This document shows, one piece after another, positions 1 through 64,000 of a stretch of 64,000 nt of DNA; the stretch's first letter is position 1, and every line of letters begins with the position of its first letter. Both the position numbers and the translations under genes were made by a program. The notes below the pieces were generated by a model, which saw only the letters and a program-made list of their open reading frames with translations, ran no database searches and was not told the origin of the DNA. The DNA comes from Acidobacteriota bacterium (lineage in GTDB: Bacteria > Acidobacteriota > Terriglobia > Terriglobales > SCQP01). The stretch is from assembly GCA_027459505.1 (NCBI GenBank), contig DAIDIE010000018.1, positions 83,571-147,570 on the forward strand. Direction: 5' to 3'.

Positions 1-2
1 AC

Positions 3-398
3 ATTGAATCGAGTGAGCATCTGGTGTTCTGGTTGCGGCAGGTGACCGTGCGGCGATGTATCGACTGCAAACGGCGGCGTCAGGCGCCGCTGGCTGAGGT
101 GGCGCTGGATGGGCTGGCGGCGCCGGCGCGGAATAGCGGCGATCCGTGGGTCAAAGCGCGGATGGAGCGCATGCTGGCGGGACTGCCGAGGCGTACCCGC
201 ATGATGGTCCTGCTGCGCTATCAGGAGGAGATGACGGCGGAAGAGATTGCGGGAGTGATGCGGATTCCGGCGGGTACGGTAAAGAGCACGATACAGCGGG
301 CGCTTGAAAGGCTGCGGCGAAGCGTCAGCGCCGCCCGTTTGGCGCCGGAATGGGCCTCCCGGAAGCGGCCGGGACGTGGCCAGGGAGTGCTGCTATGA
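3..398 (+). CDS. ECF RNA polymerase sigma factor, C-terminal part (5' partial)
   Basis: The reading frame is open from the left edge, so the true start lies outside the window. The first visible residues (HLVFWLRQVTVRRCIDCKRR) look like the end of sigma region 2, where ECF factors carry a WL..I..N..LD pattern. A region 4 helix-turn-helix follows: LPRRTRMMVLLRYQEEMTAEE then IAGVMRIPAGTVKSTIQRAL. It would direct RNA polymerase to a small regulon. The stop codon overlaps the start of the next gene (ATGA at 395-398), and that gene overlaps the DUF4252 gene in the same way, so the three are co-transcribed and probably translationally coupled. A GTG at 24 could be called as a start, but sigma homology continues upstream of it. 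Confidence 0.85.
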   Translation: MESSEHLVFWLRQVTVRRCIDCKRRRQAPLAEVALDGLAAPARNSGDPWVKARMERMLAGLPRRTRMMVLLRYQEEMTAEEIAGVMRIPAGTVKSTIQRALERLRRSVSAARLAPEWASRKRPGRGQGVLL

Positions 399-826
399 AG
401 TGGACCAAGGCCTGGTTGCAGCGGCGGCAAGCCGGGCGGAGAGAGGGCATTTTGGAGTTGGAGCAGTCGCTGCGCGCGCATTTCAGGCGTGAGGAACCGC
501 GGCCTGGGTTTGCTCAGCGCGTAGCGGCGGGCGCGGTGAGACAAGGGCAGCAGGCAGCGCATCGCCCGGGGCCAGCCTGGTGGACACCGCGCCGCTTCGC
601 AGTGACTGGCCAAATGGCATTCTTGATGGCACTGCTGATTGCCGGTGGTTTTACCCTGCACCGGCATCTGCGGCAACAACGGCGGGAGCGCGAGGCAGCG
701 CAGCAGCTCAGCTTTGCCATCAACCTGGCGCAGCGCGAGGCGGAAGAAATCACAAGTGCAACGCTCTCCAACGTGCTCCAGCCGGATGCGGGACGGGAGC
801 GGAAAGCGGAAAGGAAACACCCATGA
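395..826 (+). CDS. Single-pass membrane protein, probable anti-sigma-type partner
   Basis: This 143-residue protein starts at the ATG inside the ATGA overlap with the sigma gene. It has a basic, charged N-terminal half of about 65 residues, one transmembrane helix (VTGQMAFLMALLIAGGFTL, about residues 67-88), then a charged stretch rich in R, E and Q that is likely helical (LRQQRREREAAQQL). This is the topology of an anti-sigma factor, with a cytosolic N-terminus that binds sigma and a C-terminus outside. I see no zinc-binding H-x3-C-x2-C motif. The role is inferred from topology and from its place between a sigma factor and a DUF4252 gene, not from a recognised family. Confidence 0.6.
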   Translation: MKWTKAWLQRRQAGRREGILELEQSLRAHFRREEPRPGFAQRVAAGAVRQGQQAAHRPGPAWWTPRRFAVTGQMAFLMALLIAGGFTLHRHLRQQRREREAAQQLSFAINLAQREAEEITSATLSNVLQPDAGRERKAERKHP

Positions 827-1548
827 AGACGATGTCTGGTCCGTTTATAAAGCACGGCGGATGGCGCTTGGCCTTGTGCGTTTCGCTGGCGCTGCTTTTC
901 ACGCTGCCGCTGGCGGCGCAACAGGGAATGCTGGTGATCCATCTGGGGCAGTTGAGAAAGCTGGCCATCAAAGATCAAGAGGTTGATTTGGGCGGGAATC
1001 TGTTGCATTCGGCGGCGGCGCGGCTGCAGCAGCGGGGCGCGCAACAACCATTGCAGAAGTTGCGGCGTGTCCATGTGGTTGACCTGCGTTTTGCCAAGCC
1101 AGTGGACTATTCGGCGCTGTTGAAATCGATTACAGAACAGCTTTCATCCTCGAACTGGCGTGTCATTGTGCGTTCCCGCGAGGCGGGCGACCGGGCCTGG
1201 ATAGCGGAGCAGGTGAAGAACGGGCAAGTAACGGCCATGGCGATTGTGGACGCCAAACCCACCAAGTTGTCGGTAATCAACATCGTAGGGCCCATGGCGG
1301 ATGGGCTGGCGTCGTTGGGGAGCATCATTAGCAATTCGGTGGCTATGGGTTTATCGCAGGCGGCTGTATCACAGGCCACGGGGGCGCAAAAGCAGGCTGC
1401 GCAGCGGCAGGCGCAGCTAGCGCGCCGGCACGCTGCGGAAATGAGAGCGCGTGCGCAACAAATGGCGGCCCAGCAACGGGCAGCCGCGCAGAAGCAACGC
1501 GCTGCTGCCCAAAAGCTAGCGGCCCAGCAGCGGAAACAACAGCCGTGA
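823..1548 (+). CDS. DUF4252 family secreted protein with Q/A/R-rich tail
   Basis: This 241-residue protein starts at the ATG of the ATGA overlap with the preceding gene; an in-frame upstream extension is ignored. A signal peptide is clear (WRLALCVSLALLFTLPLAAQ, ending near residue 31). The middle (about 40-175) matches the DUF4252 pattern: a long amphipathic start, a D-L-x-F-x-x-P segment, SSNWRVIVRSREAGDRAWIA, then LSVINIVGPMADGLASLGS. The last 60 residues are low complexity and made almost only of A, Q, R and K, likely a disordered or coiled segment unlike the core family. DUF4252 proteins often sit with ECF sigma factors; the biochemical role is unknown. Confidence 0.7.
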   Translation: MKTMSGPFIKHGGWRLALCVSLALLFTLPLAAQQGMLVIHLGQLRKLAIKDQEVDLGGNLLHSAAARLQQRGAQQPLQKLRRVHVVDLRFAKPVDYSALLKSITEQLSSSNWRVIVRSREAGDRAWIAEQVKNGQVTAMAIVDAKPTKLSVINIVGPMADGLASLGSIISNSVAMGLSQAAVSQATGAQKQAAQRQAQLARRHAAEMRARAQQMAAQQRAAAQKQRAAAQKLAAQQRKQQP

Positions 1549-1639
1549 ATGCGTTAGGGATCATGGCTTTAGCCGCACCCGCCCGCGCCCGCAATTCGCT
1601 ACACTCGTCGCGATCCGAGAGATCGGCAGCACTCGGGGA

Positions 1640-4600
1640 TTAGTGAGCTGCCGCTATGCTCCTTTTATTAATAAGAACCTGTTTCACTTCAGAAACGGCA
1701 AGCTGGGTTGCGGAATCGGAGTTGACCCAAAGGCCCGTCCAAATTCGTTTTGGTAGTGGTACACTTGCGGTTCCAAGCGAAACCCAGTGGGTTCCATCCA
1801 TCGAATAACTGCCAGTGAACGAACTACCTGATCTTTGGAGCCTCAGCCAAAAGGGGAGCGGAGGTGTAGGGGCTTCCCCGATGCTCAGCCAGCCCGTGTA
1901 GCGGACTGGTCGAATCTTAAAAGCAACACCCTTGCCTGCCGTTACAATTACAAAAGCGCCTGCTCCGTGGGGACTGAGGTCCTCTTTTACTGCCAGCCCC
2001 GTAAGAGCGTCAGATCCACCTTCACCGTTCCGCTCCAAGATTTCCCCCGATATAGTCAAATTGCCGCTGGTGCGTCGCAGGAGAAGATTACCTTGGTCGA
2101 AATCGGCGCGCTGCGGCGCAACGCTCGAACCTGAAAGCGTTAGCGTATTCCCCTGGAAGACAGCAGATCCAGGTGTTGGAGGGTAGCCCACGTCGATATC
2201 GATCCAGTCTTTTGAGAGGGCGCAACCGGGCAATAACACCTGACCGAGGTGCCCACACCGTAGTTCATCGTCAGGCAACGGCAGATCTGGGTTTGGAATG
2301 CCTAAAATGTGGTAAACGGAAGTGCGCGCTCCCTCGGCTGCCACCCGCGTCATCTTGAGGTCGGTCACGCCGTTTGGCAGCGGAGGCTGAAGGTCTGGTT
2401 TTAGTGTTCTGAGGTCAGAAAGCGAGGCGTCGATCTCGGACTCCGAAGGCGCATCACCCTGATCGGGCGCTTGATAATCCCCAGGTGCTTCAGGATTGCC
2501 AACAGTCACGTTGTCGAAAAAGCTAACGCGTCTGGAGGGCCCGGTCACTTGAAACCAGGCGGGAGTCACGGCTGCTTGACCTGTGCAGCCGGCAAAGACA
2601 ATGGTGCTGAGAGGCGAGGTATTGTTAGCGTCTACTTGCCCGTCTATGACGTCTTCAAGAAAGGTTGCTCTGCCTTGGAACCCATCAGCGAAGTCAATTA
2701 TTGGTGAAGGCAGTGGCTCATCCGAAGTGAAATAGGGGGCGAGATTGGCGCCGCTTACAGTAATTGAGCCTGCGTTGCCGTAGTTTTGGGAAATATTCGG
2801 ATCCCAACCTTCTTCCCAAATATCCCACATAAGAAGCTTGGCGCCGTGCTCAACGTTGAAAAGGTTTGCCGTGCGGTGGCCCCAGCCAGCGGTAGTATCC
2901 CCACCAAAGATCGAAACCGAAGCAGTGTCAAGTTCGGGGCCGCCGTCTACCAGAACCTGTCCAATATAAGCATCGTAGAGTTTGATTTCGGCGTGGTTAA
3001 GGCCATCGGCCCACAAGGCGGGCCCAATATTCTGAAGACCGTCTGTAGGGTGCTCCATAGAGATGCGGGCACCGCTCTGATCAGCGTTGGTTACCTCAAC
3101 TCCTGTATCGGGGTACCAAAGAAATAGGTCTCGAACGCTCGCCTTGTTGGGTCCCTGCATAAGCAACAACGGACCGCGGACCGTTTGTGCGGGATCTCCG
3201 GAATCCTGCATTAGGCGTGTTGCAGGCCCATCCCCGACAAGGACGAGTCTGACGTTGGCAGGGACGACAAGGGTCTGGTTGAAAATGTAGTCGCCCTGGG
3301 GAAAGTGAACCACAACGCGCTCACCTGTTCGTTGAGCGCGTTCCGCCGCCTCATTGACAATCCGCTGAACTACGCCAACACCGGCTCCGGCTGGGACCTC
3401 AACCACTTTTCCTTCAAACCTTTGCGGAGAAGTTGGCAGTACGGGGAAATATTCCGGAATACTTGATGGTATAGCCACCCGGTCTTCCAAAGACGTCACG
3501 CGGGTATTCGCGCTGGTGGATGTAAAGGGAGTCGATGACGTGTAGGTGTTGCCGAGAGATATAATTTGCGCCTGTGTTGCTGATGTTGTAATCGACAAGA
3601 TTGGTGCAGAGTCGCTGCTTGTCCTGAAAACATTGTCCAATAGCAAATATGGGCCCAGGTCCTCGGATTCAATGGGGGTCGCACTGAGCGAATCGTAAAC
3701 GTGGTTATCTTGAAGGGTTAGGTTTGAGCCGTTTTGCCCCTTGTACCAGTTGACCCAGTAAAAATGACTTGAGCCGTAAGAGGTATTTTCACGCAAGGAA
3801 AAAAAGCCAGTGTTGCCGGTGCTGAAATCGGTCGCCCGAGATCGAAGAAATAAACTGCGGTAAACAAAGAAGTTTCCGGCGCCATGGTCAAGTCCGGGTC
3901 GGGGGCTTGTAGCATTGGAAATACCGATGTTGCAATCTATGAACTGTGAGTACCAGACCCAGTACTGCAGAGCATTGAAGCTTTCGACGCTGATACCGGC
4001 GTGTGAGCACCTGATGAACCTGCAGCGGATGATCGGAACATCCGTGTCCATTACTCCAACGTTGTGAGTTCCGAAGCGGATTCCAAACTGAAGATCCGTG
4101 AATACGCAGTCAGTAATATTGTTCTCCGATTGATCGTAGTAGGCGCCATCCCAACCGCTGTTGATGCCCGCGCCGGCGCTACCGTCACCATCGAATGTTA
4201 GGCGCGATATGCGCGACCACTTGAATCCATTGAGCAGGAGGATGTCTCCGCCCGCCTCTCCTCTCCAGAGTAGGGTTGTATTGCTTGGATCCTGCCCAAT
4301 GATTGCAATGCCCCACCTGTTTGTTACGGTTAGAGTTGACGTCACTAGGTACGTTCCAGATGGAATGTACAAAACACTCGGGTACCCTGGTGTTCCGAGA
4401 TCGTCTAACGCCTGCTGCAGCGCGGCGGTGTCGTCGGCGAGGCCGTTGCCTTTGGCTCCGTAATCTTTCTTCAAGTTGGCCCAGCTTGGAAAGGGGCCGT
4501 AGAAGTGTCCTCTCCAGGACCCGACGCCAAAGACATCCTTCACTGGTAGAGGTAGGGTCTGCCCATAAGCGCTGTGGAGCAGCATAATGAGGGGAGCAAC

Positions 4601-4666
4601 AAGGCAGAGCTGCCGCAAGACGGTTCGCAAGAAACGGTCAAAACTCAGCATGTGTGAGAGAACCAT
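1640..4666 (-). CDS. Secreted right-handed beta-helix protein (pectate lyase-3/GH55-like) with C-terminal lectin-like domain
   Basis: This 1008-residue protein has a signal peptide ending near AYGQ (residue 36); an alternative start at M7 gives a tidier signal. The first module has the pectate-lyase-superfamily hallmark WANLKKDYGAKGNGLADDTA followed by ALQQALDD and VLYIPSGTYLVTSTL. A second such strand entry occurs near residue 430 (VVVHFPQGDYIFNQTLVVP), so two beta-helix halves are present, as in GH55-type double helices. The last 190 residues resemble a concanavalin-like DUF1349-type domain (FWLRLQRSGSSFTGSYSMDG). It probably acts on an extracellular polysaccharide; I could not place a catalytic residue. 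By eye its GC (about 50-55%) is below that of its neighbours, suggesting transfer. Confidence 0.75.
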   Translation of the reverse strand: MVLSHMLSFDRFLRTVLRQLCLVAPLIMLLHSAYGQTLPLPVKDVFGVGSWRGHFYGPFPSWANLKKDYGAKGNGLADDTAALQQALDDLGTPGYPSVLYIPSGTYLVTSTLTVTNRWGIAIIGQDPSNTTLLWRGEAGGDILLLNGFKWSRISRLTFDGDGSAGAGINSGWDGAYYDQSENNITDCVFTDLQFGIRFGTHNVGVMDTDVPIIRCRFIRCSHAGISVESFNALQYWVWYSQFIDCNIGISNATSPRPGLDHGAGNFFVYRSLFLRSRATDFSTGNTGFFSLRENTSYGSSHFYWVNWYKGQNGSNLTLQDNHVYDSLSATPIESEDLGPYLLLDNVFRTSSDSAPILSITTSATQAQIISLGNTYTSSTPFTSTSANTRVTSLEDRVAIPSSIPEYFPVLPTSPQRFEGKVVEVPAGAGVGVVQRIVNEAAERAQRTGERVVVHFPQGDYIFNQTLVVPANVRLVLVGDGPATRLMQDSGDPAQTVRGPLLLMQGPNKASVRDLFLWYPDTGVEVTNADQSGARISMEHPTDGLQNIGPALWADGLNHAEIKLYDAYIGQVLVDGGPELDTASVSIFGGDTTAGWGHRTANLFNVEHGAKLLMWDIWEEGWDPNISQNYGNAGSITVSGANLAPYFTSDEPLPSPIIDFADGFQGRATFLEDVIDGQVDANNTSPLSTIVFAGCTGQAAVTPAWFQVTGPSRRVSFFDNVTVGNPEAPGDYQAPDQGDAPSESEIDASLSDLRTLKPDLQPPLPNGVTDLKMTRVAAEGARTSVYHILGIPNPDLPLPDDELRCGHLGQVLLPGCALSKDWIDIDVGYPPTPGSAVFQGNTLTLSGSSVAPQRADFDQGNLLLRRTSGNLTISGEILERNGEGGSDALTGLAVKEDLSPHGAGAFVIVTAGKGVAFKIRPVRYTGWLSIGEAPTPPLPFWLRLQRSGSSFTGSYSMDGTHWVSLGTASVPLPKRIWTGLWVNSDSATQLAVSEVKQVLINKRSIAAAH

Positions 4667-4809
4667 AACGATCCTTGGGTTGTCAATCGGATTCCTCGAG
4701 ATAGCTCAGTATCGAGTCCTCCCGATGTGGGGGGTTCCCGGCGGAAAGCTCACCTGCGCTTCGTGCGGAGTTGAGGCTTCTGCGGCCAAGGCAACATTAG
4801 GGTGAATCG

Positions 4810-5988
4810 CTAATGATCCTTGCGAAGCTGTTCCAGCAGTACAGCTACGTTAGTATGGCCTTCGATGGCGGCGACCTGGGCAGGAGTAAGGCCATTTTGC
4901 GCGGGCTGCGTGGGGTCGGCACCCGCCTGAACCAGCAATTGGACGAGTTCGGCGTTGCCGGTCAGAGCGGCGGCCATGAGGGCGGTACCGCCGTTGCCAT
5001 CCTGCGCGTTGACGTCGGCGCCGCGTTGCAGCAGGGCTGGGATGAGATCCGGGCAATGGTGCGCGGCGGCAATCAGCGGGGTGACGCCGCCAGCGCTTTG
5101 GGCATTGGGATCGGCGCCAGCGGCGAGCAGGCGCGCGGCGACTTCCGCATGGCCGCGCACCAGAGTGACGAGGAGAGGGGTTGCGCCCTGATCGCCGGCG
5201 AAATTGACGTTGGCGCCGGCGGTGATCAGGCGGTTGCAGGCGGCAAGCTGTCCCTGGATGGCGGCGGCCATAAGGGGAGTGGCGCCGGCCGTACTGACCG
5301 CGTCGACAATCGCCCCTTTCTCCAGCAGTAGCTCCATCACTGCAATCTCGCCGGCGGCAGCGGCGAGCAGGAGCAGGGGCCGCCCCTGATCATCGAATTG
5401 ATTAGGATCGGCGTTGGCTGCCAACAGGAGCGCGGTCAATTCCGCGCTCTGACTGACCGCCGCGGCAAGGGGTGTAAGGCCGTTGCTGGCGCGGGTGTTG
5501 GCCTGGGCTCCCGCTTCCAATAGCCGCTGGGCGGCGGCCTGATGGCCGTTGACCACCGCGCCCAGCAAGGGCGTCACGCCATTCTGATCGCCCTGATTGG
5601 GGTCGGCGCCGAAGACGAGCAGCGCGTTGACGACCGCATCGTGGCCTCCGACCGCGGCAGCCAGCAGGGCGGTAGAGCCTTCGCGCGCTTTTTCCGAAAC
5701 CTGAGCGCCCTTTTCCAGCAACAAACGCACGACGTCGAGTTGTCCCTGAGTTGCGGACAGGATCAGGACGGTAGCGTCATTTTTGTAGCGCGCTTTCAGG
5801 TCGGCGCCCTGGATGAGCAGCACGCGAACGATCTCGATATGGCCCGAGAGCGCGGCGGCCAGCAGGGGCGTCATACCGTTCTTGTGGCGGGCATTGACTT
5901 TGGCTCCCTTGTCGAGGAGCTTGCGCACGCGGGGCAGGTCGCCCTCGGCCGCCGCCCGGATCAGATCCAATTCCCGCAAACTGGCCAT
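4810..5988 (-). CDS. Ankyrin-repeat protein, 12 repeats
   Basis: This 392-residue protein consists almost entirely of about 12 consecutive 32-33-residue ankyrin repeats. The typical unit is NG-x-TPLLAAA-x-GH-x-x-x-V-x-x-LL-x-x-GA-x-x-N; repeats 6 and 10 are each one residue short. No signal peptide or membrane helix is present, so it should be cytosolic and act by protein binding. The N-terminal cap is LRELDLIRAAAEGDLPRVRK and the C-terminal cap ends LLEQLRKDH. The partner is unknown. It is separated by 143 bp from the beta-helix gene downstream and does not look co-functional with it. Confidence 0.9.
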   Translation of the reverse strand: MASLRELDLIRAAAEGDLPRVRKLLDKGAKVNARHKNGMTPLLAAALSGHIEIVRVLLIQGADLKARYKNDATVLILSATQGQLDVVRLLLEKGAQVSEKAREGSTALLAAAVGGHDAVVNALLVFGADPNQGDQNGVTPLLGAVVNGHQAAAQRLLEAGAQANTRASNGLTPLAAAVSQSAELTALLLAANADPNQFDDQGRPLLLLAAAAGEIAVMELLLEKGAIVDAVSTAGATPLMAAAIQGQLAACNRLITAGANVNFAGDQGATPLLVTLVRGHAEVAARLLAAGADPNAQSAGGVTPLIAAAHHCPDLIPALLQRGADVNAQDGNGGTALMAAALTGNAELVQLLVQAGADPTQPAQNGLTPAQVAAIEGHTNVAVLLEQLRKDH

Positions 5989-6100
5989 TGCACTAGATTA
6001 ACGTAGGGCTGACGTTTGTGAGCGGCCGCGGTCTGGGGCAAGGCGTGACGTTCAGGGGGCAGACGTTCAGGGGGCATTGGAGGCGCTGGGGGCGAGGGTG

Positions 6101-6128
6101 AGTTGTCAGTGGTCAGTTGCCGGTCGTC
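6101..6128. repeat. Degenerate AGTTGYC heptamer array, 4 units
   Basis: Four consecutive 7-nt units are visible: AGTTGTC, AGTGGTC, AGTTGCC, GGTCGTC. The same four-unit phase recurs at 27031-27058, also between genes. Both are followed within 20-40 bp by GCCGTGCCC. They look like dispersed short tandemly repeated sequences rather than gene-specific sites. Confidence 0.6.
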
Positions 6129-6503
6129 CGCAGAGAGTGGCTGACTTGCGGGGGCCGTGCCCAGCGCCGGCAGGCGCTTGCCGGTCAAGCCACAGGGCCC
6201 GTTGCCCGCTAGCGCCTGAAGATGGGCTTTGCTAGGCGCAGCGGGTAAGCCCGGGATGCGCTCGCAACCGCGCGCTGGGCCCCCGCGTCTTTTCCGGGCG
6301 TCTCCCGGGAGACTTGATGCGCACGGCGTCTTTGCAAAAAAAGCCGGAGGCCGGCCCGGTTGTAGGCGCCTGCAGCTTTCCTTCTTGCAGTAGCTTTGCG
6401 TGGGAAACGAGCGACGGAGTGCCGCGCCAGGGCCGCATGCCGTTCAAGTGGCTAGCGGGAGTGCCGATAATGACCTTGCAGGATCAATTGCGAAAAGGTG
6501 AAA

Positions 6504-6625
6504 GGCGCACTAACCAAAGCTTCGCCAACGGTGACGCAAGCGCGGCAGGGAGCGAGAATGAGGCTCGTGCAGTAGGAAAAAGCCGAACCTGCCAAGACGA
6601 AACCGGTAGCCGCGGATTTGGGCTA
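6504..6625 (+). promoter_or_regulatory. Possible structured 5' leader, weakly GEMM (c-di-GMP riboswitch)-like
   Basis: Several nested pairings precede the kinase start: GCGC at 6505-6508 with GCGC at 6540-6543, with an ACC/GGT pair inside; GGCAGG at 6544-6549 with CCTGCC at 6588-6593; GAGC at 6550-6553 with GCTC at 6563-6566 nested in the latter. The stretch GGTGACGCAAGC at 6530-6541 resembles the conserved GGGACGCAAAGC core of class I c-di-GMP riboswitches but lacks one A, and the second domain is not convincing. It is a candidate only. Confidence 0.22.
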
Positions 6626-6633
6626 AGACACTC

Positions 6634-9600
6634 ATGGAGCGCAGGCAAAGCAAAGAGGCGTTCCTGGGAGCGTTGAGGCCGACGGCGCTAAAAGCGATCA
6701 CTGCACTGGCCTGCTGCCTGGTGCTGCTGACGACCTGGGCGGCGCTTCGCAAGAGTGGTCCATTATTGCGGCAGACGCGCCTGTTGCGGCAGTCGGATCG
6801 GGCGCTGCGGGGACTTGATGACGTTGTCAGTGACCTGCACACGGCGCTTGCGGTCCGTGACGCCAGCCGGAATTTACCGCAGCAGGAGCAGGCGGACCAG
6901 CTGCGGGCGCTGCAGCGCCGGGATATAAGGCAGTTAAACAGCCTGCGCAGCCTGCCTGCAGGTTCCGCTGATCCGGCCAGCATTGACGACGCCGTCGACA
7001 CGGCGAACCATTTCTACCAACGTCTGCTGTCGTGTGTGTGGGTGCCGCGGAATGCCCAGGGTGGTGTGTCGCCCGACTGCAATACCTGGGGTGGAGCGCT
7101 GGGGTGGCGGGTTGATCAACTGCGCAACACCATCACCATGCCGCTGGGCAAGGTGAGTCCCTTGCTGACCAAAGCTACCCGGCAGTCACTGCCCCTGCTG
7201 GTAGGTTCGCTGGCGGTGATGTCGCTGATGTTGTTACTGAGCCTGGCGGTGATGACCAATTCACGGCGGCGGCGGCAAAAAGTGTTGGCGCAATTGCAAT
7301 CCGCGGAGGCGCTTTACCAGGCGATTCTGGACTCGGCGGCGGAGGGTATTGCTGGTATTGACCACAATGGCCGGACGCATTTCATCAACGACAGCGCCTT
7401 GCGTCTGCTGGGTTATTCGCGTGCGGGGGTGCTCAGGCGAGAGCAGCACTTGCTGTGGCACCAACACTCCGGAGGTCTCCAATCGAGTTGTGCGATGCAC
7501 GGATTGGAGCAGCCCGCCAGTGAGGGAGTGGATGAGCTGTTGCGCGCCGACCAAACGCTAGTTCCGGTACACTACTCCGCCTCTCCATTGCGCGACGACG
7601 CCGGTCGGCTGCTCGGGCGGGTTTGCACCCTCCGGGATGCACGCCGGGAGTTGGAGTTGGAGCGGGGGCGGGAAGAGTTTATAGCCCATGTGGCGCACCG
7701 GTTGCGGGCGCCGTTCAAAGCGGTAAGCAACTCGTTGGAACTGCTGCGCGCAGGCGAACTTGGCGAATTGCCGGCGGCGATTGAGCCGCTTCTCGACGTG
7801 GCCAGCCGCAACAGTGCCCGTACGATGCGTCTGGTATCGACGTTGCTGGAAATGGAGCGTATCCGCGCCGGGAAGGAGGCCTTTCACTTCGAATTTGTGG
7901 CGGCGGTGGAGGTACTGCAGGGGTTGCGGGCAGCGCTGACGGCGGAACTGGCGGAACGGGGTATCACGCTGCAGCTTTCCAATGCACCGCAGGAGTGCCG
8001 GATCTGGGCGGATGCCGCACGTCTTCACGAGGCACTGACGGCTGTGGTGCGCTACAGCGCGTCGCGTTCCGTCCTGGGTTCGTCGATTTCGGTAAGAATC
8101 ATGGTCTCGCCCGCGGGAATGCGTTCGGCTGGGCAGGGGGAAGAGGTCACTTTCAGTATTGAGGACCAGACGTCCGCCATTCCCATGCTGGTGAAGCGCC
8201 TCTTAGGCGATGATTACCCACTGGTGCAATCGGACCCGGAGTTAACGGGAGAGGCGCTGGGTCTGTCGCTGGCGGCCGCGGTTGCGCGCCACCATGGCAG
8301 CGGGTTACAGGTTCTAGTACTGAATCTCGGTAACAGGTTTTCCCTGAGCTGTGTAACCAGAGAGGCTGATCTTGGCGCCGCGCTGTCTGGCGTTGAGCGA
8401 TCGAAGCGGCTGGGCACCTCTTTGGCCAGCTACTCAAGGTTGGAAGCCCATGGTTCCAGCGGGTCCGCCGCGGATGGCACCCAGCAGCCGGAGCAGGAGA
8501 CAGGCGATGGAGCGCGCTCAGGTGAAGAAGGCGCCTCGCCGGCCGTTGCCATGACCAGGAAGAGATGGTTGCAGTTCCCTCCGTTGCGGCGCCTGGCGCG
8601 TGCATTGCAGTCTTTGCATGCCGTGCTGCACATCGTCTTTCTGGTGGCGTGGTCGGGGCTCGCTATCTTCGCGGTGGTGGGGGCGCTGGACCTGCATTTC
8701 ATCGCCGCGAGGGCGGGGCAAGCCGCTCACGCCAGCCTGGTCCTCAGCGAAATCCAGTTCACTACTGACGCCTATGGGACGTTGCGCGAGGCGAGCACGC
8801 AGTACGTCGCGCAGCCAGCCGACTTTCGCCCCTGGGCGGCGGCATATAGCGCCATGGGAGAGATCGCGTTTTACCGCTTTGGCCGGCTGGAGCGATTTCT
8901 GGCAAGGGACAAGGGGGATACGAGCGAACTGCACCGCCTGGAGAGCGTCATGAACCCCGAAGCCCAGGGCGCGATCCACTGCATGATAACGGCGCGGGAC
9001 GAGGGAAGCGCCGCGGGCAAGAGCTGCCTGGCGCGACTCGGGCCGCTTGCAGACGCGTATCCGATACTGGACCTGCTGCGAGGCAACGCTTTCGCCGTTC
9101 TATCGCCACTTTCGGGAGAACTGGATCGGGCGAGCCGGCTGGTGGTTGCTTTGATCTGGGCGAGCGCGATTTTGAGCCTATGTGTGTTATTGCTGGCTGT
9201 GGTGTTGCACCGCGTCAACGTGCTCAGTTTGCGTCATCGCATGCGGGCGATCCGGCTGCTCTCCGCTCGCAGCCGGGCGATTCTCGATTCTCTGGCGACC
9301 GGCTTCTGCGGCACGGATGAGAAGGGTTCGATCCGCTTTGTCAATCGTGCCGGGGCGGCGCTGTTGGGCAGCCGCCCCGAAGATCTGCTGGGGCGTTCGG
9401 CTACCCAGGAACTATTCGGTCAAGTGGGTGGCGCGCAATGGTTGGCCAGCGTAAGCACTCCGCCGGCCCTGTGTCTGGAGAGCCGCCACCGGGGCCAACT
9501 GGCGGTGCGCGGCGGCGATGCGATTGCGGCCGACTATACCGTGGCCGCCTTGAGTGGCAAGGGGCGAGGTTACGTCATTTCGTTTCAGGATGTTCGCCCG

Positions 9601-10404
9601 CGGCTGAAGCTTGAGGAGCGGCAACGGCAGTTCACCGAATCGTTTGTGTTTCTGTTACGCAATGCATTGACGCCGGTGCGCGCCACGATCGGTTTGTTGG
9701 CCGGGGAAACGGTGGCGCGACTGACGCCGGCCATGGCGAGCATTGTTTCGATCGCGGCCAGGAGCGCGGAGCGGATGCAGCATTTGCTGGAGATGCTGGC
9801 GCCGGAAGAGGTTCCCGCGGGTGAAGTGGCGCTTCAAATTGGGCCCTGGGACGCGGCGGCTCTCGCCTATGCCGCCCGCCAGCAAGTGGAAAGCGGGGCG
9901 GAACGGCGGAGCGTGCGGGTGGAAGTGAGCGCGCCGTTGCAGGCGCTGCCGTGCAATGCCGATGGCGAACGGCTTGTGCAGGTATTGGCGAGCCTGTTGA
10001 CGAATGCGGTTGAGGCCAGTGAACAGAGGTCTGTCGTCGAATTACGGCTGGAGGCCTCAGCCCCGCTGCGCCGCCGAGGGGTGGAAGCGCTGATGCTGGC
10101 GCGGGAAGGGGTCATTTTCCAAGTCGTCGATCACGGCCGCGGAATTGCGCGCGAGCGTCTGGCGCTGCTGTTCACTCCCTTTGCGGCGGCCCGCCAAACA
10201 TCCACTGAAGAGCCGTCCGAGACGGGTTGGGCGTTGACGCTGCCGGTGTGCCGGGAAATTGTTGAGCGCCATGGCGGGTCTCTCTGGGTGGAAAGCGAGT
10301 TGGGCGCAGGGACCACGTTCACGCTATGGATTCCCCGCAATCCACCTCAGCCGGCTACAAGTGCGCTCAGCTCCTGGCCGGCAGCCAGTTTGGCAACCAG
10401 CTAG
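6634..10404 (+). CDS. Tandem double sensor histidine kinase in one chain, with complementary degeneration
   Basis: This 1256-residue membrane protein contains two complete sensor-kinase layouts. Module 1 (1-575): TM 19-38, external sensor 40-185, TM 187-208, PAS 225-340, HisKA with H355 in AHRLRAPF, then an ATPase-like domain with broken motifs (N-box Asn replaced by Y474, G1 reads DQTSAI). Module 2 (640-1256): TM 663-684, external sensor, TM 836-858, PAS 880-985, a HisKA-like helix where the His position is F1006 (FVFLLRN), then an ATPase with intact N1124, DHGRGI at 1166-1171, the F-box LLFTPF and a G2 box GWAL. One half therefore keeps the phosphoacceptor and the other the ATP site. No response regulator is adjacent. 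M640 (ATG at 8551) could mark an old gene boundary. Confidence 0.85.
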   Translation: MERRQSKEAFLGALRPTALKAITALACCLVLLTTWAALRKSGPLLRQTRLLRQSDRALRGLDDVVSDLHTALAVRDASRNLPQQEQADQLRALQRRDIRQLNSLRSLPAGSADPASIDDAVDTANHFYQRLLSCVWVPRNAQGGVSPDCNTWGGALGWRVDQLRNTITMPLGKVSPLLTKATRQSLPLLVGSLAVMSLMLLLSLAVMTNSRRRRQKVLAQLQSAEALYQAILDSAAEGIAGIDHNGRTHFINDSALRLLGYSRAGVLRREQHLLWHQHSGGLQSSCAMHGLEQPASEGVDELLRADQTLVPVHYSASPLRDDAGRLLGRVCTLRDARRELELERGREEFIAHVAHRLRAPFKAVSNSLELLRAGELGELPAAIEPLLDVASRNSARTMRLVSTLLEMERIRAGKEAFHFEFVAAVEVLQGLRAALTAELAERGITLQLSNAPQECRIWADAARLHEALTAVVRYSASRSVLGSSISVRIMVSPAGMRSAGQGEEVTFSIEDQTSAIPMLVKRLLGDDYPLVQSDPELTGEALGLSLAAAVARHHGSGLQVLVLNLGNRFSLSCVTREADLGAALSGVERSKRLGTSLASYSRLEAHGSSGSAADGTQQPEQETGDGARSGEEGASPAVAMTRKRWLQFPPLRRLARALQSLHAVLHIVFLVAWSGLAIFAVVGALDLHFIAARAGQAAHASLVLSEIQFTTDAYGTLREASTQYVAQPADFRPWAAAYSAMGEIAFYRFGRLERFLARDKGDTSELHRLESVMNPEAQGAIHCMITARDEGSAAGKSCLARLGPLADAYPILDLLRGNAFAVLSPLSGELDRASRLVVALIWASAILSLCVLLLAVVLHRVNVLSLRHRMRAIRLLSARSRAILDSLATGFCGTDEKGSIRFVNRAGAALLGSRPEDLLGRSATQELFGQVGGAQWLASVSTPPALCLESRHRGQLAVRGGDAIAADYTVAALSGKGRGYVISFQDVRPRLKLEERQRQFTESFVFLLRNALTPVRATIGLLAGETVARLTPAMASIVSIAARSAERMQHLLEMLAPEEVPAGEVALQIGPWDAAALAYAARQQVESGAERRSVRVEVSAPLQALPCNADGERLVQVLASLLTNAVEASEQRSVVELRLEASAPLRRRGVEALMLAREGVIFQVVDHGRGIARERLALLFTPFAAARQTSTEEPSETGWALTLPVCREIVERHGGSLWVESELGAGTTFTLWIPRNPPQPATSALSSWPAASLATS

Positions 10405-10451
10405 TCAGGGGGCAGCGCAAAAGCTTCCTTGGAACGGGCGGGCATCAAGTT

Positions 10452-11003
10452 TCAGAGTTTCCGGACCCAGCTTGGATCGGGCAGCCGCACGCGCACGCCA
10501 CTTTGGATGGCGGTGACCACGAGAGCCATAGCGCCGGGTTCCTTCAACAGGAGCCTGGCGTGACAGCCCTTAAGAGCGCCACTGGTGATTTCAACTTCGT
10601 CCCCCACATGGACTTCCGGGAGCGGGTCAAACGAGAGGCCGCTTTCCAGGAGGCGCTCGACGGCATGAAGTTCCTCCGCGTCCACTTCGACCAGCCCTTG
10701 CCGTGACTTCACAAACCAGAGAAAGCCAGGCGCCTGCATGACGCGCCGCTGTTCCTCCGCATTGACGTTGGCAAACACGTAGGAGGGGAACAAGGGCAAT
10801 CGGAGCAGCTTGCGCCGGTCGCTCCATTGGCGCCAGCTCTGATACGTAGGCAGAAAGATGCGGCAGCCTCGCTCGCTACAGTAGTTGGCCACGCGCTGCT
10901 CAAAGCGGGGTTTGGTATAGATGGCCAGCCAACGGGTGCCGGGGGCGGGCATTTGCTGACCGGAGGGGGCAACGGATGGGGAAGTCTTGGCTTTGGCGTC
11001 CAT
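10452..11003 (-). CDS. NusG/RfaH-like transcription antitermination protein
   Basis: This 183-residue protein has an NGN domain (RWLAIYTKPRFEQRVANY, FLPTYQSWRQWSDRRK, LPLFPSYVFANV) at about 24-115 and a KOW motif (VGDEVEITSGALKGCHARLL) at about 133-155. Such specialised NusG paralogues (RfaH, UpxY, LoaP types) let RNA polymerase read through long polysaccharide operons. It is divergent from the 15-kb exopolysaccharide cluster, which fits that job. The start at 11003 (MDAKAK) is chosen because the frame upstream has no NusG similarity; M at 10952 (MPAPGTRW), right at the domain edge, is an alternative. No strong Shine-Dalgarno supports either. Confidence 0.85.
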   Translation of the reverse strand: MDAKAKTSPSVAPSGQQMPAPGTRWLAIYTKPRFEQRVANYCSERGCRIFLPTYQSWRQWSDRRKLLRLPLFPSYVFANVNAEEQRRVMQAPGFLWFVKSRQGLVEVDAEELHAVERLLESGLSFDPLPEVHVGDEVEITSGALKGCHARLLLKEPGAMALVVTAIQSGVRVRLPDPSWVRKL

Positions 11004-11315
11004 ACAATGCGTGGAGCGGTTGCCGGGCATTTGACCCGGCGGTTGTGGGTTCTGGACCACCCAAACCCATTGTAGCGAAGGCACTTGATGCCAATTGGGG
11101 CGAGCGGCTTGCAGCGACGTGGAAGGCGGGCCGTCTTTAGCGAGGGCGCTAGGAATTTCTCCTGTAGCGCGGGCGAAAAGCTGCCGATACAATGTGTGTC
11201 TCTGTTTTTCAGGATGAACTAAGGAACCCCGGGGACCCGAATGTGAGCGGGCGAGAAGCTGGGGGCATTGGGACTGAGAGGACGGAGGTGTCTCCGCCCG
11301 GGCAGGCAAGCAGCC
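11004..11315. other. Divergent promoter region between antiterminator and polysaccharide cluster
   Basis: About 312 bp hold an inverted repeat GCCGGG-N7-CCCGGC around 11024-11042 and a second one, CGGAG-GTGT-CTCCG, at 11283-11296, only 20 bp before the first cluster gene. TACAAT boxes occur on both strands (about 11068-11073 minus, 11188-11193 plus) without good -35 elements. An antiterminator recruitment site would be expected in the leader, but none is recognisable. Confidence 0.4.
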
Positions 11316-12830
11316 ATGAAAAGCTTATTCGCAGCGGCCATTATTGCGTACCTGATATCCCTGCTGCTGACACGGCTGGTGCGCGATCTGGCCATCCGGC
11401 ACCGCTGGCTGGACCGGCCCGGAGGGCGGCATGTGCACAAGGTGCCGACGCCGCGGCTGGGAGGAGTGGCCGTCTGGCTTTCGGTTCTGCTGTCGTTAGT
11501 CATCCTGCGCGGGTGGGAGGACTTGAGCGGCCACTCGGCGCAGATCAGCGTGTTCACCCTGTGGCGCATTGCGTTGCCGGGAACGCTGCTGTTCGCGGTG
11601 GGGTTGTGGGACGACCTGAGAGAGATCCGCCCGCTTTACAAGCTGGGGGCGCAGGCCGCGGCTGGAGGACTGCTATGGCTGCTGGGGGTGCGTGTGCGCG
11701 TGCTTACATGGGAGCAGCCACACCAGGCGGTGGTGTTGCCCGGGCAGGGAAGCCCCAACCTGGCCGAGCCGATCAGCCTTGCTGTGACGGTTTTCTGGGT
11801 CTTGCTTTGTGTCAATGCGCTCAACCTGGTGGACGGCATTGACGGTTTGGCGGGCGGGGTTGGAGCGATCGCCTGCGGCACGCTGGCATTGACCGCCTAC
11901 ACTTCCGGGAACGTGCTGCTTACCAGTCTGATGCTGGTTATGGTGGGCGCCCTGCTTGGGTTTTTGAAGTTTAATTTCAATCCGGCGAGCATTTTCCTGG
12001 GTGACGGAGGCAGCCTGTTTACCGGCTTTGTGCTGGCCGCCTCGGGCGTTTTGTGGTCGCAAAAGCAGGCGGCGTTTTTAGCACTGAGCGTGCCGATGCT
12101 GGTTCTGACCGTGCCGATGCTGGAGGTAGCGCTGACGGTGGCGCGGCGATCACTGGGCCGCAAACCGCTGTTTACCGCCGACGCGCAGCACGTTCACCAT
12201 CGTTTACTGCAGCAGGGTGCGACGCCCAAGCGGGCCGCCCTGAGCCTGTACGTACTGGCTTCCGGCGCCGGAGCGATGGCCTATGCCATTGCGCATGGCA
12301 GCCGGGTGCTGTTGGTGGTGGCGCCCGCGGGAGTGGTGGCGGTGTTGCTGTGGATACGCAGTCTGCGCTATCCGGAGCTTACGGAACTGGTTTACGTGCT
12401 GTCGCACGCGCTGCCGCGGCGTGAGCTGCTGGACGTCTTCATCCGCCTGCATCGCGCCACCCTACAGGCCGCCGCCGCGCCCGACCTGCCGCACCTGTGG
12501 GGCGCGCTGGGAGAGATCGGAACGTTGCTGAAGGCGAACGACACAAATACCTGGATCACGATGCGCGCTACGCTGCGCATAGGGGAAAGCCACATGGAGC
12601 GCCATTGGGGATCGCCCAGCGAGCGGGCGCCGCGTTACGTGCTGGGCGAGGAGTACCTCGACAACAGCTGGACGGTGGAATTGTGGTGTTCGCGAAGGTC
12701 GGCGCTGGCGCGGCGCGGGGCACGGCTGATGCAGGTGAACTTCCGTAACCTGGCGCGCGGACTGGCGCAAATAGGGACGCCGGTGGAGGACGCTACAGGG
12801 CGCGCGTCCGCGGCAGGCCAGGTGAGCTGA
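11316..12830 (+). CDS. WecA/MraY-family polyprenyl-phosphate sugar-1-phosphate transferase with C-terminal extension
   Basis: This 504-residue membrane enzyme should start polysaccharide assembly by moving a HexNAc-1-phosphate from UDP onto undecaprenyl phosphate. Signature motifs are present: PTPRLGGVAVW (about 44-54), DD at 99-100, NLVDGIDGLAGG (170-181), FNFNPASIFLGDGGS (219-233) and HVHHRLL (292-298). After the last membrane helix near 350 a soluble C-terminal region of about 150 residues follows that is absent from standard WecA and contains no motif I know. The start ATG follows GGCAGGCAAGCAGCC; an upstream in-frame GTG region is not WecA-like. Confidence 0.88.
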   Translation: MKSLFAAAIIAYLISLLLTRLVRDLAIRHRWLDRPGGRHVHKVPTPRLGGVAVWLSVLLSLVILRGWEDLSGHSAQISVFTLWRIALPGTLLFAVGLWDDLREIRPLYKLGAQAAAGGLLWLLGVRVRVLTWEQPHQAVVLPGQGSPNLAEPISLAVTVFWVLLCVNALNLVDGIDGLAGGVGAIACGTLALTAYTSGNVLLTSLMLVMVGALLGFLKFNFNPASIFLGDGGSLFTGFVLAASGVLWSQKQAAFLALSVPMLVLTVPMLEVALTVARRSLGRKPLFTADAQHVHHRLLQQGATPKRAALSLYVLASGAGAMAYAIAHGSRVLLVVAPAGVVAVLLWIRSLRYPELTELVYVLSHALPRRELLDVFIRLHRATLQAAAAPDLPHLWGALGEIGTLLKANDTNTWITMRATLRIGESHMERHWGSPSERAPRYVLGEEYLDNSWTVELWCSRRSALARRGARLMQVNFRNLARGLAQIGTPVEDATGRASAAGQVS

Positions 12831-12856
12831 AGCTGGCCAAGGCGAGGAGTCTCAGG

Positions 12857-13606
12857 ATGATTTCCGTACCGAAAATTTCCCCCGACCGGCCGCTGGGGCG
12901 GCTTTTGCGGGCGCCCTTCAACTTGATTCCGGCGACGGCGGTAGCGCCTATTCTGCAAGGTCCGGCGCGGGGCCTCAGGTGGGTCATTCGCAGCAGCGAT
13001 TACAGTTGCTGGCTGGGCTCGTACGAATCCGGCAAACAACAGCTCTTCGCCCGCTTCGTGCGGCCGGGGATGACGGTGCTGGACGTGGGCGCCAATGCAG
13101 GCTTCTACACCCTGCTGGCGGGCAAACTGGCCGGGGCGCAAGGACAAGTGATCGCGGTGGAACCGTTTCCGGAAAACCAGCGATCGCTGAAACGGCACAT
13201 GGCGCTCAATCCGGATCTGAACATCAGGCTAATCGAAGCGGCGGCCTCCGCTTCGTGCGGGGAGGCGCGGTTTCACACCGGAGTGACCCGTTTGACGGGC
13301 GGACTGAGCGTGGACGGCGATCTGGTTGTCACAACCATCACGCTGGATTCACTTCCGCGCGCCGATTTGCTCAAAATCGATGTAGAGGGGGCGGAGTTAG
13401 AAGTGCTGCAAGGGGCCGAGCGGCTGTTGCGGGAGAAGCGGCCCACCATTTTTCTGGCCACCCACGGCGCGGCAGTCCACGCCGCCTGCTGCGGGCTGCT
13501 GCGGGAACACGGCTATCAACTGGCGGCCCTGGATGGAACAAGCGCGGTGGAAAATACGGACGAAGTGCTGGCGACGCCGCAGGTGGCCGGCGCCATGGCG
13601 GGCTGA
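12857..13606 (+). CDS. FkbM family SAM-dependent methyltransferase
   Basis: This 249-residue protein has the SAM-binding motif VLDVGANAGFYTLLAG (75-90), the acidic loop VIAVEPFPEN and the FkbM-typical LLKIDVEGAELEVLQGAERL near 168-188. FkbM enzymes O-methylate sugars or polyketides; within this cluster a sugar of the repeat unit is the likely substrate. The C-terminal part is short and ends 1 base into the next gene (TGATG overlap at 13604-13608). Confidence 0.88.
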   Translation: MISVPKISPDRPLGRLLRAPFNLIPATAVAPILQGPARGLRWVIRSSDYSCWLGSYESGKQQLFARFVRPGMTVLDVGANAGFYTLLAGKLAGAQGQVIAVEPFPENQRSLKRHMALNPDLNIRLIEAAASASCGEARFHTGVTRLTGGLSVDGDLVVTTITLDSLPRADLLKIDVEGAELEVLQGAERLLREKRPTIFLATHGAAVHAACCGLLREHGYQLAALDGTSAVENTDEVLATPQVAGAMAG

Positions 13607-15180
13607 TGAGTAGGATGGAGGACAAAGCGCTGGAGGTTGCGGCCGCGGAATCCGGGCGGGCGCGGCTGGAACTGCAGGGCAGCCATCGCGCCGCACTGGG
13701 TTGGCTGGCGGGGGTAGGACAGTTAGCGGTAACCACGGTCGTATCGTTGGTTCTGACCCGGGTGGTGGTGCACCACGTTGGGCGCGAGGTTTACGGCGCA
13801 TGGCGAGCCATTTCGCAATGGGCTGGTTATATGGGGGTGGGTTCGGCGCTGGCGATTTATCCGGCGTTGCCGTTCTTTGTGAAGGCGCGGCGTGAGGCCG
13901 GGGCAGTGGGCATGGCGGCGGTGCTGAAGCGGGTGCTGGGCGCCTATTACAAGGTCGGCGCGGCCGGGCTGCTGCTGGGTCTGCTGCTTGCACCCTTGCT
14001 GCCGCGGTTACTGCATTTGCGGGGCAGCGGGCATGAGCCTGCGGTTGTAGCGGCATTTCTGATCTTTGTCGTGGTGTGCTACGCGGTGGGCGGGCTGGAG
14101 ACCTACAGCACGGTTCTGCATGTTACCGAGCGCAGCTATTTTGTACGCCTGATCCTTGTTATTCAAAACCTGGTAAGCGTGAGCGCGGTCTGCGCGGCGG
14201 CAGTGCTGGGCTGGGGGCTCGCGGGAATGGCGGGCGGAGCGTGCCTGGGCGTGGTCACCGGTTGTGTGCTGTTTTGGCGAGTAGCGCGGCGGTTATTGCC
14301 GCCGATGCGTCAGGTCGAGAGCGCGGCAATCTCCGCGAAAGAAGTGCGGGAGCAGACGGTGGCTATCAGCGCCAGCGTCTATGCCGATCGCGTCAACCTA
14401 TTGAGCGACAACATCGTCGTGGCACTGTTGTTCGGTTCAGGAACGGTGGCTTCGTTTGCACTCACCCAGCAGCCCATTTTGCTGGCCGGCACACTGGTGA
14501 AGGATCTGGGACGAGTGTGCTGGGCGGGATTGGCGCGCTTGTCGGGCGATGCGGCTTCGCACCGGGAACGCCTAATCGAGGGATTGCGCCTGGCTACGGG
14601 AATGGGCTGCGTCCTGCTGGCGGTGGCGGTAGTTTGCGATCGGCCATTTCTGCGGCTGTGGGTGGGGAGCCAGTATTTTGCCGGTGGCGGTCTGGTGCTG
14701 GCAACGGCTGGAGCGGCGGCGCTGCTGGCCTTGAGCGGGTTTTTCGCGGCGTTACTGGACGCCAATGGGCATGCGCAGCGCAGAATGAAGTTTGCCGTCG
14801 GCGGCGCAGTTTTGAATGTGGGCAGCAGCCTGGTGTTTGCCCGGATGTGGGGGCCAATCGGCGTTCCATTGGGGACCATGGCGGGCATGCTGCTGACGGA
14901 GTCCTGGTTTAATCTGCGCCTGTACTGTCATCTCACGACGTTGCGAGCGCGGGAAGTAGGTGCGGCGGTACTGTGGACGGTTTTGCAGGCAGTGCCCTAC
15001 TGGTTGGGAGTGGCTTACTTGGCGGGCCGGTTGCCTTCGCGGCTAACGTGGATCGAACTGGGCGGTTTAGGAATTATGTTGCTGGCCAGTGGAGGGCTGT
15101 ACTTGTGGCTGGTGTTGTTGCGCGGAAGCGAACGGCGCATGTGGATGCTGCGCATGCGCGCATTGTTGGTGAGGGAATGA
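13606..15180 (+). CDS. Polysaccharide flippase (Wzx-like, MATE/MOP superfamily)
   Basis: This 524-residue protein has about 12-14 hydrophobic segments and an N-terminal GQLAVTTVVSLVLTRVVVHHVG followed by YGAWRAISQWAGY, the layout of Wzx O-unit flippases. It would move lipid-linked repeat units across the inner membrane. It starts in a TGATG overlap with the methyltransferase gene; the frame stays open far upstream through antisense-like sequence, which is not part of the protein. Confidence 0.85.
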   Translation: MSRMEDKALEVAAAESGRARLELQGSHRAALGWLAGVGQLAVTTVVSLVLTRVVVHHVGREVYGAWRAISQWAGYMGVGSALAIYPALPFFVKARREAGAVGMAAVLKRVLGAYYKVGAAGLLLGLLLAPLLPRLLHLRGSGHEPAVVAAFLIFVVVCYAVGGLETYSTVLHVTERSYFVRLILVIQNLVSVSAVCAAAVLGWGLAGMAGGACLGVVTGCVLFWRVARRLLPPMRQVESAAISAKEVREQTVAISASVYADRVNLLSDNIVVALLFGSGTVASFALTQQPILLAGTLVKDLGRVCWAGLARLSGDAASHRERLIEGLRLATGMGCVLLAVAVVCDRPFLRLWVGSQYFAGGGLVLATAGAAALLALSGFFAALLDANGHAQRRMKFAVGGAVLNVGSSLVFARMWGPIGVPLGTMAGMLLTESWFNLRLYCHLTTLRAREVGAAVLWTVLQAVPYWLGVAYLAGRLPSRLTWIELGGLGIMLLASGGLYLWLVLLRGSERRMWMLRMRALLVRE

Positions 15181-15193
15181 GGGCGGACCACTG

Positions 15194-16543
15194 ATGGCGA
15201 TTGGGCTGGTATTGACGGCGCTGTGCACCTTGAGCGTTTTTGTGCTGGCGCGCCGGTCTCCGGGGCACGCCATGGGCGTGCTGTTGCTGGTGGGGGCCAA
15301 CATTGGCTACATCCGCGCTCACTACGCCACCAGCCTCACCATGTTCTTGTTTGATATTGGCTGTGTGAGCTTTTACGCGGGAGCGCTGCTATCGCCGCAG
15401 ATGCGCGCCCGGCTACACAACATTGGCGGGGCGCTGCCGCATTGGTTTTTCTGGTTGTGTGCGTGGCCGGCGCTGCTGTTGCTGGTGCCGACGCAGCCGT
15501 TTCTGGTGCGGCTGGTGGGCTTTCGGGACGCGATCTTCTATCTGCCGTTCTTGTTGGTGGGTTACGTCTTAACGCCGGAGGACAGAAGACAGCTTGCTAA
15601 GTGGCTGGCAGTGATTGTGCTTCTGGCGCTGGGAGAAGCATGGCTGGAAGTGCATTTCGGTTTGGCGGCATTGTTCCCGCCTATTCCCGTGGACTTCCTG
15701 ATCCTGGCTGCGCACGATGTGCATGTTGGACATCACCTGACGTATCGTATCCCGGCATTTTTCGTGGCTGCGGCGGTCTACGGCGAGTTTTGTGTGCTGA
15801 GCGTTCCGTTTCTGGTCGCTGCCGTCGTTGATAAGCAACGTTCGGCGAAAATGCGTCTGTTGGCGCTGCTCGCCTTGACCGCGTCGTTACTAGGCGTCTT
15901 ATATTGCGCCTCACGCTCGGATTTTTTGATCATGGCGGGCCTGCTGTTTACGGCTTTGCTGGTGGCGCGAATGCCGGTGCATTTCAAAGTGATGCTGGCC
16001 CTGCTGGCGCTGGCGGGGGGGCTCCTGATGCTTCGTACGCCCCGCTTTCAGCGCTCTCTAACACTTCAGAACACGGCTGCCGACCAGCGCCGAGTGCAGT
16101 TCAGCGTGAACCAATCCTTTATTGCTCTGTTAGAAAAGTATCCGATGGGGAACGGTTTGGGCGGTGGCGGGAGCAATATGCCGTCTTTTTTGCAACATGC
16201 AGTGCGGCATCGAGTGACGCTGGAAAATGAATACGCGCGAATCATGCTGGAACAGGGGATTCCGGGGCTGATTCTATGGTGTGCGTTTTTGCTGTACTTT
16301 TTCCTGCGCGGGCAGCCTTTCAAGGTCAGGCGTGAAAAGGCCGCAAATACCTTGGCCTACGCCTGCTGTGCGGCGCTGATTTTACAGGCGATGCTGGGAC
16401 TGGGACTCTATGAAACCACTCCTTCAGCGGCATTCCTGTTTTTGCTAATGGGCTGGTTGTTGCAGGGTGGCTCGGCACGAATATTCGAAGGACAAGAGGC
16501 GTGGACAGGACCGGAAAGGGTGATGCAGGTGGCCGGACGATGA
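15194..16543 (+). CDS. O-antigen polymerase/ligase-like membrane protein (Wzy/WaaL type)
   Basis: This 449-residue protein has about 10-12 transmembrane segments. The late periplasmic loop carries FSVNQSFIALLEKYPMGNGL and the typical TLENEYARIMLEQGIPGLIL, found in the Wzy_C domain of O-antigen ligases and polymerases. In a cluster with a flippase and initiating transferase, polymerisation of the repeat units is the simplest role. A ligase role cannot be excluded. Confidence 0.8.
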   Translation: MAIGLVLTALCTLSVFVLARRSPGHAMGVLLLVGANIGYIRAHYATSLTMFLFDIGCVSFYAGALLSPQMRARLHNIGGALPHWFFWLCAWPALLLLVPTQPFLVRLVGFRDAIFYLPFLLVGYVLTPEDRRQLAKWLAVIVLLALGEAWLEVHFGLAALFPPIPVDFLILAAHDVHVGHHLTYRIPAFFVAAAVYGEFCVLSVPFLVAAVVDKQRSAKMRLLALLALTASLLGVLYCASRSDFLIMAGLLFTALLVARMPVHFKVMLALLALAGGLLMLRTPRFQRSLTLQNTAADQRRVQFSVNQSFIALLEKYPMGNGLGGGGSNMPSFLQHAVRHRVTLENEYARIMLEQGIPGLILWCAFLLYFFLRGQPFKVRREKAANTLAYACCAALILQAMLGLGLYETTPSAAFLFLLMGWLLQGGSARIFEGQEAWTGPERVMQVAGR

Positions 16544-17616
16544 AGCTATTGCTACTTATTGGACCGGAGCCGGGCTGTTTGCGAGAAGCCTGCGAGCCCA
16601 TGCGCGCTCGTCTACTAGACCTGGGGTTTGATTGCCAGATGCACGTGGAGCCCCGCCGCTTTCCCTTACGATTGCCACAGGCGGATGTTGTTGTTCTGCA
16701 TTACACTCCTTTCACGCTTGGACTGAAGGGTCTGAATCTATTGTTTTGTTGGCGGCTGAGACACCTCATACGCGGTAGGCGGCTGTGGGTGATGTTCCAC
16801 GAGGTGCAGCGCCAGTTCAATGTTCATCACCGGCCGCAGGAATGGTTGCAAGCTCTGATTCACCGCTGGATGAAACGAACGTTGCTGGCGAGGGCCGACG
16901 AGGTGTTGCTCAGTACCAGTTCCTGGGCGGCCTTACTGCGTGGAACAACGGCGGAGCAGCGTCCAGCCTGGGTGGTCCCCTCCTATAGTCAGGTGGCGAC
17001 GGTAGCCAGGGTGGAGGAGGTGTGGCGTTTGCGGGCTCCGGCAGGAGAAGGGATGCTAGTGGGTCATTTCGGGACGCGGCATCACTCCACGGCCGCGCTA
17101 GTTCGGGAAATATCAGCTCGGTTGCTTGCCGGGGATAGAACTCTTCACATGCTGTTTATGGGCAGAGGAGCGAAGCTCTTTCAAGCGGAACTGTCGGAAC
17201 GGGACCCGCAGTGGAAGGGGCGCATACAAGCTCTGGATGACGCGGGTGCGGAGGAGGTGGCGGCCGGCATTGCCGCCTGCGACGTTATGCTGCAGCCTTA
17301 CGGTGACGGAGTGAACTGCCGGCGCGGCACACTTAGCGCGAGCCTGGCGCTCGGTGCCGCTGTGGTGAGCAACGCAGGACTATTGTCCGAGGAGTTCTGG
17401 ACGAGGGAGGACCTGCTGTTCCTAGCACCGGAGCCAAGTGTTGAGGCGCTGGTAGAAGCTTGCCGGACGGCTCTGTCCTCGCCTGAGCGGCGCCGAGAAA
17501 AAGGGCGGCGGGCGGGACAGTTTTATCAACGTTGGATGTCACTGGATAGCGCCGTAAAGACCTACGAAACACTCATCGCGCGCAGCGGTAGGACTGTTGA
17601 GGCAACCAGGGCATGA
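16540..17616 (+). CDS. Glycosyltransferase, GT4-like
   Basis: This 358-residue protein starts in an ATGA overlap (16540-16543) with the polymerase gene. The N-terminal half is a Rossmann-like start (MKLLLLIGPEPGC, then ADVVVLHYTPF) and the C-terminal half has the GT-B pattern VGHFGTRHHSTAAL, AACDVMLQPYGDG and ASLALGAAVVSNAG. The usual E-x7-E motif of GT4 is not intact, so it may belong to a divergent branch. Sugar specificity cannot be read. Confidence 0.75.
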   Translation: MKLLLLIGPEPGCLREACEPMRARLLDLGFDCQMHVEPRRFPLRLPQADVVVLHYTPFTLGLKGLNLLFCWRLRHLIRGRRLWVMFHEVQRQFNVHHRPQEWLQALIHRWMKRTLLARADEVLLSTSSWAALLRGTTAEQRPAWVVPSYSQVATVARVEEVWRLRAPAGEGMLVGHFGTRHHSTAALVREISARLLAGDRTLHMLFMGRGAKLFQAELSERDPQWKGRIQALDDAGAEEVAAGIAACDVMLQPYGDGVNCRRGTLSASLALGAAVVSNAGLLSEEFWTREDLLFLAPEPSVEALVEACRTALSSPERRREKGRRAGQFYQRWMSLDSAVKTYETLIARSGRTVEATRA

Positions 17617-18728
17617 GCCATTCAACGGTGGCCGCAGCCGCGGTTGCACGCCCTAGCGAGACGTTGTTGCCCAGTTCCGGGCGGTTGCCGTCGTTGGATG
17701 GCCTGCGCGCCACCTCTATTGCGATTGTGGTTTTGGCGCATTTAGTGAGTACTGGAGTTGTGCCGCTGCGGGCGGTAGGGAAGGCCGTGTTTGAGACGGT
17801 GACGGCCGGGGGTGAGTTGGGAGTATCGTTCTTCTTCGTGATCAGCGGGTTGTTGATCACACACCTTTTGCTGCGTGAGCAATCGCGTCACGGCGCGATC
17901 TCGGTGCGGAGCTTTTACTATCGCCGGGCTTTCCGGATTTTACCAGCGGCATATCTTTACATTGGCGCCGTATGGCTGCTGTCGCATTTGGGAGTCTTTG
18001 AAGTGCGGCCCGCGGAGTTTCGCAGCGCTCTGTTTTTTTATTGGGACTACGCCCGCTCTTCGAACGGGTTGATGTTGTTTCATCTTTGGTCGCTGAGTAT
18101 TGAAGAGCAGTTTTACCTGCTCTGGCCATGGCTGATTGTGCTGTGCGGGTCGCGGCAACGGCTGGTGAAAGTGTGCGTCTGGGCCTTTTGCGTCTGGCCC
18201 TTAGTGCGCGTTGTGGGCTATTTTGTACTGCCTGGCCTGCGGTCACGCGCAACTTATCTCTTTCATGTGCGGGCAGACTTGCTGATCTGCGGTGGACTAC
18301 TGGCCGCGCTGGGTTCCGACCCCAAGGGGAGTGCGATTTTGAAGCGCTGCCTACGTTACAGGCCTCATGTGTGGGGCGGGGTTTATCTGTTTGGACTTGA
18401 GCCGCTGCTGATGTATTGTTTCGGCGCGCGCTTCAGCTTTCCGATTGGCTACTCTCTGGAGGCGGTGGCCATAGGAGCAATCGCCTTATGGGCAATCACC
18501 GCGTGGGACCGGCAATGGCTGGCACGATTGCTGAACCTGCGTGTGGTGGCGCATCTCGGCGCGATTTCCTACAGCCTTTACCTGTGGCAGCAGTTGGTGA
18601 TCTTTCGCGGGGCCCAGTATGGACTGCGCTGGACGATTCCGCTGCTGATCGTGGCGGCGGCGGAGTTATCTTATTGGGGAATTGAGCAGCCATTTCTGCG
18701 TTTGCGGGCACGGCTTGGTCTGGGCTAA
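17613..18728 (+). CDS. Acyltransferase 3 family membrane protein (OafA-like)
   Basis: This 371-residue protein has about ten hydrophobic helices and the hallmarks of this family: SLDGLRATSIAIVVLAHL at the N-terminus (His in the first helix), VSFFFVISGLLITHLLLRE and FHLWSLSIEEQFYLLWP. These enzymes O-acetylate or otherwise acylate sugars of surface polysaccharides. It overlaps the glycosyltransferase upstream by ATGA at 17613-17616. Confidence 0.92.
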   Translation: MSHSTVAAAAVARPSETLLPSSGRLPSLDGLRATSIAIVVLAHLVSTGVVPLRAVGKAVFETVTAGGELGVSFFFVISGLLITHLLLREQSRHGAISVRSFYYRRAFRILPAAYLYIGAVWLLSHLGVFEVRPAEFRSALFFYWDYARSSNGLMLFHLWSLSIEEQFYLLWPWLIVLCGSRQRLVKVCVWAFCVWPLVRVVGYFVLPGLRSRATYLFHVRADLLICGGLLAALGSDPKGSAILKRCLRYRPHVWGGVYLFGLEPLLMYCFGARFSFPIGYSLEAVAIGAIALWAITAWDRQWLARLLNLRVVAHLGAISYSLYLWQQLVIFRGAQYGLRWTIPLLIVAAAELSYWGIEQPFLRLRARLGLG

Positions 18729-18731
18729 GAG

Positions 18732-19931
18732 ATGCAAGGGGAACCCCAGCAAGGGCAGCTTAGCGGCGCGACTGAGCGCAGTCTGATTTTGCTGGCGGCG
18801 GATTTCCCGCCTTCCACCGGCGGCATTCAGACCGCTACCTGGGAGCTGTACTCGCGATTGGCGCCGGAGATTCGCACGGTGGTGGCCCCTGGGCAGCCGG
18901 GGGCCGCTGCATGGGACCAGCGCAGTCCCCTGAAAATACAGCGATTAGCGGGCACATTGTCCATTCCGGGGATTGCGCGTTACTGGGCGAACGCACTCAC
19001 GCAGCTTTTGCGCAGCCACCCGAGAAAGTGCGTGGTGCATTGTAACCATCTGTTTGTGAGCCCAGTCGGGCTGTGGCTGAAACAATTGACGGGCACGCCG
19101 TACGTGGTATTCATTCACGTGGAAGAGCTGACGAATTGTCGCTTTCCCCGCCTGGCGCGGCGGCTCTTACAGCAGTCCGATGGCGTTATCGTGAACAGTC
19201 ATTACACCCAGGCCGCGGTGGAGCAGCTGATTGGGGCGGGGAGGCTGCCGATGCTGCGGGTTCATTTTGGAGCATCGGAACGGTGGTTGCGGCAGCCCGT
19301 TGTGTCACCCGCAACCTGGCGCCAACGGCTTGGGGTAGGGCAGCGGCCCATGCTGGTCACGATCAGCCGCTTGACAAAAGCGCATTCCTATAAGGGCGTG
19401 GACACCGCGATCCGCGCATTGCGGCGGTTGCATCAGGCCGGCGTGCAAGCGCAACTGGCGGTGATCGGGGAAGGCGCGGACCGGGAACGTCTGGAAGGGC
19501 TGGCAGAGGGCGAGGGAGTCAGCGCGGCAGTGCGTTTTCTGGGCCGTCTGCCGGATAATGATGCGATCGAGGTCGTCGATGCCGCTGACCTATGCTTGCT
19601 GCTCAGCCGCGAGGAGCGGACACAGAGGGGCGTGGTTGCGGAGGGCTTTGGGATTGCCGTACTGGAGGCGAACGCACGCGGCAAGGCGGTGGTGGCGGGC
19701 AAGTCCGGAGGGCTTACCGACGCGGTCGAGCAGGGTGTAAATGGCGTTCTGGTCGATTCCACTGATCCGGATGCGGTGGCGCGGGTGATTGCGGAAGTGC
19801 TGAGCGACCCCGAGCGGCGGCAACGTTTGGGTGCGAATGGTCAGCGGCGGCTGCAAAGCGAGTACAACTGGGACTTTGGCGCGCGGCAACTGCGAACGTT
19901 TCACCAGGAGATACTCTCGACTCGTGCCTGA
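18732..19931 (+). CDS. GT4 family glycosyltransferase
   Basis: This 399-residue GT-B protein has the acceptor-side start LILLAADFPPSTGGIQTATW, the donor-domain LVTISRLTKAHSYKGVDTAI and the E-x7-E motif region EGFGIAVLEANARGKAVVAG followed by GGLTDAVEQGVNG. It is a retaining, nucleotide-sugar-dependent enzyme of the cluster and follows the acyltransferase gene by 3 bp. Confidence 0.88.
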   Translation: MQGEPQQGQLSGATERSLILLAADFPPSTGGIQTATWELYSRLAPEIRTVVAPGQPGAAAWDQRSPLKIQRLAGTLSIPGIARYWANALTQLLRSHPRKCVVHCNHLFVSPVGLWLKQLTGTPYVVFIHVEELTNCRFPRLARRLLQQSDGVIVNSHYTQAAVEQLIGAGRLPMLRVHFGASERWLRQPVVSPATWRQRLGVGQRPMLVTISRLTKAHSYKGVDTAIRALRRLHQAGVQAQLAVIGEGADRERLEGLAEGEGVSAAVRFLGRLPDNDAIEVVDAADLCLLLSREERTQRGVVAEGFGIAVLEANARGKAVVAGKSGGLTDAVEQGVNGVLVDSTDPDAVARVIAEVLSDPERRQRLGANGQRRLQSEYNWDFGARQLRTFHQEILSTRA

Positions 19932-21138
19932 GCGGACGCCAGCGCCGGCCTTGGTGCGCGAGGCTCTTTATCTGAGCGTCAGCGGGCAGTTGGGGGGCGC
20001 CGAGCGCTGCTTGTTGTCGATGTTGGAAGGCCTCACGGCGCGGGGTTGGAGCTGCGCGGTGGTGGTGGCCGGTCCCGGACCCTTGCCGGACAGTCTGCGG
20101 GGGCTGGGGGTGGAGGCGATTGCGCTGCCGATGCCGGAAGAATTATTGCGCCAGACACGCTCTTCCCGCCAGCCCTGGAGTGCCTACATCCGCGGAGCGG
20201 GCGCGGCGACCCGCTATTATTGGCTGCTGCGTCAATATTTAGCCTCGCGACGGCCGGCGGTGCTGCACAGCAACGGCCTCAAGATGCACCTCCTGACCGC
20301 ACTGCTGCCGGCCAGGCTACGCCGCTCGCTGGTTTGGCACCTGCACGATTTTCCACCCGCTGGAATGGCAGGAAGGCTGCTCGGCGTCGCGAGCCGACGG
20401 GCGCGACTGCTGATCGCCAATTCAAGCGCCGTGCGCCAGGCCTGGCTGGTTCGCTATCCGCGATTGGAAGGAAGAATTGAGGTCGTCCACAACGCGGTGT
20501 CGGCGCCGTCCATCGACGTGGACAGGGCGGGCGCGGCGTTCCGGCAAGAGCATGGGTTAGCCCCCCATGCATTTTTGGCGGGCATGGTTGCGGTGCTGGC
20601 GCCTTGGAAAGGGCATGAGGTCTTCCTGGAGGCCGCACGGCTGGTGCACGCCCGTGATCCGGAAGTGCGCTTTGCAATCATCGGCGGTGACGTGTACGAC
20701 ACGGCGGGGCATGGCGGGCGGCGCGAGGCATTACAGCGCATGTGCGCACGCTTGGGCCTCAATGAAATAGTGACCTTTATCGGCTTTCAATCGGAAGGGG
20801 TGGAGGCCGCTTACTGCGCGCTGGATGTTTTGGTGCACGCCTCCACCAAACCCGAGCCGTTCGGCAGGACCATTATCGAAGCCATGGCGGTTGGCCGCCC
20901 TGTTATTGCCGCCAATGCCGGCGGGGTACCAGAGATCGTGCGCGAGGGGGTTGACGGCCTTTTAACTCCATCGCGCGACGCAGAGGCATTGGCGGAGGCC
21001 ATCTTGCGCCTGGCTCATCGGCCTGTTCTGCGTCAATCGCTGAGTCATTCAGGTTTAGAGCGTGTGCGGTCGATGTTTTCGATAACGGAGCAGACCCGGA
21101 GGTTGGAGGAGATTTACCTACGGTTGCAGGAAGGTTGA
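19924..21138 (+). CDS. GT4 family glycosyltransferase (GTG start)
   Basis: This 404-residue protein starts at a GTG (VPERTPAPALVREALYLS) that overlaps the previous stop by 8 nt; AGGAG lies 13 nt upstream. A longer in-frame start inside the previous gene is not protein-like. Donor-domain motifs are GMVAVLAPWKGHEVFLEA and FGRTIIEAMAVGRPVIAANA (E-x7-E type) followed by GGVPEIVREGVDG. Specificity is unknown. Confidence 0.88.
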   Translation: MPERTPAPALVREALYLSVSGQLGGAERCLLSMLEGLTARGWSCAVVVAGPGPLPDSLRGLGVEAIALPMPEELLRQTRSSRQPWSAYIRGAGAATRYYWLLRQYLASRRPAVLHSNGLKMHLLTALLPARLRRSLVWHLHDFPPAGMAGRLLGVASRRARLLIANSSAVRQAWLVRYPRLEGRIEVVHNAVSAPSIDVDRAGAAFRQEHGLAPHAFLAGMVAVLAPWKGHEVFLEAARLVHARDPEVRFAIIGGDVYDTAGHGGRREALQRMCARLGLNEIVTFIGFQSEGVEAAYCALDVLVHASTKPEPFGRTIIEAMAVGRPVIAANAGGVPEIVREGVDGLLTPSRDAEALAEAILRLAHRPVLRQSLSHSGLERVRSMFSITEQTRRLEEIYLRLQEG

Positions 21139-21142
21139 TATT

Positions 21143-22342
21143 TTGAAGATCTGTCACTTAGGCAAGTTCTACCCCCCGGCGCGCGGTGGTGTGGAGACGC
21201 AGGTGCAGATTCTCGCGCGCGGGCAAGCCGCCTTGGGCGCCGAAGTCAGCGTGGTGTGCGTGAACCACCTCGACACCCAAGGCCGCGACGTGACGTGGCG
21301 GAGTCTTGGACAGAGCTCTAGCCAAACCGACCGCGATCACGGGGTCACGGTTTATAGGTTGGGAAAGCTGGCCTCCTTTCAACGGCTTGAGGTTTGCCCA
21401 GGACTGCCGGGATTGATTCGCCGTCTGGCGCGCGATCCGGAGATGATCTTTCATCTTCATGTTCCCAATGTCTCGATGCTGCTGACCGCGGCCACATGTA
21501 TTCCAGCCCGCAATCCGATCTTTGTTGGCTATCACAGCGATATTCTGCGGCAGAAGGTGCTGCTCTATGCGTTGCGGCCGTTTCAGCGCGCGGTGTTCCG
21601 GCGGGCGAAGGCGATCTTTCCAACCAGCGAAGCGTATGCGCAGGCGTCACGAGTGTTGGCGCCGTACCGGCAAAAGCTGAAGGTGCTGCCGCTGGGTTTG
21701 GAGTTAGAAACGTTTGACCAACCGCCAGCGGAGGTTCGCGAGCAGGCCGCGCGGATGCGGCGGGAGTTGGATGGGCCTATCTGGCTGTGCGTGGGTCGAT
21801 TGATCTATTACAAAGCATTGGACGTGGCATTGCGCGCGCTGGTGCAGGTCCCGGGGACGTTGTTGGTCGTGGGGACGGGTCCGTTGCGGCAGGAATTGCA
21901 GAAATTGGCGGAGCGTCTGGGCGTGGCCGGACGGGTGAGATGGATGGGCAATGCCAGCCAAGTGGAATTGCAGGCCGCCTACCGGGCGGCAACGGCGTTT
22001 TGGCTGACCAGCAACGAGCGCACCGAGGCCTTTGGCGTAGTGCAATTGGAGGCGATGGCAAGCGGCTGCCCGGTAATCAACACGGCGATTCCAGGCTCGG
22101 GGGTTGCGTCGGTCAGCCTTCATATGCAGACCGGTTTGACAGTCAACCCAGGCGACCCAGGGGCATTTGCGGATGCGGCACTGCAACTTCTCGACAATGA
22201 GGAGTTGCGCCAGAAGATGTCTCTGGCCGGGCCGGCGCGGGTAGCGCAGTATTATTCCAGCCGCGCCGTTGCCGGGCAGAGTCTGGCCTATTACGGAAGC
22301 GACTCGGCAACGGAAGCCCGTGTGCGGGCGGCTCGGGCATAG
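21143..22342 (+). CDS. GT4 family glycosyltransferase (TTG start)
   Basis: This 399-residue protein begins with TTG in the context AGGAAGG-TTGATAT-TTTG, giving MKICHLGKFYPPARGGVETQ. Other motifs are VGYHSDILRQK, WLCVGRLIYYKALDVAL and EAFGVVQLEAMASGCPVIN followed by IPGSGVASVSLHMQTGL. This last pattern is common in O-antigen mannosyl- or rhamnosyl-transferases, but the donor is not proven. It follows the previous gene by 4 bp. Confidence 0.87.
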   Translation: MKICHLGKFYPPARGGVETQVQILARGQAALGAEVSVVCVNHLDTQGRDVTWRSLGQSSSQTDRDHGVTVYRLGKLASFQRLEVCPGLPGLIRRLARDPEMIFHLHVPNVSMLLTAATCIPARNPIFVGYHSDILRQKVLLYALRPFQRAVFRRAKAIFPTSEAYAQASRVLAPYRQKLKVLPLGLELETFDQPPAEVREQAARMRRELDGPIWLCVGRLIYYKALDVALRALVQVPGTLLVVGTGPLRQELQKLAERLGVAGRVRWMGNASQVELQAAYRAATAFWLTSNERTEAFGVVQLEAMASGCPVINTAIPGSGVASVSLHMQTGLTVNPGDPGAFADAALQLLDNEELRQKMSLAGPARVAQYYSSRAVAGQSLAYYGSDSATEARVRAARA

Positions 22343-22379
22343 CGAGCGTTTTTCTCCGGCACAGCTTGAACCGGTAAAC

Positions 22380-23669
22380 ATGAGAACGGGCGCCTCGAAA
22401 TTCAGAGCCGGTTCCGGCCAGGGTGGCTATCTGCTCTCGCACCCCGCATACAACGTGAATACGTTGCAGACGGCGCTGGCGCTGGACGAGGCGCGGCTTT
22501 TGAAGGAATTCTGGACGACTCTGTCGGCGCCATCTGTATTGCGTCTGCTGCCATTGCCGGCGGGAGTGGCGGCACGTGTTTCGCGACGCCAGGCGCCAGC
22601 CCTTAGCGCGGGGGTTGTGCGAACCCACGCCAGGTACGAGCTTGCGCGCGTGGCTATGCGAATGCTGGGAATCGCCAAGGCCGGGTCGTCAGAATGGGTG
22701 GACGCGGTGGTGCGCAACTTCGACGCTCACGTTTCCAGGCGACTGCGGCAGGAGATCTTTGAGGGGGTTTACGCCTACGAAGATTGTGCGGATCAGAGCT
22801 TTTCGGTGGCACGGGAGAGGGGCAGCCGCACGGTCTACGAACTGCCGATAGGATATTGGAAACAGTTGCGGCAGGTGGCGGGAGAAGAGGCCCGGGCGGT
22901 GCCCGAGTATGCGGGCACCTTCCGGACTGGACCTGAGGAGGGCGCCGGCAAGCTGGCGCGTAAGGACCGGGAGTTGGAAAAAGCGGACGTTGTGATCGTC
23001 CCCAGCCGTTTTGTGGCTGCCAGCCTGCCGCGGGAAGTATGGCCGCGGGTTGTGCGAGTTCCCTATGGCGCCCCGCCGCCAATCATGGAAGCGGCGCTAG
23101 CTTATAACTATGATCGCCCTCTGCGAGCGCTTTACGTGGGGGCTCTCACGCAGCGCAAGGGGCTGTCATACCTGATCGACGCATTTCACCGCCTGTCCGG
23201 AAAATGCGAGTTGACGCTGGTGGGCCGCGTGGTGGGCTCATCCGCCGCGCTGGCAAGGGAACTGGCACGCCATCGCTGGTTTCCCACCGCTTCGCGGCAG
23301 GATGTGTTGCGATTGATGCGTGAACACGATGTCTTCGTCTTTCCCACGCTGTTCGAGGGCCGGGCGCTGGTCAACCTGGAGGCGCTGTCGCAGGGCTTGC
23401 CGATCATCACCACAGAAAGCTCGGGCATTGATGAAACCCTGCAAGACGGGGTGAACGGCATCCGGATACCGGAGCGCTCCAGCCAAGCAATTCGCGAGGC
23501 CATTGAGAAGCTTTCGGACGACCGGGAACTTCTAGCCCGCATGAAACGGGAGGCGCTGCGGTCCGCGGGAGCCTGCAGTTGGGCGCGGTACCGCGAGGAA
23601 TTGCTGCGGGCGCTGACGACTACTGCGCCAGCGGTCACTTCGATCAATGAAGTCAGTGGCGGCGCATGA
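22380..23669 (+). CDS. GT4 family glycosyltransferase
   Basis: This 429-residue protein is more divergent at its N-terminus (SGQGGYLLSHPAYNVNTL) but has a clear donor domain: LRALYVGALTQRKGLSYLID, VFVFPTLFEGRALVNLEALS with QGLPIITTESSGIDETLQDG. The ATG at 22380 is preferred because the upstream in-frame segment is not similar to glycosyltransferases; it lacks a strong ribosome binding site. It overlaps the next gene by ATGA. Confidence 0.85.
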   Translation: MRTGASKFRAGSGQGGYLLSHPAYNVNTLQTALALDEARLLKEFWTTLSAPSVLRLLPLPAGVAARVSRRQAPALSAGVVRTHARYELARVAMRMLGIAKAGSSEWVDAVVRNFDAHVSRRLRQEIFEGVYAYEDCADQSFSVARERGSRTVYELPIGYWKQLRQVAGEEARAVPEYAGTFRTGPEEGAGKLARKDRELEKADVVIVPSRFVAASLPREVWPRVVRVPYGAPPPIMEAALAYNYDRPLRALYVGALTQRKGLSYLIDAFHRLSGKCELTLVGRVVGSSAALARELARHRWFPTASRQDVLRLMREHDVFVFPTLFEGRALVNLEALSQGLPIITTESSGIDETLQDGVNGIRIPERSSQAIREAIEKLSDDRELLARMKREALRSAGACSWARYREELLRALTTTAPAVTSINEVSGGA

Positions 23670-24805
23670 GAATCCTGACTATCGGCCATTCGTATGTGGT
23701 CCGGCAGAACCGGAGTTTGGCCCGGGCCATCGCAGACGCGGGTGGTGGGAATGTGGAGTTGACCTGTGCCGCGCCAGAAACCTACCCCGGCGACCTGCGT
23801 GTCATTGCATGTGAAGCCGCGGCGCCGGGCGAGCCGGAGCTGATTACGATCCCGGTGGTAGGAGGACGCTCCCAGGGCGCCCACACGCTGTGGTACTCGA
23901 AATTGAAAAAGCGTCTGCCGGCGACGCGCTGGGATCTGGTGCATGTCTGGGAGGAGCCGTTCACCTTGCCCGGTTGGCAGATCGCGCGTGCCTTTGCCGA
24001 TCATTGTCCAGTCGTCATCAGCACCTTTCAGAATATCGTCAAACGCTATCCGCCGCCTTTCAACTATTTTGACCGGGACACGCTGGGGCGCAGCGCGGCG
24101 TGGATCGCGCTTTCGCAATCGGTGCACGACTGCCTGCGGCAACGCGAGTACTATCGCCGGCGGCCGTCGCGAATTCTCCCCATGGGGACCGACGCGGATC
24201 ACTTTTGTCCATCGCCGGAGAGGCGGCGGACCAAGCGGGCGCAACTGTGCTGGGAAGAAAGCGATCCGGTGGTTGGCTACCTGGGCCGCTTTGTGGAAGA
24301 GAAGGGGATCAACGTCCTGCTCGCTGCGCTGGAGAGCGTGCAAGGGCCTTGGCGGGCGCTGTTTGTGGGCGGTGGCCCGATGGAAGAGCGATTGCGCCGC
24401 TGGGGACAAAACTGGCCCGGCAGGGTCGTGGTTCAAACGGGGGTGGTTCATGATGAGGTCCCCGGTTTTCTCAATGCGATGGACATATTGTGTGCGCCCA
24501 GCTTGACGACGGCGCATTGGAGAGAGCAGTTTGGCCGCATGTTGATCGAGGCCATGGCTTGCGGCGTTGCTGTGATTGGCAGTGATTCCGGTGAGATCCC
24601 CAATGTGCTGGCGGGGGCCGGACGCGTCGTTCACGAGGGCGATGCGGCAGCATTGGCGACAGCCATTGAAGAACTGTTGGATAAACCTGAAGAGCGAGCC
24701 CGGCTGGCGCTGCTGGGGCGCAGGGCAGTGGAAGAGAAATACTCCTGGACGCGGGTCGGACAGCGGAATTTGGAATTTTTCCGCCAGTTGGGGGGCGGCG
24801 AGTGA
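23666..24805 (+). CDS. GT4 family glycosyltransferase
   Basis: This 379-residue protein starts MRILTIGHSYVVRQNRSLAR within an ATGA overlap. Motifs are WDLVHVWEEPFTLPGW, VVGYLGRFVEEKGINVLLAA, FGRMLIEAMACGVAVIGSDS and GEIPNVLAGAGRV, as in GT4 enzymes that resemble WcaI/ExpC-like proteins. It is the last of the six glycosyltransferases and overlaps the next gene by 4 nt (GTGA). Confidence 0.87.
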   Translation: MRILTIGHSYVVRQNRSLARAIADAGGGNVELTCAAPETYPGDLRVIACEAAAPGEPELITIPVVGGRSQGAHTLWYSKLKKRLPATRWDLVHVWEEPFTLPGWQIARAFADHCPVVISTFQNIVKRYPPPFNYFDRDTLGRSAAWIALSQSVHDCLRQREYYRRRPSRILPMGTDADHFCPSPERRRTKRAQLCWEESDPVVGYLGRFVEEKGINVLLAALESVQGPWRALFVGGGPMEERLRRWGQNWPGRVVVQTGVVHDEVPGFLNAMDILCAPSLTTAHWREQFGRMLIEAMACGVAVIGSDSGEIPNVLAGAGRVVHEGDAAALATAIEELLDKPEERARLALLGRRAVEEKYSWTRVGQRNLEFFRQLGGGE

Positions 24806-25407
24806 AAAAGACGATCGGGTTTTTGCTTTTGGTGGCGGTGGCTATCGGCGTGCGCGCCTGGATTCGCGCCTACCGTGCTCAATACGTGGCGGGCTGGGCG
24901 CGCGGAGAGCTCATGCGAAACGCTTTGCCTCAGCAGGTTGGCCAGTATCGTCTCGTGCAGAGCTGGAACCAGTACATCCAGGACGGACGCGACGCCACCG
25001 GGTTTTATCATGTGGCGGGGATGCCGGGGGGAATCGATCTTGCGCTGGGATTGGGCGCGCGCGCTCAGCATCTCTGGTATGAGAGCCTGCTGCTTGGTCA
25101 CGGCAAACCGCGGCAAGATGGCATTGAACTGCTGCCTACCTCTTCCGGCGCGGTGGCCTTCGAGGTTTCCCAGGTAGGTTTCGACAATGGGCGAGTGGAC
25201 AGCCTGGCGGAGACGAAGTGTATTGCGGGGCGGTGTGATATCCGTCCCTCCCACCTGTTTTGGTTGCGCCTGCTGCACCCCTTGACCGCTCCCGTTTCCC
25301 TGGTGGTTTACCAGAGCGTTTCCGCTGGTTCGATGCCGAGCGCAAGTACCCACGAGGTCACACAATTTGTCGCGCAACTGAATCCAGGCGCGCTGACGAA
25401 TCGCTAG
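24802..25407 (+). CDS. Membrane-anchored protein of unknown function, first of a duplicated pair
   Basis: This 201-residue protein starts at GTG within a GTGA overlap with the last glycosyltransferase. It has an N-terminal signal anchor (TIGFLLLVAVAIGVRAWI) and an extracytoplasmic domain. It shares with the next gene H-x-W-x2-S-LLL-x2-G (from H90), D-S-x-A-E-T-x-C-x-A-G-x-C-D-x-R (C140, C145) and a PVSLVV strand near the C-terminus. The size, anchor and position at the end of a polysaccharide operon recall EpsI/DUF3485 proteins that accompany exosortases, but the match is weak and I do not claim it. Confidence 0.7.
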   Translation: MKKTIGFLLLVAVAIGVRAWIRAYRAQYVAGWARGELMRNALPQQVGQYRLVQSWNQYIQDGRDATGFYHVAGMPGGIDLALGLGARAQHLWYESLLLGHGKPRQDGIELLPTSSGAVAFEVSQVGFDNGRVDSLAETKCIAGRCDIRPSHLFWLRLLHPLTAPVSLVVYQSVSAGSMPSASTHEVTQFVAQLNPGALTNR

Positions 25408-25461
25408 GCGACCGGAAATGCATTGGAGCGACCGCGCCAGGGGCTGGTCGGGCGGGACCTC

Positions 25462-26082
25462 ATGAAAAAACGAGCGGCAATCTTCCTCTTGCTGTTAGTC
25501 GCGGCACTGGCGATGCGGCTGGCATTGCGACGGCCGCAAAGCCTGCAGGCGCTGGCTCGACAAGTGCAACAACCCGGCCGCTTGCCGGAGGCGATTGGCT
25601 GCTTGCGGTTGGCCTGGGTGCAAGGTGGTATGGTGAGTGACCCGGGAAAGTCGGTCGCCTCGCCCGAGTTTAGCAGCCTGTATTCGTGTTCCAGCAAGAA
25701 TACCTACGTGCGCCTGATTCTTGGTTTTGGATGGCGCGGGGATCACATGTGGTCCCACAGTCTTTTGCTCCATGGCGGGCAACTGCTTTCAGAGCATGAG
25801 TTGCGACTGCCCACACGGGAGGGGCTCACCTGGTTTGACGTGGCGCTGGTGCGTAATCCTGATGGAAGCGTTGACTCGGTCGCCGAGACTGAATGCTTAG
25901 CGGGCGCTTGCGATATGCGCGCGGTTCCAGATTTTATGCGGCGCTGGGTGCATCCAGCTTCTCAGCCCGTGTCGCTGGTCGTTGATGAATCCTTTGCGGC
26001 GGACCAGCAAGCGTCCACGCAAGCGATTGAAGGGTTCGTGAGCCAGTTGTCTCCGCGCAGGCTGACGAGTTTTTGGCAGTGA
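25462..26082 (+). CDS. Membrane-anchored protein of unknown function, second of a duplicated pair
   Basis: This 206-residue paralogue of the preceding gene starts MKKRAAIFLLLLVAALAMRL, giving a clear signal anchor. Shared positions are H95-x-W97 with S100-LLL, the paired cysteines C145 and C150 in ETECLAGACD, and PVSLVV at about 178. The region between the anchor and the first motif differs most and contains extra cysteines (C47, C76). The two proteins probably form a hetero-oligomer or diverged after duplication. An upstream in-frame start at 25423 is less likely, as it would precede the anchor with a charged segment. Confidence 0.7.
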   Translation: MKKRAAIFLLLLVAALAMRLALRRPQSLQALARQVQQPGRLPEAIGCLRLAWVQGGMVSDPGKSVASPEFSSLYSCSSKNTYVRLILGFGWRGDHMWSHSLLLHGGQLLSEHELRLPTREGLTWFDVALVRNPDGSVDSVAETECLAGACDMRAVPDFMRRWVHPASQPVSLVVDESFAADQQASTQAIEGFVSQLSPRRLTSFWQ

Positions 26083-26110
26083 GAGTGTAGTCCAACAGCC
26101 AGCGTGCCGA

Positions 26111-26129
26111 TATAATCTATGTTGAGGCG
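26111..26129 (+). promoter_or_regulatory. Candidate -10 box and half-site upstream of first small secreted protein
   Basis: A consensus TATAAT is at 26111-26116, followed after CTAT by GTTGAGGCG at 26121-26129, close to the predicted transcription start. The same 9-mer forms one arm of the perfect palindrome at 26697-26714 upstream of the second small secreted gene. No good -35 box was found. Confidence 0.4.
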
Positions 26130-26206
26130 AAGCCGCGCTCTGGTCTTTTTGACCTGGATCTCAGTTCTGATTTGCCATTGACACTACTTCGTACTTGGGG
26201 CTCGCT

Positions 26207-26521
26207 ATGAAACGCGCGGTGATTTTTATTTTTTTCTCGCTTTGCCTTAGTGCGGCAGCGACTCCTGTTCGCCACAGTGGCGGTTCGCCGGCTGCTGGAG
26301 GCCGAGGTTGGGATCCCTTAGGCGGGGGCGGGGCGCCGGTGCATCACGAGCGCAAGAGCATGTCCCAAGGCGGCAATGGCGGGCAGTGCGGCGGAGGCGG
26401 CGGTGGTGGTAAGGGAAACCCGCATGCGTCGCCGGAGAACCCGGCTTGGGTGCTGGCCTTACTGGCAGCGGCGGCCTGGGGCTGGCAGGTGCGGGGGAAG
26501 CGGAACCTCGTCCGCAGTTAG
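26207..26521 (+). CDS. Small secreted Gly-rich protein with SPENP C-terminal sorting-like signal
   Basis: This 104-residue protein starts MKRAVIFIFFSLCLSAAA, a signal peptide. The mature part is Gly-rich with one cysteine in CGGGGGGGKGN (61-71). The end has the tripartite layout of a PEP-CTERM-type sorting signal: SPENP (75-79), a hydrophobic helix AWVLALLAAAAWGW, then RGKR. The motif is a PE-x-P variant. It would be processed by an exosortase, but none is encoded in this window. The nearby polysaccharide cluster fits, since exosortase systems usually accompany exopolysaccharide loci. Confidence 0.65.
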   Translation: MKRAVIFIFFSLCLSAAATPVRHSGGSPAAGGRGWDPLGGGGAPVHHERKSMSQGGNGGQCGGGGGGGKGNPHASPENPAWVLALLAAAAWGWQVRGKRNLVRS

Positions 26522-26665
26522 CACACTGTGCGCAAGACAAGCGGGGCGATGGGCCGCGGGACACTGTTTGCAGGAAGGCGAGCCTCTTACTCTCGCAGTC
26601 GTTTTAAAAAATTCTAGAAATCTTGTTGGCGTCGAGCAACTCTAAACGCAGCATATCGCATCGAA

Positions 26666-26682
26666 CTATCACCTTGTGATAG
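26666..26682. promoter_or_regulatory. Inverted repeat CTATCAC-CTT-GTGATAG
   Basis: Perfect 7-bp arms with a 3-bp spacer lie 58 bp before the second small secreted gene. GATAGA inside it could also serve as a poor -10. It looks like an operator, regulator unknown. Confidence 0.35.
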
Positions 26683-26696
26683 ACGCGGCTCCACTA

Positions 26697-26714
26697 CGCC
26701 TCAACGTTGAGGCG
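26697..26714. promoter_or_regulatory. Perfect 18-bp palindrome CGCCTCAACGTTGAGGCG
   Basis: The two 9-bp arms are exact reverse complements. One arm (GTTGAGGCG) is repeated at 26121-26129 upstream of the other small secreted gene, at a similar distance from its start codon. This suggests a shared dimeric regulator for the two putative sorting substrates. Confidence 0.45.
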
Positions 26715-26740
26715 CGTGACTGCTGCCAGAGGGGGGACGG

Positions 26741-27022
26741 ATGCGATTGCGAAGGGCGTTTGTGTTGGTTTTGCCGCTTTCGATTGTCCTAGTAGGCATG
26801 ACTCCGCAGGATTGGGGCGCGCCGGCGCATCGGAATCCGTTTGCCGGGGCGGGCTTCGGTTCAGGTGTTCAACACCGCTCGGTGCAGTTGAAAAAGCCAA
26901 AAGGCTGCAAGAAGAACTCCCCGGAAGATCCCACGGTGGTGCTGGGGCTGCTGGCGGCTGGCGCCGTTGCCTTGGCAAGTCGCAAGCAGCGGCTGGAGTT
27001 AGGCGAAGAAGGGCAGCACTGA
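26741..27022 (+). CDS. Small secreted protein with SPEDP C-terminal sorting-like signal
   Basis: This 93-residue protein has a signal peptide (MRLRRAFVLVLPLSIVLVG) and a short basic mature part with HRSVQLKKPKGCKKN. The end repeats the layout of the other small protein: SPEDP (60-64), TVVLGLLAAGAVALA, then RKQR. Aligned, the two read SPE[ND]P-x-x-V-L-x-LLAA-x-A. I recall PE-x-P-T-type CTERM signals being reported for acidobacterial exosortase substrates, but could not verify that. A tail of nine residues after the basic cluster is unusual. Confidence 0.65.
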   Translation: MRLRRAFVLVLPLSIVLVGMTPQDWGAPAHRNPFAGAGFGSGVQHRSVQLKKPKGCKKNSPEDPTVVLGLLAAGAVALASRKQRLELGEEGQH

Positions 27023-27030
27023 ACAGCAAT

Positions 27031-27058
27031 AGTTGTGAGTTGCCAGTTGCCGGTTGTC
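27031..27058. repeat. Degenerate AGTTGYC heptamer array, 4 units
   Basis: Units are AGTTGTG, AGTTGCC, AGTTGCC, GGTTGTC; a fifth imperfect unit may follow. It matches the array at 6101-6128 in unit length, order and phase. Confidence 0.6.
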
Positions 27059-27172
27059 AGTAGGGCCTAGGGGCAACTCAGCGCCGTGCCCGATCTGGGC
27101 TGGAGGATGGCAAGGCCCTCCACGTGAAACCACAACGCCGCTTCTAGCGCTTTCGAAAATCCGAAGCAGGTA

Positions 27173-27204
27173 AACGGGGCCGCACCCAAGGGTGCGGCCC
27201 CGTT
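27173..27204. terminator. Perfect 15-bp hairpin upstream of dnaE
   Basis: Arms at 27173-27187 and 27190-27204 are exact reverse complements, rich in G and C, separated by AA (a 4-nt loop once the inner pair opens). No U-tract follows on the plus strand, so it may be a non-canonical terminator for the upstream small gene or an RNA end-protection structure. Confidence 0.5.
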
Positions 27205-27341
27205 GTGCTTTGGGGGTAGACGTAGTCCTGGTTTTGAAAACTTTCCGGAGATGAATTGCCGCTTCCTGGAAGCCGTGGAATGAGAGCGGCCGCAGCCGCC
27301 GCTAGCGATCTTCCAGGGCGCAGCGCGGAGTAAAATACCGC

Positions 27342-30300
27342 ATGTCTTCTTCCCGCCCGTTTGTTCATTTGCACGTGCATTCCGATTATTCCTTGCTGGA
27401 CGGGGCATGTGAGCTGAGCCGGCTGGTGGAACTGGCGGCGCGTCAGGGAATGCCGGCGGTGGCGCTCACCGATCACGGCAACCTGTATGGCGCGGTGAGT
27501 TTTCATCAGGCGGCGCGCGCCGCCGGCATTAAGCCCATCCTGGGATGCGAGCTTTACGTCTGCAAGAAAGAGGACCACCGGGCCGCTCCCGAGGGAGACA
27601 GCTACAACCACCTGATTGTTCTGGCGGAGAACGAGACCGGCTACCGCAATCTGGTCAAAATCGTTTCCGAAGCCAGCCTGCACGGTTTTTACTACAAGCC
27701 CCGCATCAGCAAGAAGTTCCTTGCCCAGCACAGCCAGGGGCTGATCGCACTTTCGGCCTGTTTGAAGGGGGAAGTGCAGGAGTTTTTGTCACAGGGCAAA
27801 CCCGAGGACGCATTCCGCGTCGCGGGAGAGTTCAGAGACATTTTCGGGGCCAACAATTTTTTTCTTGAGATTCAAGACCAGGGGTTGGAGCAGGAACACC
27901 GCATCAAGGATGGACTGCTGGAGCTTTCGCGGCGTACACAATTGCCGCTGGTGGCCACCAACGACTGCCATTACCTCACCCACGACGATGCCCGCATGCA
28001 CGATGTTCTGCTGTGCATACAGATGGGGAAGCGCGTGCAGGACGAGAACCGGATGCGCTTCGGCAGCGACCAGTTTTTCCTGAAAAACACCGATGAGATG
28101 CTGGCGGTGTTTGGAGGGGTAGAGGAGGCGGTCTACCGCACCGCGGATATCGCCGAGCGCTGCGAGCTCAAGCTGAAGCCGGTGGACTCGCCGTTTCCCG
28201 AGTTCACGGTTCCCGAGGGGGAGACGATTGACAGCTTTTTCGAGCGGATGACGCGCGAGGGTTTTGCCCGCCGCGAGCCGCGCATTGCGGAGCGCCGCGC
28301 CCTGGGACGCACGCGCTATACGCGTCAGGAATATCAGGAGCGGCTGGATCGCGAGATTCGCATTATTCGCGACATGAAGTTTCCCGGTTACTTCCTCATC
28401 GTCTGGGACTTCATCCGGCATGCCAAGGAACAGGGGATTCCGGTGGGTCCGGGACGCGGTTCGGCGGCGGGCAGCCTGGTGTCATTTGCGCTGGGCATCA
28501 CCGACGTGGATCCGCTGGAAAACGAGCTGCTGTTCGAGCGCTTTTTGAATCCCGAACGCATTTCCATGCCGGATATCGACGTGGATTTCTGCATGAACCG
28601 GCGCGGCGAGGTGATCGATTACGTGACACACAAGTACGGCCGCGAGCAGGTGTCGCAGATTATCACCTTTGGAACGCTGGCGGCGAAGGCGGCCATCAAG
28701 GACGTGGGCCGCGCCATGGACCTGCCCTACGGCGAGGTGGACCGCATCGCCAAGCTGGTTCCGAACGTGGTGAATATCACGTTGGAATCGGCGATGGAGC
28801 AGTCGCCGGAGCTGCAAAAACTCTACGACAACGATACGCGGACGCGGGAACTGTTGGACGTTGCGAAGAAGGTGGAAGGCCTGTGCCGGCATTCCGGCAT
28901 GCACGCCGCGGGAGTGGTGATTGCGCCCCGTCCACTGACGGAACTGGTGCCGCTGACCCGTACCAACCGCGATGAAATCGTAACCCAGTACGACATGACC
29001 GGATTGGAAAAGATTGGTCTGCTGAAGATGGACTTTCTGGGGCTGACCACGCTGACCATCCTGGACGACGCGGTGCGGATGATCAATGAGCGCAATCGCC
29101 GGCAGGGAGCGGCGGAGGTGGATCTTTCGAATCTGCCCGACGAGGATGCGCTGACGTATGAGCTGTTCTGCAAAGGACTGACGAGCGGCGTCTTCCAGTT
29201 TGAATCGCAGGGCATGCGCGACATCCTCAAGCGGTACCGGCCGGAGCGGCTCAGCGACCTGACCGCGCTGAACGCGTTGTACCGTCCGGGCCCGATCCAG
29301 GGCGGGATGATTGACGATTTCGTCGAACGCAAGCACGGGCGGCGCAAGATCGAGTACCTGCTGCCGGAACTGGAGCCGATTCTTTCGGAGACGCTGGGCG
29401 TGTTCGTCTATCAGGAGCAGGTGATGCAGGCGGCCAACCGGCTGGCCGGCTATTCGCTCGGAGAAGCCGACATGCTGCGCCGGGCCATGGGAAAGAAAAA
29501 GCCGGAGGAGATGGCCAAGCACCGGGAGAAGTTTGTCGCCGGGGCAGTGGAGCGCAAGCTACCGAAGGAGCGTACCGAGCAGATTTTCGATCTCATGGCG
29601 CAGTTTGCCGGATATGGTTTTAACAAAAGCCACTCCGCCGCCTACGCGATTGTGGCTTATCAGACGGCTTACCTGAAAGCGCATTTTCCGGTGGAGTTCA
29701 TGGCGGCGCTGTTGACCTCGTCGACGGGCAACACCGACAACGTGGTCAAGTACATCAACGAGTGCCGCGAAATGAAGATTGCGGTGCTGCCGCCCGCCAT
29801 CAACCATTCCGCCGCGAACTTCACGCCGCAGGGGGAGGCGATCCGCTTTGGGCTGAGCGCGATTAAGAACGTCGGGGAGAACGCGGTGGCGGCCATTCTG
29901 CAGGCGCGCCGCGATGGCGGACCGTTTACGACGATGTACGATTTCTGCGCGCGTGTCGCCTCGAAGGTGATGAACAAGCGGGTTATTGAAAGTCTGGTGA
30001 AAAGCGGCGCGATGGACGAAATGGCGGGCGATTACCAGGGGGGCAATCCCAGGGCGGCGCTGTTCGCGTTGATTGATCGCGCGCTGGAGCAGGCGCAAAA
30101 GGATGAAAAGGCGCGCGAGATCGGGCAACACGGACTGTTTTTGTCTTTTGGCGAGCCCGAACAGAGGCGGACCGCCGAACCACTGCCTAAAGTGCCGGAG
30201 TGGGACGAGGCTACCCGACTGGCGTACGAGAAAGAGATTTTGGGATTTTACGTGACGGGCCATCCGCTGGACCGGGTTGCGGACCTGATGGACGATCTCA

Positions 30301-30839
30301 ATCTGACTCCGCTGGACCGGTTGCAAGGGCGGCGCGGCAAGGAAGAGACTTTGGTGGGGGGGCTGTTGTCGGGCGTGCAGGTCAAGCGCAACAAGAAGGG
30401 CGAGGCCTGGGCGGTGGCGCAGTTGGAAGATCGCACCGGCAGGGTAGAACTGTTGTGCTTTGCCGAAGCTTATCGGCGTCTGGAGACGCAGATTCGGATG
30501 ACCGTTCCGGTGGTGGTCAAAGCCAAGCTGACCGAGGGAGACGCGGAGCCCAAGCTGCAGGTGCAGGAAATCAGGGAGTTGTCGGGAGAGAGGCCGGTGC
30601 TCCCCCGTGCGGTGTTGGTGCGGCTTGCGGTGGACGAGCTGACAGAAGACCGGGTAGCTGATATGGCGCGGCTTCTGGAAAGCCGCCCGGGATCGGCTAA
30701 GATACATGTGCAGGCCCGTTCCGCCTCGGCTGGCTTCGAGCAAGTGCTTGAGGTGGGCGCCGGCGTTACCGCCGACGCGCGTTTTCGCCGGGAAGTGGAA
30801 GCGCTTTGCGGACGGGGCAGCGTGCGGGTGGTCGATTAA
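27342..30839 (+). CDS. dnaE: DNA polymerase III alpha subunit
   Basis: This 1165-residue replicative polymerase has an N-terminal PHP domain ([16 protein letters not shown], residues 7-22; [11 protein letters not shown]), the Pol III palm with catalytic aspartates in MPDIDVDF (409-416), the thumb/fingers motif [20 protein letters not shown] and helix-hairpin-helix region, and a C-terminal OB fold ([20 protein letters not shown]). Length and order match DnaE1, not PolC or DnaE2. It stands alone and is followed 62 bp later by accA, a neighbour pair seen in many bacteria. Confidence 0.97.
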
Positions 30840-30901
30840 GCCCGTTTCGCCGCGCCCAGGGATTGGTGACGGAGCCGTGCCTTGAGCCGTGCCTTAATGC
30901 T

Positions 30902-31912
30902 ATGAATGACGTGACTGAAGACAGCGCTCCCCAGAATGCGAGCGGTGCGGCGGCGCCGTTGGAGAACTCTGCGAGGAATGGTTACCAGCCGGCAAGCGCG
31001 CCAGTGAATGCCTCCGCCGATAATGCGGCAATTGCGGCTTCCGTGGACGGAGCGGCAGGCGCCTCAATCACGGCCGCGCTGGGTGATGCTCCAGGGGCAG
31101 GGGAAGCGGCTACGTCGGGCGCCTGGCGGCGGGTTACGCTGGCGCGCCATCCGCAGCGCCCGACGTTCCTGGATCTGGCGCGCGAGCTGTTCACCGATTT
31201 CAGCGAATTGCACGGGGACCGCCGTTTCGGCGACGACCAGGCGCTGTTGGGAGCGATGGCGCGGTTCCAGGGGCAGGAAGTCATGGTGGTAGGGCAGCAA
31301 CGCGGGCGCGACACCAAAGAGAAGGTGCGCTGCAATTTTGGCATGCCCAAGCCGGAGGGTTATCGCAAGGCGCTGCGGCTGATGCAGTTGGCGGAGAAAT
31401 TCCGGCGTCCGGTTTTGACCTTCATTGATACTCAGGGCGCCTACCCGGGAATGGACGCGGAGGAGCGCGGCCAAGCGGAGGCGATTGCCTTCAACCTGCG
31501 GGAGATGCCGCGGCTAGGGGTGCCGGTGATCAGTGTTGTAATCGGCGAGGGAGGCAGTGGCGGCGCGTTGGCGATTGCCATGGCGAACCGGGTGCTGATG
31601 CTGGAGAACGCGATCTATTCGGTGATCTCGCCGGAAGGCTGCGCTTCGATCATGTGGCGGGGAGCGGAACACAAACAGACCGCCGCGGCGGCGTTGAAGC
31701 TGACGGCGCCGGAGTTGTTGGAGCTCAAGCTGATTGACGAGGTGGTTGGTGAGCCGGAAGGGGGAGCGCACCTGGACGTGGCAGATACCGCCGCGCGGCT
31801 TGGACAGGCTTTGCGCAGCAATCTCACTGAGTTGCAGCGCCTGAATGCAGAGCAATTGCGGCAGCAGCGTTACGCGCGTTTTCGCAACATTGGGCAGTTC
31901 TATTCGGAATAG
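30902..31912 (+). CDS. accA: Acetyl-CoA carboxylase carboxyltransferase subunit alpha
   Basis: This 336-residue protein carries the AccA core from about residue 75: [80 protein letters not shown] and [14 protein letters not shown]. It forms the transferase with AccD, which is not in the window, in fatty-acid synthesis. The first 70 residues are Ala/Ser/Asn-rich and look disordered, whereas AccA normally starts with an FE-K-P helical segment. The start ATG at 30902 follows no strong ribosome binding site; no better start lies between it and the core. Confidence 0.95.
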
Positions 31913-31947
31913 CCGCCCGCTGCCGCTTCCGGCAGTCTCATCATACT

Positions 31948-32002
31948 AACGAGCCAGGGCCGAGTCGAACTCATTTTGAGTTTGACTCGGCCCTGGCTCG
32001 TT
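31948..32002. repeat. 26-bp inverted repeat (3-nt loop)
   Basis: Arms at 31948-31973 and 31977-32002 match at 25 of 26 positions, the single difference allowing a G-U pair in RNA. It lies 36 bp after accA and could act as its terminator, though no T-run follows. The right arm plus CAG recurs at 32337-32363. Confidence 0.7.
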
Positions 32003-32336
32003 CAGACAAGATGCGGTACGGCCGCTTTTATCCCACTGCTACGGCGTTCGGCCCCGCCCGGCCATTCAATCCTAGTGGCGCGGCGCGGCTTGGGGCCGAA
32101 GCTGACGGATGTTGGCAGCGCTTCACTAGCTCGAGTTCATCGCACCAGGGCGCTTCTGCGATCCACATGGGCGCTATTTTGGCGGCATGCGGCTATTCCT
32201 GCAGAGAAAAGCCGCACTCTTTTCCGTCTCAATAACTCGCATGGAGACGAACGCGGGCGTCGCCAGCGGTGCGGGACCTAAACGGCAACCCGGACCCTTG
32301 GCTACGACTTCGGCCTGCGATCTTAAACTCGAAAAC

Positions 32337-32363
32337 AGTTCGACTCGGCCCTGGCTCGTTCAG
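32337..32363. repeat. Third copy of the repeat arm, direct orientation
   Basis: These 27 bp match 31979-32005 with one difference, 358 bp downstream and in the same orientation. No matching opposite arm is present next to it. Confidence 0.7.
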
Positions 32364-32441
32364 GCGAGGTCTCGCTGGGAAGAAAGTAGGGAAGTGAGCG
32401 GGTAGTGTGGTGGGCTGCTTGCAGGGCGCGTCTAAGGGCGT

Positions 32442-33482
32442 GTGGAGGACGGAAGGGAGTGCGCAGAGCGGTACGGGGTGGAGTTCGAGTTGAGCTGCGT
32501 GCTGGGTGCGATGCGGGCAGTGCTGCGGCCATTGCATAGCGTGGCGTGGCAATCAGAGTCGGAAGCCCGGGTGACAGAGCGTGACCCACCAAAGCCGGTT
32601 CAGGAAGCGCTGCGCCTGGCCGCCAGTCAGCTGGGACAACTGGAAGGCTGGCCGCAGGGCGCTAGCGAGCAGCGCGATTGTCTGGCGGCGGAACTGCTGC
32701 GGGAGGCGTTGCGGTTGTGGCGGGAGCGTCAGCCTCCGCGCAGCCTGGAAGTGCGCCTCTGGGGAGCGGAACCGGTTTGGCTCGAAGTGACCCATCAGGG
32801 TTTTGCACGGTTACGCCGGGCGTTGTTGGGGTTGTGGCGTGATTTGGAACTGGCGACCGCGCCGCGACACGTGACTGCGCAGATGTTTACCGAGCGCGGC
32901 AGTGAGGGGGCACAACTGCGTTTGCTCTTCTCGGTAACGGTACCCGAAAGAGTGGTTGAGCGGCAGCGGTGGGGTGGTTGGCTGGCGCCGGATGAAGTGA
33001 CGTTGCTGTTGCCACTTCCTTTGGCTGACCTGCGGCTGCAGGCCGGGAAAGTCCTGGAGGCGCGTCCTGGTGGGTTTCGTGCTGGGAGGGGAAGGGCGAG
33101 ATTACCGGCTTCGGGGAGGGTCCTGCTGCTTTCCCCGGCGCCGGCGCTGGCGGGCTATTACAGGTCTGTGTTGGGTGCTGCCGGGCTGCGTTTGAGCTGG
33201 GTGCGCGACACTGGCGCGGCACGGGAATGGCTGGCGCGACAGGTCCAATGTGAACAAATGGCGCCCGTGTTGTTTGATGGGGACTCCTTTGATCATCCGG
33301 AGCTTCCGCTACGGGCTCTTGCACAGGCCGATCCCGGAATCGGACGGTACTTGTGGTTTCTCACGGATCGTCTGACTCAGCCGGCCTTGCGAGTGTCCGG
33401 AGGGAGTGTAGAGCAACTACCACGCTGGCTTTCGGCGGAAGAAGTCTTGCGGCGGATAGGAAATATGTGCGCGGAGACATGA
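32442..33482 (+). CDS. Uncharacterised protein with degenerate receiver-like C-terminus
   Basis: This 346-residue cytosolic protein has no signal peptide or membrane helix. The C-terminal 120 residues (GRVLLLSPAPALAGYYRSVL, PVLFDGDSFDHPE, RYLWFLTD, PRWLSAEEVLRRI) follow the strand/helix order of a response-regulator receiver domain, but the conserved acidic pair and the Thr/Lys positions are not recognisable. The N-terminal part has a helix EALRLAASQLGQLEGW and a region with the rhythm of a kinase ATPase fold (RLRRALLGLWRDLELAT) lacking its Asn and Gly boxes. It may be a pseudo-kinase/pseudo-receiver. The GTG start is uncertain; ATG at 32511 is an alternative. Confidence 0.55.
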   Translation: MEDGRECAERYGVEFELSCVLGAMRAVLRPLHSVAWQSESEARVTERDPPKPVQEALRLAASQLGQLEGWPQGASEQRDCLAAELLREALRLWRERQPPRSLEVRLWGAEPVWLEVTHQGFARLRRALLGLWRDLELATAPRHVTAQMFTERGSEGAQLRLLFSVTVPERVVERQRWGGWLAPDEVTLLLPLPLADLRLQAGKVLEARPGGFRAGRGRARLPASGRVLLLSPAPALAGYYRSVLGAAGLRLSWVRDTGAAREWLARQVQCEQMAPVLFDGDSFDHPELPLRALAQADPGIGRYLWFLTDRLTQPALRVSGGSVEQLPRWLSAEEVLRRIGNMCAET

Positions 33483-33787
33483 AAAAAATGCCGTCTCAGC
33501 ATCTCCACGTTTTTTAAAAGGCAAGCTGAAGCCCTGTTTTCAACACCTTAGGTTTGGCATTGGATTTGCCCTGAAGACAGCAGACGAAGTGGCGCAACCA
33601 AGGGCTCCGATTCGGGAAACCGGACGGAGCCCTTAATACGTATAAAGACCTGAGAGGCGAAAGGCCTCCCTTTGAGGCTTTGGCCTGAGCTGGCTTTCCG
33701 ATCGAATTTGTTACACTGATCGGCAACCCAGGTCGCTGCTTGCCTTCCTTGCGGAACAATGAGCAGATGGGTTCTCAGGAGATTCTA
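33483..33787. other. Gene-free leader region before secreted protein gene
   Basis: About 305 bp with a strong hairpin at 33600-33634, a second small one around 33655-33669 (GAGGC-GAAAG-GCCTC), and a TACACT box at 33713-33718 that could be a -10. A minus-strand open frame here lacks protein-like features. Confidence 0.4.
33600..33634. terminator. Two-tier hairpin, probable terminator
   Basis: AAGGGCTCCG at 33600-33609 pairs with CGGAGCCCTT at 33625-33634; inside, CGG-GAAA-CCG forms a tetraloop stem. Only AATACG follows, so U-tract support is weak. Confidence 0.5.
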
Positions 33788-34729
33788 GTGAAGTTCAAAA
33801 CCCTGTTGTTTTCTTTAGGTCTGTTGGCTTTGACCGCGGTGAGTGCCGAAGCGGCCGAACTGGGCGCCATGGCTCAGGCGGTGTTGCCCGCCACCACGCG
33901 GCAAATCATTTCCATCGATTATCAGCGGCTCGGCACCAATCCTTTGGCGAAGAGCTTTGAGGACAAGGCACTGCCGCCGCAGATGCGCGATGTTGGAGCC
34001 CTGCTCAAGCACGGCGGACTGGACCCGCAACACACCCTGAACCACCTGACCTTCGCTACCTTTGGAGATAAGGGCCGGGTAGGGTTTGTCGGCATCGCCG
34101 AGGGCAGCTTTCAAAATCTGAAGAAGACCAACTTCTTCCGGCCCACCAAGCTGCATCCGCATCCTCCTCAGTACAACGGCGTTGATCTGTACGAGTCGCA
34201 GGGGCTGACCTTCATCATCCCGGACCAGAGCACGCTGGTATTTGGCGATCGCAGCTCGGTGAAGAAGGCAATCGACGCCGAACAGGGAAGCATGCCGCGC
34301 CTGGACGGCAACGAGCAGATGACCGATCTGATTGCCGGAACGCAGTCTTCAGACGTTTGGAGCGTTCTGGATGCGGCTGGGACGCGCAACATGGTGGGTT
34401 CGCTGGTGAAAGGCGCAACCCAGGTCAACCTCAGCACGTTTGAAAACGAGCTGCGGGGATCGCGCTATACCGTGCAGTTCAACAACGACATTCAATTGAA
34501 CCTGGAAGTGTTGACGCACAGCACCATGGCGGCCGCGGCGCTGAGCACCGGAATGCGTGCCGCAGTGGCTTATGAGCAGTACCAGGAGAAGAGTCCGCAG
34601 CTCAAGGCGCTGCTCAACAACGTTGAAGTGGACTCATCGGGCACCCACGCCTTCCTGCAGGTCTCCTCTCCGGAGACAACCGTGGCGCAGCTTGCCTCCT
34701 CCGATCTGATGAAGAACCTGACGCACTGA
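33788..34729 (+). CDS. Secreted protein of unknown function
   Basis: This 313-residue protein starts at GTG 33788, chosen because AGGAG lies 6-7 nt upstream and a signal peptide follows directly (FKTLLFSLGLLALTAVSAEA). The mature protein has alternating strands and helices (ATTRQIISIDYQRLGTNPLA, TLVFGDRSSVKKAID, DVWSVLDAAGTRNM). I recall similar acidobacterial secreted proteins of this length without known function. It is a single-gene unit with a leader and its own terminator. Confidence 0.8.
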   Translation: MKFKTLLFSLGLLALTAVSAEAAELGAMAQAVLPATTRQIISIDYQRLGTNPLAKSFEDKALPPQMRDVGALLKHGGLDPQHTLNHLTFATFGDKGRVGFVGIAEGSFQNLKKTNFFRPTKLHPHPPQYNGVDLYESQGLTFIIPDQSTLVFGDRSSVKKAIDAEQGSMPRLDGNEQMTDLIAGTQSSDVWSVLDAAGTRNMVGSLVKGATQVNLSTFENELRGSRYTVQFNNDIQLNLEVLTHSTMAAAALSTGMRAAVAYEQYQEKSPQLKALLNNVEVDSSGTHAFLQVSSPETTVAQLASSDLMKNLTH

Positions 34730-34754
34730 CGCACATCCGCATGTGAAAAAGAAG

Positions 34755-34787
34755 AGCCCCGCCAGTTACGGCGGGGCTTTTCTTTTT
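34755..34787. terminator. Rho-independent terminator, usable in both directions
   Basis: AGCCCCGCC (34755-34763), loop AGTTAC, GGCGGGGCT (34770-34778), then TTTCTTTTT on the plus strand. On the minus strand the stem is followed by CTTCTTTTTC, so it can also end purU transcription. Confidence 0.9.
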
Positions 34788-34818
34788 GGCTTCCGGTGGT
34801 GAGCCCGGACGGGGCAGT

Positions 34819-35712
34819 TCAGCGCTCGCCGGGCAGAACTTCAGCGTCAATTTCATGGACCACGCCCCAGTGCACATCCAGCTTGCGTTCCAGGCAAAGT
34901 TGAACGGCGCGCACCAGGGTGCTGGCTTCATGTTGACGGCCCAGGGCGATGATCTCGGCCAGGCCAGCGCCCGGAGGAATGACAAAGGCCTCCTGGGCGA
35001 TGATGGGGCCTTCATCCAGATCCATGGTGACGAAGTGCGCCGTGACGCCGGCGATCTTTACCCCGCGTTCATAGGCTTGGCGATAGGCGTTGGCGCCGGG
35101 GAAGGCGGGCAGCAGCGAGGGGTGGATGTTGATGATCTTGTTTCGATGGCGCCAAACAAAGGAGGGCGACAGAATCTTCATGAAGCGCGCCAGAACGACG
35201 TAGTCCGCTTCCTGTTCCTCGATCAGGCACAGCATCTCCTGCTCGGCGCGATGGCGATCGCTGTAGTCAACTTCGAAGAAGGGGACGCCATACTGTTCAG
35301 CCAGCGGGCGCAGGGCGGCGTGATTGCCGGCCATGAGGGCCACCTCGGCCGGAATAGCGCCGCTTCTAACGGCCTGGAGGATCGCGGCCGGACACTCCGC
35401 CTCGCGCGTGACCAGCAGGGCCAGGCGCTGAGGCGTATGTTGATGGAGAAAGCGGGTGCGGATCTCCATGCCCAGTTGCCGCCCCACATCCTGGAGCGAG
35501 GTCAATAGGGCCTCCCGGTCGAGGGTCTCCCAGGTGGCGAGCAGAAACATGCTGAACATGCCGCGCGTAACCTGCTGCTCAACCTCTTCCAGGTTGGCGC
35601 CGGTTTGAAATAAGACCTGCGTCACCTGCGCGACCACACCGGCGCGGTCATGGCCGATAACGGTAATTTGTGCCGTGATGGGCAGGGAAGAGGGAGACGG
35701 TAGCTGGTTCAT
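34819..35712 (-). CDS. purU: Formyltetrahydrofolate deformylase
   Basis: This 297-residue enzyme hydrolyses 10-formyl-THF to THF and formate, balancing one-carbon pools. It has an N-terminal ACT domain (ITVIGHDRAGVVAQVTQVLF, about 16-90) and a formyl-transferase fold with ADYVVLARFMKILSP, NKIINIHPSLLPAFPGANAY (catalytic region N195/H197) and TAHFVTMDLDEGPIIAQ (D231/D233). Sequence and length agree with PurU rather than PurN. It is a single gene; the segment before MNQL has no good alternative start. Confidence 0.95.
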   Translation of the reverse strand: MNQLPSPSSLPITAQITVIGHDRAGVVAQVTQVLFQTGANLEEVEQQVTRGMFSMFLLATWETLDREALLTSLQDVGRQLGMEIRTRFLHQHTPQRLALLVTREAECPAAILQAVRSGAIPAEVALMAGNHAALRPLAEQYGVPFFEVDYSDRHRAEQEMLCLIEEQEADYVVLARFMKILSPSFVWRHRNKIINIHPSLLPAFPGANAYRQAYERGVKIAGVTAHFVTMDLDEGPIIAQEAFVIPPGAGLAEIIALGRQHEASTLVRAVQLCLERKLDVHWGVVHEIDAEVLPGER

Positions 35713-35915
35713 GTGTGAAGGCCGCGCGGGGCAGTTCGCTCATCCGCTCCCGGCAAGTGAAGGGCCGGGATTGGCCAATCGCGCAGCACTGCACTATTAT
35801 GAACGCAATCGTGCTTCGTGGAGAATGCGCGCGAGATGGTGAACGACTGATGGGTTGAGCGCGGACGGGCGCTCAGTCGAAGACACTCAGTCGAAGACAT
35901 TCACGGGAGTGAACT

Positions 35916-36860
35916 ATGAACTCAGTCTTCGTTGGACCCTACGGCGTTCGCAGCGGCTGGCGAGCTGGGCTGTTCTATCTGATTATGATTGGTCCGCTGG
36001 CAGGCATAGCTGTGTTAATCCGCCATTTTCAAGCTGCACACACGGCACAGCACCTCACCACCCTGACACCCGCGCTTGCGATTTCAAATGAACTCAGCCT
36101 GTTGTTTTTTGTTGTGCTGGCGACGGTGGTGCTGCACGTTTTGGAGCGGAAATGGACGGCCGAAGGCCTGCAGCGGCGCCGCATCCACAGCGGCCTGCCT
36201 TTGAACCAGGAGGCTTGGGGCCGGGCCGCGGAAGGGGCGCTGTGGGGCTTTGGCGCGCTGTCGCTGCTGTTAGGCGTGCTCGCCTGGCATGGCAACTTCA
36301 GCCTGGGCGGACTTGTTTCGCATGGTCCCGCGATCGCCGGGGGCGTGGGCATCTGGGCGCTCGTCTTTATTCTGGTGGCGTTTACCGAGGAACTTGGTTT
36401 CCGGGGCTATTCGTTGTTCGCTCTGACGCAAGGCCGCGGCTTCTGGGTGGCGGCCGTGATCCTCTCTTTTGCGTTTGGAGCCATTCACCTGCAGAACAGC
36501 GGTGAAGGGCGGCTGGGCGCCTTGAGCGCTGGTTTGATCGGGCTGTTTTTTTGCTACACCGTGCGCCGAACGGGCACCCTGTGGTACGCCATCGGCTTTC
36601 ACGCCGCCTGGGATTTTGGCGAGACGTACTTCTACGGCGTGCCAGACAGTGGACTGCTGGCCAAGCCGACGCTTTTCGCCTCCAGTTTTCATGGCTCGCG
36701 CTGGTGGACCGGGGGCAGCATCGGTCCGGAGGGGAGCCTGGCTGTCTTTGCCTTGATTGCTTTGCTCTTTGTCCTGTTCAATTGGCGTGCGCGAGGGCTC
36801 CCTGGACGCCTGCCGGAGGAGGAGGCGCCAGCGGAGGCGTTGGAAAGCGCTCCAGCGTAA
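35916..36860 (+). CDS. CPBP family intramembrane metalloprotease
   Basis: This 314-residue protein has about eight hydrophobic segments and the CPBP (CaaX protease/Abi) motifs: EE at 158-159 with R163 (TEELGFRGYSL), FGAIHLQNSGE with H191, and IGFHAAWDFGE with H229. These are glutamate/histidine metal-binding proteases within the membrane; the substrate is unknown. A good ribosome binding site (CGGGAGTGAACT-ATG) supports the start. Two direct copies of CTCAGTCGAAGACA sit just upstream (about 35872-35900). Confidence 0.92.
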   Translation: MNSVFVGPYGVRSGWRAGLFYLIMIGPLAGIAVLIRHFQAAHTAQHLTTLTPALAISNELSLLFFVVLATVVLHVLERKWTAEGLQRRRIHSGLPLNQEAWGRAAEGALWGFGALSLLLGVLAWHGNFSLGGLVSHGPAIAGGVGIWALVFILVAFTEELGFRGYSLFALTQGRGFWVAAVILSFAFGAIHLQNSGEGRLGALSAGLIGLFFCYTVRRTGTLWYAIGFHAAWDFGETYFYGVPDSGLLAKPTLFASSFHGSRWWTGGSIGPEGSLAVFALIALLFVLFNWRARGLPGRLPEEEAPAEALESAPA

Positions 36861-36973
36861 TTACGCGGGACCAGTTGCGCGGAGGAGATGGCTGCCCAAT
36901 TTCGTACAGCGAGACGATTTGAAGCGCGCTTTGCGACAGGGTTACCATCAGGGGGTTGTTCTGGAGAGAATCC

Positions 36974-38512
36974 ATGCGTAAGCCGGCTTTTTGCGGACTG
37001 GCAGCCATTGCATTGCTGACACCGCTTTGCTCGCAAACCCCAGTTGCCAGCGTGCAGGTACAGACCGCACCGATGGCGCATCGTATTCCCCGCGATTTTG
37101 TGGGTATGAGCCTGGAGGTCAGCCCGGAGGGGCAGGGCCTCGACACCACCATGAACGCGCACGCGGAACGGCAAATCGTCTACGCGTTCGGCCAGCCAGG
37201 CGCCCCCAACCAGGTCTATTTTCAATTCATGCGCGATCTGGGCCCTGGCATCCTGCGCCTGGGAGGGAACAGTCAGGACAACACCTGTTGGGATCGCGCG
37301 GCGGCCCCCAGGCCGGAGTTGTGCCAGGCGGCGCTTACGCCAGGTATTGTGCAATTGTGGGGCGCGGCTGCGCGCGCCACGCATTGGAAGTTCACAGTTG
37401 GGCTGAATCTTAAGCAGAACGACCCAAACTGGGCGTTACGAGAAGTCGATGAAGGAGTTGCGCGCTATTTGCCCAGGAAGCAGGTATTGGGACTGGAAAT
37501 CGGCAATGAGCCGGAATTCTTTGGGCGCTCGGGCGCCCGTTCTAATCCGTACACCGCCCGCCAGAACGGCCTGGACGCGCTGGCCTATGCGCGCCGTTTT
37601 GCCCATGACCCAATAGCGCGGCGTTATCGCATCGTGGGCCCAGCCGCCTGCTGTCTGGGTTGGAACGCGCCGGATTTGGGCGTGTGGATAGATACGATCG
37701 GGCCGAACCGGGTCGCGCTGGCGACCGTACACAGCTACTTTGGCGATGTCTGTGGCCATCACACCTTCAGCCTGCAACAACTATTGGATCCCCAGCGCAT
37801 TGACCATCTGGGGCAGAGCGAGACCGTATTCGCGAGGGAGGCGCATCGGCGCGGGGTGCCCATCGCGCTGGCGGAGACCAATTCCGTGGCCTGCGGCGGT
37901 ATGCCAGGGGTAAGCGATTCGTTTGGTTCCGCGGTGTGGGGATTGGATTGGATGTTTACCGCCGCCAGCCACGGTTATCGCTCGATCAACTTCCACACCA
38001 GCTACCGTGCCGGGGGCAGTTCGTATATTCCAATTCAGGTTTACGGCAGGCAAAACGGGAAGGGCTGGACCTACCAGAACATCGCGCAGCCGCTCTTCTA
38101 CGCCATGTATGCCTTTGCCCGCAATGCCTCGGGACGCACCCTGCTGCCGGTACAGCTCACGACCCAAGCCAACGTGAAGGCCTATGCGGTCAGCCGCTGT
38201 GCCGGGTGTGGGGTGACCGTGTTTTTGATCAACAAGGACGCAACTGCTTCGGGAAACGTCAGCATCTCGTTGCAGGCGCCGCAAAACGCTGAGATTGCCG
38301 CGACCAAGTGGGGTGCGGCACGGCAATTATTGCTGCGCGCGCCCTCGCTGAGCGCCAAGGCCTCCGAAACCCGTTATGGGGGCGCGCAGTTCGACGCGCA
38401 GGGGCACATCCGCGGCGTGAAGTGGCAGCCGCTGGCTGGCAATGGGACCTACAGCGTGAACTTGCCGAACGCGGCGATCGTGATCGTGAAGGTGCCCGCC
38501 GCCAAACCGTAG
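36974..38512 (+). CDS. Secreted GH79-like glycosidase (beta-glucuronidase/heparanase type)
   Basis: This 512-residue protein has a signal peptide (MRKPAFCGLAAIALLTPLCS) and a TIM-barrel with the GH79 signatures ILRLGGNSQDNTCW (93-106), LGLEIGNEPEFF with the acid/base E179, and IALAETNSVACGGMPGVSDS with the nucleophile E301. The last 140 residues form the beta domain (VTVFLINKD, INLPNAAIVIV-like end). It likely removes glucuronic acid or a similar residue from extracellular glycans. ATG 36974 follows GGAGAGAATCC; a start at 36956 is less likely. Confidence 0.85.
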   Translation: MRKPAFCGLAAIALLTPLCSQTPVASVQVQTAPMAHRIPRDFVGMSLEVSPEGQGLDTTMNAHAERQIVYAFGQPGAPNQVYFQFMRDLGPGILRLGGNSQDNTCWDRAAAPRPELCQAALTPGIVQLWGAAARATHWKFTVGLNLKQNDPNWALREVDEGVARYLPRKQVLGLEIGNEPEFFGRSGARSNPYTARQNGLDALAYARRFAHDPIARRYRIVGPAACCLGWNAPDLGVWIDTIGPNRVALATVHSYFGDVCGHHTFSLQQLLDPQRIDHLGQSETVFAREAHRRGVPIALAETNSVACGGMPGVSDSFGSAVWGLDWMFTAASHGYRSINFHTSYRAGGSSYIPIQVYGRQNGKGWTYQNIAQPLFYAMYAFARNASGRTLLPVQLTTQANVKAYAVSRCAGCGVTVFLINKDATASGNVSISLQAPQNAEIAATKWGAARQLLLRAPSLSAKASETRYGGAQFDAQGHIRGVKWQPLAGNGTYSVNLPNAAIVIVKVPAAKP

Positions 38513-38535
38513 CTCGGTTAGCAATCAACCGGTCG

Positions 38536-38576
38536 CACCGCTGCGCTTCCGCCGGAAAGCCGGTTGCGCAGCGGTG
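38536..38576. terminator. Two-tier hairpin between convergent genes
   Basis: CACCGCTGCGC at 38536-38546 pairs with GCGCAGCGGTG at 38566-38576, and CCGG-AAAG-CCGG forms inside. It follows the glycosidase gene by 23 bp; no U-tract is present. Confidence 0.5.
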
Positions 38577-38618
38577 GAATTCACGCGCCTTGTGGCGCCA
38601 TGGTTGAGCCTTTGGTCT

Positions 38619-39044
38619 CTAGAAACGATCGACGGCCCCCGCTGAGGTGCGCACAATTCTCACGTAGGCCCAATAGGAAGCAGAAGCGCACAGAGCCAGT
38701 GCAAACATCACCTCATCGATTCCGCTACTGAGCGGATAAAAGGCCAGGTGCGGCCAATCCAGGATCGCGAAAATGAGCCAGCGCGCTGCAATGCAAGCAA
38801 GAATTGCGTAGAAGCCGGTACGTGGTTTCCAGACGTAAAGCACAAACAGTGGAAAAGCGGCCAAGGGAATCAAGGCGACTGCGAGTGCGGAGGGGCCGAA
38901 CGATCGTCCGCCCCAGAATCCGAGCGTCATCCAGCCAAAGAAGGACACCACCAAGGACCCGGCAAGCGCGAGCAGCGCAAACGACCAGTGGGTGATGCGA
39001 AGGGCGACTTCCATGAAGGCAGCGCCGCGCTTTGACACGGACAA
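38619..39044 (-). CDS. Small four-helix membrane protein of unknown function
   Basis: This 141-residue protein has about four transmembrane segments (FALLALAGSLVVSFFGWM, ALAVALIPLAAFPLFVLYVW, FYAILACIAARWLIFAI, VMFALALCASASYWAYV). A TTG start at 39044 is supported by AGGAGG 10 nt upstream; a GTG two codons in or ATG at 39014 are alternatives. It lies 62 bp after nuoN on the same strand but shows no link to complex I. Confidence 0.65.
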   Translation of the reverse strand: MSVSKRGAAFMEVALRITHWSFALLALAGSLVVSFFGWMTLGFWGGRSFGPSALAVALIPLAAFPLFVLYVWKPRTGFYAILACIAARWLIFAILDWPHLAFYPLSSGIDEVMFALALCASASYWAYVRIVRTSAGAVDRF

Positions 39045-39105
39045 GCTCGAGTACCCTCCTGGACGGAATCATCGGACCGCGAACGAGGAGCTCCAGTGGG
39101 GGCGT

Positions 39106-40563
39106 TTACCTTCCCGTCAGCGCCCCCGCGGAGTGGACAACGAAGTTCAGCAGGCTGTTCGGCGCAATGCCCAGCCAGAGGACGCCCACCGCACAGGCCA
39201 CCATCGCGACGTTCATGCTCAATGAGCGTTGCGGCTGAGAGACCTCCACGGTTGCGGGACGCATGTAGAGGAAGGCGATGACGCGCAGGTAGTAATAAGC
39301 CGCCAGAGCGCTGTTGAGCAGGCCGACAATGGCCAGGCCGACGAGGTGGTTCTGGAAGGCGGCTTTGAAGATAAACAGCTTGCCCAGGAAGCCGCCGGTG
39401 AGGGGAATGCCGATCAACGACAGCATGCAGATGGTCAGACAAACCGACTGCAGGGGAAAACGGAAGCCCAGGCCGGCGTAGTCGTGCAGATCGATGAAGC
39501 GTTCATTTTGCTGGGCCAGGTTGGAGATCACCGCGAAGGCGCCCAGATTCATGGCCACGTAGCAGGCCAGGTAAAACATGGCGGCTGAGATGCCGTGTTC
39601 GCCGAGTGCGGCGAAGGCGACCAGTACGTAACCGGCATGGGCGATGGAGGAGTAGGCCAGCATGCGCTTCATGTTGGTCTGGCGCAGCGCGCCCAGATTA
39701 CCGAGGCACATGGAGAGGATGGCCGCGACCCAGATCATCCAGAACCAGGTATGGCTGTAGCGGCCTAAGGCGACATAGAAAATGCGGAGAAAAACCGCAA
39801 AGGTGGCGGCTTTGGGGCCAGCCGACATAAAGGCGGTAACGGCTACCGGCGCGCCTTCATAGACATCCGGGGTCCAGACCTGGAAGGGAGCGGCGGAGAC
39901 TTTAAAGGCCAGTCCGACAAACATCAGCGCGGCTGCCACCAGGATCAAGCTGCCGTGTCCGGCCAAAACGTCGGAAAGACTGCGGGCAATCACGTAGAGG
40001 TTGGTGGAACCGGAAGCACCGTAGGTGAGGGCAATCCCATACAGAAAAAACGCGGTGGCGAAGGAGCCTAGCAGCAGGTATTTCAAGGCGGCTTCGCTGG
40101 AGCGCGCCGAGGCACGCCAGAATCCGCAGAGGGCGTAGCTGCAGATGGAGGAGATCTCCAGGCCGATGAAGACCATGATCAGCTCGACCGAGCCCGCCAT
40201 CAGGCACATGCCCACGGTAGCGAACAAGAGCAGGGCGTAGAACTCGCCGCGCTGCAGCCGCTGCGCGCGCAAGTACCCAATCGACAGCAGCAGGACTATG
40301 AGGGTGGCGGCGATGATGAGCCCGTGAAAGAAAAGGCTGAATCCATCCACCCGGAACATACCGGAAAAAGCTTCACCACGGTGAGCGGACTGCACCGCGA
40401 CTGAAGCCAGGGCGGCAGCGGTTCCAATCAAAGCGACCGTGCCGGACAGGGCGGCGCGGCTGCCGAGACGGGCGCCACCCTCGATGAGCATGATGAGCAC
40501 CGCGGTGGCGGTGAGCACCAGTTCGGGGAGAATGCGCAGGTAGTAGTCGGCGGGGACGTGCAT
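39106..40563 (-). CDS. nuoN: NADH-quinone oxidoreductase subunit N
   Basis: This 485-residue antiporter-like proton channel of complex I has about 14 transmembrane helices. Family motifs include FIGLEISSICSYALCGFWR, APFQVWTPDVYEGAPVAVTA and MKRMLAYSSIAHAGYVLVA. It starts MHVPADYYLRILPELVL in a TAATG overlap with nuoM and is the last gene of the cluster. Confidence 0.95.
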   Translation of the reverse strand: MHVPADYYLRILPELVLTATAVLIMLIEGGARLGSRAALSGTVALIGTAAALASVAVQSAHRGEAFSGMFRVDGFSLFFHGLIIAATLIVLLLSIGYLRAQRLQRGEFYALLLFATVGMCLMAGSVELIMVFIGLEISSICSYALCGFWRASARSSEAALKYLLLGSFATAFFLYGIALTYGASGSTNLYVIARSLSDVLAGHGSLILVAAALMFVGLAFKVSAAPFQVWTPDVYEGAPVAVTAFMSAGPKAATFAVFLRIFYVALGRYSHTWFWMIWVAAILSMCLGNLGALRQTNMKRMLAYSSIAHAGYVLVAFAALGEHGISAAMFYLACYVAMNLGAFAVISNLAQQNERFIDLHDYAGLGFRFPLQSVCLTICMLSLIGIPLTGGFLGKLFIFKAAFQNHLVGLAIVGLLNSALAAYYYLRVIAFLYMRPATVEVSQPQRSLSMNVAMVACAVGVLWLGIAPNSLLNFVVHSAGALTGR

Positions 40564-42107
40564 TACAGCACTCCTCTCTTCAGTTGCGCCAGCGGTGATG
40601 CGGTATTGGTGGCCGGCGCGGGAGCGGAAATCGGCTGCAGCGCCTGAGCGCTGAGCAGGGTTGGTTTCAGGAACAAGGGCGAGCCTACACCGAGCCACAG
40701 CGTCAGAATCGCCAGTCCGGCGAGCACCCACCCTTCCAGTGTGCCGACATCGGAGATAGCGGCATTGCCGGCCGCAGTGGCGTTGGGTTCTCCCCAGATG
40801 GTCAGGCGCGTCATGCGCAGCAGGTACATGGCGGATAGAATCACGCCCAGCGCGGCGATAATGCCGAACCAGTGTTGCGCGGTAAAGGCTCCCAGGAAGA
40901 TGAGGAACTCACCGATGAAGCCGCTGAGCAGCGGCAATCCAACCGCGGCCATTGCAAGCCAGACAAACAGGCCGGCAAAGACCGGCATTTGCGAGGCGAT
41001 GCCGCCAAAGTCACGCAGTTCCAGTGAGCCGCGCCGCGCGTAGAGAACGCCAACCAGGAGGAACAGGCCGGCTGTGGTGACGCCGTGGCTGATCATCTGA
41101 AACACCGCTCCCTGCGTGCCGATTGTGGTGAGGCTAAAGGCGCCGACCACAACCAGGCCCATATGGCTCAGCGAGCTGTACGCGATGATGCGCTTAAGAT
41201 TGGTTTGCACGAACGCCAGCAAGCCCCCGTAAACGACTCCGATCAGACCGAGGACGACCACCAGGGTTGCCAGCCGGTGGCTGGCGTTGGGGAAGAGCGT
41301 TACATCGAAGCGGATCAGGCCGTAGGCGCCCATCTTCGACATCAAACCCGCCAGCATGATCACCGCCGGCAAAGGCGCTTCGGTATAGGCCAGGGGCTGC
41401 CAGGTGTGGAGGGGGAAGATAGGGGTTTTGATGCAGAAGGCCACCAGAAAACCCAGGAAGAGCCAGACTTCCGTGTGGGGTGCGAGCACCACACTGCCCG
41501 AGGCTAGTTCGGTACGGATGGCGGTGACGTTGAAGGTGCCGGTCAGGTTGCGCAGCCACAGGATGGAACCGAGCATCAGCAGCGAGCCAGCCATGGTGTA
41601 AACAAAAAACTTCACCGCGGCAAACGAGCGCTGGGCGCCGCCCCAGGCGCCGATCATCAGCGCCATGGGAACCAGGGTGATCTCCCAGCAGACGTAAAAC
41701 AGGAACAAGTCGAGGCTGATGAAGACGCCAATGATACCGGCCTGCAGCAGCAGCAGCAGGAAATAGAAGCTCTTCACGTTGTGGCGGATGCTGTTCCAGG
41801 CGGTGAGCACGCTCACCAGGCTGAGCACGGTAGTCAGCACCACCAGCCAGAGGCTGATGCCGTCAACGCCCACGGCGTAGTGAATGTTGAGCGCGCTGAT
41901 CCAGGGTACGTCCTGGGCAAACTGCATGCCGCGCGCGGCGTTTTGAAAATGAAAAGGCAGATGCAGCGAGAGCAGCAAGGTGGCCAGGCTGCTGAGCAGC
42001 GCCAGCCAGCGTACCGCCCGTTCTCCTGGGGCGAGCAGCACCAGCAGAGCCCCAATCAAAGGTGCGATGAGCAGAGCGCTCAGAATGGAATGGTTCAACA
42101 AGTCCAT
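40563..42107 (-). CDS. nuoM: NADH-quinone oxidoreductase subunit M
   Basis: This 514-residue proton-channel subunit shows YVCWEITLVPMALMIGAWGG (with the key Glu), FPLHTWQPLAYTEAPLPAVI and LKRIIAYSSLSHMGLVVVGA. Length and motif order are normal. It follows nuoL after 73 bp, the largest gap near this end of the cluster. Confidence 0.96.
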   Translation of the reverse strand: MDLLNHSILSALLIAPLIGALLVLLAPGERAVRWLALLSSLATLLLSLHLPFHFQNAARGMQFAQDVPWISALNIHYAVGVDGISLWLVVLTTVLSLVSVLTAWNSIRHNVKSFYFLLLLLQAGIIGVFISLDLFLFYVCWEITLVPMALMIGAWGGAQRSFAAVKFFVYTMAGSLLMLGSILWLRNLTGTFNVTAIRTELASGSVVLAPHTEVWLFLGFLVAFCIKTPIFPLHTWQPLAYTEAPLPAVIMLAGLMSKMGAYGLIRFDVTLFPNASHRLATLVVVLGLIGVVYGGLLAFVQTNLKRIIAYSSLSHMGLVVVGAFSLTTIGTQGAVFQMISHGVTTAGLFLLVGVLYARRGSLELRDFGGIASQMPVFAGLFVWLAMAAVGLPLLSGFIGEFLIFLGAFTAQHWFGIIAALGVILSAMYLLRMTRLTIWGEPNATAAGNAAISDVGTLEGWVLAGLAILTLWLGVGSPLFLKPTLLSAQALQPISAPAPATNTASPLAQLKRGVL

Positions 42108-42180
42108 ACAATTTCGTGCAAACCCGGTAACAAGACCGGACCCGGGCTTTTCACGCCCAAGTCAAAACGGCCGGGGGCGG

Positions 42181-44157
<1,977 letters not shown>

Positions 44158-44226
44158 ACATGGCCACTTCGCTGAACGGCTACACGGTCAAAAAGACAGG
44201 GGCCGGGCGTCCGCCCGGCGAGAGCG

Positions 44227-44529
44227 CTAATCGCGCATCAGGCTGATCTTGTCGATACTCAAGGTGTGGCGGTTGCGCACGACCGACACGATGATCGCCA
44301 GGCCCACGGCCGCCTCCGCCGCCGCGACCACCATGACAAAGAACACAAAAATGTTGCCGTTGATTTGTTTCAAAAAATGACTGAAGGCGACAAACGACAG
44401 GTTGACGCCGTTCAGCATCAACTCGATGGAGATGAAGATGCTGATCACATCCGTTTTGAGCAGGAAGCCAGCCACTCCCAGGCAAAAGAGCAGCACGCTG
44501 AGAATCAGGTAATAAGACAAGGGAATCAC
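44227..44529 (-). CDS. nuoK: NADH-quinone oxidoreductase subunit K
   Basis: This 100-residue three-helix subunit has [40 protein letters not shown] with the conserved Glu, and [17 protein letters not shown] with the second Glu. It overlaps nuoJ by 4 nt. Confidence 0.97.
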
Positions 44530-45179
44530 GAGCGCACCTCCTCAGAGGAAGGGTGAGCCGGCAGGTCCGTACGCACCGGCTGTCCGGCTCCGTTATAGGT
44601 GGTTGAACCTTCCGTGGAGTCGTAGGGAATCAGATTGGGTTCGGGAGGCGCCTCACCGATGTACAACTTGCCCGGCGCCTCATCTTCGGTGTGCGCCGCA
44701 AGCAGCACTGCCCCCAGAATGCCTGCCAGGAAGAGGATGGAGGTGGCTTCGAAGGGCAGCAGATAGCTGCGGAACAGGGCGTCGCCGATCTGCGCCACGT
44801 GAACCACGTATTCGCCGCTGGTGAGCTTTACATTCTGGAAGTGAGCGGCGACCATGCCTCCCAGTTCGGCGATCAGGATGCCCAGCAGCGGGTAGCCCAG
44901 CGCGCGTGCGACGCGGCTGCGGCCGGGTGCCTCCGCCGGTTGCGCGTTGAGCAGCATGATGACAAAGACGAACAGCACCATGATCGCGCCGGCATAAACA
45001 ATGATCTGGATGGCGGCCACGAACTCCGCGCCCAGCAGCAGGTAGAGGGCCGCCAGCGCACCCATGACGGCGACCAGCGAAAGGGCGCTGTAAATGGGTT
45101 GCCGCTGCACCAGCAGGCTGATCGCGCCCGCCACCGCCAAACCGGCAAAGATGAAGAAAAGAACTGGATACATGGTCAC
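44526..45179 (-). CDS. nuoJ: NADH-quinone oxidoreductase subunit J
   Basis: This 217-residue membrane subunit has five hydrophobic segments with [40 protein letters not shown] and [20 protein letters not shown]. The C-terminal 45 residues are a hydrophilic extension. It follows nuoH by only 12 bp; nuoI, which normally lies between H and J, is absent. Confidence 0.95.
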
Positions 45180-45191
45180 TCGCGATCCGCC

Positions 45192-46202
45192 TCAGCGCAA
45201 ACTGATTACCAGGCTCGTAACAAGCACGTTGGCCAGGGCCAGCGGCACCAGGAATTTCCAGCCAAAGCCCATCAACTGGTCGTAACGGAAGCGGGGCAAC
45301 GTTCCGCGCACCCAGATGAACAGGAAGAGGAAGAAAGCCGCCTTGAGACAAAACCAGAACACTGGAAGGATGGCTTGCAGCCACCCCGGGCCAAATACCC
45401 AGCCGTGCCACCCCCCCAGGAAGACCAGGGTGGCGATACAGCTTACGGTGATCATGTTGATGTATTCGGCCAAAAAGAACATGGCGAACTTCATCGAACT
45501 GTATTCGGTGTGGTAGCCGGCGCCCAATTCTCCTTCCGCTTCGGGAAGATCGAAAGGACTGCGGTTGGTCTCGGCGAAGGCGGCGGTCAAATAGATGAAG
45601 AAGGCCACAATCTGGGGAATCACATACCAGATATGGCTTTGCGCTTCAACGATGCCGCGCAGATCAAGCGTGCCGGCCAGCATAATGGGGCCGACGAGAG
45701 CCAATCCCAGGGCCAGCTCGTAGCTGATCATTTGGGATCCGCCGCGCAGCGAACCGAGGAAGGAATATTTGCTGTTGGAGGACCAGCCGGCCAGCACAAT
45801 TCCGTACACCCCAAGCGAGGTCACCGCCAGGATGAACAGGATACCGATGTTGATGTTGGTGATCTGCAGTGGTGTGGTGTAGCCGAGTACGTGGATATCG
45901 CGGCCCACGGGAATGATGGAAATGGGCAGCAGCGCCATGGTGACCGCGATGGCTGGCGCAATCAGGTACAACAGTTTATGCGCCGTGGAGGGCATGATGT
46001 CTTCTTTGGTAAGCAGCTTGACGGTGTCCGCCAGTGGCTGCAGAAGGCCAAACGGGCCCACACGGTTAGGGCCCAGGCGGTTCTGAATGCGGGCCACGAT
46101 CTTGCGCTCGGCGAGCTGAATGTAGGCCACCAACGACAGCAGGATGCCGATGGCGATCAGCGATTTCACCAGTGCAAACAGTAGGAAGACGGTGATGGGC
46201 AT
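45192..46202 (-). CDS. nuoH: NADH-quinone oxidoreductase subunit H
   Basis: This 336-residue subunit forms the quinone-chamber heel. It carries ERKIVARIQNRLGPNRVGPF, LLQPLADTVKLLTKEDI, AAFAETNRSPFDLPEAEGEL and GYHTEYSSMKFAMFFLAEY, all in expected order. The next gene downstream is nuoJ, not nuoI. Confidence 0.97.
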   Translation of the reverse strand: MPITVFLLFALVKSLIAIGILLSLVAYIQLAERKIVARIQNRLGPNRVGPFGLLQPLADTVKLLTKEDIMPSTAHKLLYLIAPAIAVTMALLPISIIPVGRDIHVLGYTTPLQITNINIGILFILAVTSLGVYGIVLAGWSSNSKYSFLGSLRGGSQMISYELALGLALVGPIMLAGTLDLRGIVEAQSHIWYVIPQIVAFFIYLTAAFAETNRSPFDLPEAEGELGAGYHTEYSSMKFAMFFLAEYINMITVSCIATLVFLGGWHGWVFGPGWLQAILPVFWFCLKAAFFLFLFIWVRGTLPRFRYDQLMGFGWKFLVPLALANVLVTSLVISLR

Positions 46203-46205
46203 CGC

Positions 46206-48506
46206 CTATTTACTCTCCTTTTGCAGCCGCCGCTCCATCACGGAGTTGAGGGTGGTGCTGTAGCGTCCGAGGGTTCCGGCGGTAAAGAGGGTGTCGTTGT
46301 TGGGCTGGATCAGCTCGGGATCGTCGCGATGCGCTACCGTTTCGTTGAGGGGAGCCGCCAGCGCGCTACGTCCGGCCAGCAGTTGCACCAGGGAGAGGTC
46401 ATATCCCTTCACGTTGGCGCGAATTTCGCCAAAGATCTTGTCCTCGGCCGCCGGACCAAAGCCGCAACCCATGAGTTCAGCGAGTTCATGGATAATCGCC
46501 AGGTCGCTTTTGGCGCCCTCGAACATTCCCCCGCGCTTTTGTGCCTGCACCTCGCCGCAGGTGTTGGTCAGGGTGCCGTTTTTTTCATAGGAGCAGAGGA
46601 CGGGGAGGACCACATCGGCCTGGCGCGCGGTTTCGGTGAGGAACATGTCCTGCACGACCACAAACGCCTTCCGCAGTCCTTCCGCGGCGCTGGGATGGAG
46701 ACGCAGTGGGTTGGCGCCGGCGATATAAAGGGCGTCCAACTTTCCGGCGGCGGCGGCCGCCAGCATCTGGGGGAGGTTCAACCCTGGTTCCGCGGGGATA
46801 GTGCCTCCCCAAAGTTGTTCAAAATGGGCGCGAGCGCCGGCGTCGGCGACCGGTCGATAGCCGGGCAGCAGGTCAGGATAGAGTCCCATGTCAGCCGCGC
46901 CGCGTGAATTGGCGTTGTCGGCCAGCGCAATGTAGCGGGTATTGCCCGGCAAAGTGTCGCCGAAGGCTACCAGTTCGCGGACGGCTTCACCACGCACCTC
47001 CGCGCCGAAAACGATAATGACGTCCTGTTCCTGGCGCAGGCGAGCCCGGAAATCCTGTAGCCCCTCTGCGATCTTTTGCGGCACCGAAGGCGGTGTTTGC
47101 GGCCAACGCTTGGGGTCCGGTCCTCCCACCATGGTGAGCTCGGCGGGAACGCTGTCGGCCTCGCCATTCAAAAAGCGGATGGCGGCGGCTTCGCCGCCCG
47201 CGGGAATGACCGCCATGCGGAACGCCTGACGCCGCAGTTTGATGTCGCCGCTGTTGAGCACGTAGAGGCGGGTCTTGTGGTTGCGATAGGCAGTGCGGAT
47301 GTTCCACGCCAGCAGCGGGTGCTGGTTGGTGGGATCATTGCCGACCAGCAGAATTGCTTTGGCGGTTTTGAGGCTGGAGGAGTTGGCCAGCGGGAGCGCG
47401 GTTCCAGGCGTGTTGGTCCTGGCGGCGAGGGCGGTGGCGAGGGCGGGAAAGTCCGCCGTGCGATGGTGGTCGATGTTGTTCGTGCCCAGCACGCGGCGTG
47501 CGAACTTCTGCAGCTGATAGTCTTCTTCGTTGAGGGTGCGGGTGGAACCGATGACGCCGAAGCCGCCCTGCGCGGACTTGATCCGCTGAAACCGCTTGGC
47601 CACGGTCTCCAGCGCGAAACTCCAGGTGGTGGGGCGCAGTTCGCCATCCACGCGCACCAGCGGCTGCTTCAAGCGTTCGGGGTTCTGGGTGAAATCAAAG
47701 GCGTAGCGTCCCTTCACGCAAAGGAAATCGCCGTTGATGCCGCTTTTGTCGCGGTTGTCGCCACGAATGATCTGATCATTGCGAATGCCGAGGGTGGTCT
47801 TGCAACCGTCGCCGCAGAAGGTGCAGATGGCGCCAACGTGCTTCATTTCCCAGGGACGCGTCTTGTATCGATAGGGGCCGCTGGTGAGCGCGCCCACCGG
47901 GCAGATATCGATACACATGCCGCACTCTTCGCACTGCAGGTGATCGCTGTGGTTAGGAATGATGGAAGCGGCGACGCCGCGATTACCGACGCCCAGCGCC
48001 CAGACATCCATACCTTCGCCGCAGACGCGCACGCAGCGATAGCAAAGGATGCAGCGCGGGCGGTCAAAATAGACGATGGGCGACCATTGCTGTTCTTCGC
48101 GGTGGCGCTTGGGCTCGGTGAAGCGGCTCTCGGCGGCGCCGTACTTGAAGGTCATGTCCTGCAACTCGCACTCGCCACCGGCATCACAGACCGGGCAATC
48201 GAGCGGGTGATTGGTGAGGATGAACTCAATGGCCGATTTGCGGGCGCGGTGGACCTGCTCGGTGTCGGTGCGGACCACCATGCCCTCGGTGATGACCACC
48301 GTACAGGCGGTCTGCAGCTTGGGCATCTTTTCTATTTCCACCAGACACATGCGGCAGGCGGCCTGCAGCGAGAGTCCGGGGTAATAACAGAACGAGGGGA
48401 CCTCGACATGCGCGCTGCGGCAGGCCTCCAGCAGCAAGGTGCCGGCCGGCGCGGTCAGTTGCTGACCGTTGACGGTGATGTTGACCAGGGTGGGATTGTC
48501 AGCCAT
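46206..48506 (-). CDS. nuoG: NADH-quinone oxidoreductase subunit G
   Basis: This 766-residue subunit of the peripheral arm carries the N-terminal 2Fe-2S ferredoxin fold (CYYPGLSLQAACRMC), the His/Cys 4Fe-4S site (HPLDCPVCDAGGECELQD), a two-cluster region (CILCYRCVRVC; CEECGMCIDICPVGA) and an additional CTFCGDGC motif followed by a molybdopterin-oxidoreductase-like domain, as in enzymes that keep cluster N7. It is followed 3 bp later by nuoH. Confidence 0.96.
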   Translation of the reverse strand: MADNPTLVNITVNGQQLTAPAGTLLLEACRSAHVEVPSFCYYPGLSLQAACRMCLVEIEKMPKLQTACTVVITEGMVVRTDTEQVHRARKSAIEFILTNHPLDCPVCDAGGECELQDMTFKYGAAESRFTEPKRHREEQQWSPIVYFDRPRCILCYRCVRVCGEGMDVWALGVGNRGVAASIIPNHSDHLQCEECGMCIDICPVGALTSGPYRYKTRPWEMKHVGAICTFCGDGCKTTLGIRNDQIIRGDNRDKSGINGDFLCVKGRYAFDFTQNPERLKQPLVRVDGELRPTTWSFALETVAKRFQRIKSAQGGFGVIGSTRTLNEEDYQLQKFARRVLGTNNIDHHRTADFPALATALAARTNTPGTALPLANSSSLKTAKAILLVGNDPTNQHPLLAWNIRTAYRNHKTRLYVLNSGDIKLRRQAFRMAVIPAGGEAAAIRFLNGEADSVPAELTMVGGPDPKRWPQTPPSVPQKIAEGLQDFRARLRQEQDVIIVFGAEVRGEAVRELVAFGDTLPGNTRYIALADNANSRGAADMGLYPDLLPGYRPVADAGARAHFEQLWGGTIPAEPGLNLPQMLAAAAAGKLDALYIAGANPLRLHPSAAEGLRKAFVVVQDMFLTETARQADVVLPVLCSYEKNGTLTNTCGEVQAQKRGGMFEGAKSDLAIIHELAELMGCGFGPAAEDKIFGEIRANVKGYDLSLVQLLAGRSALAAPLNETVAHRDDPELIQPNNDTLFTAGTLGRYSTTLNSVMERRLQKESK

Positions 48507-48548
48507 AAATGTTCAGTTCTCGCGCGCCGCCGCAGCCGTTCAGCGTTC

Positions 48549-49847
48549 TCAATGCGTGGCTAGAGCGGGACGCCCGCTCACGCCACAGGAGCAGGGCTTT
48601 CCCGCCAGGTGGTCCAGAAATTCCTGACGGAAGCGTTTCAAAATCGACAGCGTCGGCATGGCCGCGGCATCGCCCAGGGGACAGAAGGTGCGGCCCAGGA
48701 TGTTTTCCGAAACTTCGCGCAGCAAGTCCACGTCGCCCTCGCGGCCGCCGCCCGCGTGAAAGCGTCCGAGGGCCAGATGCAGCCAGTTGGTGCCTTCGCG
48801 GCAGGGCACACACCAGCCACAGGATTCGTGACGGTAGAACTGCATGATGCGCAGCGCGAATTTCACCATGCAGGTGTTCTCATCAAGGATGACCACACCG
48901 CCGGAGCCCAGGAAGGAACCCGCCTTGGCGATCGAGTCGTAATCCATATTGAGGCCCATCGCCTCTTCGGCGGTGAACATCGGGGTGGAAGAACCGCCCG
49001 GAACGACGGCCTTCAATTTTTTTCCGTTGGCGACGCCGCCGCCCACCTCCAGCAGCCTGGGGAAGGGCACTCCCAGCGGCAACTCGTAGACACCGGGCCG
49101 GGCCACATGGCCGCTGAGGCAGAACAGGCGTGTGCCGCCGTTTTTGGGAACGCCGAGATTGGCATACCACTCGCCGCCGCCCACGATGATGTGAGGGACG
49201 GTTGCCAGCGTCTCCATGTTATTGATCACCGTGGGGCCGCCGTAAAGGCCCGAGATCGCCGGAAACGGGGGCTTCAGCCGCGGAATACCGCGTTTGCCCT
49301 CCAGCGACTCCATAAGCGCCGATTCCTCGCCGCACTCATAAGCGCCGGCGCCGCTGTGCGCGTAAAGATCGAAGTCCAGGCCGCTGCCGCGAATGTTCTT
49401 GCCCAGGTAGCCCGCCCGGTACGCTTCGTTGATGGCGCGCTCCATGATGTCGAACAGGTAGCGGTATTCGCCGCGAATGAAGACGTAGCCCTGGTGCGAG
49501 TCAATCGCCTTACCCGCGATGATCATGCCTTCAATCAGCGAGAAGGGATCGTATTGCAGGATAAGGCGGTCCTTGCAGGTGCCGGGCTCGCTTTCGTCGG
49601 CGTTGCACAGCACGTACTTGGGCCTCTCACTTTGCTTGGGCACGAACGACCATTTCATGCCGGTGGGGAAGCCGGCGCCGCCGCGGCCGCGCAGGTTGCT
49701 TTTTTTGACCTCGTCGATGATGGCCTCGGGCGCCATGGTCAGAGCTTTCTCCAGCGCCTGGAAGCCTCCACTGGCCAGGTAGCCATCGAGGGTCGCGGCC
49801 TTGGGGTCGTCGAACCGTTTGCTGATGATCTTCACTTCTTGCGACAT
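48549..49847 (-). CDS. nuoF: NADH-quinone oxidoreductase subunit F
   Basis: This 432-residue subunit binds NADH and FMN and cluster N3. It has LRGRGGAGFPTGMKWSFVPK, GAGAYECGEESALMESLEGK, GRPxFPA-like KPPFPAISGLYGGPT and the cysteines of ESCGWCVPCREGTNWL plus a later Cys in GRTFCPLGDA. The order matches the family. The spacing to nuoG is 42 bp. Confidence 0.97.
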   Translation of the reverse strand: MSQEVKIISKRFDDPKAATLDGYLASGGFQALEKALTMAPEAIIDEVKKSNLRGRGGAGFPTGMKWSFVPKQSERPKYVLCNADESEPGTCKDRLILQYDPFSLIEGMIIAGKAIDSHQGYVFIRGEYRYLFDIMERAINEAYRAGYLGKNIRGSGLDFDLYAHSGAGAYECGEESALMESLEGKRGIPRLKPPFPAISGLYGGPTVINNMETLATVPHIIVGGGEWYANLGVPKNGGTRLFCLSGHVARPGVYELPLGVPFPRLLEVGGGVANGKKLKAVVPGGSSTPMFTAEEAMGLNMDYDSIAKAGSFLGSGGVVILDENTCMVKFALRIMQFYRHESCGWCVPCREGTNWLHLALGRFHAGGGREGDVDLLREVSENILGRTFCPLGDAAAMPTLSILKRFRQEFLDHLAGKPCSCGVSGRPALATH

Positions 49848-49945
49848 TGCGAGTTCCGGTACCAGAATCCCGGATCGAGGTGTTCAAGCCCCGGTCAGGG
49901 TTGCGGGCCATGCCCGCGGAATCATTAACGGGGTCGCGGCCGGCG

Positions 49946-50434
49946 CTACCTGGCCGCGGCTTTTTTGCGGTAATCCCGCAAAATTTCGTCCACCTTCTCT
50001 GGCGTCAGCTCCTGATGAAAGTCGTAGTTGACCTGCAGCGCCGGCGCCCATGAGCAAGCTCCAATACACTCCACCTCTTCCAGTGAAAAGACCCCGTCGG
50101 CGGCCACTTCCTTATGTCCAATGCCCAGCCGCTCCTTGCAGTGCCGGTAGATATCGTCGCCGCCGCGCAACATGCAGCTGATGTTGGTGCAGACCTGCAC
50201 GTGATATTTGCCGGCCGGTTCCAGACGCAGCATGGAGTAGTACCCGATCACCTCGCGGACCGCCAGTTCACTGGCGCCCACCAGTTCCCCCACCTCGCGA
50301 ATCGCCTCGGGAGGCAGATAGCCCAGCTCGTCCTGTGCAAAGAGCAGCATGGGTACGAGCGCGGAGCGCTTGACGGGGTAGTGCGAGAGCAGCGTCTGAA
50401 AGCGCTCTTGCGTTGCTTGGCTGAAAACCGACAT
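49946..50434 (-). CDS. nuoE: NADH-quinone oxidoreductase subunit E
   Basis: This 162-residue thioredoxin-like 2Fe-2S protein has the four ligands of cluster N1a in CTNISC and CIGAC (VQVCTNISCMLRGG; VECIGACSWAPALQVN) and the N-terminal helical bundle (ALVPMLLFAQDELGYLPPEA). It lies 98 bp upstream of nuoF and 27 bp after nuoD. Confidence 0.97.
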   Translation of the reverse strand: MSVFSQATQERFQTLLSHYPVKRSALVPMLLFAQDELGYLPPEAIREVGELVGASELAVREVIGYYSMLRLEPAGKYHVQVCTNISCMLRGGDDIYRHCKERLGIGHKEVAADGVFSLEEVECIGACSWAPALQVNYDFHQELTPEKVDEILRDYRKKAAAR

Positions 50435-50461
50435 GTCGTCTCCCCTGCCGAGCCACCGGGC

Positions 50462-51670
50462 TCAGCGGTCCACGTCTCCCAGAACAATGTCAATACTTCC
50501 GATAATGGCGACCACGTCAGCCAGCAGGCGTCCCTCAATCATGCGGGGCAGCGACTGGAGATTGGCGAACGATGGTGTGCGCATATGCACGCGGAAGGGC
50601 TTGGCGGTGCCATCTGACACGACGTAGTAGCCCATCTGTCCGCGCGGCGACTCGACGGCCTGGTAATATTCACCGGCGGGAACCCGGAAGCCCTCGGTGA
50701 CGATTTTGAAGTGGTAGATGAGCGCTTCCATCTGCGACTTCATGCGGTCGCGCTCGGGCAGGGTAATGCCGGCCGCTTCGACTTTGAAGGGACCTTCGGG
50801 CATACCCTCCAGCGCCTGGCGAATGATCTTGACGCTCTCCCGCATCTCGTCAATGCGCACCAGATAGCGCGCATAGACGTCCCCTTCCGTGCGCGTGGGC
50901 ACGTCGAATTGGAACTCCTCGTAGCTGGAATAGGGGTTGGTCTTGCGCAGGTCGAGCGGCAAACCGCTGGCGCGCAGGCAGGGTCCGGTCAACCCCCAGG
51001 CGAGCGCCTCTTGCACGCTCAGCGCGCCGATCCCCTGGGTGCGGCCCATCCAGATGCCGTTGCGGGTCAGCAGCGTTTCGTATTCGTCAATCTTGGAGGG
51101 AAAGGTTTCGAGGAAGCCCTTGACCCGTTCGAAAAAGCCCAGTGGGACTTCCAGCGCCAAACCGCCCACGCGGAAATAGGAGGTCATCATGCGCTGGCCG
51201 CTGACCTGCTCAAAGAGACGCAGAATCTCCTCGCGCTCGCGGAAACAGTAGAGGAAGACCGACATGGCGCCAATGTCGAGCGCGTGACTGCCCAGCCACA
51301 CCAAATGACTATTGAGCCTGGTCAGTTCGTTGAGCAGGACCCGCATCCACTTTGCCTTGCGCGGCACCTCCAGGCCGAGGAGTTTCTCGACCGCGAGGAC
51401 GTAGCAAAGGTTGTTGGTCATCGGGCACAGGTAGTCGATGCGGTCGGTCAGGGTGACGACCTGTTGATAGAACTTGGCCTCACAAGTTTTTTCAATGCCG
51501 GTGTGCAGGTAGCCGATGTCGGGAACCGCCCGCACCACCGTCTCTCCATCGATTTCCAGCACCAGGCGCAACACGCCGTGGGTGGAAGGGTGCTGCGGCC
51601 CCATGTTGAGGACCAGATTGCGGCCGCTGTCTTCGGGGGTGAGAGCGGGGTGGTGTAGTGTTTCCGGCAT
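50462..51670 (-). CDS. nuoD: NADH-quinone oxidoreductase subunit D
   Basis: This 402-residue subunit lines the quinone site. Motifs are NMGPQHPSTHGVLRLVLEID, YLHTGIEKTCEAKFYQQVV, RMMTSYFRVGGLALEVP and the C-terminal DIVLGDVDR. It starts in a TAATG overlap with nuoC and is separate from it, not fused. Confidence 0.98.
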   Translation of the reverse strand: MPETLHHPALTPEDSGRNLVLNMGPQHPSTHGVLRLVLEIDGETVVRAVPDIGYLHTGIEKTCEAKFYQQVVTLTDRIDYLCPMTNNLCYVLAVEKLLGLEVPRKAKWMRVLLNELTRLNSHLVWLGSHALDIGAMSVFLYCFREREEILRLFEQVSGQRMMTSYFRVGGLALEVPLGFFERVKGFLETFPSKIDEYETLLTRNGIWMGRTQGIGALSVQEALAWGLTGPCLRASGLPLDLRKTNPYSSYEEFQFDVPTRTEGDVYARYLVRIDEMRESVKIIRQALEGMPEGPFKVEAAGITLPERDRMKSQMEALIYHFKIVTEGFRVPAGEYYQAVESPRGQMGYYVVSDGTAKPFRVHMRTPSFANLQSLPRMIEGRLLADVVAIIGSIDIVLGDVDR

Positions 51671-52149
51671 TAGCGGTAGCCTTCCACGGGGTAGTCCTTG
51701 CGCAGCGGGTGACCGTTCCAGTTGTCCGGCATCATGATGCGGCGCAGATCCGGATGGCCGGCGAAAGAAACGCCAAAAAGGTCGAAAATTTCCCGCTCAT
51801 ACCAGTTCGCCGACGGCCAAAGGGCGGTAGCCGACGGCACGGCCTCACCTTCGTCGACGCGGATTTTGAGCCGCAACAGTTCGTTGCGGACGCTGGAGAA
51901 GAGGTGGTAAATCACCTCAAAGCGCTTTTCGCGCGGATGCCAGTCCACGCAAGTCACATCGGCAAGCAGGTCGAAACCCAGATCGTCGCGCACAAAGCGC
52001 AGCACACTGGTGAGCTCGCCCACCGCAAGCACCAGGGTTGTTTGTTCAAAACGGTATTGGCCTTCGAGAATGGCCGCCGGACGGAACTGCGTCAGGCGCT
52101 GCACCGTCGGAATCCGCAGCAGGTCTTCAGAGAGGTTGGGGTCAGGCAT
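51670..52149 (-). CDS. nuoC: NADH-quinone oxidoreductase subunit C
   Basis: This 159-residue subunit carries [40 protein letters not shown] and [12 protein letters not shown]. The ATG at 52149 ([17 protein letters not shown]) is preferred; a longer frame would overlap nuoA by about 50 nt. It lies 14 bp after nuoA, where nuoB would normally be. Confidence 0.96.
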
Positions 52150-52163
52150 GGTGTCTGCTTTGG

Positions 52164-52556
52164 CTACTCCGCCCGTTCCGGGGTATTCCAGTCCAGCACT
52201 CCTTTGCGCCAAATATAGAAGAAGCCGGCCAGCACAATGGCCATGTAGACCAGCATCTCGAAAAACCCGAACAGCTTCAGGCTACGGAATACCACCGCCC
52301 AGGGAATCAGGAAGACGGTTTCGATATCGAACAGAATGAAAATGATGGCGACCAGGTAAAACCTGACTGCGAAACGGTTCTGGGCATCGCCAACCGGTTC
52401 GACTCCGCACTCGTAGGCGGCCAGCTTACGGCGCGTGCGACGATGCAGCCCGAGCAGCCAGGAAAGGGCCAGAATGCCACCGGAGAGACCCAGCGCCAGC
52501 CCGAGCTGGATGAGAATCGGCAGGTAGTTGGCCATGTAATTGGGTTGGCTATTCAT
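52164..52556 (-). CDS. nuoA: NADH-quinone oxidoreductase subunit A
   Basis: This 130-residue three-helix subunit has [20 protein letters not shown] and [20 protein letters not shown] with the conserved acidic residues, then [20 protein letters not shown]. It is the first gene of the complex I cluster. The 242 bp upstream, shared with a divergent gene, must carry the promoter. Confidence 0.97.
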
Positions 52557-52798
52557 CGTTTTTCCCCGCGCTGGCGCGGACGCACTTGTGGCTCATCCCG
52601 CCAGAAAAAGGGCGGGGGAGCGCCTGTCTTGACACCCCGGAGGAGCGCTTCACGGCCAACTCTGGCCCGCACCGGATGCTATACTGACCGCGATTTACGA
52701 GCTGCCGGATCACAACACCGTGAACTTCTAAGGTTACGTTTCGGGGAGCGCAGGTGTCAAGGTAAGGCAGCCGATTTCACTGTGCAGGAGCGCACTTC

Positions 52799-53323
52799 GT
52801 GTCGTTCGGATTCAACACTGATGTGCTGGTTGGCGAAGAGTTGTTTCATGTGCAGACGGAGCCGTGTGCCCGCCCGCAGCGCGCCATCGAAACCACCGTT
52901 TTTCAGAATGGATCCGTGCAGTACCTGCACCGTACGGAACTGCCCGAACCGGGGAGCGATTCGGGCGTGGAGCCGCTCATTCGTGAGCAGCACGCGCGCG
53001 TGATTCAGGAACTCAAAACAGGGGCATTGCGCGGCACCGGGCCAGAGCTGGAACTGGAATGGCTCAACCGCGAGGAGCCCGCGACCGCGGGTCACTTGCG
53101 AGTCCGTGTGCAGATACGGCGCGAAGGCCGTCCTGTGCCGGGCTGCCGCGTCGCGATGCAACTCGCCTCCGGACCGGTTCTGTTTGCCCGTGCTGACACC
53201 GAGGGCATTGCCGAATTGCAGGCGCAGCTTCCTCCTGATCCCGTTCTGGTACTGCTTTTGCAGGCCGAGCAGGGGCTGTCGGTTGGCACCCGTAAGTATC
53301 GCGTTGCCAAAACGGAACCCTAA
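52799..53323 (+). CDS. Small conserved protein of unknown function
   Basis: This 174-residue protein starts at GTG with GCAGGAG nine nt upstream. The N-terminal 75 residues (FNTDVLVGEELFHVQTEPCA, IETTVFQNGSVQYLHRTELP, IREQHARVIQELKTGALRG) match a pattern I recall from acidobacterial proteins of unknown function. The second half (LRVRVQIRREGRPVPGCRVA, RADTEGIAELQAQLP) looks like a carboxypeptidase-regulatory or Ig-like beta domain. No signal peptide. TATACT at 52680-52685 may be its -10. Confidence 0.65.
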   Translation: MSFGFNTDVLVGEELFHVQTEPCARPQRAIETTVFQNGSVQYLHRTELPEPGSDSGVEPLIREQHARVIQELKTGALRGTGPELELEWLNREEPATAGHLRVRVQIRREGRPVPGCRVAMQLASGPVLFARADTEGIAELQAQLPPDPVLVLLLQAEQGLSVGTRKYRVAKTEP

Positions 53324-53382
53324 ACGTTTCACCACCCGAATGGGGGATTATCCTTTTCAGCGCTGCGGCCTAGCCTGAACTC

Positions 53383-56300
53383 ATGGCTGTGGCATCCTCC
53401 CGCCGGCGACGCCTGAATCTCCGGTTTTTGCTGCTAATGCCCATCGCAGGGCTGGTTGCGGCGCAACTCCCGCAGTGGTCTCCGCTTTGGGGGACAGCAA
53501 CTCTGCCCAGCTCAGGAGGCGCCACACTTTCCGGCGCCGTTACTTCCATTATTTTCAGCAACGGCGTTTTGTTTGTTGGAACCGAAGGGGGAGGTGTCTG
53601 GAGCAGCGCGAATTCCGGCGGCACCTGGACTCCCCTGAGCGATCTAACTCCATCCCTTGCGATTTCGGCGCTGGCCTACAACGGCTCCAGCGGGCTTTTG
53701 CTGGCCGGGACCGGACGGCAGCAGAACACCTGGGGTTCTTCCGAATCGGTGGGCCTGCTGGTCAGCAGTGATCTTGGTCAGCACTGGACTTCGTGGGGAA
53801 CGAGTGCGCTTGCCGGGCTGCGGATTCGCCGCCTTCTGAGCGGGGACAGCGGCGCAGTCTGGGTTGCGGCAACCGATCCACGGGGCGCTGGCCAGGGCGG
53901 CTTGTTTTATTCGGCCGGAGTGGGCGCCAGTTGGCAAGCGCTGATTGCCGGTGATGTGTTTGATGTTGCTCAAGATCCATCCAGCGGGAATTGGCTGGCC
54001 CTGTCTTCTTCAGGGTTGTATTTCTCAACGGACGGGGTCGCATTTGCCCCGTTGGACAGCGGCAGCGCCTCCGGGGGGGCGCTGAGCTGTTCCGCGGCGA
54101 ATCCTGGGGTTTGCGTGCTGCTCCGGCGCACTTCAAATGGAATCCTGAGCCTGGCGCAGACGTCCGATGATGGTCTGAGCTGGACCAGCCTGTCGCTTCC
54201 TCCGGGCGTGGCGACGGACAGCAGTTCCAGATTGTTGCTGATGAACGATCCCGGTGATCCACTCACGCTTTGGCTGGGTGCGACAGACCTTTACGTCAGC
54301 CACGATGCAGGGAGCAGTTGGGCTGATTTGAGTTCCAGTTTTCTTGCCGGGGTGGGGGCTAGGCCACGCTCTCTGGCGCTGGGTGCAGGACAGGTTTGGC
54401 TGGGTTCGCAAAGCGGACTGTGGCGATCAAGTGATGGTGGGAGCACCTGGATCAGCGCCAGTTCCGGACTGAATACGCTTGCCTTGACCGGAGTGATTCA
54501 GCAGGGAACGAGCGTTGGTTTCGGTGTCGATCACCTTGGCGTAGTGACCGTTCCCGTCTCAGCTCTCGGTTCAACGACAGTTCCCGGTCTGCAGCCGGAG
54601 TTCGATCATGTGCCCTGGCTGATCCCTTCCGTGTCAGCATCTTACGGCTCTTTCTTGTGGTGCGACTTGAACAGCGGGTTGATCACTCCGGTCGGGCAGG
54701 CCGCTGCGCTGTTTGTTGCTGGGGAGAGCGAAACCCCGGGCCAGGACTGGCCTGCCAGCCCACCCGGCTGTGTTGTGGCGGGCACCGCTTCGGGAGGGTT
54801 GCTGGATGCCACGAATCAACTCTGGTTGAGCACGCCGCTGCAGACCGGGTTGGATCCGAGCTGGACACCGCTTGCCGGTTCGGCGAGCTCGTCTGAAATT
54901 GTCTCCATGGCGGCGAACACCGCCTATAGCTCCACTGCTTCGGGCGCCGTTTTGTTGGAATCGACGGGGAACGGCGTCTTGCGGTCAACTGACGGCGGAC
55001 TGACCTGGGCACCTGTAGTATTACCGCCAATTAGTGGCCCGGTGAACAATCTGGTGTTTGGAAGCGCAGTGCAGGCGTTTGGGACCTTTGGAAGCGCGGG
55101 CAGTGTCAGCGTAGTTTCCAGCGGCGATGGAGGGCAGACCTGGCAGCCAATGGGGACACTGCCTGTTGCCACGGTATTGCAACTGTTGCCCGATCCCACG
55201 AGCGGCTCGGTGCTTTATGCGGCAACGAGCGCAGGCGTTTGGGTGAGCGGTGACGAAGGACTCCAGTGGATGCCGCTTGGCAACGGCTTGCCCCAGGCAA
55301 TGATCAGCGGCCTGCAGATCGTGAACCTCAGTGGCACGAGCCGCGCCCTGATCGCTGCCACCCTGGGGCGCGGGGCTTGGAAGTTGCCGCTGGCCAGTAC
55401 GGCACTTGCCGTCACTGCAGTGCAGGGGACTGATCAATCCGTAGCCGCCGGCTCTACTCTTCCAGCAAGTCTGAAAATCGAGGTCACGAATGTTTACGGC
55501 GCGCCGTTGCCGGGGCTTGTGGTGCAGTGGTCGGCGGGTGCCGGCGTTGGCCTTTCCTCGACATCAACGACCACCGCAGCGGACGGAACGTCGGCCATCA
55601 CCTGCACCGCTCCAGAACAGGCGGGGACATTTCAGGTAGTTGCTAGTGCTTCCTCCAGTTCTGGCGAGAACGCAGTGGCCGACTTTCAGGAAACGGCTAC
55701 CGCTGGCCCGGCTGCGATGCTGCTGGCATACAGCGGCGACAACCAGACACAAACAGCCGGACTGGCGCTTGCTCAGCCCCTGGTGGTGGAAGCCGAAGAT
55801 GCACAAGGAAATGCCGCCGCGGGAGCGACAGTCAGTTTCAGCGATTCCGGGGCTGGCGGCAGCTTTGATCCGGCCACACTGGCCACTGACGGCAACGGAC
55901 TCGCAAGCGTCCGCTACACGACCCCGCAAGAGCCTGGCGCGGTTACGCTGGCAGCATCTCTCATAGGGACCAGCGCGGCGGTGAATTTCAATGTTGAAGT
56001 AACCGCCCCCCCTGATTTCGCTCTGGCGCTGAGTCCCAGCACGGTCAGTGCCGCGGTCAACCAGTCGGTGCCATTGCAACTGTCGATCACCGGGAACAGT
56101 TCAGCCGCAGTGAACCTGGTCTGCCTGTCACCGGTCACAGGCTGTGCCATTTCCCCGGACACCGTGACTCCAGGCGCGACCACGACGGCTACGGTGACGG
56201 TGCAGAGCGGGGCTTTGCAAGCTGGTCAGAATACGGTGCAAGTTGAAGGGGATGATGGTATCCACCAGCACTTCGCGAGCGCCAGCGTCACCTTGCTCAG

Positions 56301-56847
56301 CCCTGGGTTTTCGGAACAGATCGACCCAGCTTCCGCTTCCATCGCCGCAGGTCAAAGCGCGCAGGCGCAGGTGAGCGTTACTCCGGCATACGGGTTCAAC
56401 GGCACGGTATCCCTCACCTGTTCCGGCGCTCCGATTTTTTCCACCTGCGGTTTTGATCAGTCCAGCCTTGCGATCAGTGGCGCAACCGCGGCGAGCGCAA
56501 CACTGAGGTTTACAACACAGGGCAACAGCCAAGCCATCCCAGCGCCTCCACCTGTGCGCCTCGCTAAAATGCCTTGGGTACTTTGCTGGCTGCTGTTGCT
56601 CGGTATCAGCTTTTGCGCTGAGGTCATGCGGCAAGGGCGGGCGCCCTCCGCGACGATCCTGGTATCGGCAGCCTTCTGCCTGATGCTGTGCGCAGCGGTT
56701 ACGGAGACAGCGTGTGGAGGAGGCGCCCCGGCTCCCATGGTCAGCTTGCCACCGTCGGTGACGCCCGCCGGGGCGTACTCGCTGACCATTACCGCTACAG
56801 GAGACGGGTTAACCCAGACCGCGAGCTTTGATGTCACGGTGAATTAA
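53383..56847 (+). CDS. Large secreted protein: Asp-box beta-propeller plus Ig-like domains
   Basis: This 1154-residue protein has an N-terminal signal (RFLLLMPIAGLVAAQLPQW). The first 650 residues carry about eight Asp-box (BNR) motifs, for example SSDLGQHW, TSDDGLSW, SSDGGSTW, STDGGLTW and SGDGGQTW, marking a sortilin/sialidase-like propeller. Two bacterial Ig-like (Big1) domains follow at about 665-880, then two acidobacterial-type repeats (LALSPSTVSAAVNQSVPLQL; EQIDPASASIAAGQSAQAQV). Near 1065-1110 two hydrophobic helices enclose MRQGRAPSA, then a Cys-Gly-Gly-Gly segment, then a last short beta repeat ending ASFDVTVN. It is probably cell-surface bound; the ligand is unknown. Confidence 0.75.
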   Translation: MAVASSRRRRLNLRFLLLMPIAGLVAAQLPQWSPLWGTATLPSSGGATLSGAVTSIIFSNGVLFVGTEGGGVWSSANSGGTWTPLSDLTPSLAISALAYNGSSGLLLAGTGRQQNTWGSSESVGLLVSSDLGQHWTSWGTSALAGLRIRRLLSGDSGAVWVAATDPRGAGQGGLFYSAGVGASWQALIAGDVFDVAQDPSSGNWLALSSSGLYFSTDGVAFAPLDSGSASGGALSCSAANPGVCVLLRRTSNGILSLAQTSDDGLSWTSLSLPPGVATDSSSRLLLMNDPGDPLTLWLGATDLYVSHDAGSSWADLSSSFLAGVGARPRSLALGAGQVWLGSQSGLWRSSDGGSTWISASSGLNTLALTGVIQQGTSVGFGVDHLGVVTVPVSALGSTTVPGLQPEFDHVPWLIPSVSASYGSFLWCDLNSGLITPVGQAAALFVAGESETPGQDWPASPPGCVVAGTASGGLLDATNQLWLSTPLQTGLDPSWTPLAGSASSSEIVSMAANTAYSSTASGAVLLESTGNGVLRSTDGGLTWAPVVLPPISGPVNNLVFGSAVQAFGTFGSAGSVSVVSSGDGGQTWQPMGTLPVATVLQLLPDPTSGSVLYAATSAGVWVSGDEGLQWMPLGNGLPQAMISGLQIVNLSGTSRALIAATLGRGAWKLPLASTALAVTAVQGTDQSVAAGSTLPASLKIEVTNVYGAPLPGLVVQWSAGAGVGLSSTSTTTAADGTSAITCTAPEQAGTFQVVASASSSSGENAVADFQETATAGPAAMLLAYSGDNQTQTAGLALAQPLVVEAEDAQGNAAAGATVSFSDSGAGGSFDPATLATDGNGLASVRYTTPQEPGAVTLAASLIGTSAAVNFNVEVTAPPDFALALSPSTVSAAVNQSVPLQLSITGNSSAAVNLVCLSPVTGCAISPDTVTPGATTTATVTVQSGALQAGQNTVQVEGDDGIHQHFASASVTLLSPGFSEQIDPASASIAAGQSAQAQVSVTPAYGFNGTVSLTCSGAPIFSTCGFDQSSLAISGATAASATLRFTTQGNSQAIPAPPPVRLAKMPWVLCWLLLLGISFCAEVMRQGRAPSATILVSAAFCLMLCAAVTETACGGGAPAPMVSLPPSVTPAGAYSLTITATGDGLTQTASFDVTVN

Positions 56848-56876
56848 AATCCCTCGCTACTGGCAGGGTAGTGCGA

Positions 56877-58835
56877 TCAGGGATGGCAGGCCGCCGGCAT
56901 TTTGCTTAACTCAATTCGCTGGCGAATGCTGCCCATCTTGCCCGTCAAGTTGTCGCGGACGGCGAGGGCGGCAAAGTACTCGTTGCCAGGCATGGCCTCG
57001 AAGTGCCCGTGGTATTCCACATCCCGCTGCTCGGCCGTGCGCAATTGAGACTTGTTCAGGTGATGCTGCACCCGCACCATGCGTGACGCCTGGTCGGGCT
57101 GGGTGGGGCTCGCGTTGAGCATCATCAACTGGATGGAAAAGTCCATCAGCGCTCCATTGCCATCAGGGTGAATGATGGAGCTGGGTGCGATCATCGCCGT
57201 AAACGGAACGATGGCCGACAAGCTCACCGCTCCTTTGGCATTGCGCACCTGCTGGCTGCAGGCATGGCCCATAGCTATTGCCAGGGGGACCGCACTCACT
57301 TCGACTGGAGTACGCAACGCCCAACTCAAGTCGTTGGCGATCTGTTTTGGCTGGCTCAGATAGCTGGCCGGCCGTGCGATGTATTCCTGGCGGAACAACA
57401 GCTTCAGCCCCTTTCCTTTGACCTTCACCTTAAGTTTGTGGTTGGAGGGTTGATAGGGCTGGCCATTGCCGGGGGGAACTACGCTGATCAGATAATAGGA
57501 TCGCCATTGCCGCATGGCCTTATTGACTTCGCCACCGAAGTTGTTGTCCATCAGGGCAGCGCCGCCGGTTGCGTCTCCCAGCGTCTGCATAGTATTGATG
57601 CTGGCCAGGCGCACGGAATTGTTGGGCAGCCGCGCCTGCAGCACGGAGGGTCCGACCTGGCCGGTGTAGGACGGGTCGGGAGGGGCAATCACGCCCTGCA
57701 GACTCAAGGGATAAAGACTGACGTCGGCATCATTTAAACGATCAACGACGCTGGTAATGCGGGTGCTCTTGAGGCCCATAGTGTCGGGCAGGAAGTGTGG
57801 ACCGGCCAGCGGCGAATTGCGAAGGCCAGAGTTGGCCGGGTTTGCGCCTGTGGCGCGGCCAGCCGCGCTGGCGGGAATGACTCCCTCGGGCATGTCGCCA
57901 TTCCCCGCGGCATTTCCGATGTGCACAACCTGGGAAGGATCGCTGATCGCCCGCATGGTCAAACCCAGTGCGCTCAGGTCATCGGTCACCCAAATCACTG
58001 TCTTGTGCCCAGGGATATTGCGAAAAATACGGGCCAAGGACTCCAATCCCTGCAGCGTCTCAATGCCTTGCTGCCGCAGCATGGCGTCGCGCCCATTCTG
58101 CAGGGCGTCATATTCGGAGACTGCCTCGGTGGGCAGTTGCGAGCTTGCCAGTCCCTGGCCCACCTGGGTTCCGTTGGTCTGCACCACCTCCGCCCCCGTG
58201 CCCAGGGCGTAAGCGGACGGCATGAACAGCCAGTGCACCATCTGGTTGATCCGCGCGCTGAGGAGCTTCTGGTTGCCCGTAAAGGGCTGCAGCAAGGTCA
58301 GGCGGGGCATCAGCCCGTAGATTGCCATCTGCTGTCCGGAGGGCAGGTCGCTGCGGACCATCTTCAACAGGGAGCGCTGCAAGTATTGCGCCTCACCGGC
58401 TTTGGAAGGAGCGATGTTGAGGAAGTCGAACAGCAGGATCACCCGGTTCGGCGGAGCATTGTGTTCAAAGTTGACCTTCACGCCCGGGGGGAATTGCGGT
58501 GCGGGCTGGGCCGTGTGTGGGCGCAGGTAGTCGACGGCGGCAAGTCTCACCTTTCGCCCGTCAATGTAGACGTTGAAGTCTTTCCTGTTCAGCCCAGTGA
58601 CGGGCTTGCCATCCTTCGAAACCGCGACGGGGATCTGAAGCAGGCTGGTTTCAACATGGAGGCGGACGGGAGGCGCGCTAGGGATCGTCTGGTCCACTTG
58701 TGGGGCTTGATCGCCGGGAAAGCGAGGCATTCCCCGCCGTTGTGCCATTGCGGTTGCCGTAAAGCAAAGCGCCACTGTGGCGAGCATGGCGGCGAGCATG
58801 GCCGCAACGGTCCTACAGCTGAATTGATTGGTCAT
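56877..58835 (-). CDS. Secreted VWFA-related protein (TIGR03436 type)
   Basis: This 652-residue protein has a signal peptide (MLAAMLATVALCFTATAMAQ region). The acidobacterial VWFA-related signature is clear: LLQIPVAVSKDGKPVTGLNR then KDFNVYIDGRKVRLAAVDYL, and RVILLFDFLNIAPSKAGEAQ where the metal-site Asp lies. The VWA fold spans about 125-370 (IPGHKTVIWVTDDLSALGLT). The last 200 residues are beta-rich. It is convergent with the propeller gene, with 29 bp between them. Such proteins are numerous in acidobacteria; the role is unknown. Confidence 0.85.
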   Translation of the reverse strand: MTNQFSCRTVAAMLAAMLATVALCFTATAMAQRRGMPRFPGDQAPQVDQTIPSAPPVRLHVETSLLQIPVAVSKDGKPVTGLNRKDFNVYIDGRKVRLAAVDYLRPHTAQPAPQFPPGVKVNFEHNAPPNRVILLFDFLNIAPSKAGEAQYLQRSLLKMVRSDLPSGQQMAIYGLMPRLTLLQPFTGNQKLLSARINQMVHWLFMPSAYALGTGAEVVQTNGTQVGQGLASSQLPTEAVSEYDALQNGRDAMLRQQGIETLQGLESLARIFRNIPGHKTVIWVTDDLSALGLTMRAISDPSQVVHIGNAAGNGDMPEGVIPASAAGRATGANPANSGLRNSPLAGPHFLPDTMGLKSTRITSVVDRLNDADVSLYPLSLQGVIAPPDPSYTGQVGPSVLQARLPNNSVRLASINTMQTLGDATGGAALMDNNFGGEVNKAMRQWRSYYLISVVPPGNGQPYQPSNHKLKVKVKGKGLKLLFRQEYIARPASYLSQPKQIANDLSWALRTPVEVSAVPLAIAMGHACSQQVRNAKGAVSLSAIVPFTAMIAPSSIIHPDGNGALMDFSIQLMMLNASPTQPDQASRMVRVQHHLNKSQLRTAEQRDVEYHGHFEAMPGNEYFAALAVRDNLTGKMGSIRQRIELSKMPAACHP

Positions 58836-59072
58836 GAACGATTTCTCCGGCTCCGCGGCGTGGGCTTTTTATAATACGCCACGCTGGCGGCAATGGTTTC
58901 AGGCGGCCCTTCATGGATGGGCTCCGGGCGGCGGCACTGGATAGCGGCACTGGATTAGTGGGTAGGGGATAGCGGTGCAGGGTCGGCCCAGCAAGTGCGC
59001 CTGGGCACCGGTTCGCCGTCGTCCACTTTTTGCCGCTTGACAGGCAGGGAAGGGGCTGGCATTCTGACTGAG

Positions 59073-59088
59073 CAAGTACTTACTTACT
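59073..59088. promoter_or_regulatory. Probable TetR operator overlapping promoter and start
   Basis: The stretch at 59073-59088 contains the palindrome AAGTACTT followed by two further TTACT units and TACTAT, directly before the ATG at 59089. Such AGTA/TACT repeats are typical operators of TetR repressors that control RND pumps, so this is likely the autoregulatory site of the downstream three-gene operon. Confidence 0.6.
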
Positions 59089-59874
59089 ATGAGCCCCGGA
59101 CCCCGCCTCTCCTCCTCCGACCGCCGCCTGCAGCTTTTGCAGTGCGCCATCGACCTGTTTGCCCGCAAGGGATTCAGCGGCGCCACCACGCGCGAAATCG
59201 CCGCCAGCGCCGGCGTCAGCGAGGCAGTGATCTTTCAGCACTTTCCCAGCAAGACCGCCCTCTACCAGGCGGTTTTGGAGCACCGCGCCGCTGCTTCCGG
59301 ACAGGAAGAACACTCCTGCGAGGTGCGCCGGCTGATGGAGGCGGGCGACGATCGCGGCGTGCTGGCCCTGTTGTTTCAGGGTTGCTTGAAATGCATGCGC
59401 GAGGACGCTGAATTCGAGCGCGTGTTGCTCTATGCCGGACTGGAAGGCCACGAGATCGCTTCGGTGCAAATCGAGCGCTTCTTCCCGGAAATCGCCCGCC
59501 TGATTGCCTACTTCGAGGAGCGGGAAAAACACGGTGTTTATCGTCCCGGCAGCGCGACCATCCTGGTTTTTCTGATGATCGCGGCGAGCCGGTTCTACGG
59601 GATTTATCGCTACCTGCTGCCCCAAACCACCGTGGTGCACGACTTGTTCACCGAAGAGCAACTGCGGGAACAGACGCTGGATGCTGTTTTGCGCGGATTT
59701 TCCGCGCTGCCGGAATCGCGGCGCAACAAGCAGGCAAATGGCGACAGGAAAAAAGCCCGGGGCGCCAACGGCGCGGAACACGGGAAGGCCGCGGTCCGAA
59801 TCCCGCGGGCGAAGACGACCACTGGGCGGAAGGCGCCCGCTCGCCGCCAGAAAGGCAAGAAAGAAGCGTCATGA
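59089..59874 (+). CDS. TetR family transcriptional regulator
   Basis: This 261-residue repressor has the TetR DNA-binding domain (AIDLFARKGFSGATTREIAA; AGVSEAVIFQHFPSKTALYQ, helix-turn-helix about 33-52) and a ligand-binding C-terminal domain. After residue 215 there is a basic tail of about 45 residues rich in K, R and A, not usual for the family and possibly nonspecific DNA-binding. It overlaps the adaptor gene by ATGA and probably represses the whole pump operon. Confidence 0.92.
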   Translation: MSPGPRLSSSDRRLQLLQCAIDLFARKGFSGATTREIAASAGVSEAVIFQHFPSKTALYQAVLEHRAAASGQEEHSCEVRRLMEAGDDRGVLALLFQGCLKCMREDAEFERVLLYAGLEGHEIASVQIERFFPEIARLIAYFEEREKHGVYRPGSATILVFLMIAASRFYGIYRYLLPQTTVVHDLFTEEQLREQTLDAVLRGFSALPESRRNKQANGDRKKARGANGAEHGKAAVRIPRAKTTTGRKAPARRQKGKKEAS

Positions 59875-61199
59875 GAACCACAGCGAAGATCGTTGTTTTA
59901 GCCCTTGCCGTGTTGCTGAGCATTTTGGGCCAGTTGGCCTGCGGTCCTTCCCACGCGGCGCAGCCAGTGCCAACGGCGGCGCTGGCAGTTGCAGTAGCGC
60001 GGGCTGAACACGCGCAGGTGCCGCGTGTGATTGGCGCCGAGGGTGGTTTTATTGCGGTGCAGCAGTCCAACCTGGCGCCGCACGAAGAGGGCGTCATTTC
60101 TTCGACACCCGTGGATGTAGGCAGCTATGTGCGTCGCGGCCAAGTGATTGCCACTCTGGATCCGGTGGATTTTCAATTACGCGAGCGTCAGGCGAGCGCC
60201 GCTTTGGAGCAGGCGCGGGCGGCAATTGGACTGCACAATTCCAGCGCCGCCTTCCAGCCGGCCAAGGTGCCGTCCGTGGCCTCCGCCCATGCCGCTTTGC
60301 TACAAGCTCAGGCACGCGATCAGTTGGCGCGCAACAACCTGCACCGCTATCGCGGTCTGGTGGCCAGCGGCGATGTCGCCGAGAGTGTATTTGACCAGAT
60401 CAGCGTTCAGGCGCGCAGCGCCGACGCGGAACTGACCGCGGCACGCCAGCAATACCGCGCCGCTCTCGACATGGCGCGCCAGGGTTATGCGCAGGTTGCA
60501 GCCGCGCAATCGGCTCTCGCCTTGAGCAACAAGGGAGTTCGCGATACGCGGATAGTCGCACCCTTCGCCGGCTGGGTTGCCGCCCGTCCGGTCGCGGTGG
60601 GCGAGCACGTGACTCTGATGACCAATGTGGCGACCGTGGTGCAGCTCTCGCCTTTGAAGCTGCAATTGCGGATTCCGCAGCAAGATGTCTCTGAACTGCG
60701 TCTGGGGCAGGCCGTGCTGGCCTCCGTCAGCGGGTTCTCCCGTCCTTTTCAGGGCAAGCTGAGCGCGCTGAGCCCCGCGCTGGACGCTACTTCACGCGCC
60801 CTGCTGGTGGAGGCGACCTTCCGCAATCAACGCCGTCTGTTGCGCCCGGGAATGTTCGCCCACGCCCGGATCGTATTACCGGGTGCGCGGGCCGTCGCCG
60901 TAGTTCCTGCCTCGGCTGTGGTTTACAACAGCGGAACCGACTCTGACCAGATCTTTACCGACGACGGGGGCGTCGCCCACGTTCATGTCGTTCAGCTTTC
61001 CAGACCGTACAATCCTGCCGAGGATGGTGTCAGCGGAACGGTGCAGGTTCTCTCCGGTCTACCCGCCGACGCTACGGTCATCACCAGTGGCGTTGGGCAC
61101 CTGGTGGATGGCGCCAAGGTGAGGCCGCAGCCGGTGGCAGGCGGTCCGGGACCAAGCGGACTACGCGACGGCGCCCGCAACGGGGGAGCGCATGCATAA
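59871..61199 (+). CDS. RND efflux periplasmic adaptor (membrane fusion protein)
   Basis: This 442-residue protein starts MRTTAKIVVLALAVLLSILG, a signal sequence; the Cys in QLACGPS near residue 24 may be lipidated but the lipobox is imperfect. The lipoyl-like domain is split (LAPHEEGVISSTPVDVGSYV then GVRDTRIVAPFAGWVAARPV) around an alpha-hairpin, followed by beta-barrel and membrane-proximal domains (VVYNSGTDSDQIFTDDGG). It bridges the inner-membrane pump to an outer-membrane channel. The last 8 nt overlap the pump gene. Confidence 0.92.
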   Translation: MRTTAKIVVLALAVLLSILGQLACGPSHAAQPVPTAALAVAVARAEHAQVPRVIGAEGGFIAVQQSNLAPHEEGVISSTPVDVGSYVRRGQVIATLDPVDFQLRERQASAALEQARAAIGLHNSSAAFQPAKVPSVASAHAALLQAQARDQLARNNLHRYRGLVASGDVAESVFDQISVQARSADAELTAARQQYRAALDMARQGYAQVAAAQSALALSNKGVRDTRIVAPFAGWVAARPVAVGEHVTLMTNVATVVQLSPLKLQLRIPQQDVSELRLGQAVLASVSGFSRPFQGKLSALSPALDATSRALLVEATFRNQRRLLRPGMFAHARIVLPGARAVAVVPASAVVYNSGTDSDQIFTDDGGVAHVHVVQLSRPYNPAEDGVSGTVQVLSGLPADATVITSGVGHLVDGAKVRPQPVAGGPGPSGLRDGARNGGAHA

Positions 61200-64000
61200 G
61201 CTCGCCGCACTTTGTGTCCGCCGCCCGGTGTTCGCCACCATGCTGATTGGCGCGCTCGTCGTGGTCGGGTTGTTTTCCCTCGGGACGCTGGGACTCGATC
61301 TGTTTCCCAAAGTCGATGTGCCAACAGTGTTGGTCACCGTCAGCGATCCAGGCGCCAGCGCCCGCGAGGTGGAGACGGAAATCACCAAGCCGATCGAGGA
61401 TGCCGTCAACACCATTAGTAAGATTGACGATATCCACTCGACCTCTTCCGAGGGTTTATCGCAGGTCATCATTGAATTCAAGCTGGACAAAAACGGCGAT
61501 ACCGCGACCCAGGAGGTGCAAAGCAAGGTCAACGCGCTGATTGCATCATTGCCGAGCAGCGCCAAAACGCCGATTGTGCTGAAATTCGATCCTGACGCGC
61601 AGCCCATATTGCAGGTCGCGGTTTCCGCGCCGCGCCCGGTCAAGGAGGTGACCGACATCGCCGACCGGCTGGTGAAGCGCGCGATCGAGAATGCCCCGGG
61701 AGTCGGCGAAGTGACGCTTGTAGGCGGGCAGAAGCGCGAGATTCAGGTACTGGTGGACCCGGCCAAACTGCAGGCCCTGAATTTGAGCGTTTCCCAGGTC
61801 GCACTGGCCCTGCAACAGCAAAACCTGCAGCTTCCGGGAGGAACGGTGAATCAGGGGGCGCGGGCGTTCACCCTGCGCACCATGGGTTTGCTCAAGCACG
61901 CCAGCGATTTTGAGCAACTGGTGGTGGCCAACCATGATGGTTATCCTGTCAGGTTGAAGGATATTGGGCGCGTGATTGACGGCCAGGCGCAGCCCGAGAC
62001 CGCATCTTTGCTGGATGGGCAGCCGACGGTCGCGCTGCTGGTGCTGAAGCAGTCGGGCGCCAACAGTGTTGACGCCTCGCGCGGGGTACGGCAGCGGCTG
62101 GCGCAGCTTGCACCCACGCTGCCCAAAGATGTTCACCTGCAGGTGATCGGGGACCAGTCGGTCTTTATTGAAGCCTCTCTTTCCAAAATCAAAGAACACT
62201 TGATCGTGGGCAGCTTTCTGGCCGCGCTGGTGATCCTGATCTTCCTCTCCAACTGGCGCACAACGGTGATCGCCGCACTGGCTATTCCCACCTCCATCAT
62301 TTCCACCTTCGCGCTGATGAACGCCATGGGTTACACCCTGAATGTGGTGACCATGCTGGCGTTGACGCTCATGGTGGGGATCGTTATTGATGACGCCATC
62401 ATTGTCCTGGAGAATATTTTCCGCTTCATTGAAGAGAAGGGAATGCCGCCCTTTACAGCGGCAGTGGAGGCCACCAAGGAAATTGGCCTGCCGGTGATGG
62501 CGACCACGCTTTCGCTTCTGGCCGTGTTTCTTCCGATCGGGTTCATGGGAGGCATCGTGGGCCGCTTCATGTCGGCTTTCGGATTTACCGCCTCGTTTGC
62601 CATTGCGGTATCGCTGCTGGTTTCCTTTACGTTGACCCCGATGCTTGCGGCACGCATGCTGCGCCGGGATCCCTCGGGCCCGGACCATCATGACTCCAAG
62701 CAAACTCCGGTGTTTGCCTGGATCGATCACCATTACACGCGCCTGTTGGAGTGGTCTCTGGCGCATCGCCGGCGCGTGGTGCTGTTTTGTGGACTGGCCA
62801 TTCTGGCGATCGTGCCCCTGTTCATGTTTGTGGGAAAGAATTTCCTGCCCACCGATGATCGCTCCGAGTTTACCGTTCAGGTGAAGATGGCGGTGGGCAC
62901 CAGTCTCGCCGCCACGACATTACAAGCCGAGCGCATGGCGGCCGCTATCCGGCAATTGCCCGGCGTGGAACACACCTTGACGGTAACCGGCAATGGTCCC
63001 GACAAGGCCCAGTACAAGGGGTCGATTGACGTCATTCTTGTACCGCCCCATGATCGCTCGCTTGGCCAGCAGGCGTTGATGCTGCAAACGCGCGACATGC
63101 TGCACAAGGACTTCAGCGATGTCACTGTCAGTGTCCAAAAAATCAGCGAAGTCGGTGGCAATCAGGACAACAGCGATGTGCAGTACGCTTTGTCGGGTCC
63201 GGACCTGAATCGGCTGGACCACTACGCCACTGATGTGCTGGCCAAGCTGCGCAAGGTTCCGGATGTGGTCGATGCCGACACCTCTATTGCGTCCGGCAAT
63301 CCGGAGATGCGGGTCGTTATTGATCGCCAGCGTGCCGCCGACTTGGGTGTTACCGTGCAGGACATTTCCGCCGCGATCAGCGCTTTGGTGAGCGGGCAAA
63401 CGGTGTCGACCTTTAACGCCAACGGTGAGCAGTACGACGTGCGCTTGCGTGCAATCGCCGCGGCGCGCTCCGGAGTCAATGCGCTCAGGCAGATTCCGGT
63501 GGCGGTTACGCCTTCCGGCGTAGTCACGCTCGATCAGGTGGCCGAGGTGGTTCCCGCCACCGGGCCGGCCAGTATTACCCGTCTCAACCGGCAGCGGACG
63601 GTGACGCTTTTTGCCAACGTTTTGCCGGGCGGCTCACAGGCGGCGGTGCTGAACGCGCTGGACCAGGCTGTCGCGCAAGAGCACATGGCGCCGGGCTATG
63701 CCCCCGCGCTGACCGGCGCCAGTAAAGAGCTGCGCCGTACCGGCTACTATTTTGGTTTGGCGTTTTTGTTGACCTTCATTTTTATTTATATCGTTCTGGC
63801 TGCACAGTTTGAATCGTTCCTGCATCCGGTCACGATCTTGCTCACCCTGCCGCTCGCGGTTCCCTTCGGACTGGTGTCGCTGCTGATTGCCCACCAGACG
63901 GTGAACATCTTTACGGGTTTGGGCCTGCTGGTGCTGTTCGGCATTGTGAAAAAGAACGCCATCCTGCAGATTGACCACACCAACAACCTGCGCGCGCAAG
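61192..64000 (+). CDS. RND efflux pump inner-membrane transporter (3' partial)
   Basis: The first 936 residues of an AcrB/MexF-type pump are visible before the window ends. It starts MHKLAALCVRRPVFATMLIG after a GGGGAGCGC ribosome binding site. Motifs are LFPKVDVPTVLVTVSDPGAS, ALVILIFLSNWRTTVIAALA, and the proton-relay aspartates D400-D401 in GIVIDDAIIVLENIFRF. The porter domain and the second membrane half follow (LTFIFIYIVLAAQFESFLHP). It works with the adaptor and an outer-membrane channel, possibly encoded just beyond the right edge. Substrates cannot be read. Confidence 0.95.
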   Translation, partial: MHKLAALCVRRPVFATMLIGALVVVGLFSLGTLGLDLFPKVDVPTVLVTVSDPGASAREVETEITKPIEDAVNTISKIDDIHSTSSEGLSQVIIEFKLDKNGDTATQEVQSKVNALIASLPSSAKTPIVLKFDPDAQPILQVAVSAPRPVKEVTDIADRLVKRAIENAPGVGEVTLVGGQKREIQVLVDPAKLQALNLSVSQVALALQQQNLQLPGGTVNQGARAFTLRTMGLLKHASDFEQLVVANHDGYPVRLKDIGRVIDGQAQPETASLLDGQPTVALLVLKQSGANSVDASRGVRQRLAQLAPTLPKDVHLQVIGDQSVFIEASLSKIKEHLIVGSFLAALVILIFLSNWRTTVIAALAIPTSIISTFALMNAMGYTLNVVTMLALTLMVGIVIDDAIIVLENIFRFIEEKGMPPFTAAVEATKEIGLPVMATTLSLLAVFLPIGFMGGIVGRFMSAFGFTASFAIAVSLLVSFTLTPMLAARMLRRDPSGPDHHDSKQTPVFAWIDHHYTRLLEWSLAHRRRVVLFCGLAILAIVPLFMFVGKNFLPTDDRSEFTVQVKMAVGTSLAATTLQAERMAAAIRQLPGVEHTLTVTGNGPDKAQYKGSIDVILVPPHDRSLGQQALMLQTRDMLHKDFSDVTVSVQKISEVGGNQDNSDVQYALSGPDLNRLDHYATDVLAKLRKVPDVVDADTSIASGNPEMRVVIDRQRAADLGVTVQDISAAISALVSGQTVSTFNANGEQYDVRLRAIAAARSGVNALRQIPVAVTPSGVVTLDQVAEVVPATGPASITRLNRQRTVTLFANVLPGGSQAAVLNALDQAVAQEHMAPGYAPALTGASKELRRTGYYFGLAFLLTFIFIYIVLAAQFESFLHPVTILLTLPLAVPFGLVSLLIAHQTVNIFTGLGLLVLFGIVKKNAILQIDHTNNLRAQ

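Follow-up and report, generated by a model that had tools for sequence, protein, structure and literature searches.

TodS of Pseudomonas putida carries two histidine kinase modules per chain with a receiver between them, and His190, Asp500, and His760 are all required (PMC4861429). Two modules per chain are also found in the protein described here—a 1256-residue sensor kinase encoded in the window, which is the whole stretch of 64,000 nucleotides that was analysed—and in a kinase on contig C20 of the same genome (L064:1827–4580, minus strand), whose 917 residues hold a receiver between two intact HisKA–HATPase modules in a TodS-like order. Unlike TodS, the window protein is degenerate in both modules and carries no receiver. 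DivL of Caulobacter features a Tyr in place of the phosphoacceptor His and reuses its DHp–CA fold for docking (PMC4211667). Module 2 of the window protein likewise features an aromatic residue, Phe, at this position, and its fold may be reused in a similar manner. DivL differs in that the other histidine kinase motifs are retained, including the N, G1, F, and G2 boxes, and in that it has a single, dimer-forming histidine kinase module.

RetS of the RetS/GacS system of Pseudomonas aeruginosa is, like the window protein, a sensor with a HisKA domain and a HATPase domain devoid of G-boxes; it is incapable of autophosphorylation and acts on another kinase (PMC5992135). RetS has receiver domains and retains the HExxT motif, whereas the window protein has two modules, is receiver-less, and lacks both the E and the T of this motif in module 1. 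FasB and FasC of group A Streptococcus are a kinase-like pair, one of which gives the His and the other the kinase domain according to the authors' model: H246 of FasC, whose own kinase domain is dispensable, is the proposed target of the FasB kinase domain (PMC12675982). With a working split site, the window protein would resemble this pair, but FasB and FasC are separate proteins, and FasB retains both His residues and an acting kinase domain, whereas the window protein is a single chain in which the ATP site of module 2 and the H-box of module 1 are both damaged. Measured against a FasBC-like split, the His and the N/G1 residues are divided as needed, but the acidic residue following the His (H+1) and the G2 glycines are not in the halves that need them.

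Tandem one-chain kinases such as TodS and pseudo-histidine kinases such as DivL, RetS, and FasC are already known. For a receiver-less chain that combines two degenerate HisKA modules, no earlier description was found in the openly licensed literature, and this combination is new within what was searched. Few pseudo-histidine kinases are known, and these mostly as single-module proteins.

Architecture, neighbourhood, and distribution

The tandem sensor kinase is encoded by an open frame without internal stop at positions 6634–10404 of the plus strand, on which all of its features lie. A Pfam scan of the chain yields PAS, HisKA, and HATPase_c twice each, and hydropathy indicates four transmembrane helices at approximately residues 18–36, 188–206, 667–685, and 836–854. 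The two helix pairs give the order TM–sensor–TM–PAS–kinase, linker, TM–sensor–TM–PAS–kinase, in agreement with the preliminary description of two such modules in one 1256-residue chain. The first module consists of TM1 (6685–6741), sensor region 1 (about residues 40–185, 6751–7188), which matches no Pfam family, TM2 (7195–7251), PAS domain 1 (residues 227–335, 7312–7638; PF00989), HisKA 1 (residues 346–413, 7669–7872; PF00512 at 38.2 bits, and alignment), and a degenerate HATPase_c 1 (residues 464–560, 8023–8313), which was assigned by a profile match (26.4 bits) and alignment, and which is weak when taken alone (22.9 bits against a cut-off of 26.4). A linker of low complexity, as judged by sequence and composition (residues 591–645, 8404–8568), joins it to the second module. 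This one features TM3 (8632–8688), sensor region 2 (about residues 690–832, 8701–9129), again without a matching Pfam family, TM4 (9139–9195), PAS domain 2, of which the N-terminal half is matched (residues 881–929, 9274–9420; PF00989), a partial HisKA 2 (residues 1008–1055, 9655–9798), and HATPase_c 2 (residues 1110–1235, 9961–10338; 80.8 bits, and alignment). The HisKA 2 assignment comes from alignment and from a Pfam match below the curated cut-off (16.9 against 26.9 bits) that covers profile positions 13–57 only. Pfam finds no Response_reg domain in the frame, and no receiver match of the genome scan falls inside it. The structure predicted for residues 216–1256 from the single sequence has a mean pLDDT of 37 and is too poor for use.

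The kinase gene stands alone, beside polysaccharide-type genes and between an ankyrin-repeat gene (4810–5988, minus strand) and a NusG-like gene (10452–11216, minus strand), which is convergent on it and lies at the edge of a polysaccharide-type cluster. Farther out, a gene at 1640–4666 of the minus strand encodes a protein of 1008 residues whose pectate-lyase-like N-terminal domain is matched by Pfam over a short stretch only. No signalling partner was found near the gene; of the receiver domains found on the contig, the closest ends approximately 24 kb upstream. Promoter and terminator scans stayed at chance level, and Rfam gave no match. Homologues of the NusG-like neighbour occur in 10 of 14 genomes of the family; eight NusG-like regions of family genomes hold no match to the kinase, the ankyrin-repeat gene, or the pectate-lyase-like gene.

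No orthologue was found in approximately 1,280 genome searches in overlapping sets up to the phylum—the 14 genomes of the family, 60 relatives, named genomes, and approximately 400 genomes each for order, class, and phylum. The family was searched with sensor region 2 as query, and none of its 13 other genomes has a homologue of this region. The best matches of the orthologue searches are ordinary kinases with approximately 30–36% identity over a single module, and those examined in full feature standard motifs. Viral contigs, searched to deepen the alignment, gave no match.

Catalytic residues and their division between the modules

The genome comprises 4.06 Mb in 45 contigs, in which profile searches find 50 HisKA and 62 HATPase_c matches. 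A set of 46 other kinases with both domains was aligned as a reference, and the catalytic columns were compared. These columns are nearly uniform: His is found in 44 of 46 kinases at the phosphoacceptor position, Glu or Asp in 43 of 46 at H+1 (the remainder being Gln, Gln, and His), 45 of 46 have the last G2 glycine, and the N-box Asn, the Asp, both G1 glycines, and the central G2 glycine are invariant (46/46 each).

Module 1 is the only one to have the phosphoacceptor His, H355 (codon 7696–7698), followed by R356 at H+1, A359 at H+4, and P360. Its ATP site features Y474 in the N-box and the stretch DQTSAI (residues 511–516) at G1, which places D511, T513, and A515 in the G1 columns; G2 reads G539–A541–G543, with the last glycine retained. 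An alignment to HK853 places the module 1 residues likewise, and HMMER alignments to HK853 and ZraS match on the main points. Module 2 carries F1006 (codon 9649–9651) in the His column, followed by L1007, N1010, and A1011, and the DHp Pro is lost. It retains N1124, D1166, G1168, and G1170, the latter three within DHGRGI (residues 1166–1171), and its G2 reads G1198–A1200–T1202. The G2 register is ambiguous by two residues—in the gapped version of the HMMER and 66-column alignments, G1198 and G539 become the central glycine and the first is lost—but whichever register is used, a single one of the three G2 glycines survives in module 2, where the last position is occupied by T1202. The H+1 acid is absent from both modules (R356 and L1007), and neither holds N, G1, and G2 together: module 1 lacks N and G1, and module 2 lacks two of the three G2 glycines. 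The residues named in the preliminary description for module 1 (H355, Y474, and DQTSAI) and module 2 (F1006, N1124, and DHGRGI) all fall in the expected columns of the 46-kinase alignment, and alignment to profiles and kinases restores neither a His in module 2 nor an ATP site in module 1.

It had further been claimed that whatever function one half has lost, the other retains. This is not supported, since the H+1 acid is gone from both modules and G2 is broken in module 2. For an active site split across the modules, the His and the H+1 acid would have to come from module 1, and N, D, G1, and G2 from module 2. Six of these nine positions fit, as counted in the ungapped G2 register of the 46-kinase alignment; the H+1 acid and two G2 glycines are missing from the halves that need them, and G543, the last G2 glycine, is retained in the wrong half. 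A broader comparison used 66 columns in which conservation reaches ≥90% across 50 clade-like kinases. Of these, 20 are retained in both modules, 18 in module 2 only, 11 in module 1 only, and 17 in neither, so that the association of retention is, if anything, positive (odds 1.7, Fisher p = 0.33). Retention is, hence, not complementary, and the losses are no general exchange between the halves. Of the built-in split heterodimer proposed at first, the two sensors and two modules, the His in module 1 only, and N/G1 in module 2 only have stood, while complementarity has not.

A signalling pseudokinase is, because the losses are not neatly complementary, likelier than an active site split across the halves. 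With modest confidence, the chain is read as a double-sensor membrane pseudokinase receptor derived from two HisKA-type kinases through fusion or internal duplication, with both catalytic halves degenerate. This reading is favoured by the catalytic features missing from module 1 (N-box, G1 glycines, H+1 acid) and from module 2 (His, H+1 acid, DHp Pro, two of the three G2 glycines), and by the orphan position of the gene with respect to receivers. The branches of both modules are the longest of their clade, as would be those of pseudoenzymes, the hydrophobic core is retained, and the frame runs through 1256 codons without a stop. On sequence grounds, the chain would belong with pseudo-histidine kinases of the DivL and RetS kind: the histidine kinase fold appears to be retained, and catalytic residues are lost in both modules. 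The two DHp hairpins may form a built-in heterodimer or pack against another kinase, and two external (periplasmic) signals would be relayed, as in DivL or RetS, via conformation and by docking either a response regulator or a partner kinase instead of by autophosphorylation. His355 is perhaps retained to take phosphate from another kinase or a receiver. The reading is weakened by the retention of H355 together with N, D, and both G1 glycines, which goes beyond the needs of a wholly non-catalytic chain, and by the plant CSK, which binds ATP though it has no recognisable G2 box (PMC5054060), so that loss of G2 need not end ATP binding. Two degenerate modules in one chain, if confirmed, would make a built-in heterodimer and a simple setting for how two sensors share one output, and would bear on the extent of active-site loss that a kinase can bear.

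An unlikely alternative, though one of some weight, is that, in an intramolecular pseudo-dimer, His355 of module 1 receives phosphate from the ATPase domain of module 2, and module 1 passes it to an unlinked response regulator. The confinement of the His to module 1 and of the N-box and G1 glycines to module 2 is what this would demand, FasB/FasC offers a natural two-protein precedent (PMC12675982), and ATP binding sometimes survives a missing G2 box (PMC5054060). Against it, Arg356 replaces the acidic neighbour of the phosphoacceptor: this acid is required for kinase activity in CrdS, HK853, HK1190, and HK4262, and its change from Glu to Ala, Asp, Gln, or Gly in CrdS abolished kinase activity (PMC3510030). 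The G–A–T reading of the module 2 G2 box is a further obstacle, any glycine substitution in G1 or G2 being reported to inactivate the cyanobacterial CSK (PMC5054060), as are the absent complementarity over the 66 conserved columns and the lack of any orthologue found that would show the split conserved. A shade less probable still is the stricter form, an obligate intramolecular asymmetric reaction that joins two external sensors with a His devoid of an acidic neighbour and an ATP site devoid of a standard G2. Should the split site work, a kinase could do without both the acidic neighbour of its His and the G2 glycines. Whether pseudokinase or split site, the protein is a natural counterpart of the classical mixed-mutant trans-phosphorylation tests.

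Origin and maintenance of the gene

Both modules fall inside the clade of the genome's SHELRTPLTSIRGALGLLASG kinases (SH-aLRT 93), and judged from this tree both halves derive from the ordinary kinase clade of their own genome. Their branch lengths of 3.29 and 2.15 compare with approximately 0.2–0.7 for relatives. The tree pairs the two modules without support and under long-branch warnings, and so favours neither internal duplication nor fusion of two paralogues. Fusion of an adjacent kinase pair is a plausible origin of the tandem chain. The genome holds two adjacent kinase pairs with homologous sensors. In the C24 pair (L043:2040–5600, plus strand), two intact kinases share a frame, with one stop and 16 codons between them. 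In the C19 pair (L046:1289–4888, plus strand), the first kinase belongs to another HisKA class (HDFNN) and has a T–G–A G2 box, and the second is intact. The sensors of the window protein have only short matches to those of the C24 and C19 kinases, around TM stretches. Loss of the single stop in the C24 pair would yield a tandem chain resembling the window protein.

That the gene has been decaying since the fusion or duplication, no longer selected for signalling and with a frame so far uninterrupted, is rather improbable. Decay would fit the lack of an orthologue in the family and at the NusG locus of relatives, the very long branches, and the catalytic losses in both halves. Yet 520 codons randomised at the same composition stay free of stops with a chance of only approximately 3 × 10⁻⁷, and no segment of the frame departs from normal codon-position GC. 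The hydrophobic core columns are still hydrophobic in 50/55 and 51/55 cases in the two modules (91–93%), compared with 44/153 and 37/153 elsewhere, a signal that is partly due to shared ancestry. The TM helices, the PAS cores, H355, and N/D/G1 are all retained as well. The open frame, the normal codon-position GC, and the retained core argue for a maintained, folded product and against a decaying gene. An artificial joining of two adjacent kinase genes through an assembly or base-calling error is very improbable: same-clade kinase genes do adjoin elsewhere in the genome, as in the same-frame C24 pair with its 16-codon gap, but the linker is open and in frame through 55 codons, no well-spaced ribosome site is seen ahead of the internal ATG at 8551, and the residue losses of both halves would be left unexplained.

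Other kinases with altered His columns also occur in this genome. The C43 kinase (L045:5452–6633, minus strand), of the same clade, is a second His-less kinase of the genome; Gly occupies its His column (SMVGGELRTPL), its N, G1, and G2 boxes are intact, and it sits directly 5′ of an intact kinase of 871 residues. In the L094 kinase (C19:152141–152326, minus strand), the His and H+1 columns hold Arg and Gln, respectively, and the ATP boxes are intact.

Follow-up and report, generated by a model that had tools for sequence, protein, structure and literature searches.

Several described sorting systems resemble the one reported here. The exosortase J/PExPT-CTERM systems: these are represented in NCBIfam by TIGR04199 and TIGR04200 and occur in Granulicella, Edaphobacter, Bryocella and related Acidobacteriaceae. 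They share with our locus an XrtJ-like core, a C-terminal domain with a His and a C-x4-C motif, and tiny Cys-bearing substrates that end in SPE[ND]P, a helix and a basic tail. The EpsH/EpsI PEP-CTERM systems (TIGR02602, TIGR02914, TIGR02595): these likewise feature an exosortase and a partner in a polysaccharide context. The EpsI partner can be fused to the exosortase or encoded adjacent to it, and in the accessible text of the 2006 description it has no known function (PMC1569441). The Flavobacterium XrtF systems. These are comparable, by description and not by sequence, in coupling a variant exosortase to a separate neighbouring partner; according to the accessible part of the source, XrtF needs this adjacent protein and has a role in biofilms (PMC12188702). 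The MYXO-CTERM/myxosortase systems. As far as the available text describes them, their substrates also have a Cys near the sorting motif, a helix and a basic tail (PMC11980579). Unlike in a split XrtJ system, the myxosortase is a CPBP-type intramembrane protease. In the open-access literature (CC0, CC BY and CC BY-SA) we found no experimental description of exosortase J and no mention of PExPT-CTERM: exosortase searched together with Granulicella returned nothing, and exosortase J or XrtJ matched tomography papers only.

The locus described here lies in a 64,000-nucleotide stretch (the window) of contig C1 of an Acidobacteriota genome, and encodes two tiny proteins, P1 and P2, preceded by two homologues of the XrtJ C-terminal domain, CTD1 and CTD2 (Table 1). 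It is of the XrtJ/PExPT kind already present in NCBIfam, as a divergent relative in an unusual arrangement. We consider it probable that P1 and P2 are the substrates of a split and divergent system of the XrtJ/PExPT type that serves exopolysaccharide, with its core on contig C35 and CTD1 and CTD2 as the partner.

Table 1. Features of the window around the tiny protein genes, with positions counted from the first letter of the window
Feature	Positions	Strand	Evidence
Glycosyl transferase family 4 (initiating sugar transferase type), cluster start	11268..12830	+	PF00953 8.4e-37
Polymerase/ligase-like membrane protein	15194..16543	+	PF04932 Wzy_C 3.7e-05, 24 bits, below cut-off 31.7
Cluster acyltransferase	17613..18728	+	PF01757 2.6e-20
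Five consecutive glycosyltransferases	18732..24805	+	PF00534 1.3e-27 to 7.6e-38
CTD1, stand-alone homologue of exosortase J C-terminal domain	24802..25407	+	TIGR04199 positions 304-449
CTD2, second homologue, C-x4-C	25459..26082	+	BLASTP to CTD1 4e-32
P1, 104 aa	26207..26521	+	ORF and TIGR04200 match E 8e-05
P2, 93 aa	26741..27022	+	ORF and TIGR04200 match E 1.5e-08

Tiny proteins and partner-domain genes in the window

The genes for P1 and P2 directly follow CTD1 and CTD2, which in turn adjoin a sugar-polymer cluster. Its glycosyltransferase ORFs occupy 18732-19931, 19927-21138, 21143-22342, 22374-23669 and 23666-24805, and the last runs into CTD1, the start of which overlaps its stop. The CTD2 start codon is uncertain, the ORF opening at 25423. 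A large PAS-containing histidine kinase (6634-10404) lies just ahead of the cluster and is a possible regulator. On the 3' side of P2, a GC-rich inverted repeat at 27176-27201 (GGGGCCGCACCC/GGGTGCGGCCCC), with no T run after it, possibly marks the end of the transcript; a promoter and terminator scan gave nothing useful.

Both tiny ORFs have the layout claimed for them in a first-pass annotation of this DNA: a signal peptide, a short Gly- or Lys-rich part bearing a Cys, and a terminal SPE[ND]P, helix and basic tail. In P1 a signal peptide of about residues 1-18 is followed by a Gly-rich stretch with the lone mature Cys (residue 61, nt 26387-26389), the sorting signal SPENPA, which starts at residue 75, a hydrophobic helix and RGKR. 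In P2 the signal peptide covers about residues 1-27 (both were delimited by eye), and a Lys-rich stretch with the lone mature Cys (residue 56, nt 26906-26908) leads to SPEDPT, starting at residue 60, a hydrophobic helix and RKQR. The annotation had proposed a comparison with the NCBIfam CTERM models, and the nearest of these is TIGR04200 (PExPT-CTERM, exosortase J target), which gives 22.3 bits for P1 and 34.2 bits for P2, both below its curated cut-off of 40. The PExPT layout is visible in the two proteins with departures: P1 has Ala for Thr, and the Cys stands at -5 from PE in P2 and at -15 in P1 instead of -4. The canonical PEP-CTERM profile TIGR02595 reaches 12.3 bits with P2, below its cut-off of 16, and does not match P1; neither protein matches MYXO-CTERM among the NCBIfam profiles, or any Pfam family.

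The same annotation had suggested looking for further proteins with this ending, and the genome has two, on contigs C44 and C24 (20.4 and 17.6 bits with TIGR04200, both below the 40-bit cut-off), each ending in SPENPTGVLA with one Cys nearby. A profile of the own-family tiny proteins (A2; nine rows, among them all four own-genome proteins, self-matches thus being expected) retrieves from this genome, up to E 1, precisely P1, P2 and the C44 and C24 proteins. Short low-complexity sequences with sub-cut-off scores might resemble sorting substrates by chance, in which case P1 and P2 would be small one-helix membrane or secreted proteins. This we regard as exceedingly improbable: the ending recurs on four proteins of one genome, tandem counterparts occupy the matching locus of two relatives, and genes for XrtJ-specific domains adjoin P1 and P2. 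Chance resemblance of the tails was set aside on the profile E-values and the tandem counterparts.

The first-pass annotation had also stated that no exosortase is visible here. This holds for the catalytic core and fails for the remainder of the enzyme, since two homologues of the XrtJ C-terminal domain stand immediately upstream of the tiny genes. The TIGR04199 match of CTD1 is confined to the span given in Table 1 (E 2.5e-05; 22-23 bits). By itself CTD2 has no NCBIfam match; it is a diverged paralogue, 36-38% identical to CTD1, and a self-including CTD profile (A1) finds it at E 9.5e-76. In BLASTP, CTD1 matches the stand-alone partner genes of the family genomes G007 and G013 (2e-11 and 9e-11), to which CTD2 is homologous as well, and the C-terminus of one classical XrtJ (1.6e-05). 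Unlike the partners of the EpsH/EpsI systems, neither gene (at 24802 and 25459) matches the EpsI profile TIGR02914 up to E 10, and in alignment both lack the HSPxxC motif and have C-x4-C instead.

CTD1 consists of an N-terminal membrane helix followed by a soluble domain; in the AlphaFold2 model (mean pLDDT 85.6) the helix spans residues 2-33 and the domain is of mixed alpha/beta structure. In the secondary-structure string of this model, C140 and C145 flank a strand turn, one on either side. A full-length XrtJ (L202) is modelled as a helical core, a linker helix and a domain similar to CTD1 (pLDDT 83.1). Foldseek with the CTD1 model gave no match below E 0.001. VIA-align brought up SciW, Tsi3, Mog1 and LpqN at Z 7.7-7.9 (rmsd 3.3-4.0 over 105-127 residues), the top Z of 7.9 falling in the range which its note calls common and the comparison containing no EpsI model. 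These matches are only a hint that CTD1 may have a Mog1/PsbP-like fold.

The catalytic core and its companions in the family

Whether the genome encodes an exosortase at all had been put forward as a check, and two proteins exceed the TIGR04178 cut-off, one on C34 and one on C35. With these and the two additional SPENP proteins, neither of the outcomes that the annotation had named as refuting it is observed. The C35 enzyme (46.9 bits, cut-off 23) retains the Cys and Arg motifs, with CDGLR and NFGRL aligning with those of other exosortases. Its best match is exosortase J, at 111-113 bits against a cut-off of 200 and over positions 2-279 of 522; it lacks the XrtJ C-terminal domain and is not a full-length member of TIGR04199. 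A whole-genome search with TIGR04199 returns this core, the C-terminal part on C1 and, more weakly, a core on C34. The gene order on C35 is ligase-Wzc-exosortase-Wza, names that were read from the translations and find support only in BLASTP matches to the corresponding genes of relatives, and no CTD gene lies between core and Wza. After an Asp that is invariant in XrtJ-like cores (78/78 aligned XrtJ rows, repeat genes and end-cut proteins included), the C35 core has Ala where the others have His or Tyr.

A second system, located on C34 at 39000-48000 (L001, L178), contains an exosortase A (221.3 bits, cut-off 208) followed by an EpsI (145.7 bits, cut-off 42.8) and, about 8 kb off, an ordinary PEP-CTERM protein (TIGR02595, 25.8 bits, cut-off 16). 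With both enzyme and partner over cut-off, and with P2 weakly matching PEP-CTERM, it is conceivable that this XrtA-class exosortase serves P1 and P2 and that the CTD pair is a relic. We judge this highly unlikely because the C34 enzyme has its own EpsI and its own PEP-CTERM protein. Moreover, exosortases are found by TIGR04178 in all 14 genomes of the own family, and the tiny proteins only where an XrtJ-like core and CTD are present.

A split XrtJ-type system, as favoured here, is consistent with how its components are distributed among these genomes. An XrtJ-like core scoring above 100 bits is found in five of the 14, namely the source genome (G000), G007, G011, G013 and G025, and the CTD profile matches exactly the same five. 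Tiny proteins accompany them in four (A2 retrieves four in G000, two each in G007 and G011, and one in G013); the fifth, with none, is G025, which is 54% complete. In the nine family genomes without an XrtJ-like core, A2 gives nothing below E 0.019; its two weak rows outside the four genomes with tiny proteins, at E 0.019 and 0.15, have the look of chance matches. The genomes are few, and the counts ignore phylogeny. Both family profiles contain sequences that they re-find, G025 lying outside the CTD profile; hence, the weight of the co-occurrence rests on the absences elsewhere and on G025.

The gene order of the relatives is informative. In G007 and G011, where the core belongs to a convergent Wzc-core-CTD-Wza operon, tandem tiny genes at 2.5 to 4 kb from the core have this operon on one side and glycosyltransferases on the other; relatives of several glycosyltransferases of the window, matched by BLASTP, thus flank the tiny pair. 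In these two genomes and in G013 the CTD gene immediately adjoins the core gene on one side and the Wza gene on the other; in G013 core, CTD and Wza share one contig and the tiny gene is on another. The C35 genes in turn match the Wzc-core-Wza genes of all three by BLASTP. On these comparisons, a locus that G007 and G011 have in one piece seems to be divided in two in the source genome, where the CTD is present twice and lies with the substrates. This synteny argues for the link between tiny proteins and upstream operon proposed in the first-pass annotation, and the TIGR04200 and TIGR04199 matches give substance to its suggestion of variant exosortase substrates, which would be of an XrtJ/PExPT-like type. 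As the core (C35) and the CTD genes (C1) are on different contigs, with contig breaks leaving the distance between the loci out of the draft assembly, linkage gives no demonstration that they act together. In G011 the tandem tiny proteins (L100:4528-5456) are near-identical except for the stretch around the Cys, which suggests that the pair arose by a recent duplication and then changed there.

Classical XrtJ loci and the cysteines

Across 249 genomes of the order, TIGR04200 exceeds its cut-off in 50, TIGR04199 in 47 and both in 46 (a Fisher test of this overlap ignores phylogeny, and five weak TIGR04200 rows were omitted: G124, G111, the second of G119, G162 and G065), with a TIGR04200 gene at most 1 kb from 49 of the 63 XrtJ-type places. 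A scan of named genomes produced 64 XrtJ loci from Granulicella, Edaphobacter, Bryocella, Terracidiphilus and Acidobacteriaceae, with a few MAG titles naming other groups; 61 were readable, L203, L230 and L245 having no core ORF under the pattern used. A substrate lies within the fetched stretch in 50 of these 61, with Cys at -4 from PE in 49 and at -5 in one. Counted as distinct endings and not as genomes, 96 of 98 classical substrates from outside the own family have Cys at -4; the exceptions are one Cys at -5 and the substrate of G192, which has none. In 61 of the 98, exactly seven residues run from the Gln after leader AQ to PE, with the consensus AQ-x-G-C-x-[DN]-S-P-E-N-P-T. A classical substrate is hence nearly just a signal peptide and a sorting signal, and if the leader is cut before the Gln, the mature product would be of about 12 residues.

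Among 106 neighbours of XrtJ in L182-L244, 28 are NHL beta-propeller and 15 Omp85-type outer-membrane proteins, with few glycosyltransferases (five of the 61 loci were left out of this tally, and long neighbours were scanned over their last 320 residues only), which suggests that classical XrtJ serves the envelope in some way other than through polysaccharide. Since classical loci have such flanks and hardly any polysaccharide genes, the exopolysaccharide link is drawn from the own family only. Our system differs further from the classical one: the C-terminal domain is encoded apart from the core, on another contig and in two copies, the mature parts of the four substrates are longer and Gly/Lys-rich, the Cys is further from PE, the context is exopolysaccharide instead of NHL/Omp85, and the scores fall below the curated cut-offs.

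PExPT genes also occur apart from XrtJ. G166, with seven PExPT places, and G226, with one, have neither a TIGR04178 nor a CTD match, and in G068 one PExPT gene occurs with a single exosortase and no XrtJ match; PExPT tails can therefore exist without XrtJ. Some of the exosortase-less copies of G166 and G226 (L029, L107, L108, L135-L139) adjoin NHL-propeller genes. In 396 genomes of the phylum, with six candidates scored per genome, the CTD profile finds matches in 17, all from the own order. A candidate for a second stand-alone CTD beside a substrate, on contig C36 of G072 (L109:3170-4141), has an internal stop and was left uncounted; this PExPT gene with a CTD-like frame is apparently a decayed XrtJ locus that has lost its core. 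A lone fragment of the XrtJ C-terminal domain in G137 (L103:5343-5969) has no adjacent core or substrate and lies beside transposase-like ORFs.

The partner domain is marked by three residues, H90, C140 and C145 in CTD1 numbering, which are invariant in 35/35 rows, of which two are the window copies and 33 are XrtJ proteins. A C-x4-C is present beyond residue 300 in 61/61 named XrtJ proteins and also in the stand-alone CTD genes of G007, G011, G013, G025 and G072. As a control, 16 EpsI proteins drawn from 26 exosortase loci have HSPxxC in 16/16 and any C-x4-C in 1/16. In G192, where the substrate is devoid of Cys, the partner is of the ordinary EpsI kind without C-x4-C; this joint absence ties substrate Cys to partner C-x4-C in a single case, as a hint and not a proof. 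The own-family endings have a Cys in 9/9 (again distinct endings), 5 to 15 residues ahead of PE, with -5 in P2 and -15 in P1.

This spacing also bears on the possibility that the conserved Cys is lipidated, as proposed for MYXO-CTERM, such that a small lipopeptide is made and the exosortase merely trims the tail. The near-constant -4 position in the classical substrates fits such a modification, and in Myxococcus, by the accessible text, lipidation of the invariant Cys is predicted, and replacements by Ala or Ser served to test whether cleavage requires this Cys (PMC11980579). Set against this are the variable position of the Cys in the own family, the absence of a MYXO-CTERM match for P1 and P2, the lack of any acyltransferase among the 25 commonest neighbour families of classical XrtJ loci, and the Cys-less substrate of G192; we consider lipidation unlikely. 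The cysteines may serve in disulphide exchange with C-x4-C, in lipidation or in cross-linking of the matrix.

A possible course of sorting and its meaning

The components of the split XrtJ-type system, their co-occurrence, their gene order and their conserved residues come from computation; the presentation by CTD, the cleavage, the acceptor, the exopolysaccharide role, the anchoring and the part played by the cysteine are what we infer in the following course. The tiny proteins would be exported by Sec, with signal peptidase taking off the leader, and P1 and P2 would be kept in the inner membrane by their C-terminal helix. The catalytic core would be the 8-TM-type exosortase of the C35 ligase-Wzc-Xrt-Wza locus, with its Cys and two Arg, and the partner domain, which in classical XrtJ is fused to the core, would here be made from the two CTD genes that precede P1 and P2. 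Through its membrane helix and periplasmic domain, the CTD partner may present P1 and P2 to the core, a role suggested by its adjoining the core or, as here, the substrates wherever it is separate. The core would then cleave at SPE[ND]P and hand over the resulting short peptide with its Cys, either to an acceptor in the exopolysaccharide pathway or to a lipid. Such cleavage and transfer are proposed by analogy with archaeosortase, for which the accessible part of the source proposes a thioester between active-site Cys and substrate that a lipid amine may resolve (PMC7157517). In floc-forming bacteria, so far as the available text goes, PEP-CTERM proteins have been linked to the retention of exopolysaccharide at the surface (PMC9850573, PMC12188702). 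Counting against a split XrtJ system are the sub-cut-off scores of every own-genome match to TIGR04200 and TIGR04199, the Ala at the His/Tyr position of the C35 core, and the genomes with PExPT genes but no XrtJ, G166, G226 and G068.

A bolder idea, which we hold to be rather doubtful, is that XrtJ-type systems make a small exported Cys peptide instead of anchored proteins. The CTD would be a thiol-handling or presenting subunit, its C-x4-C engaging the substrate Cys before or during transfer; in this genome the subunit would have come away from the enzyme and would travel with the substrates, such that one core could work with substrate-specific partners.

What would be new to a specialist is a split in which the partner sides with the substrates, together with the pairing of substrate Cys and C-x4-C (the NCBIfam descriptions lay outside this comparison). 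A natural split that leaves the partner with the substrates suggests that the partner recognises or prepares them, and divergent systems of this sort go unnamed under the profile cut-offs now in use. The products of classical XrtJ may be peptides instead of proteins and, if the thiol-handling role were true, exosortase chemistry would be gated by thiol-disulphide exchange.
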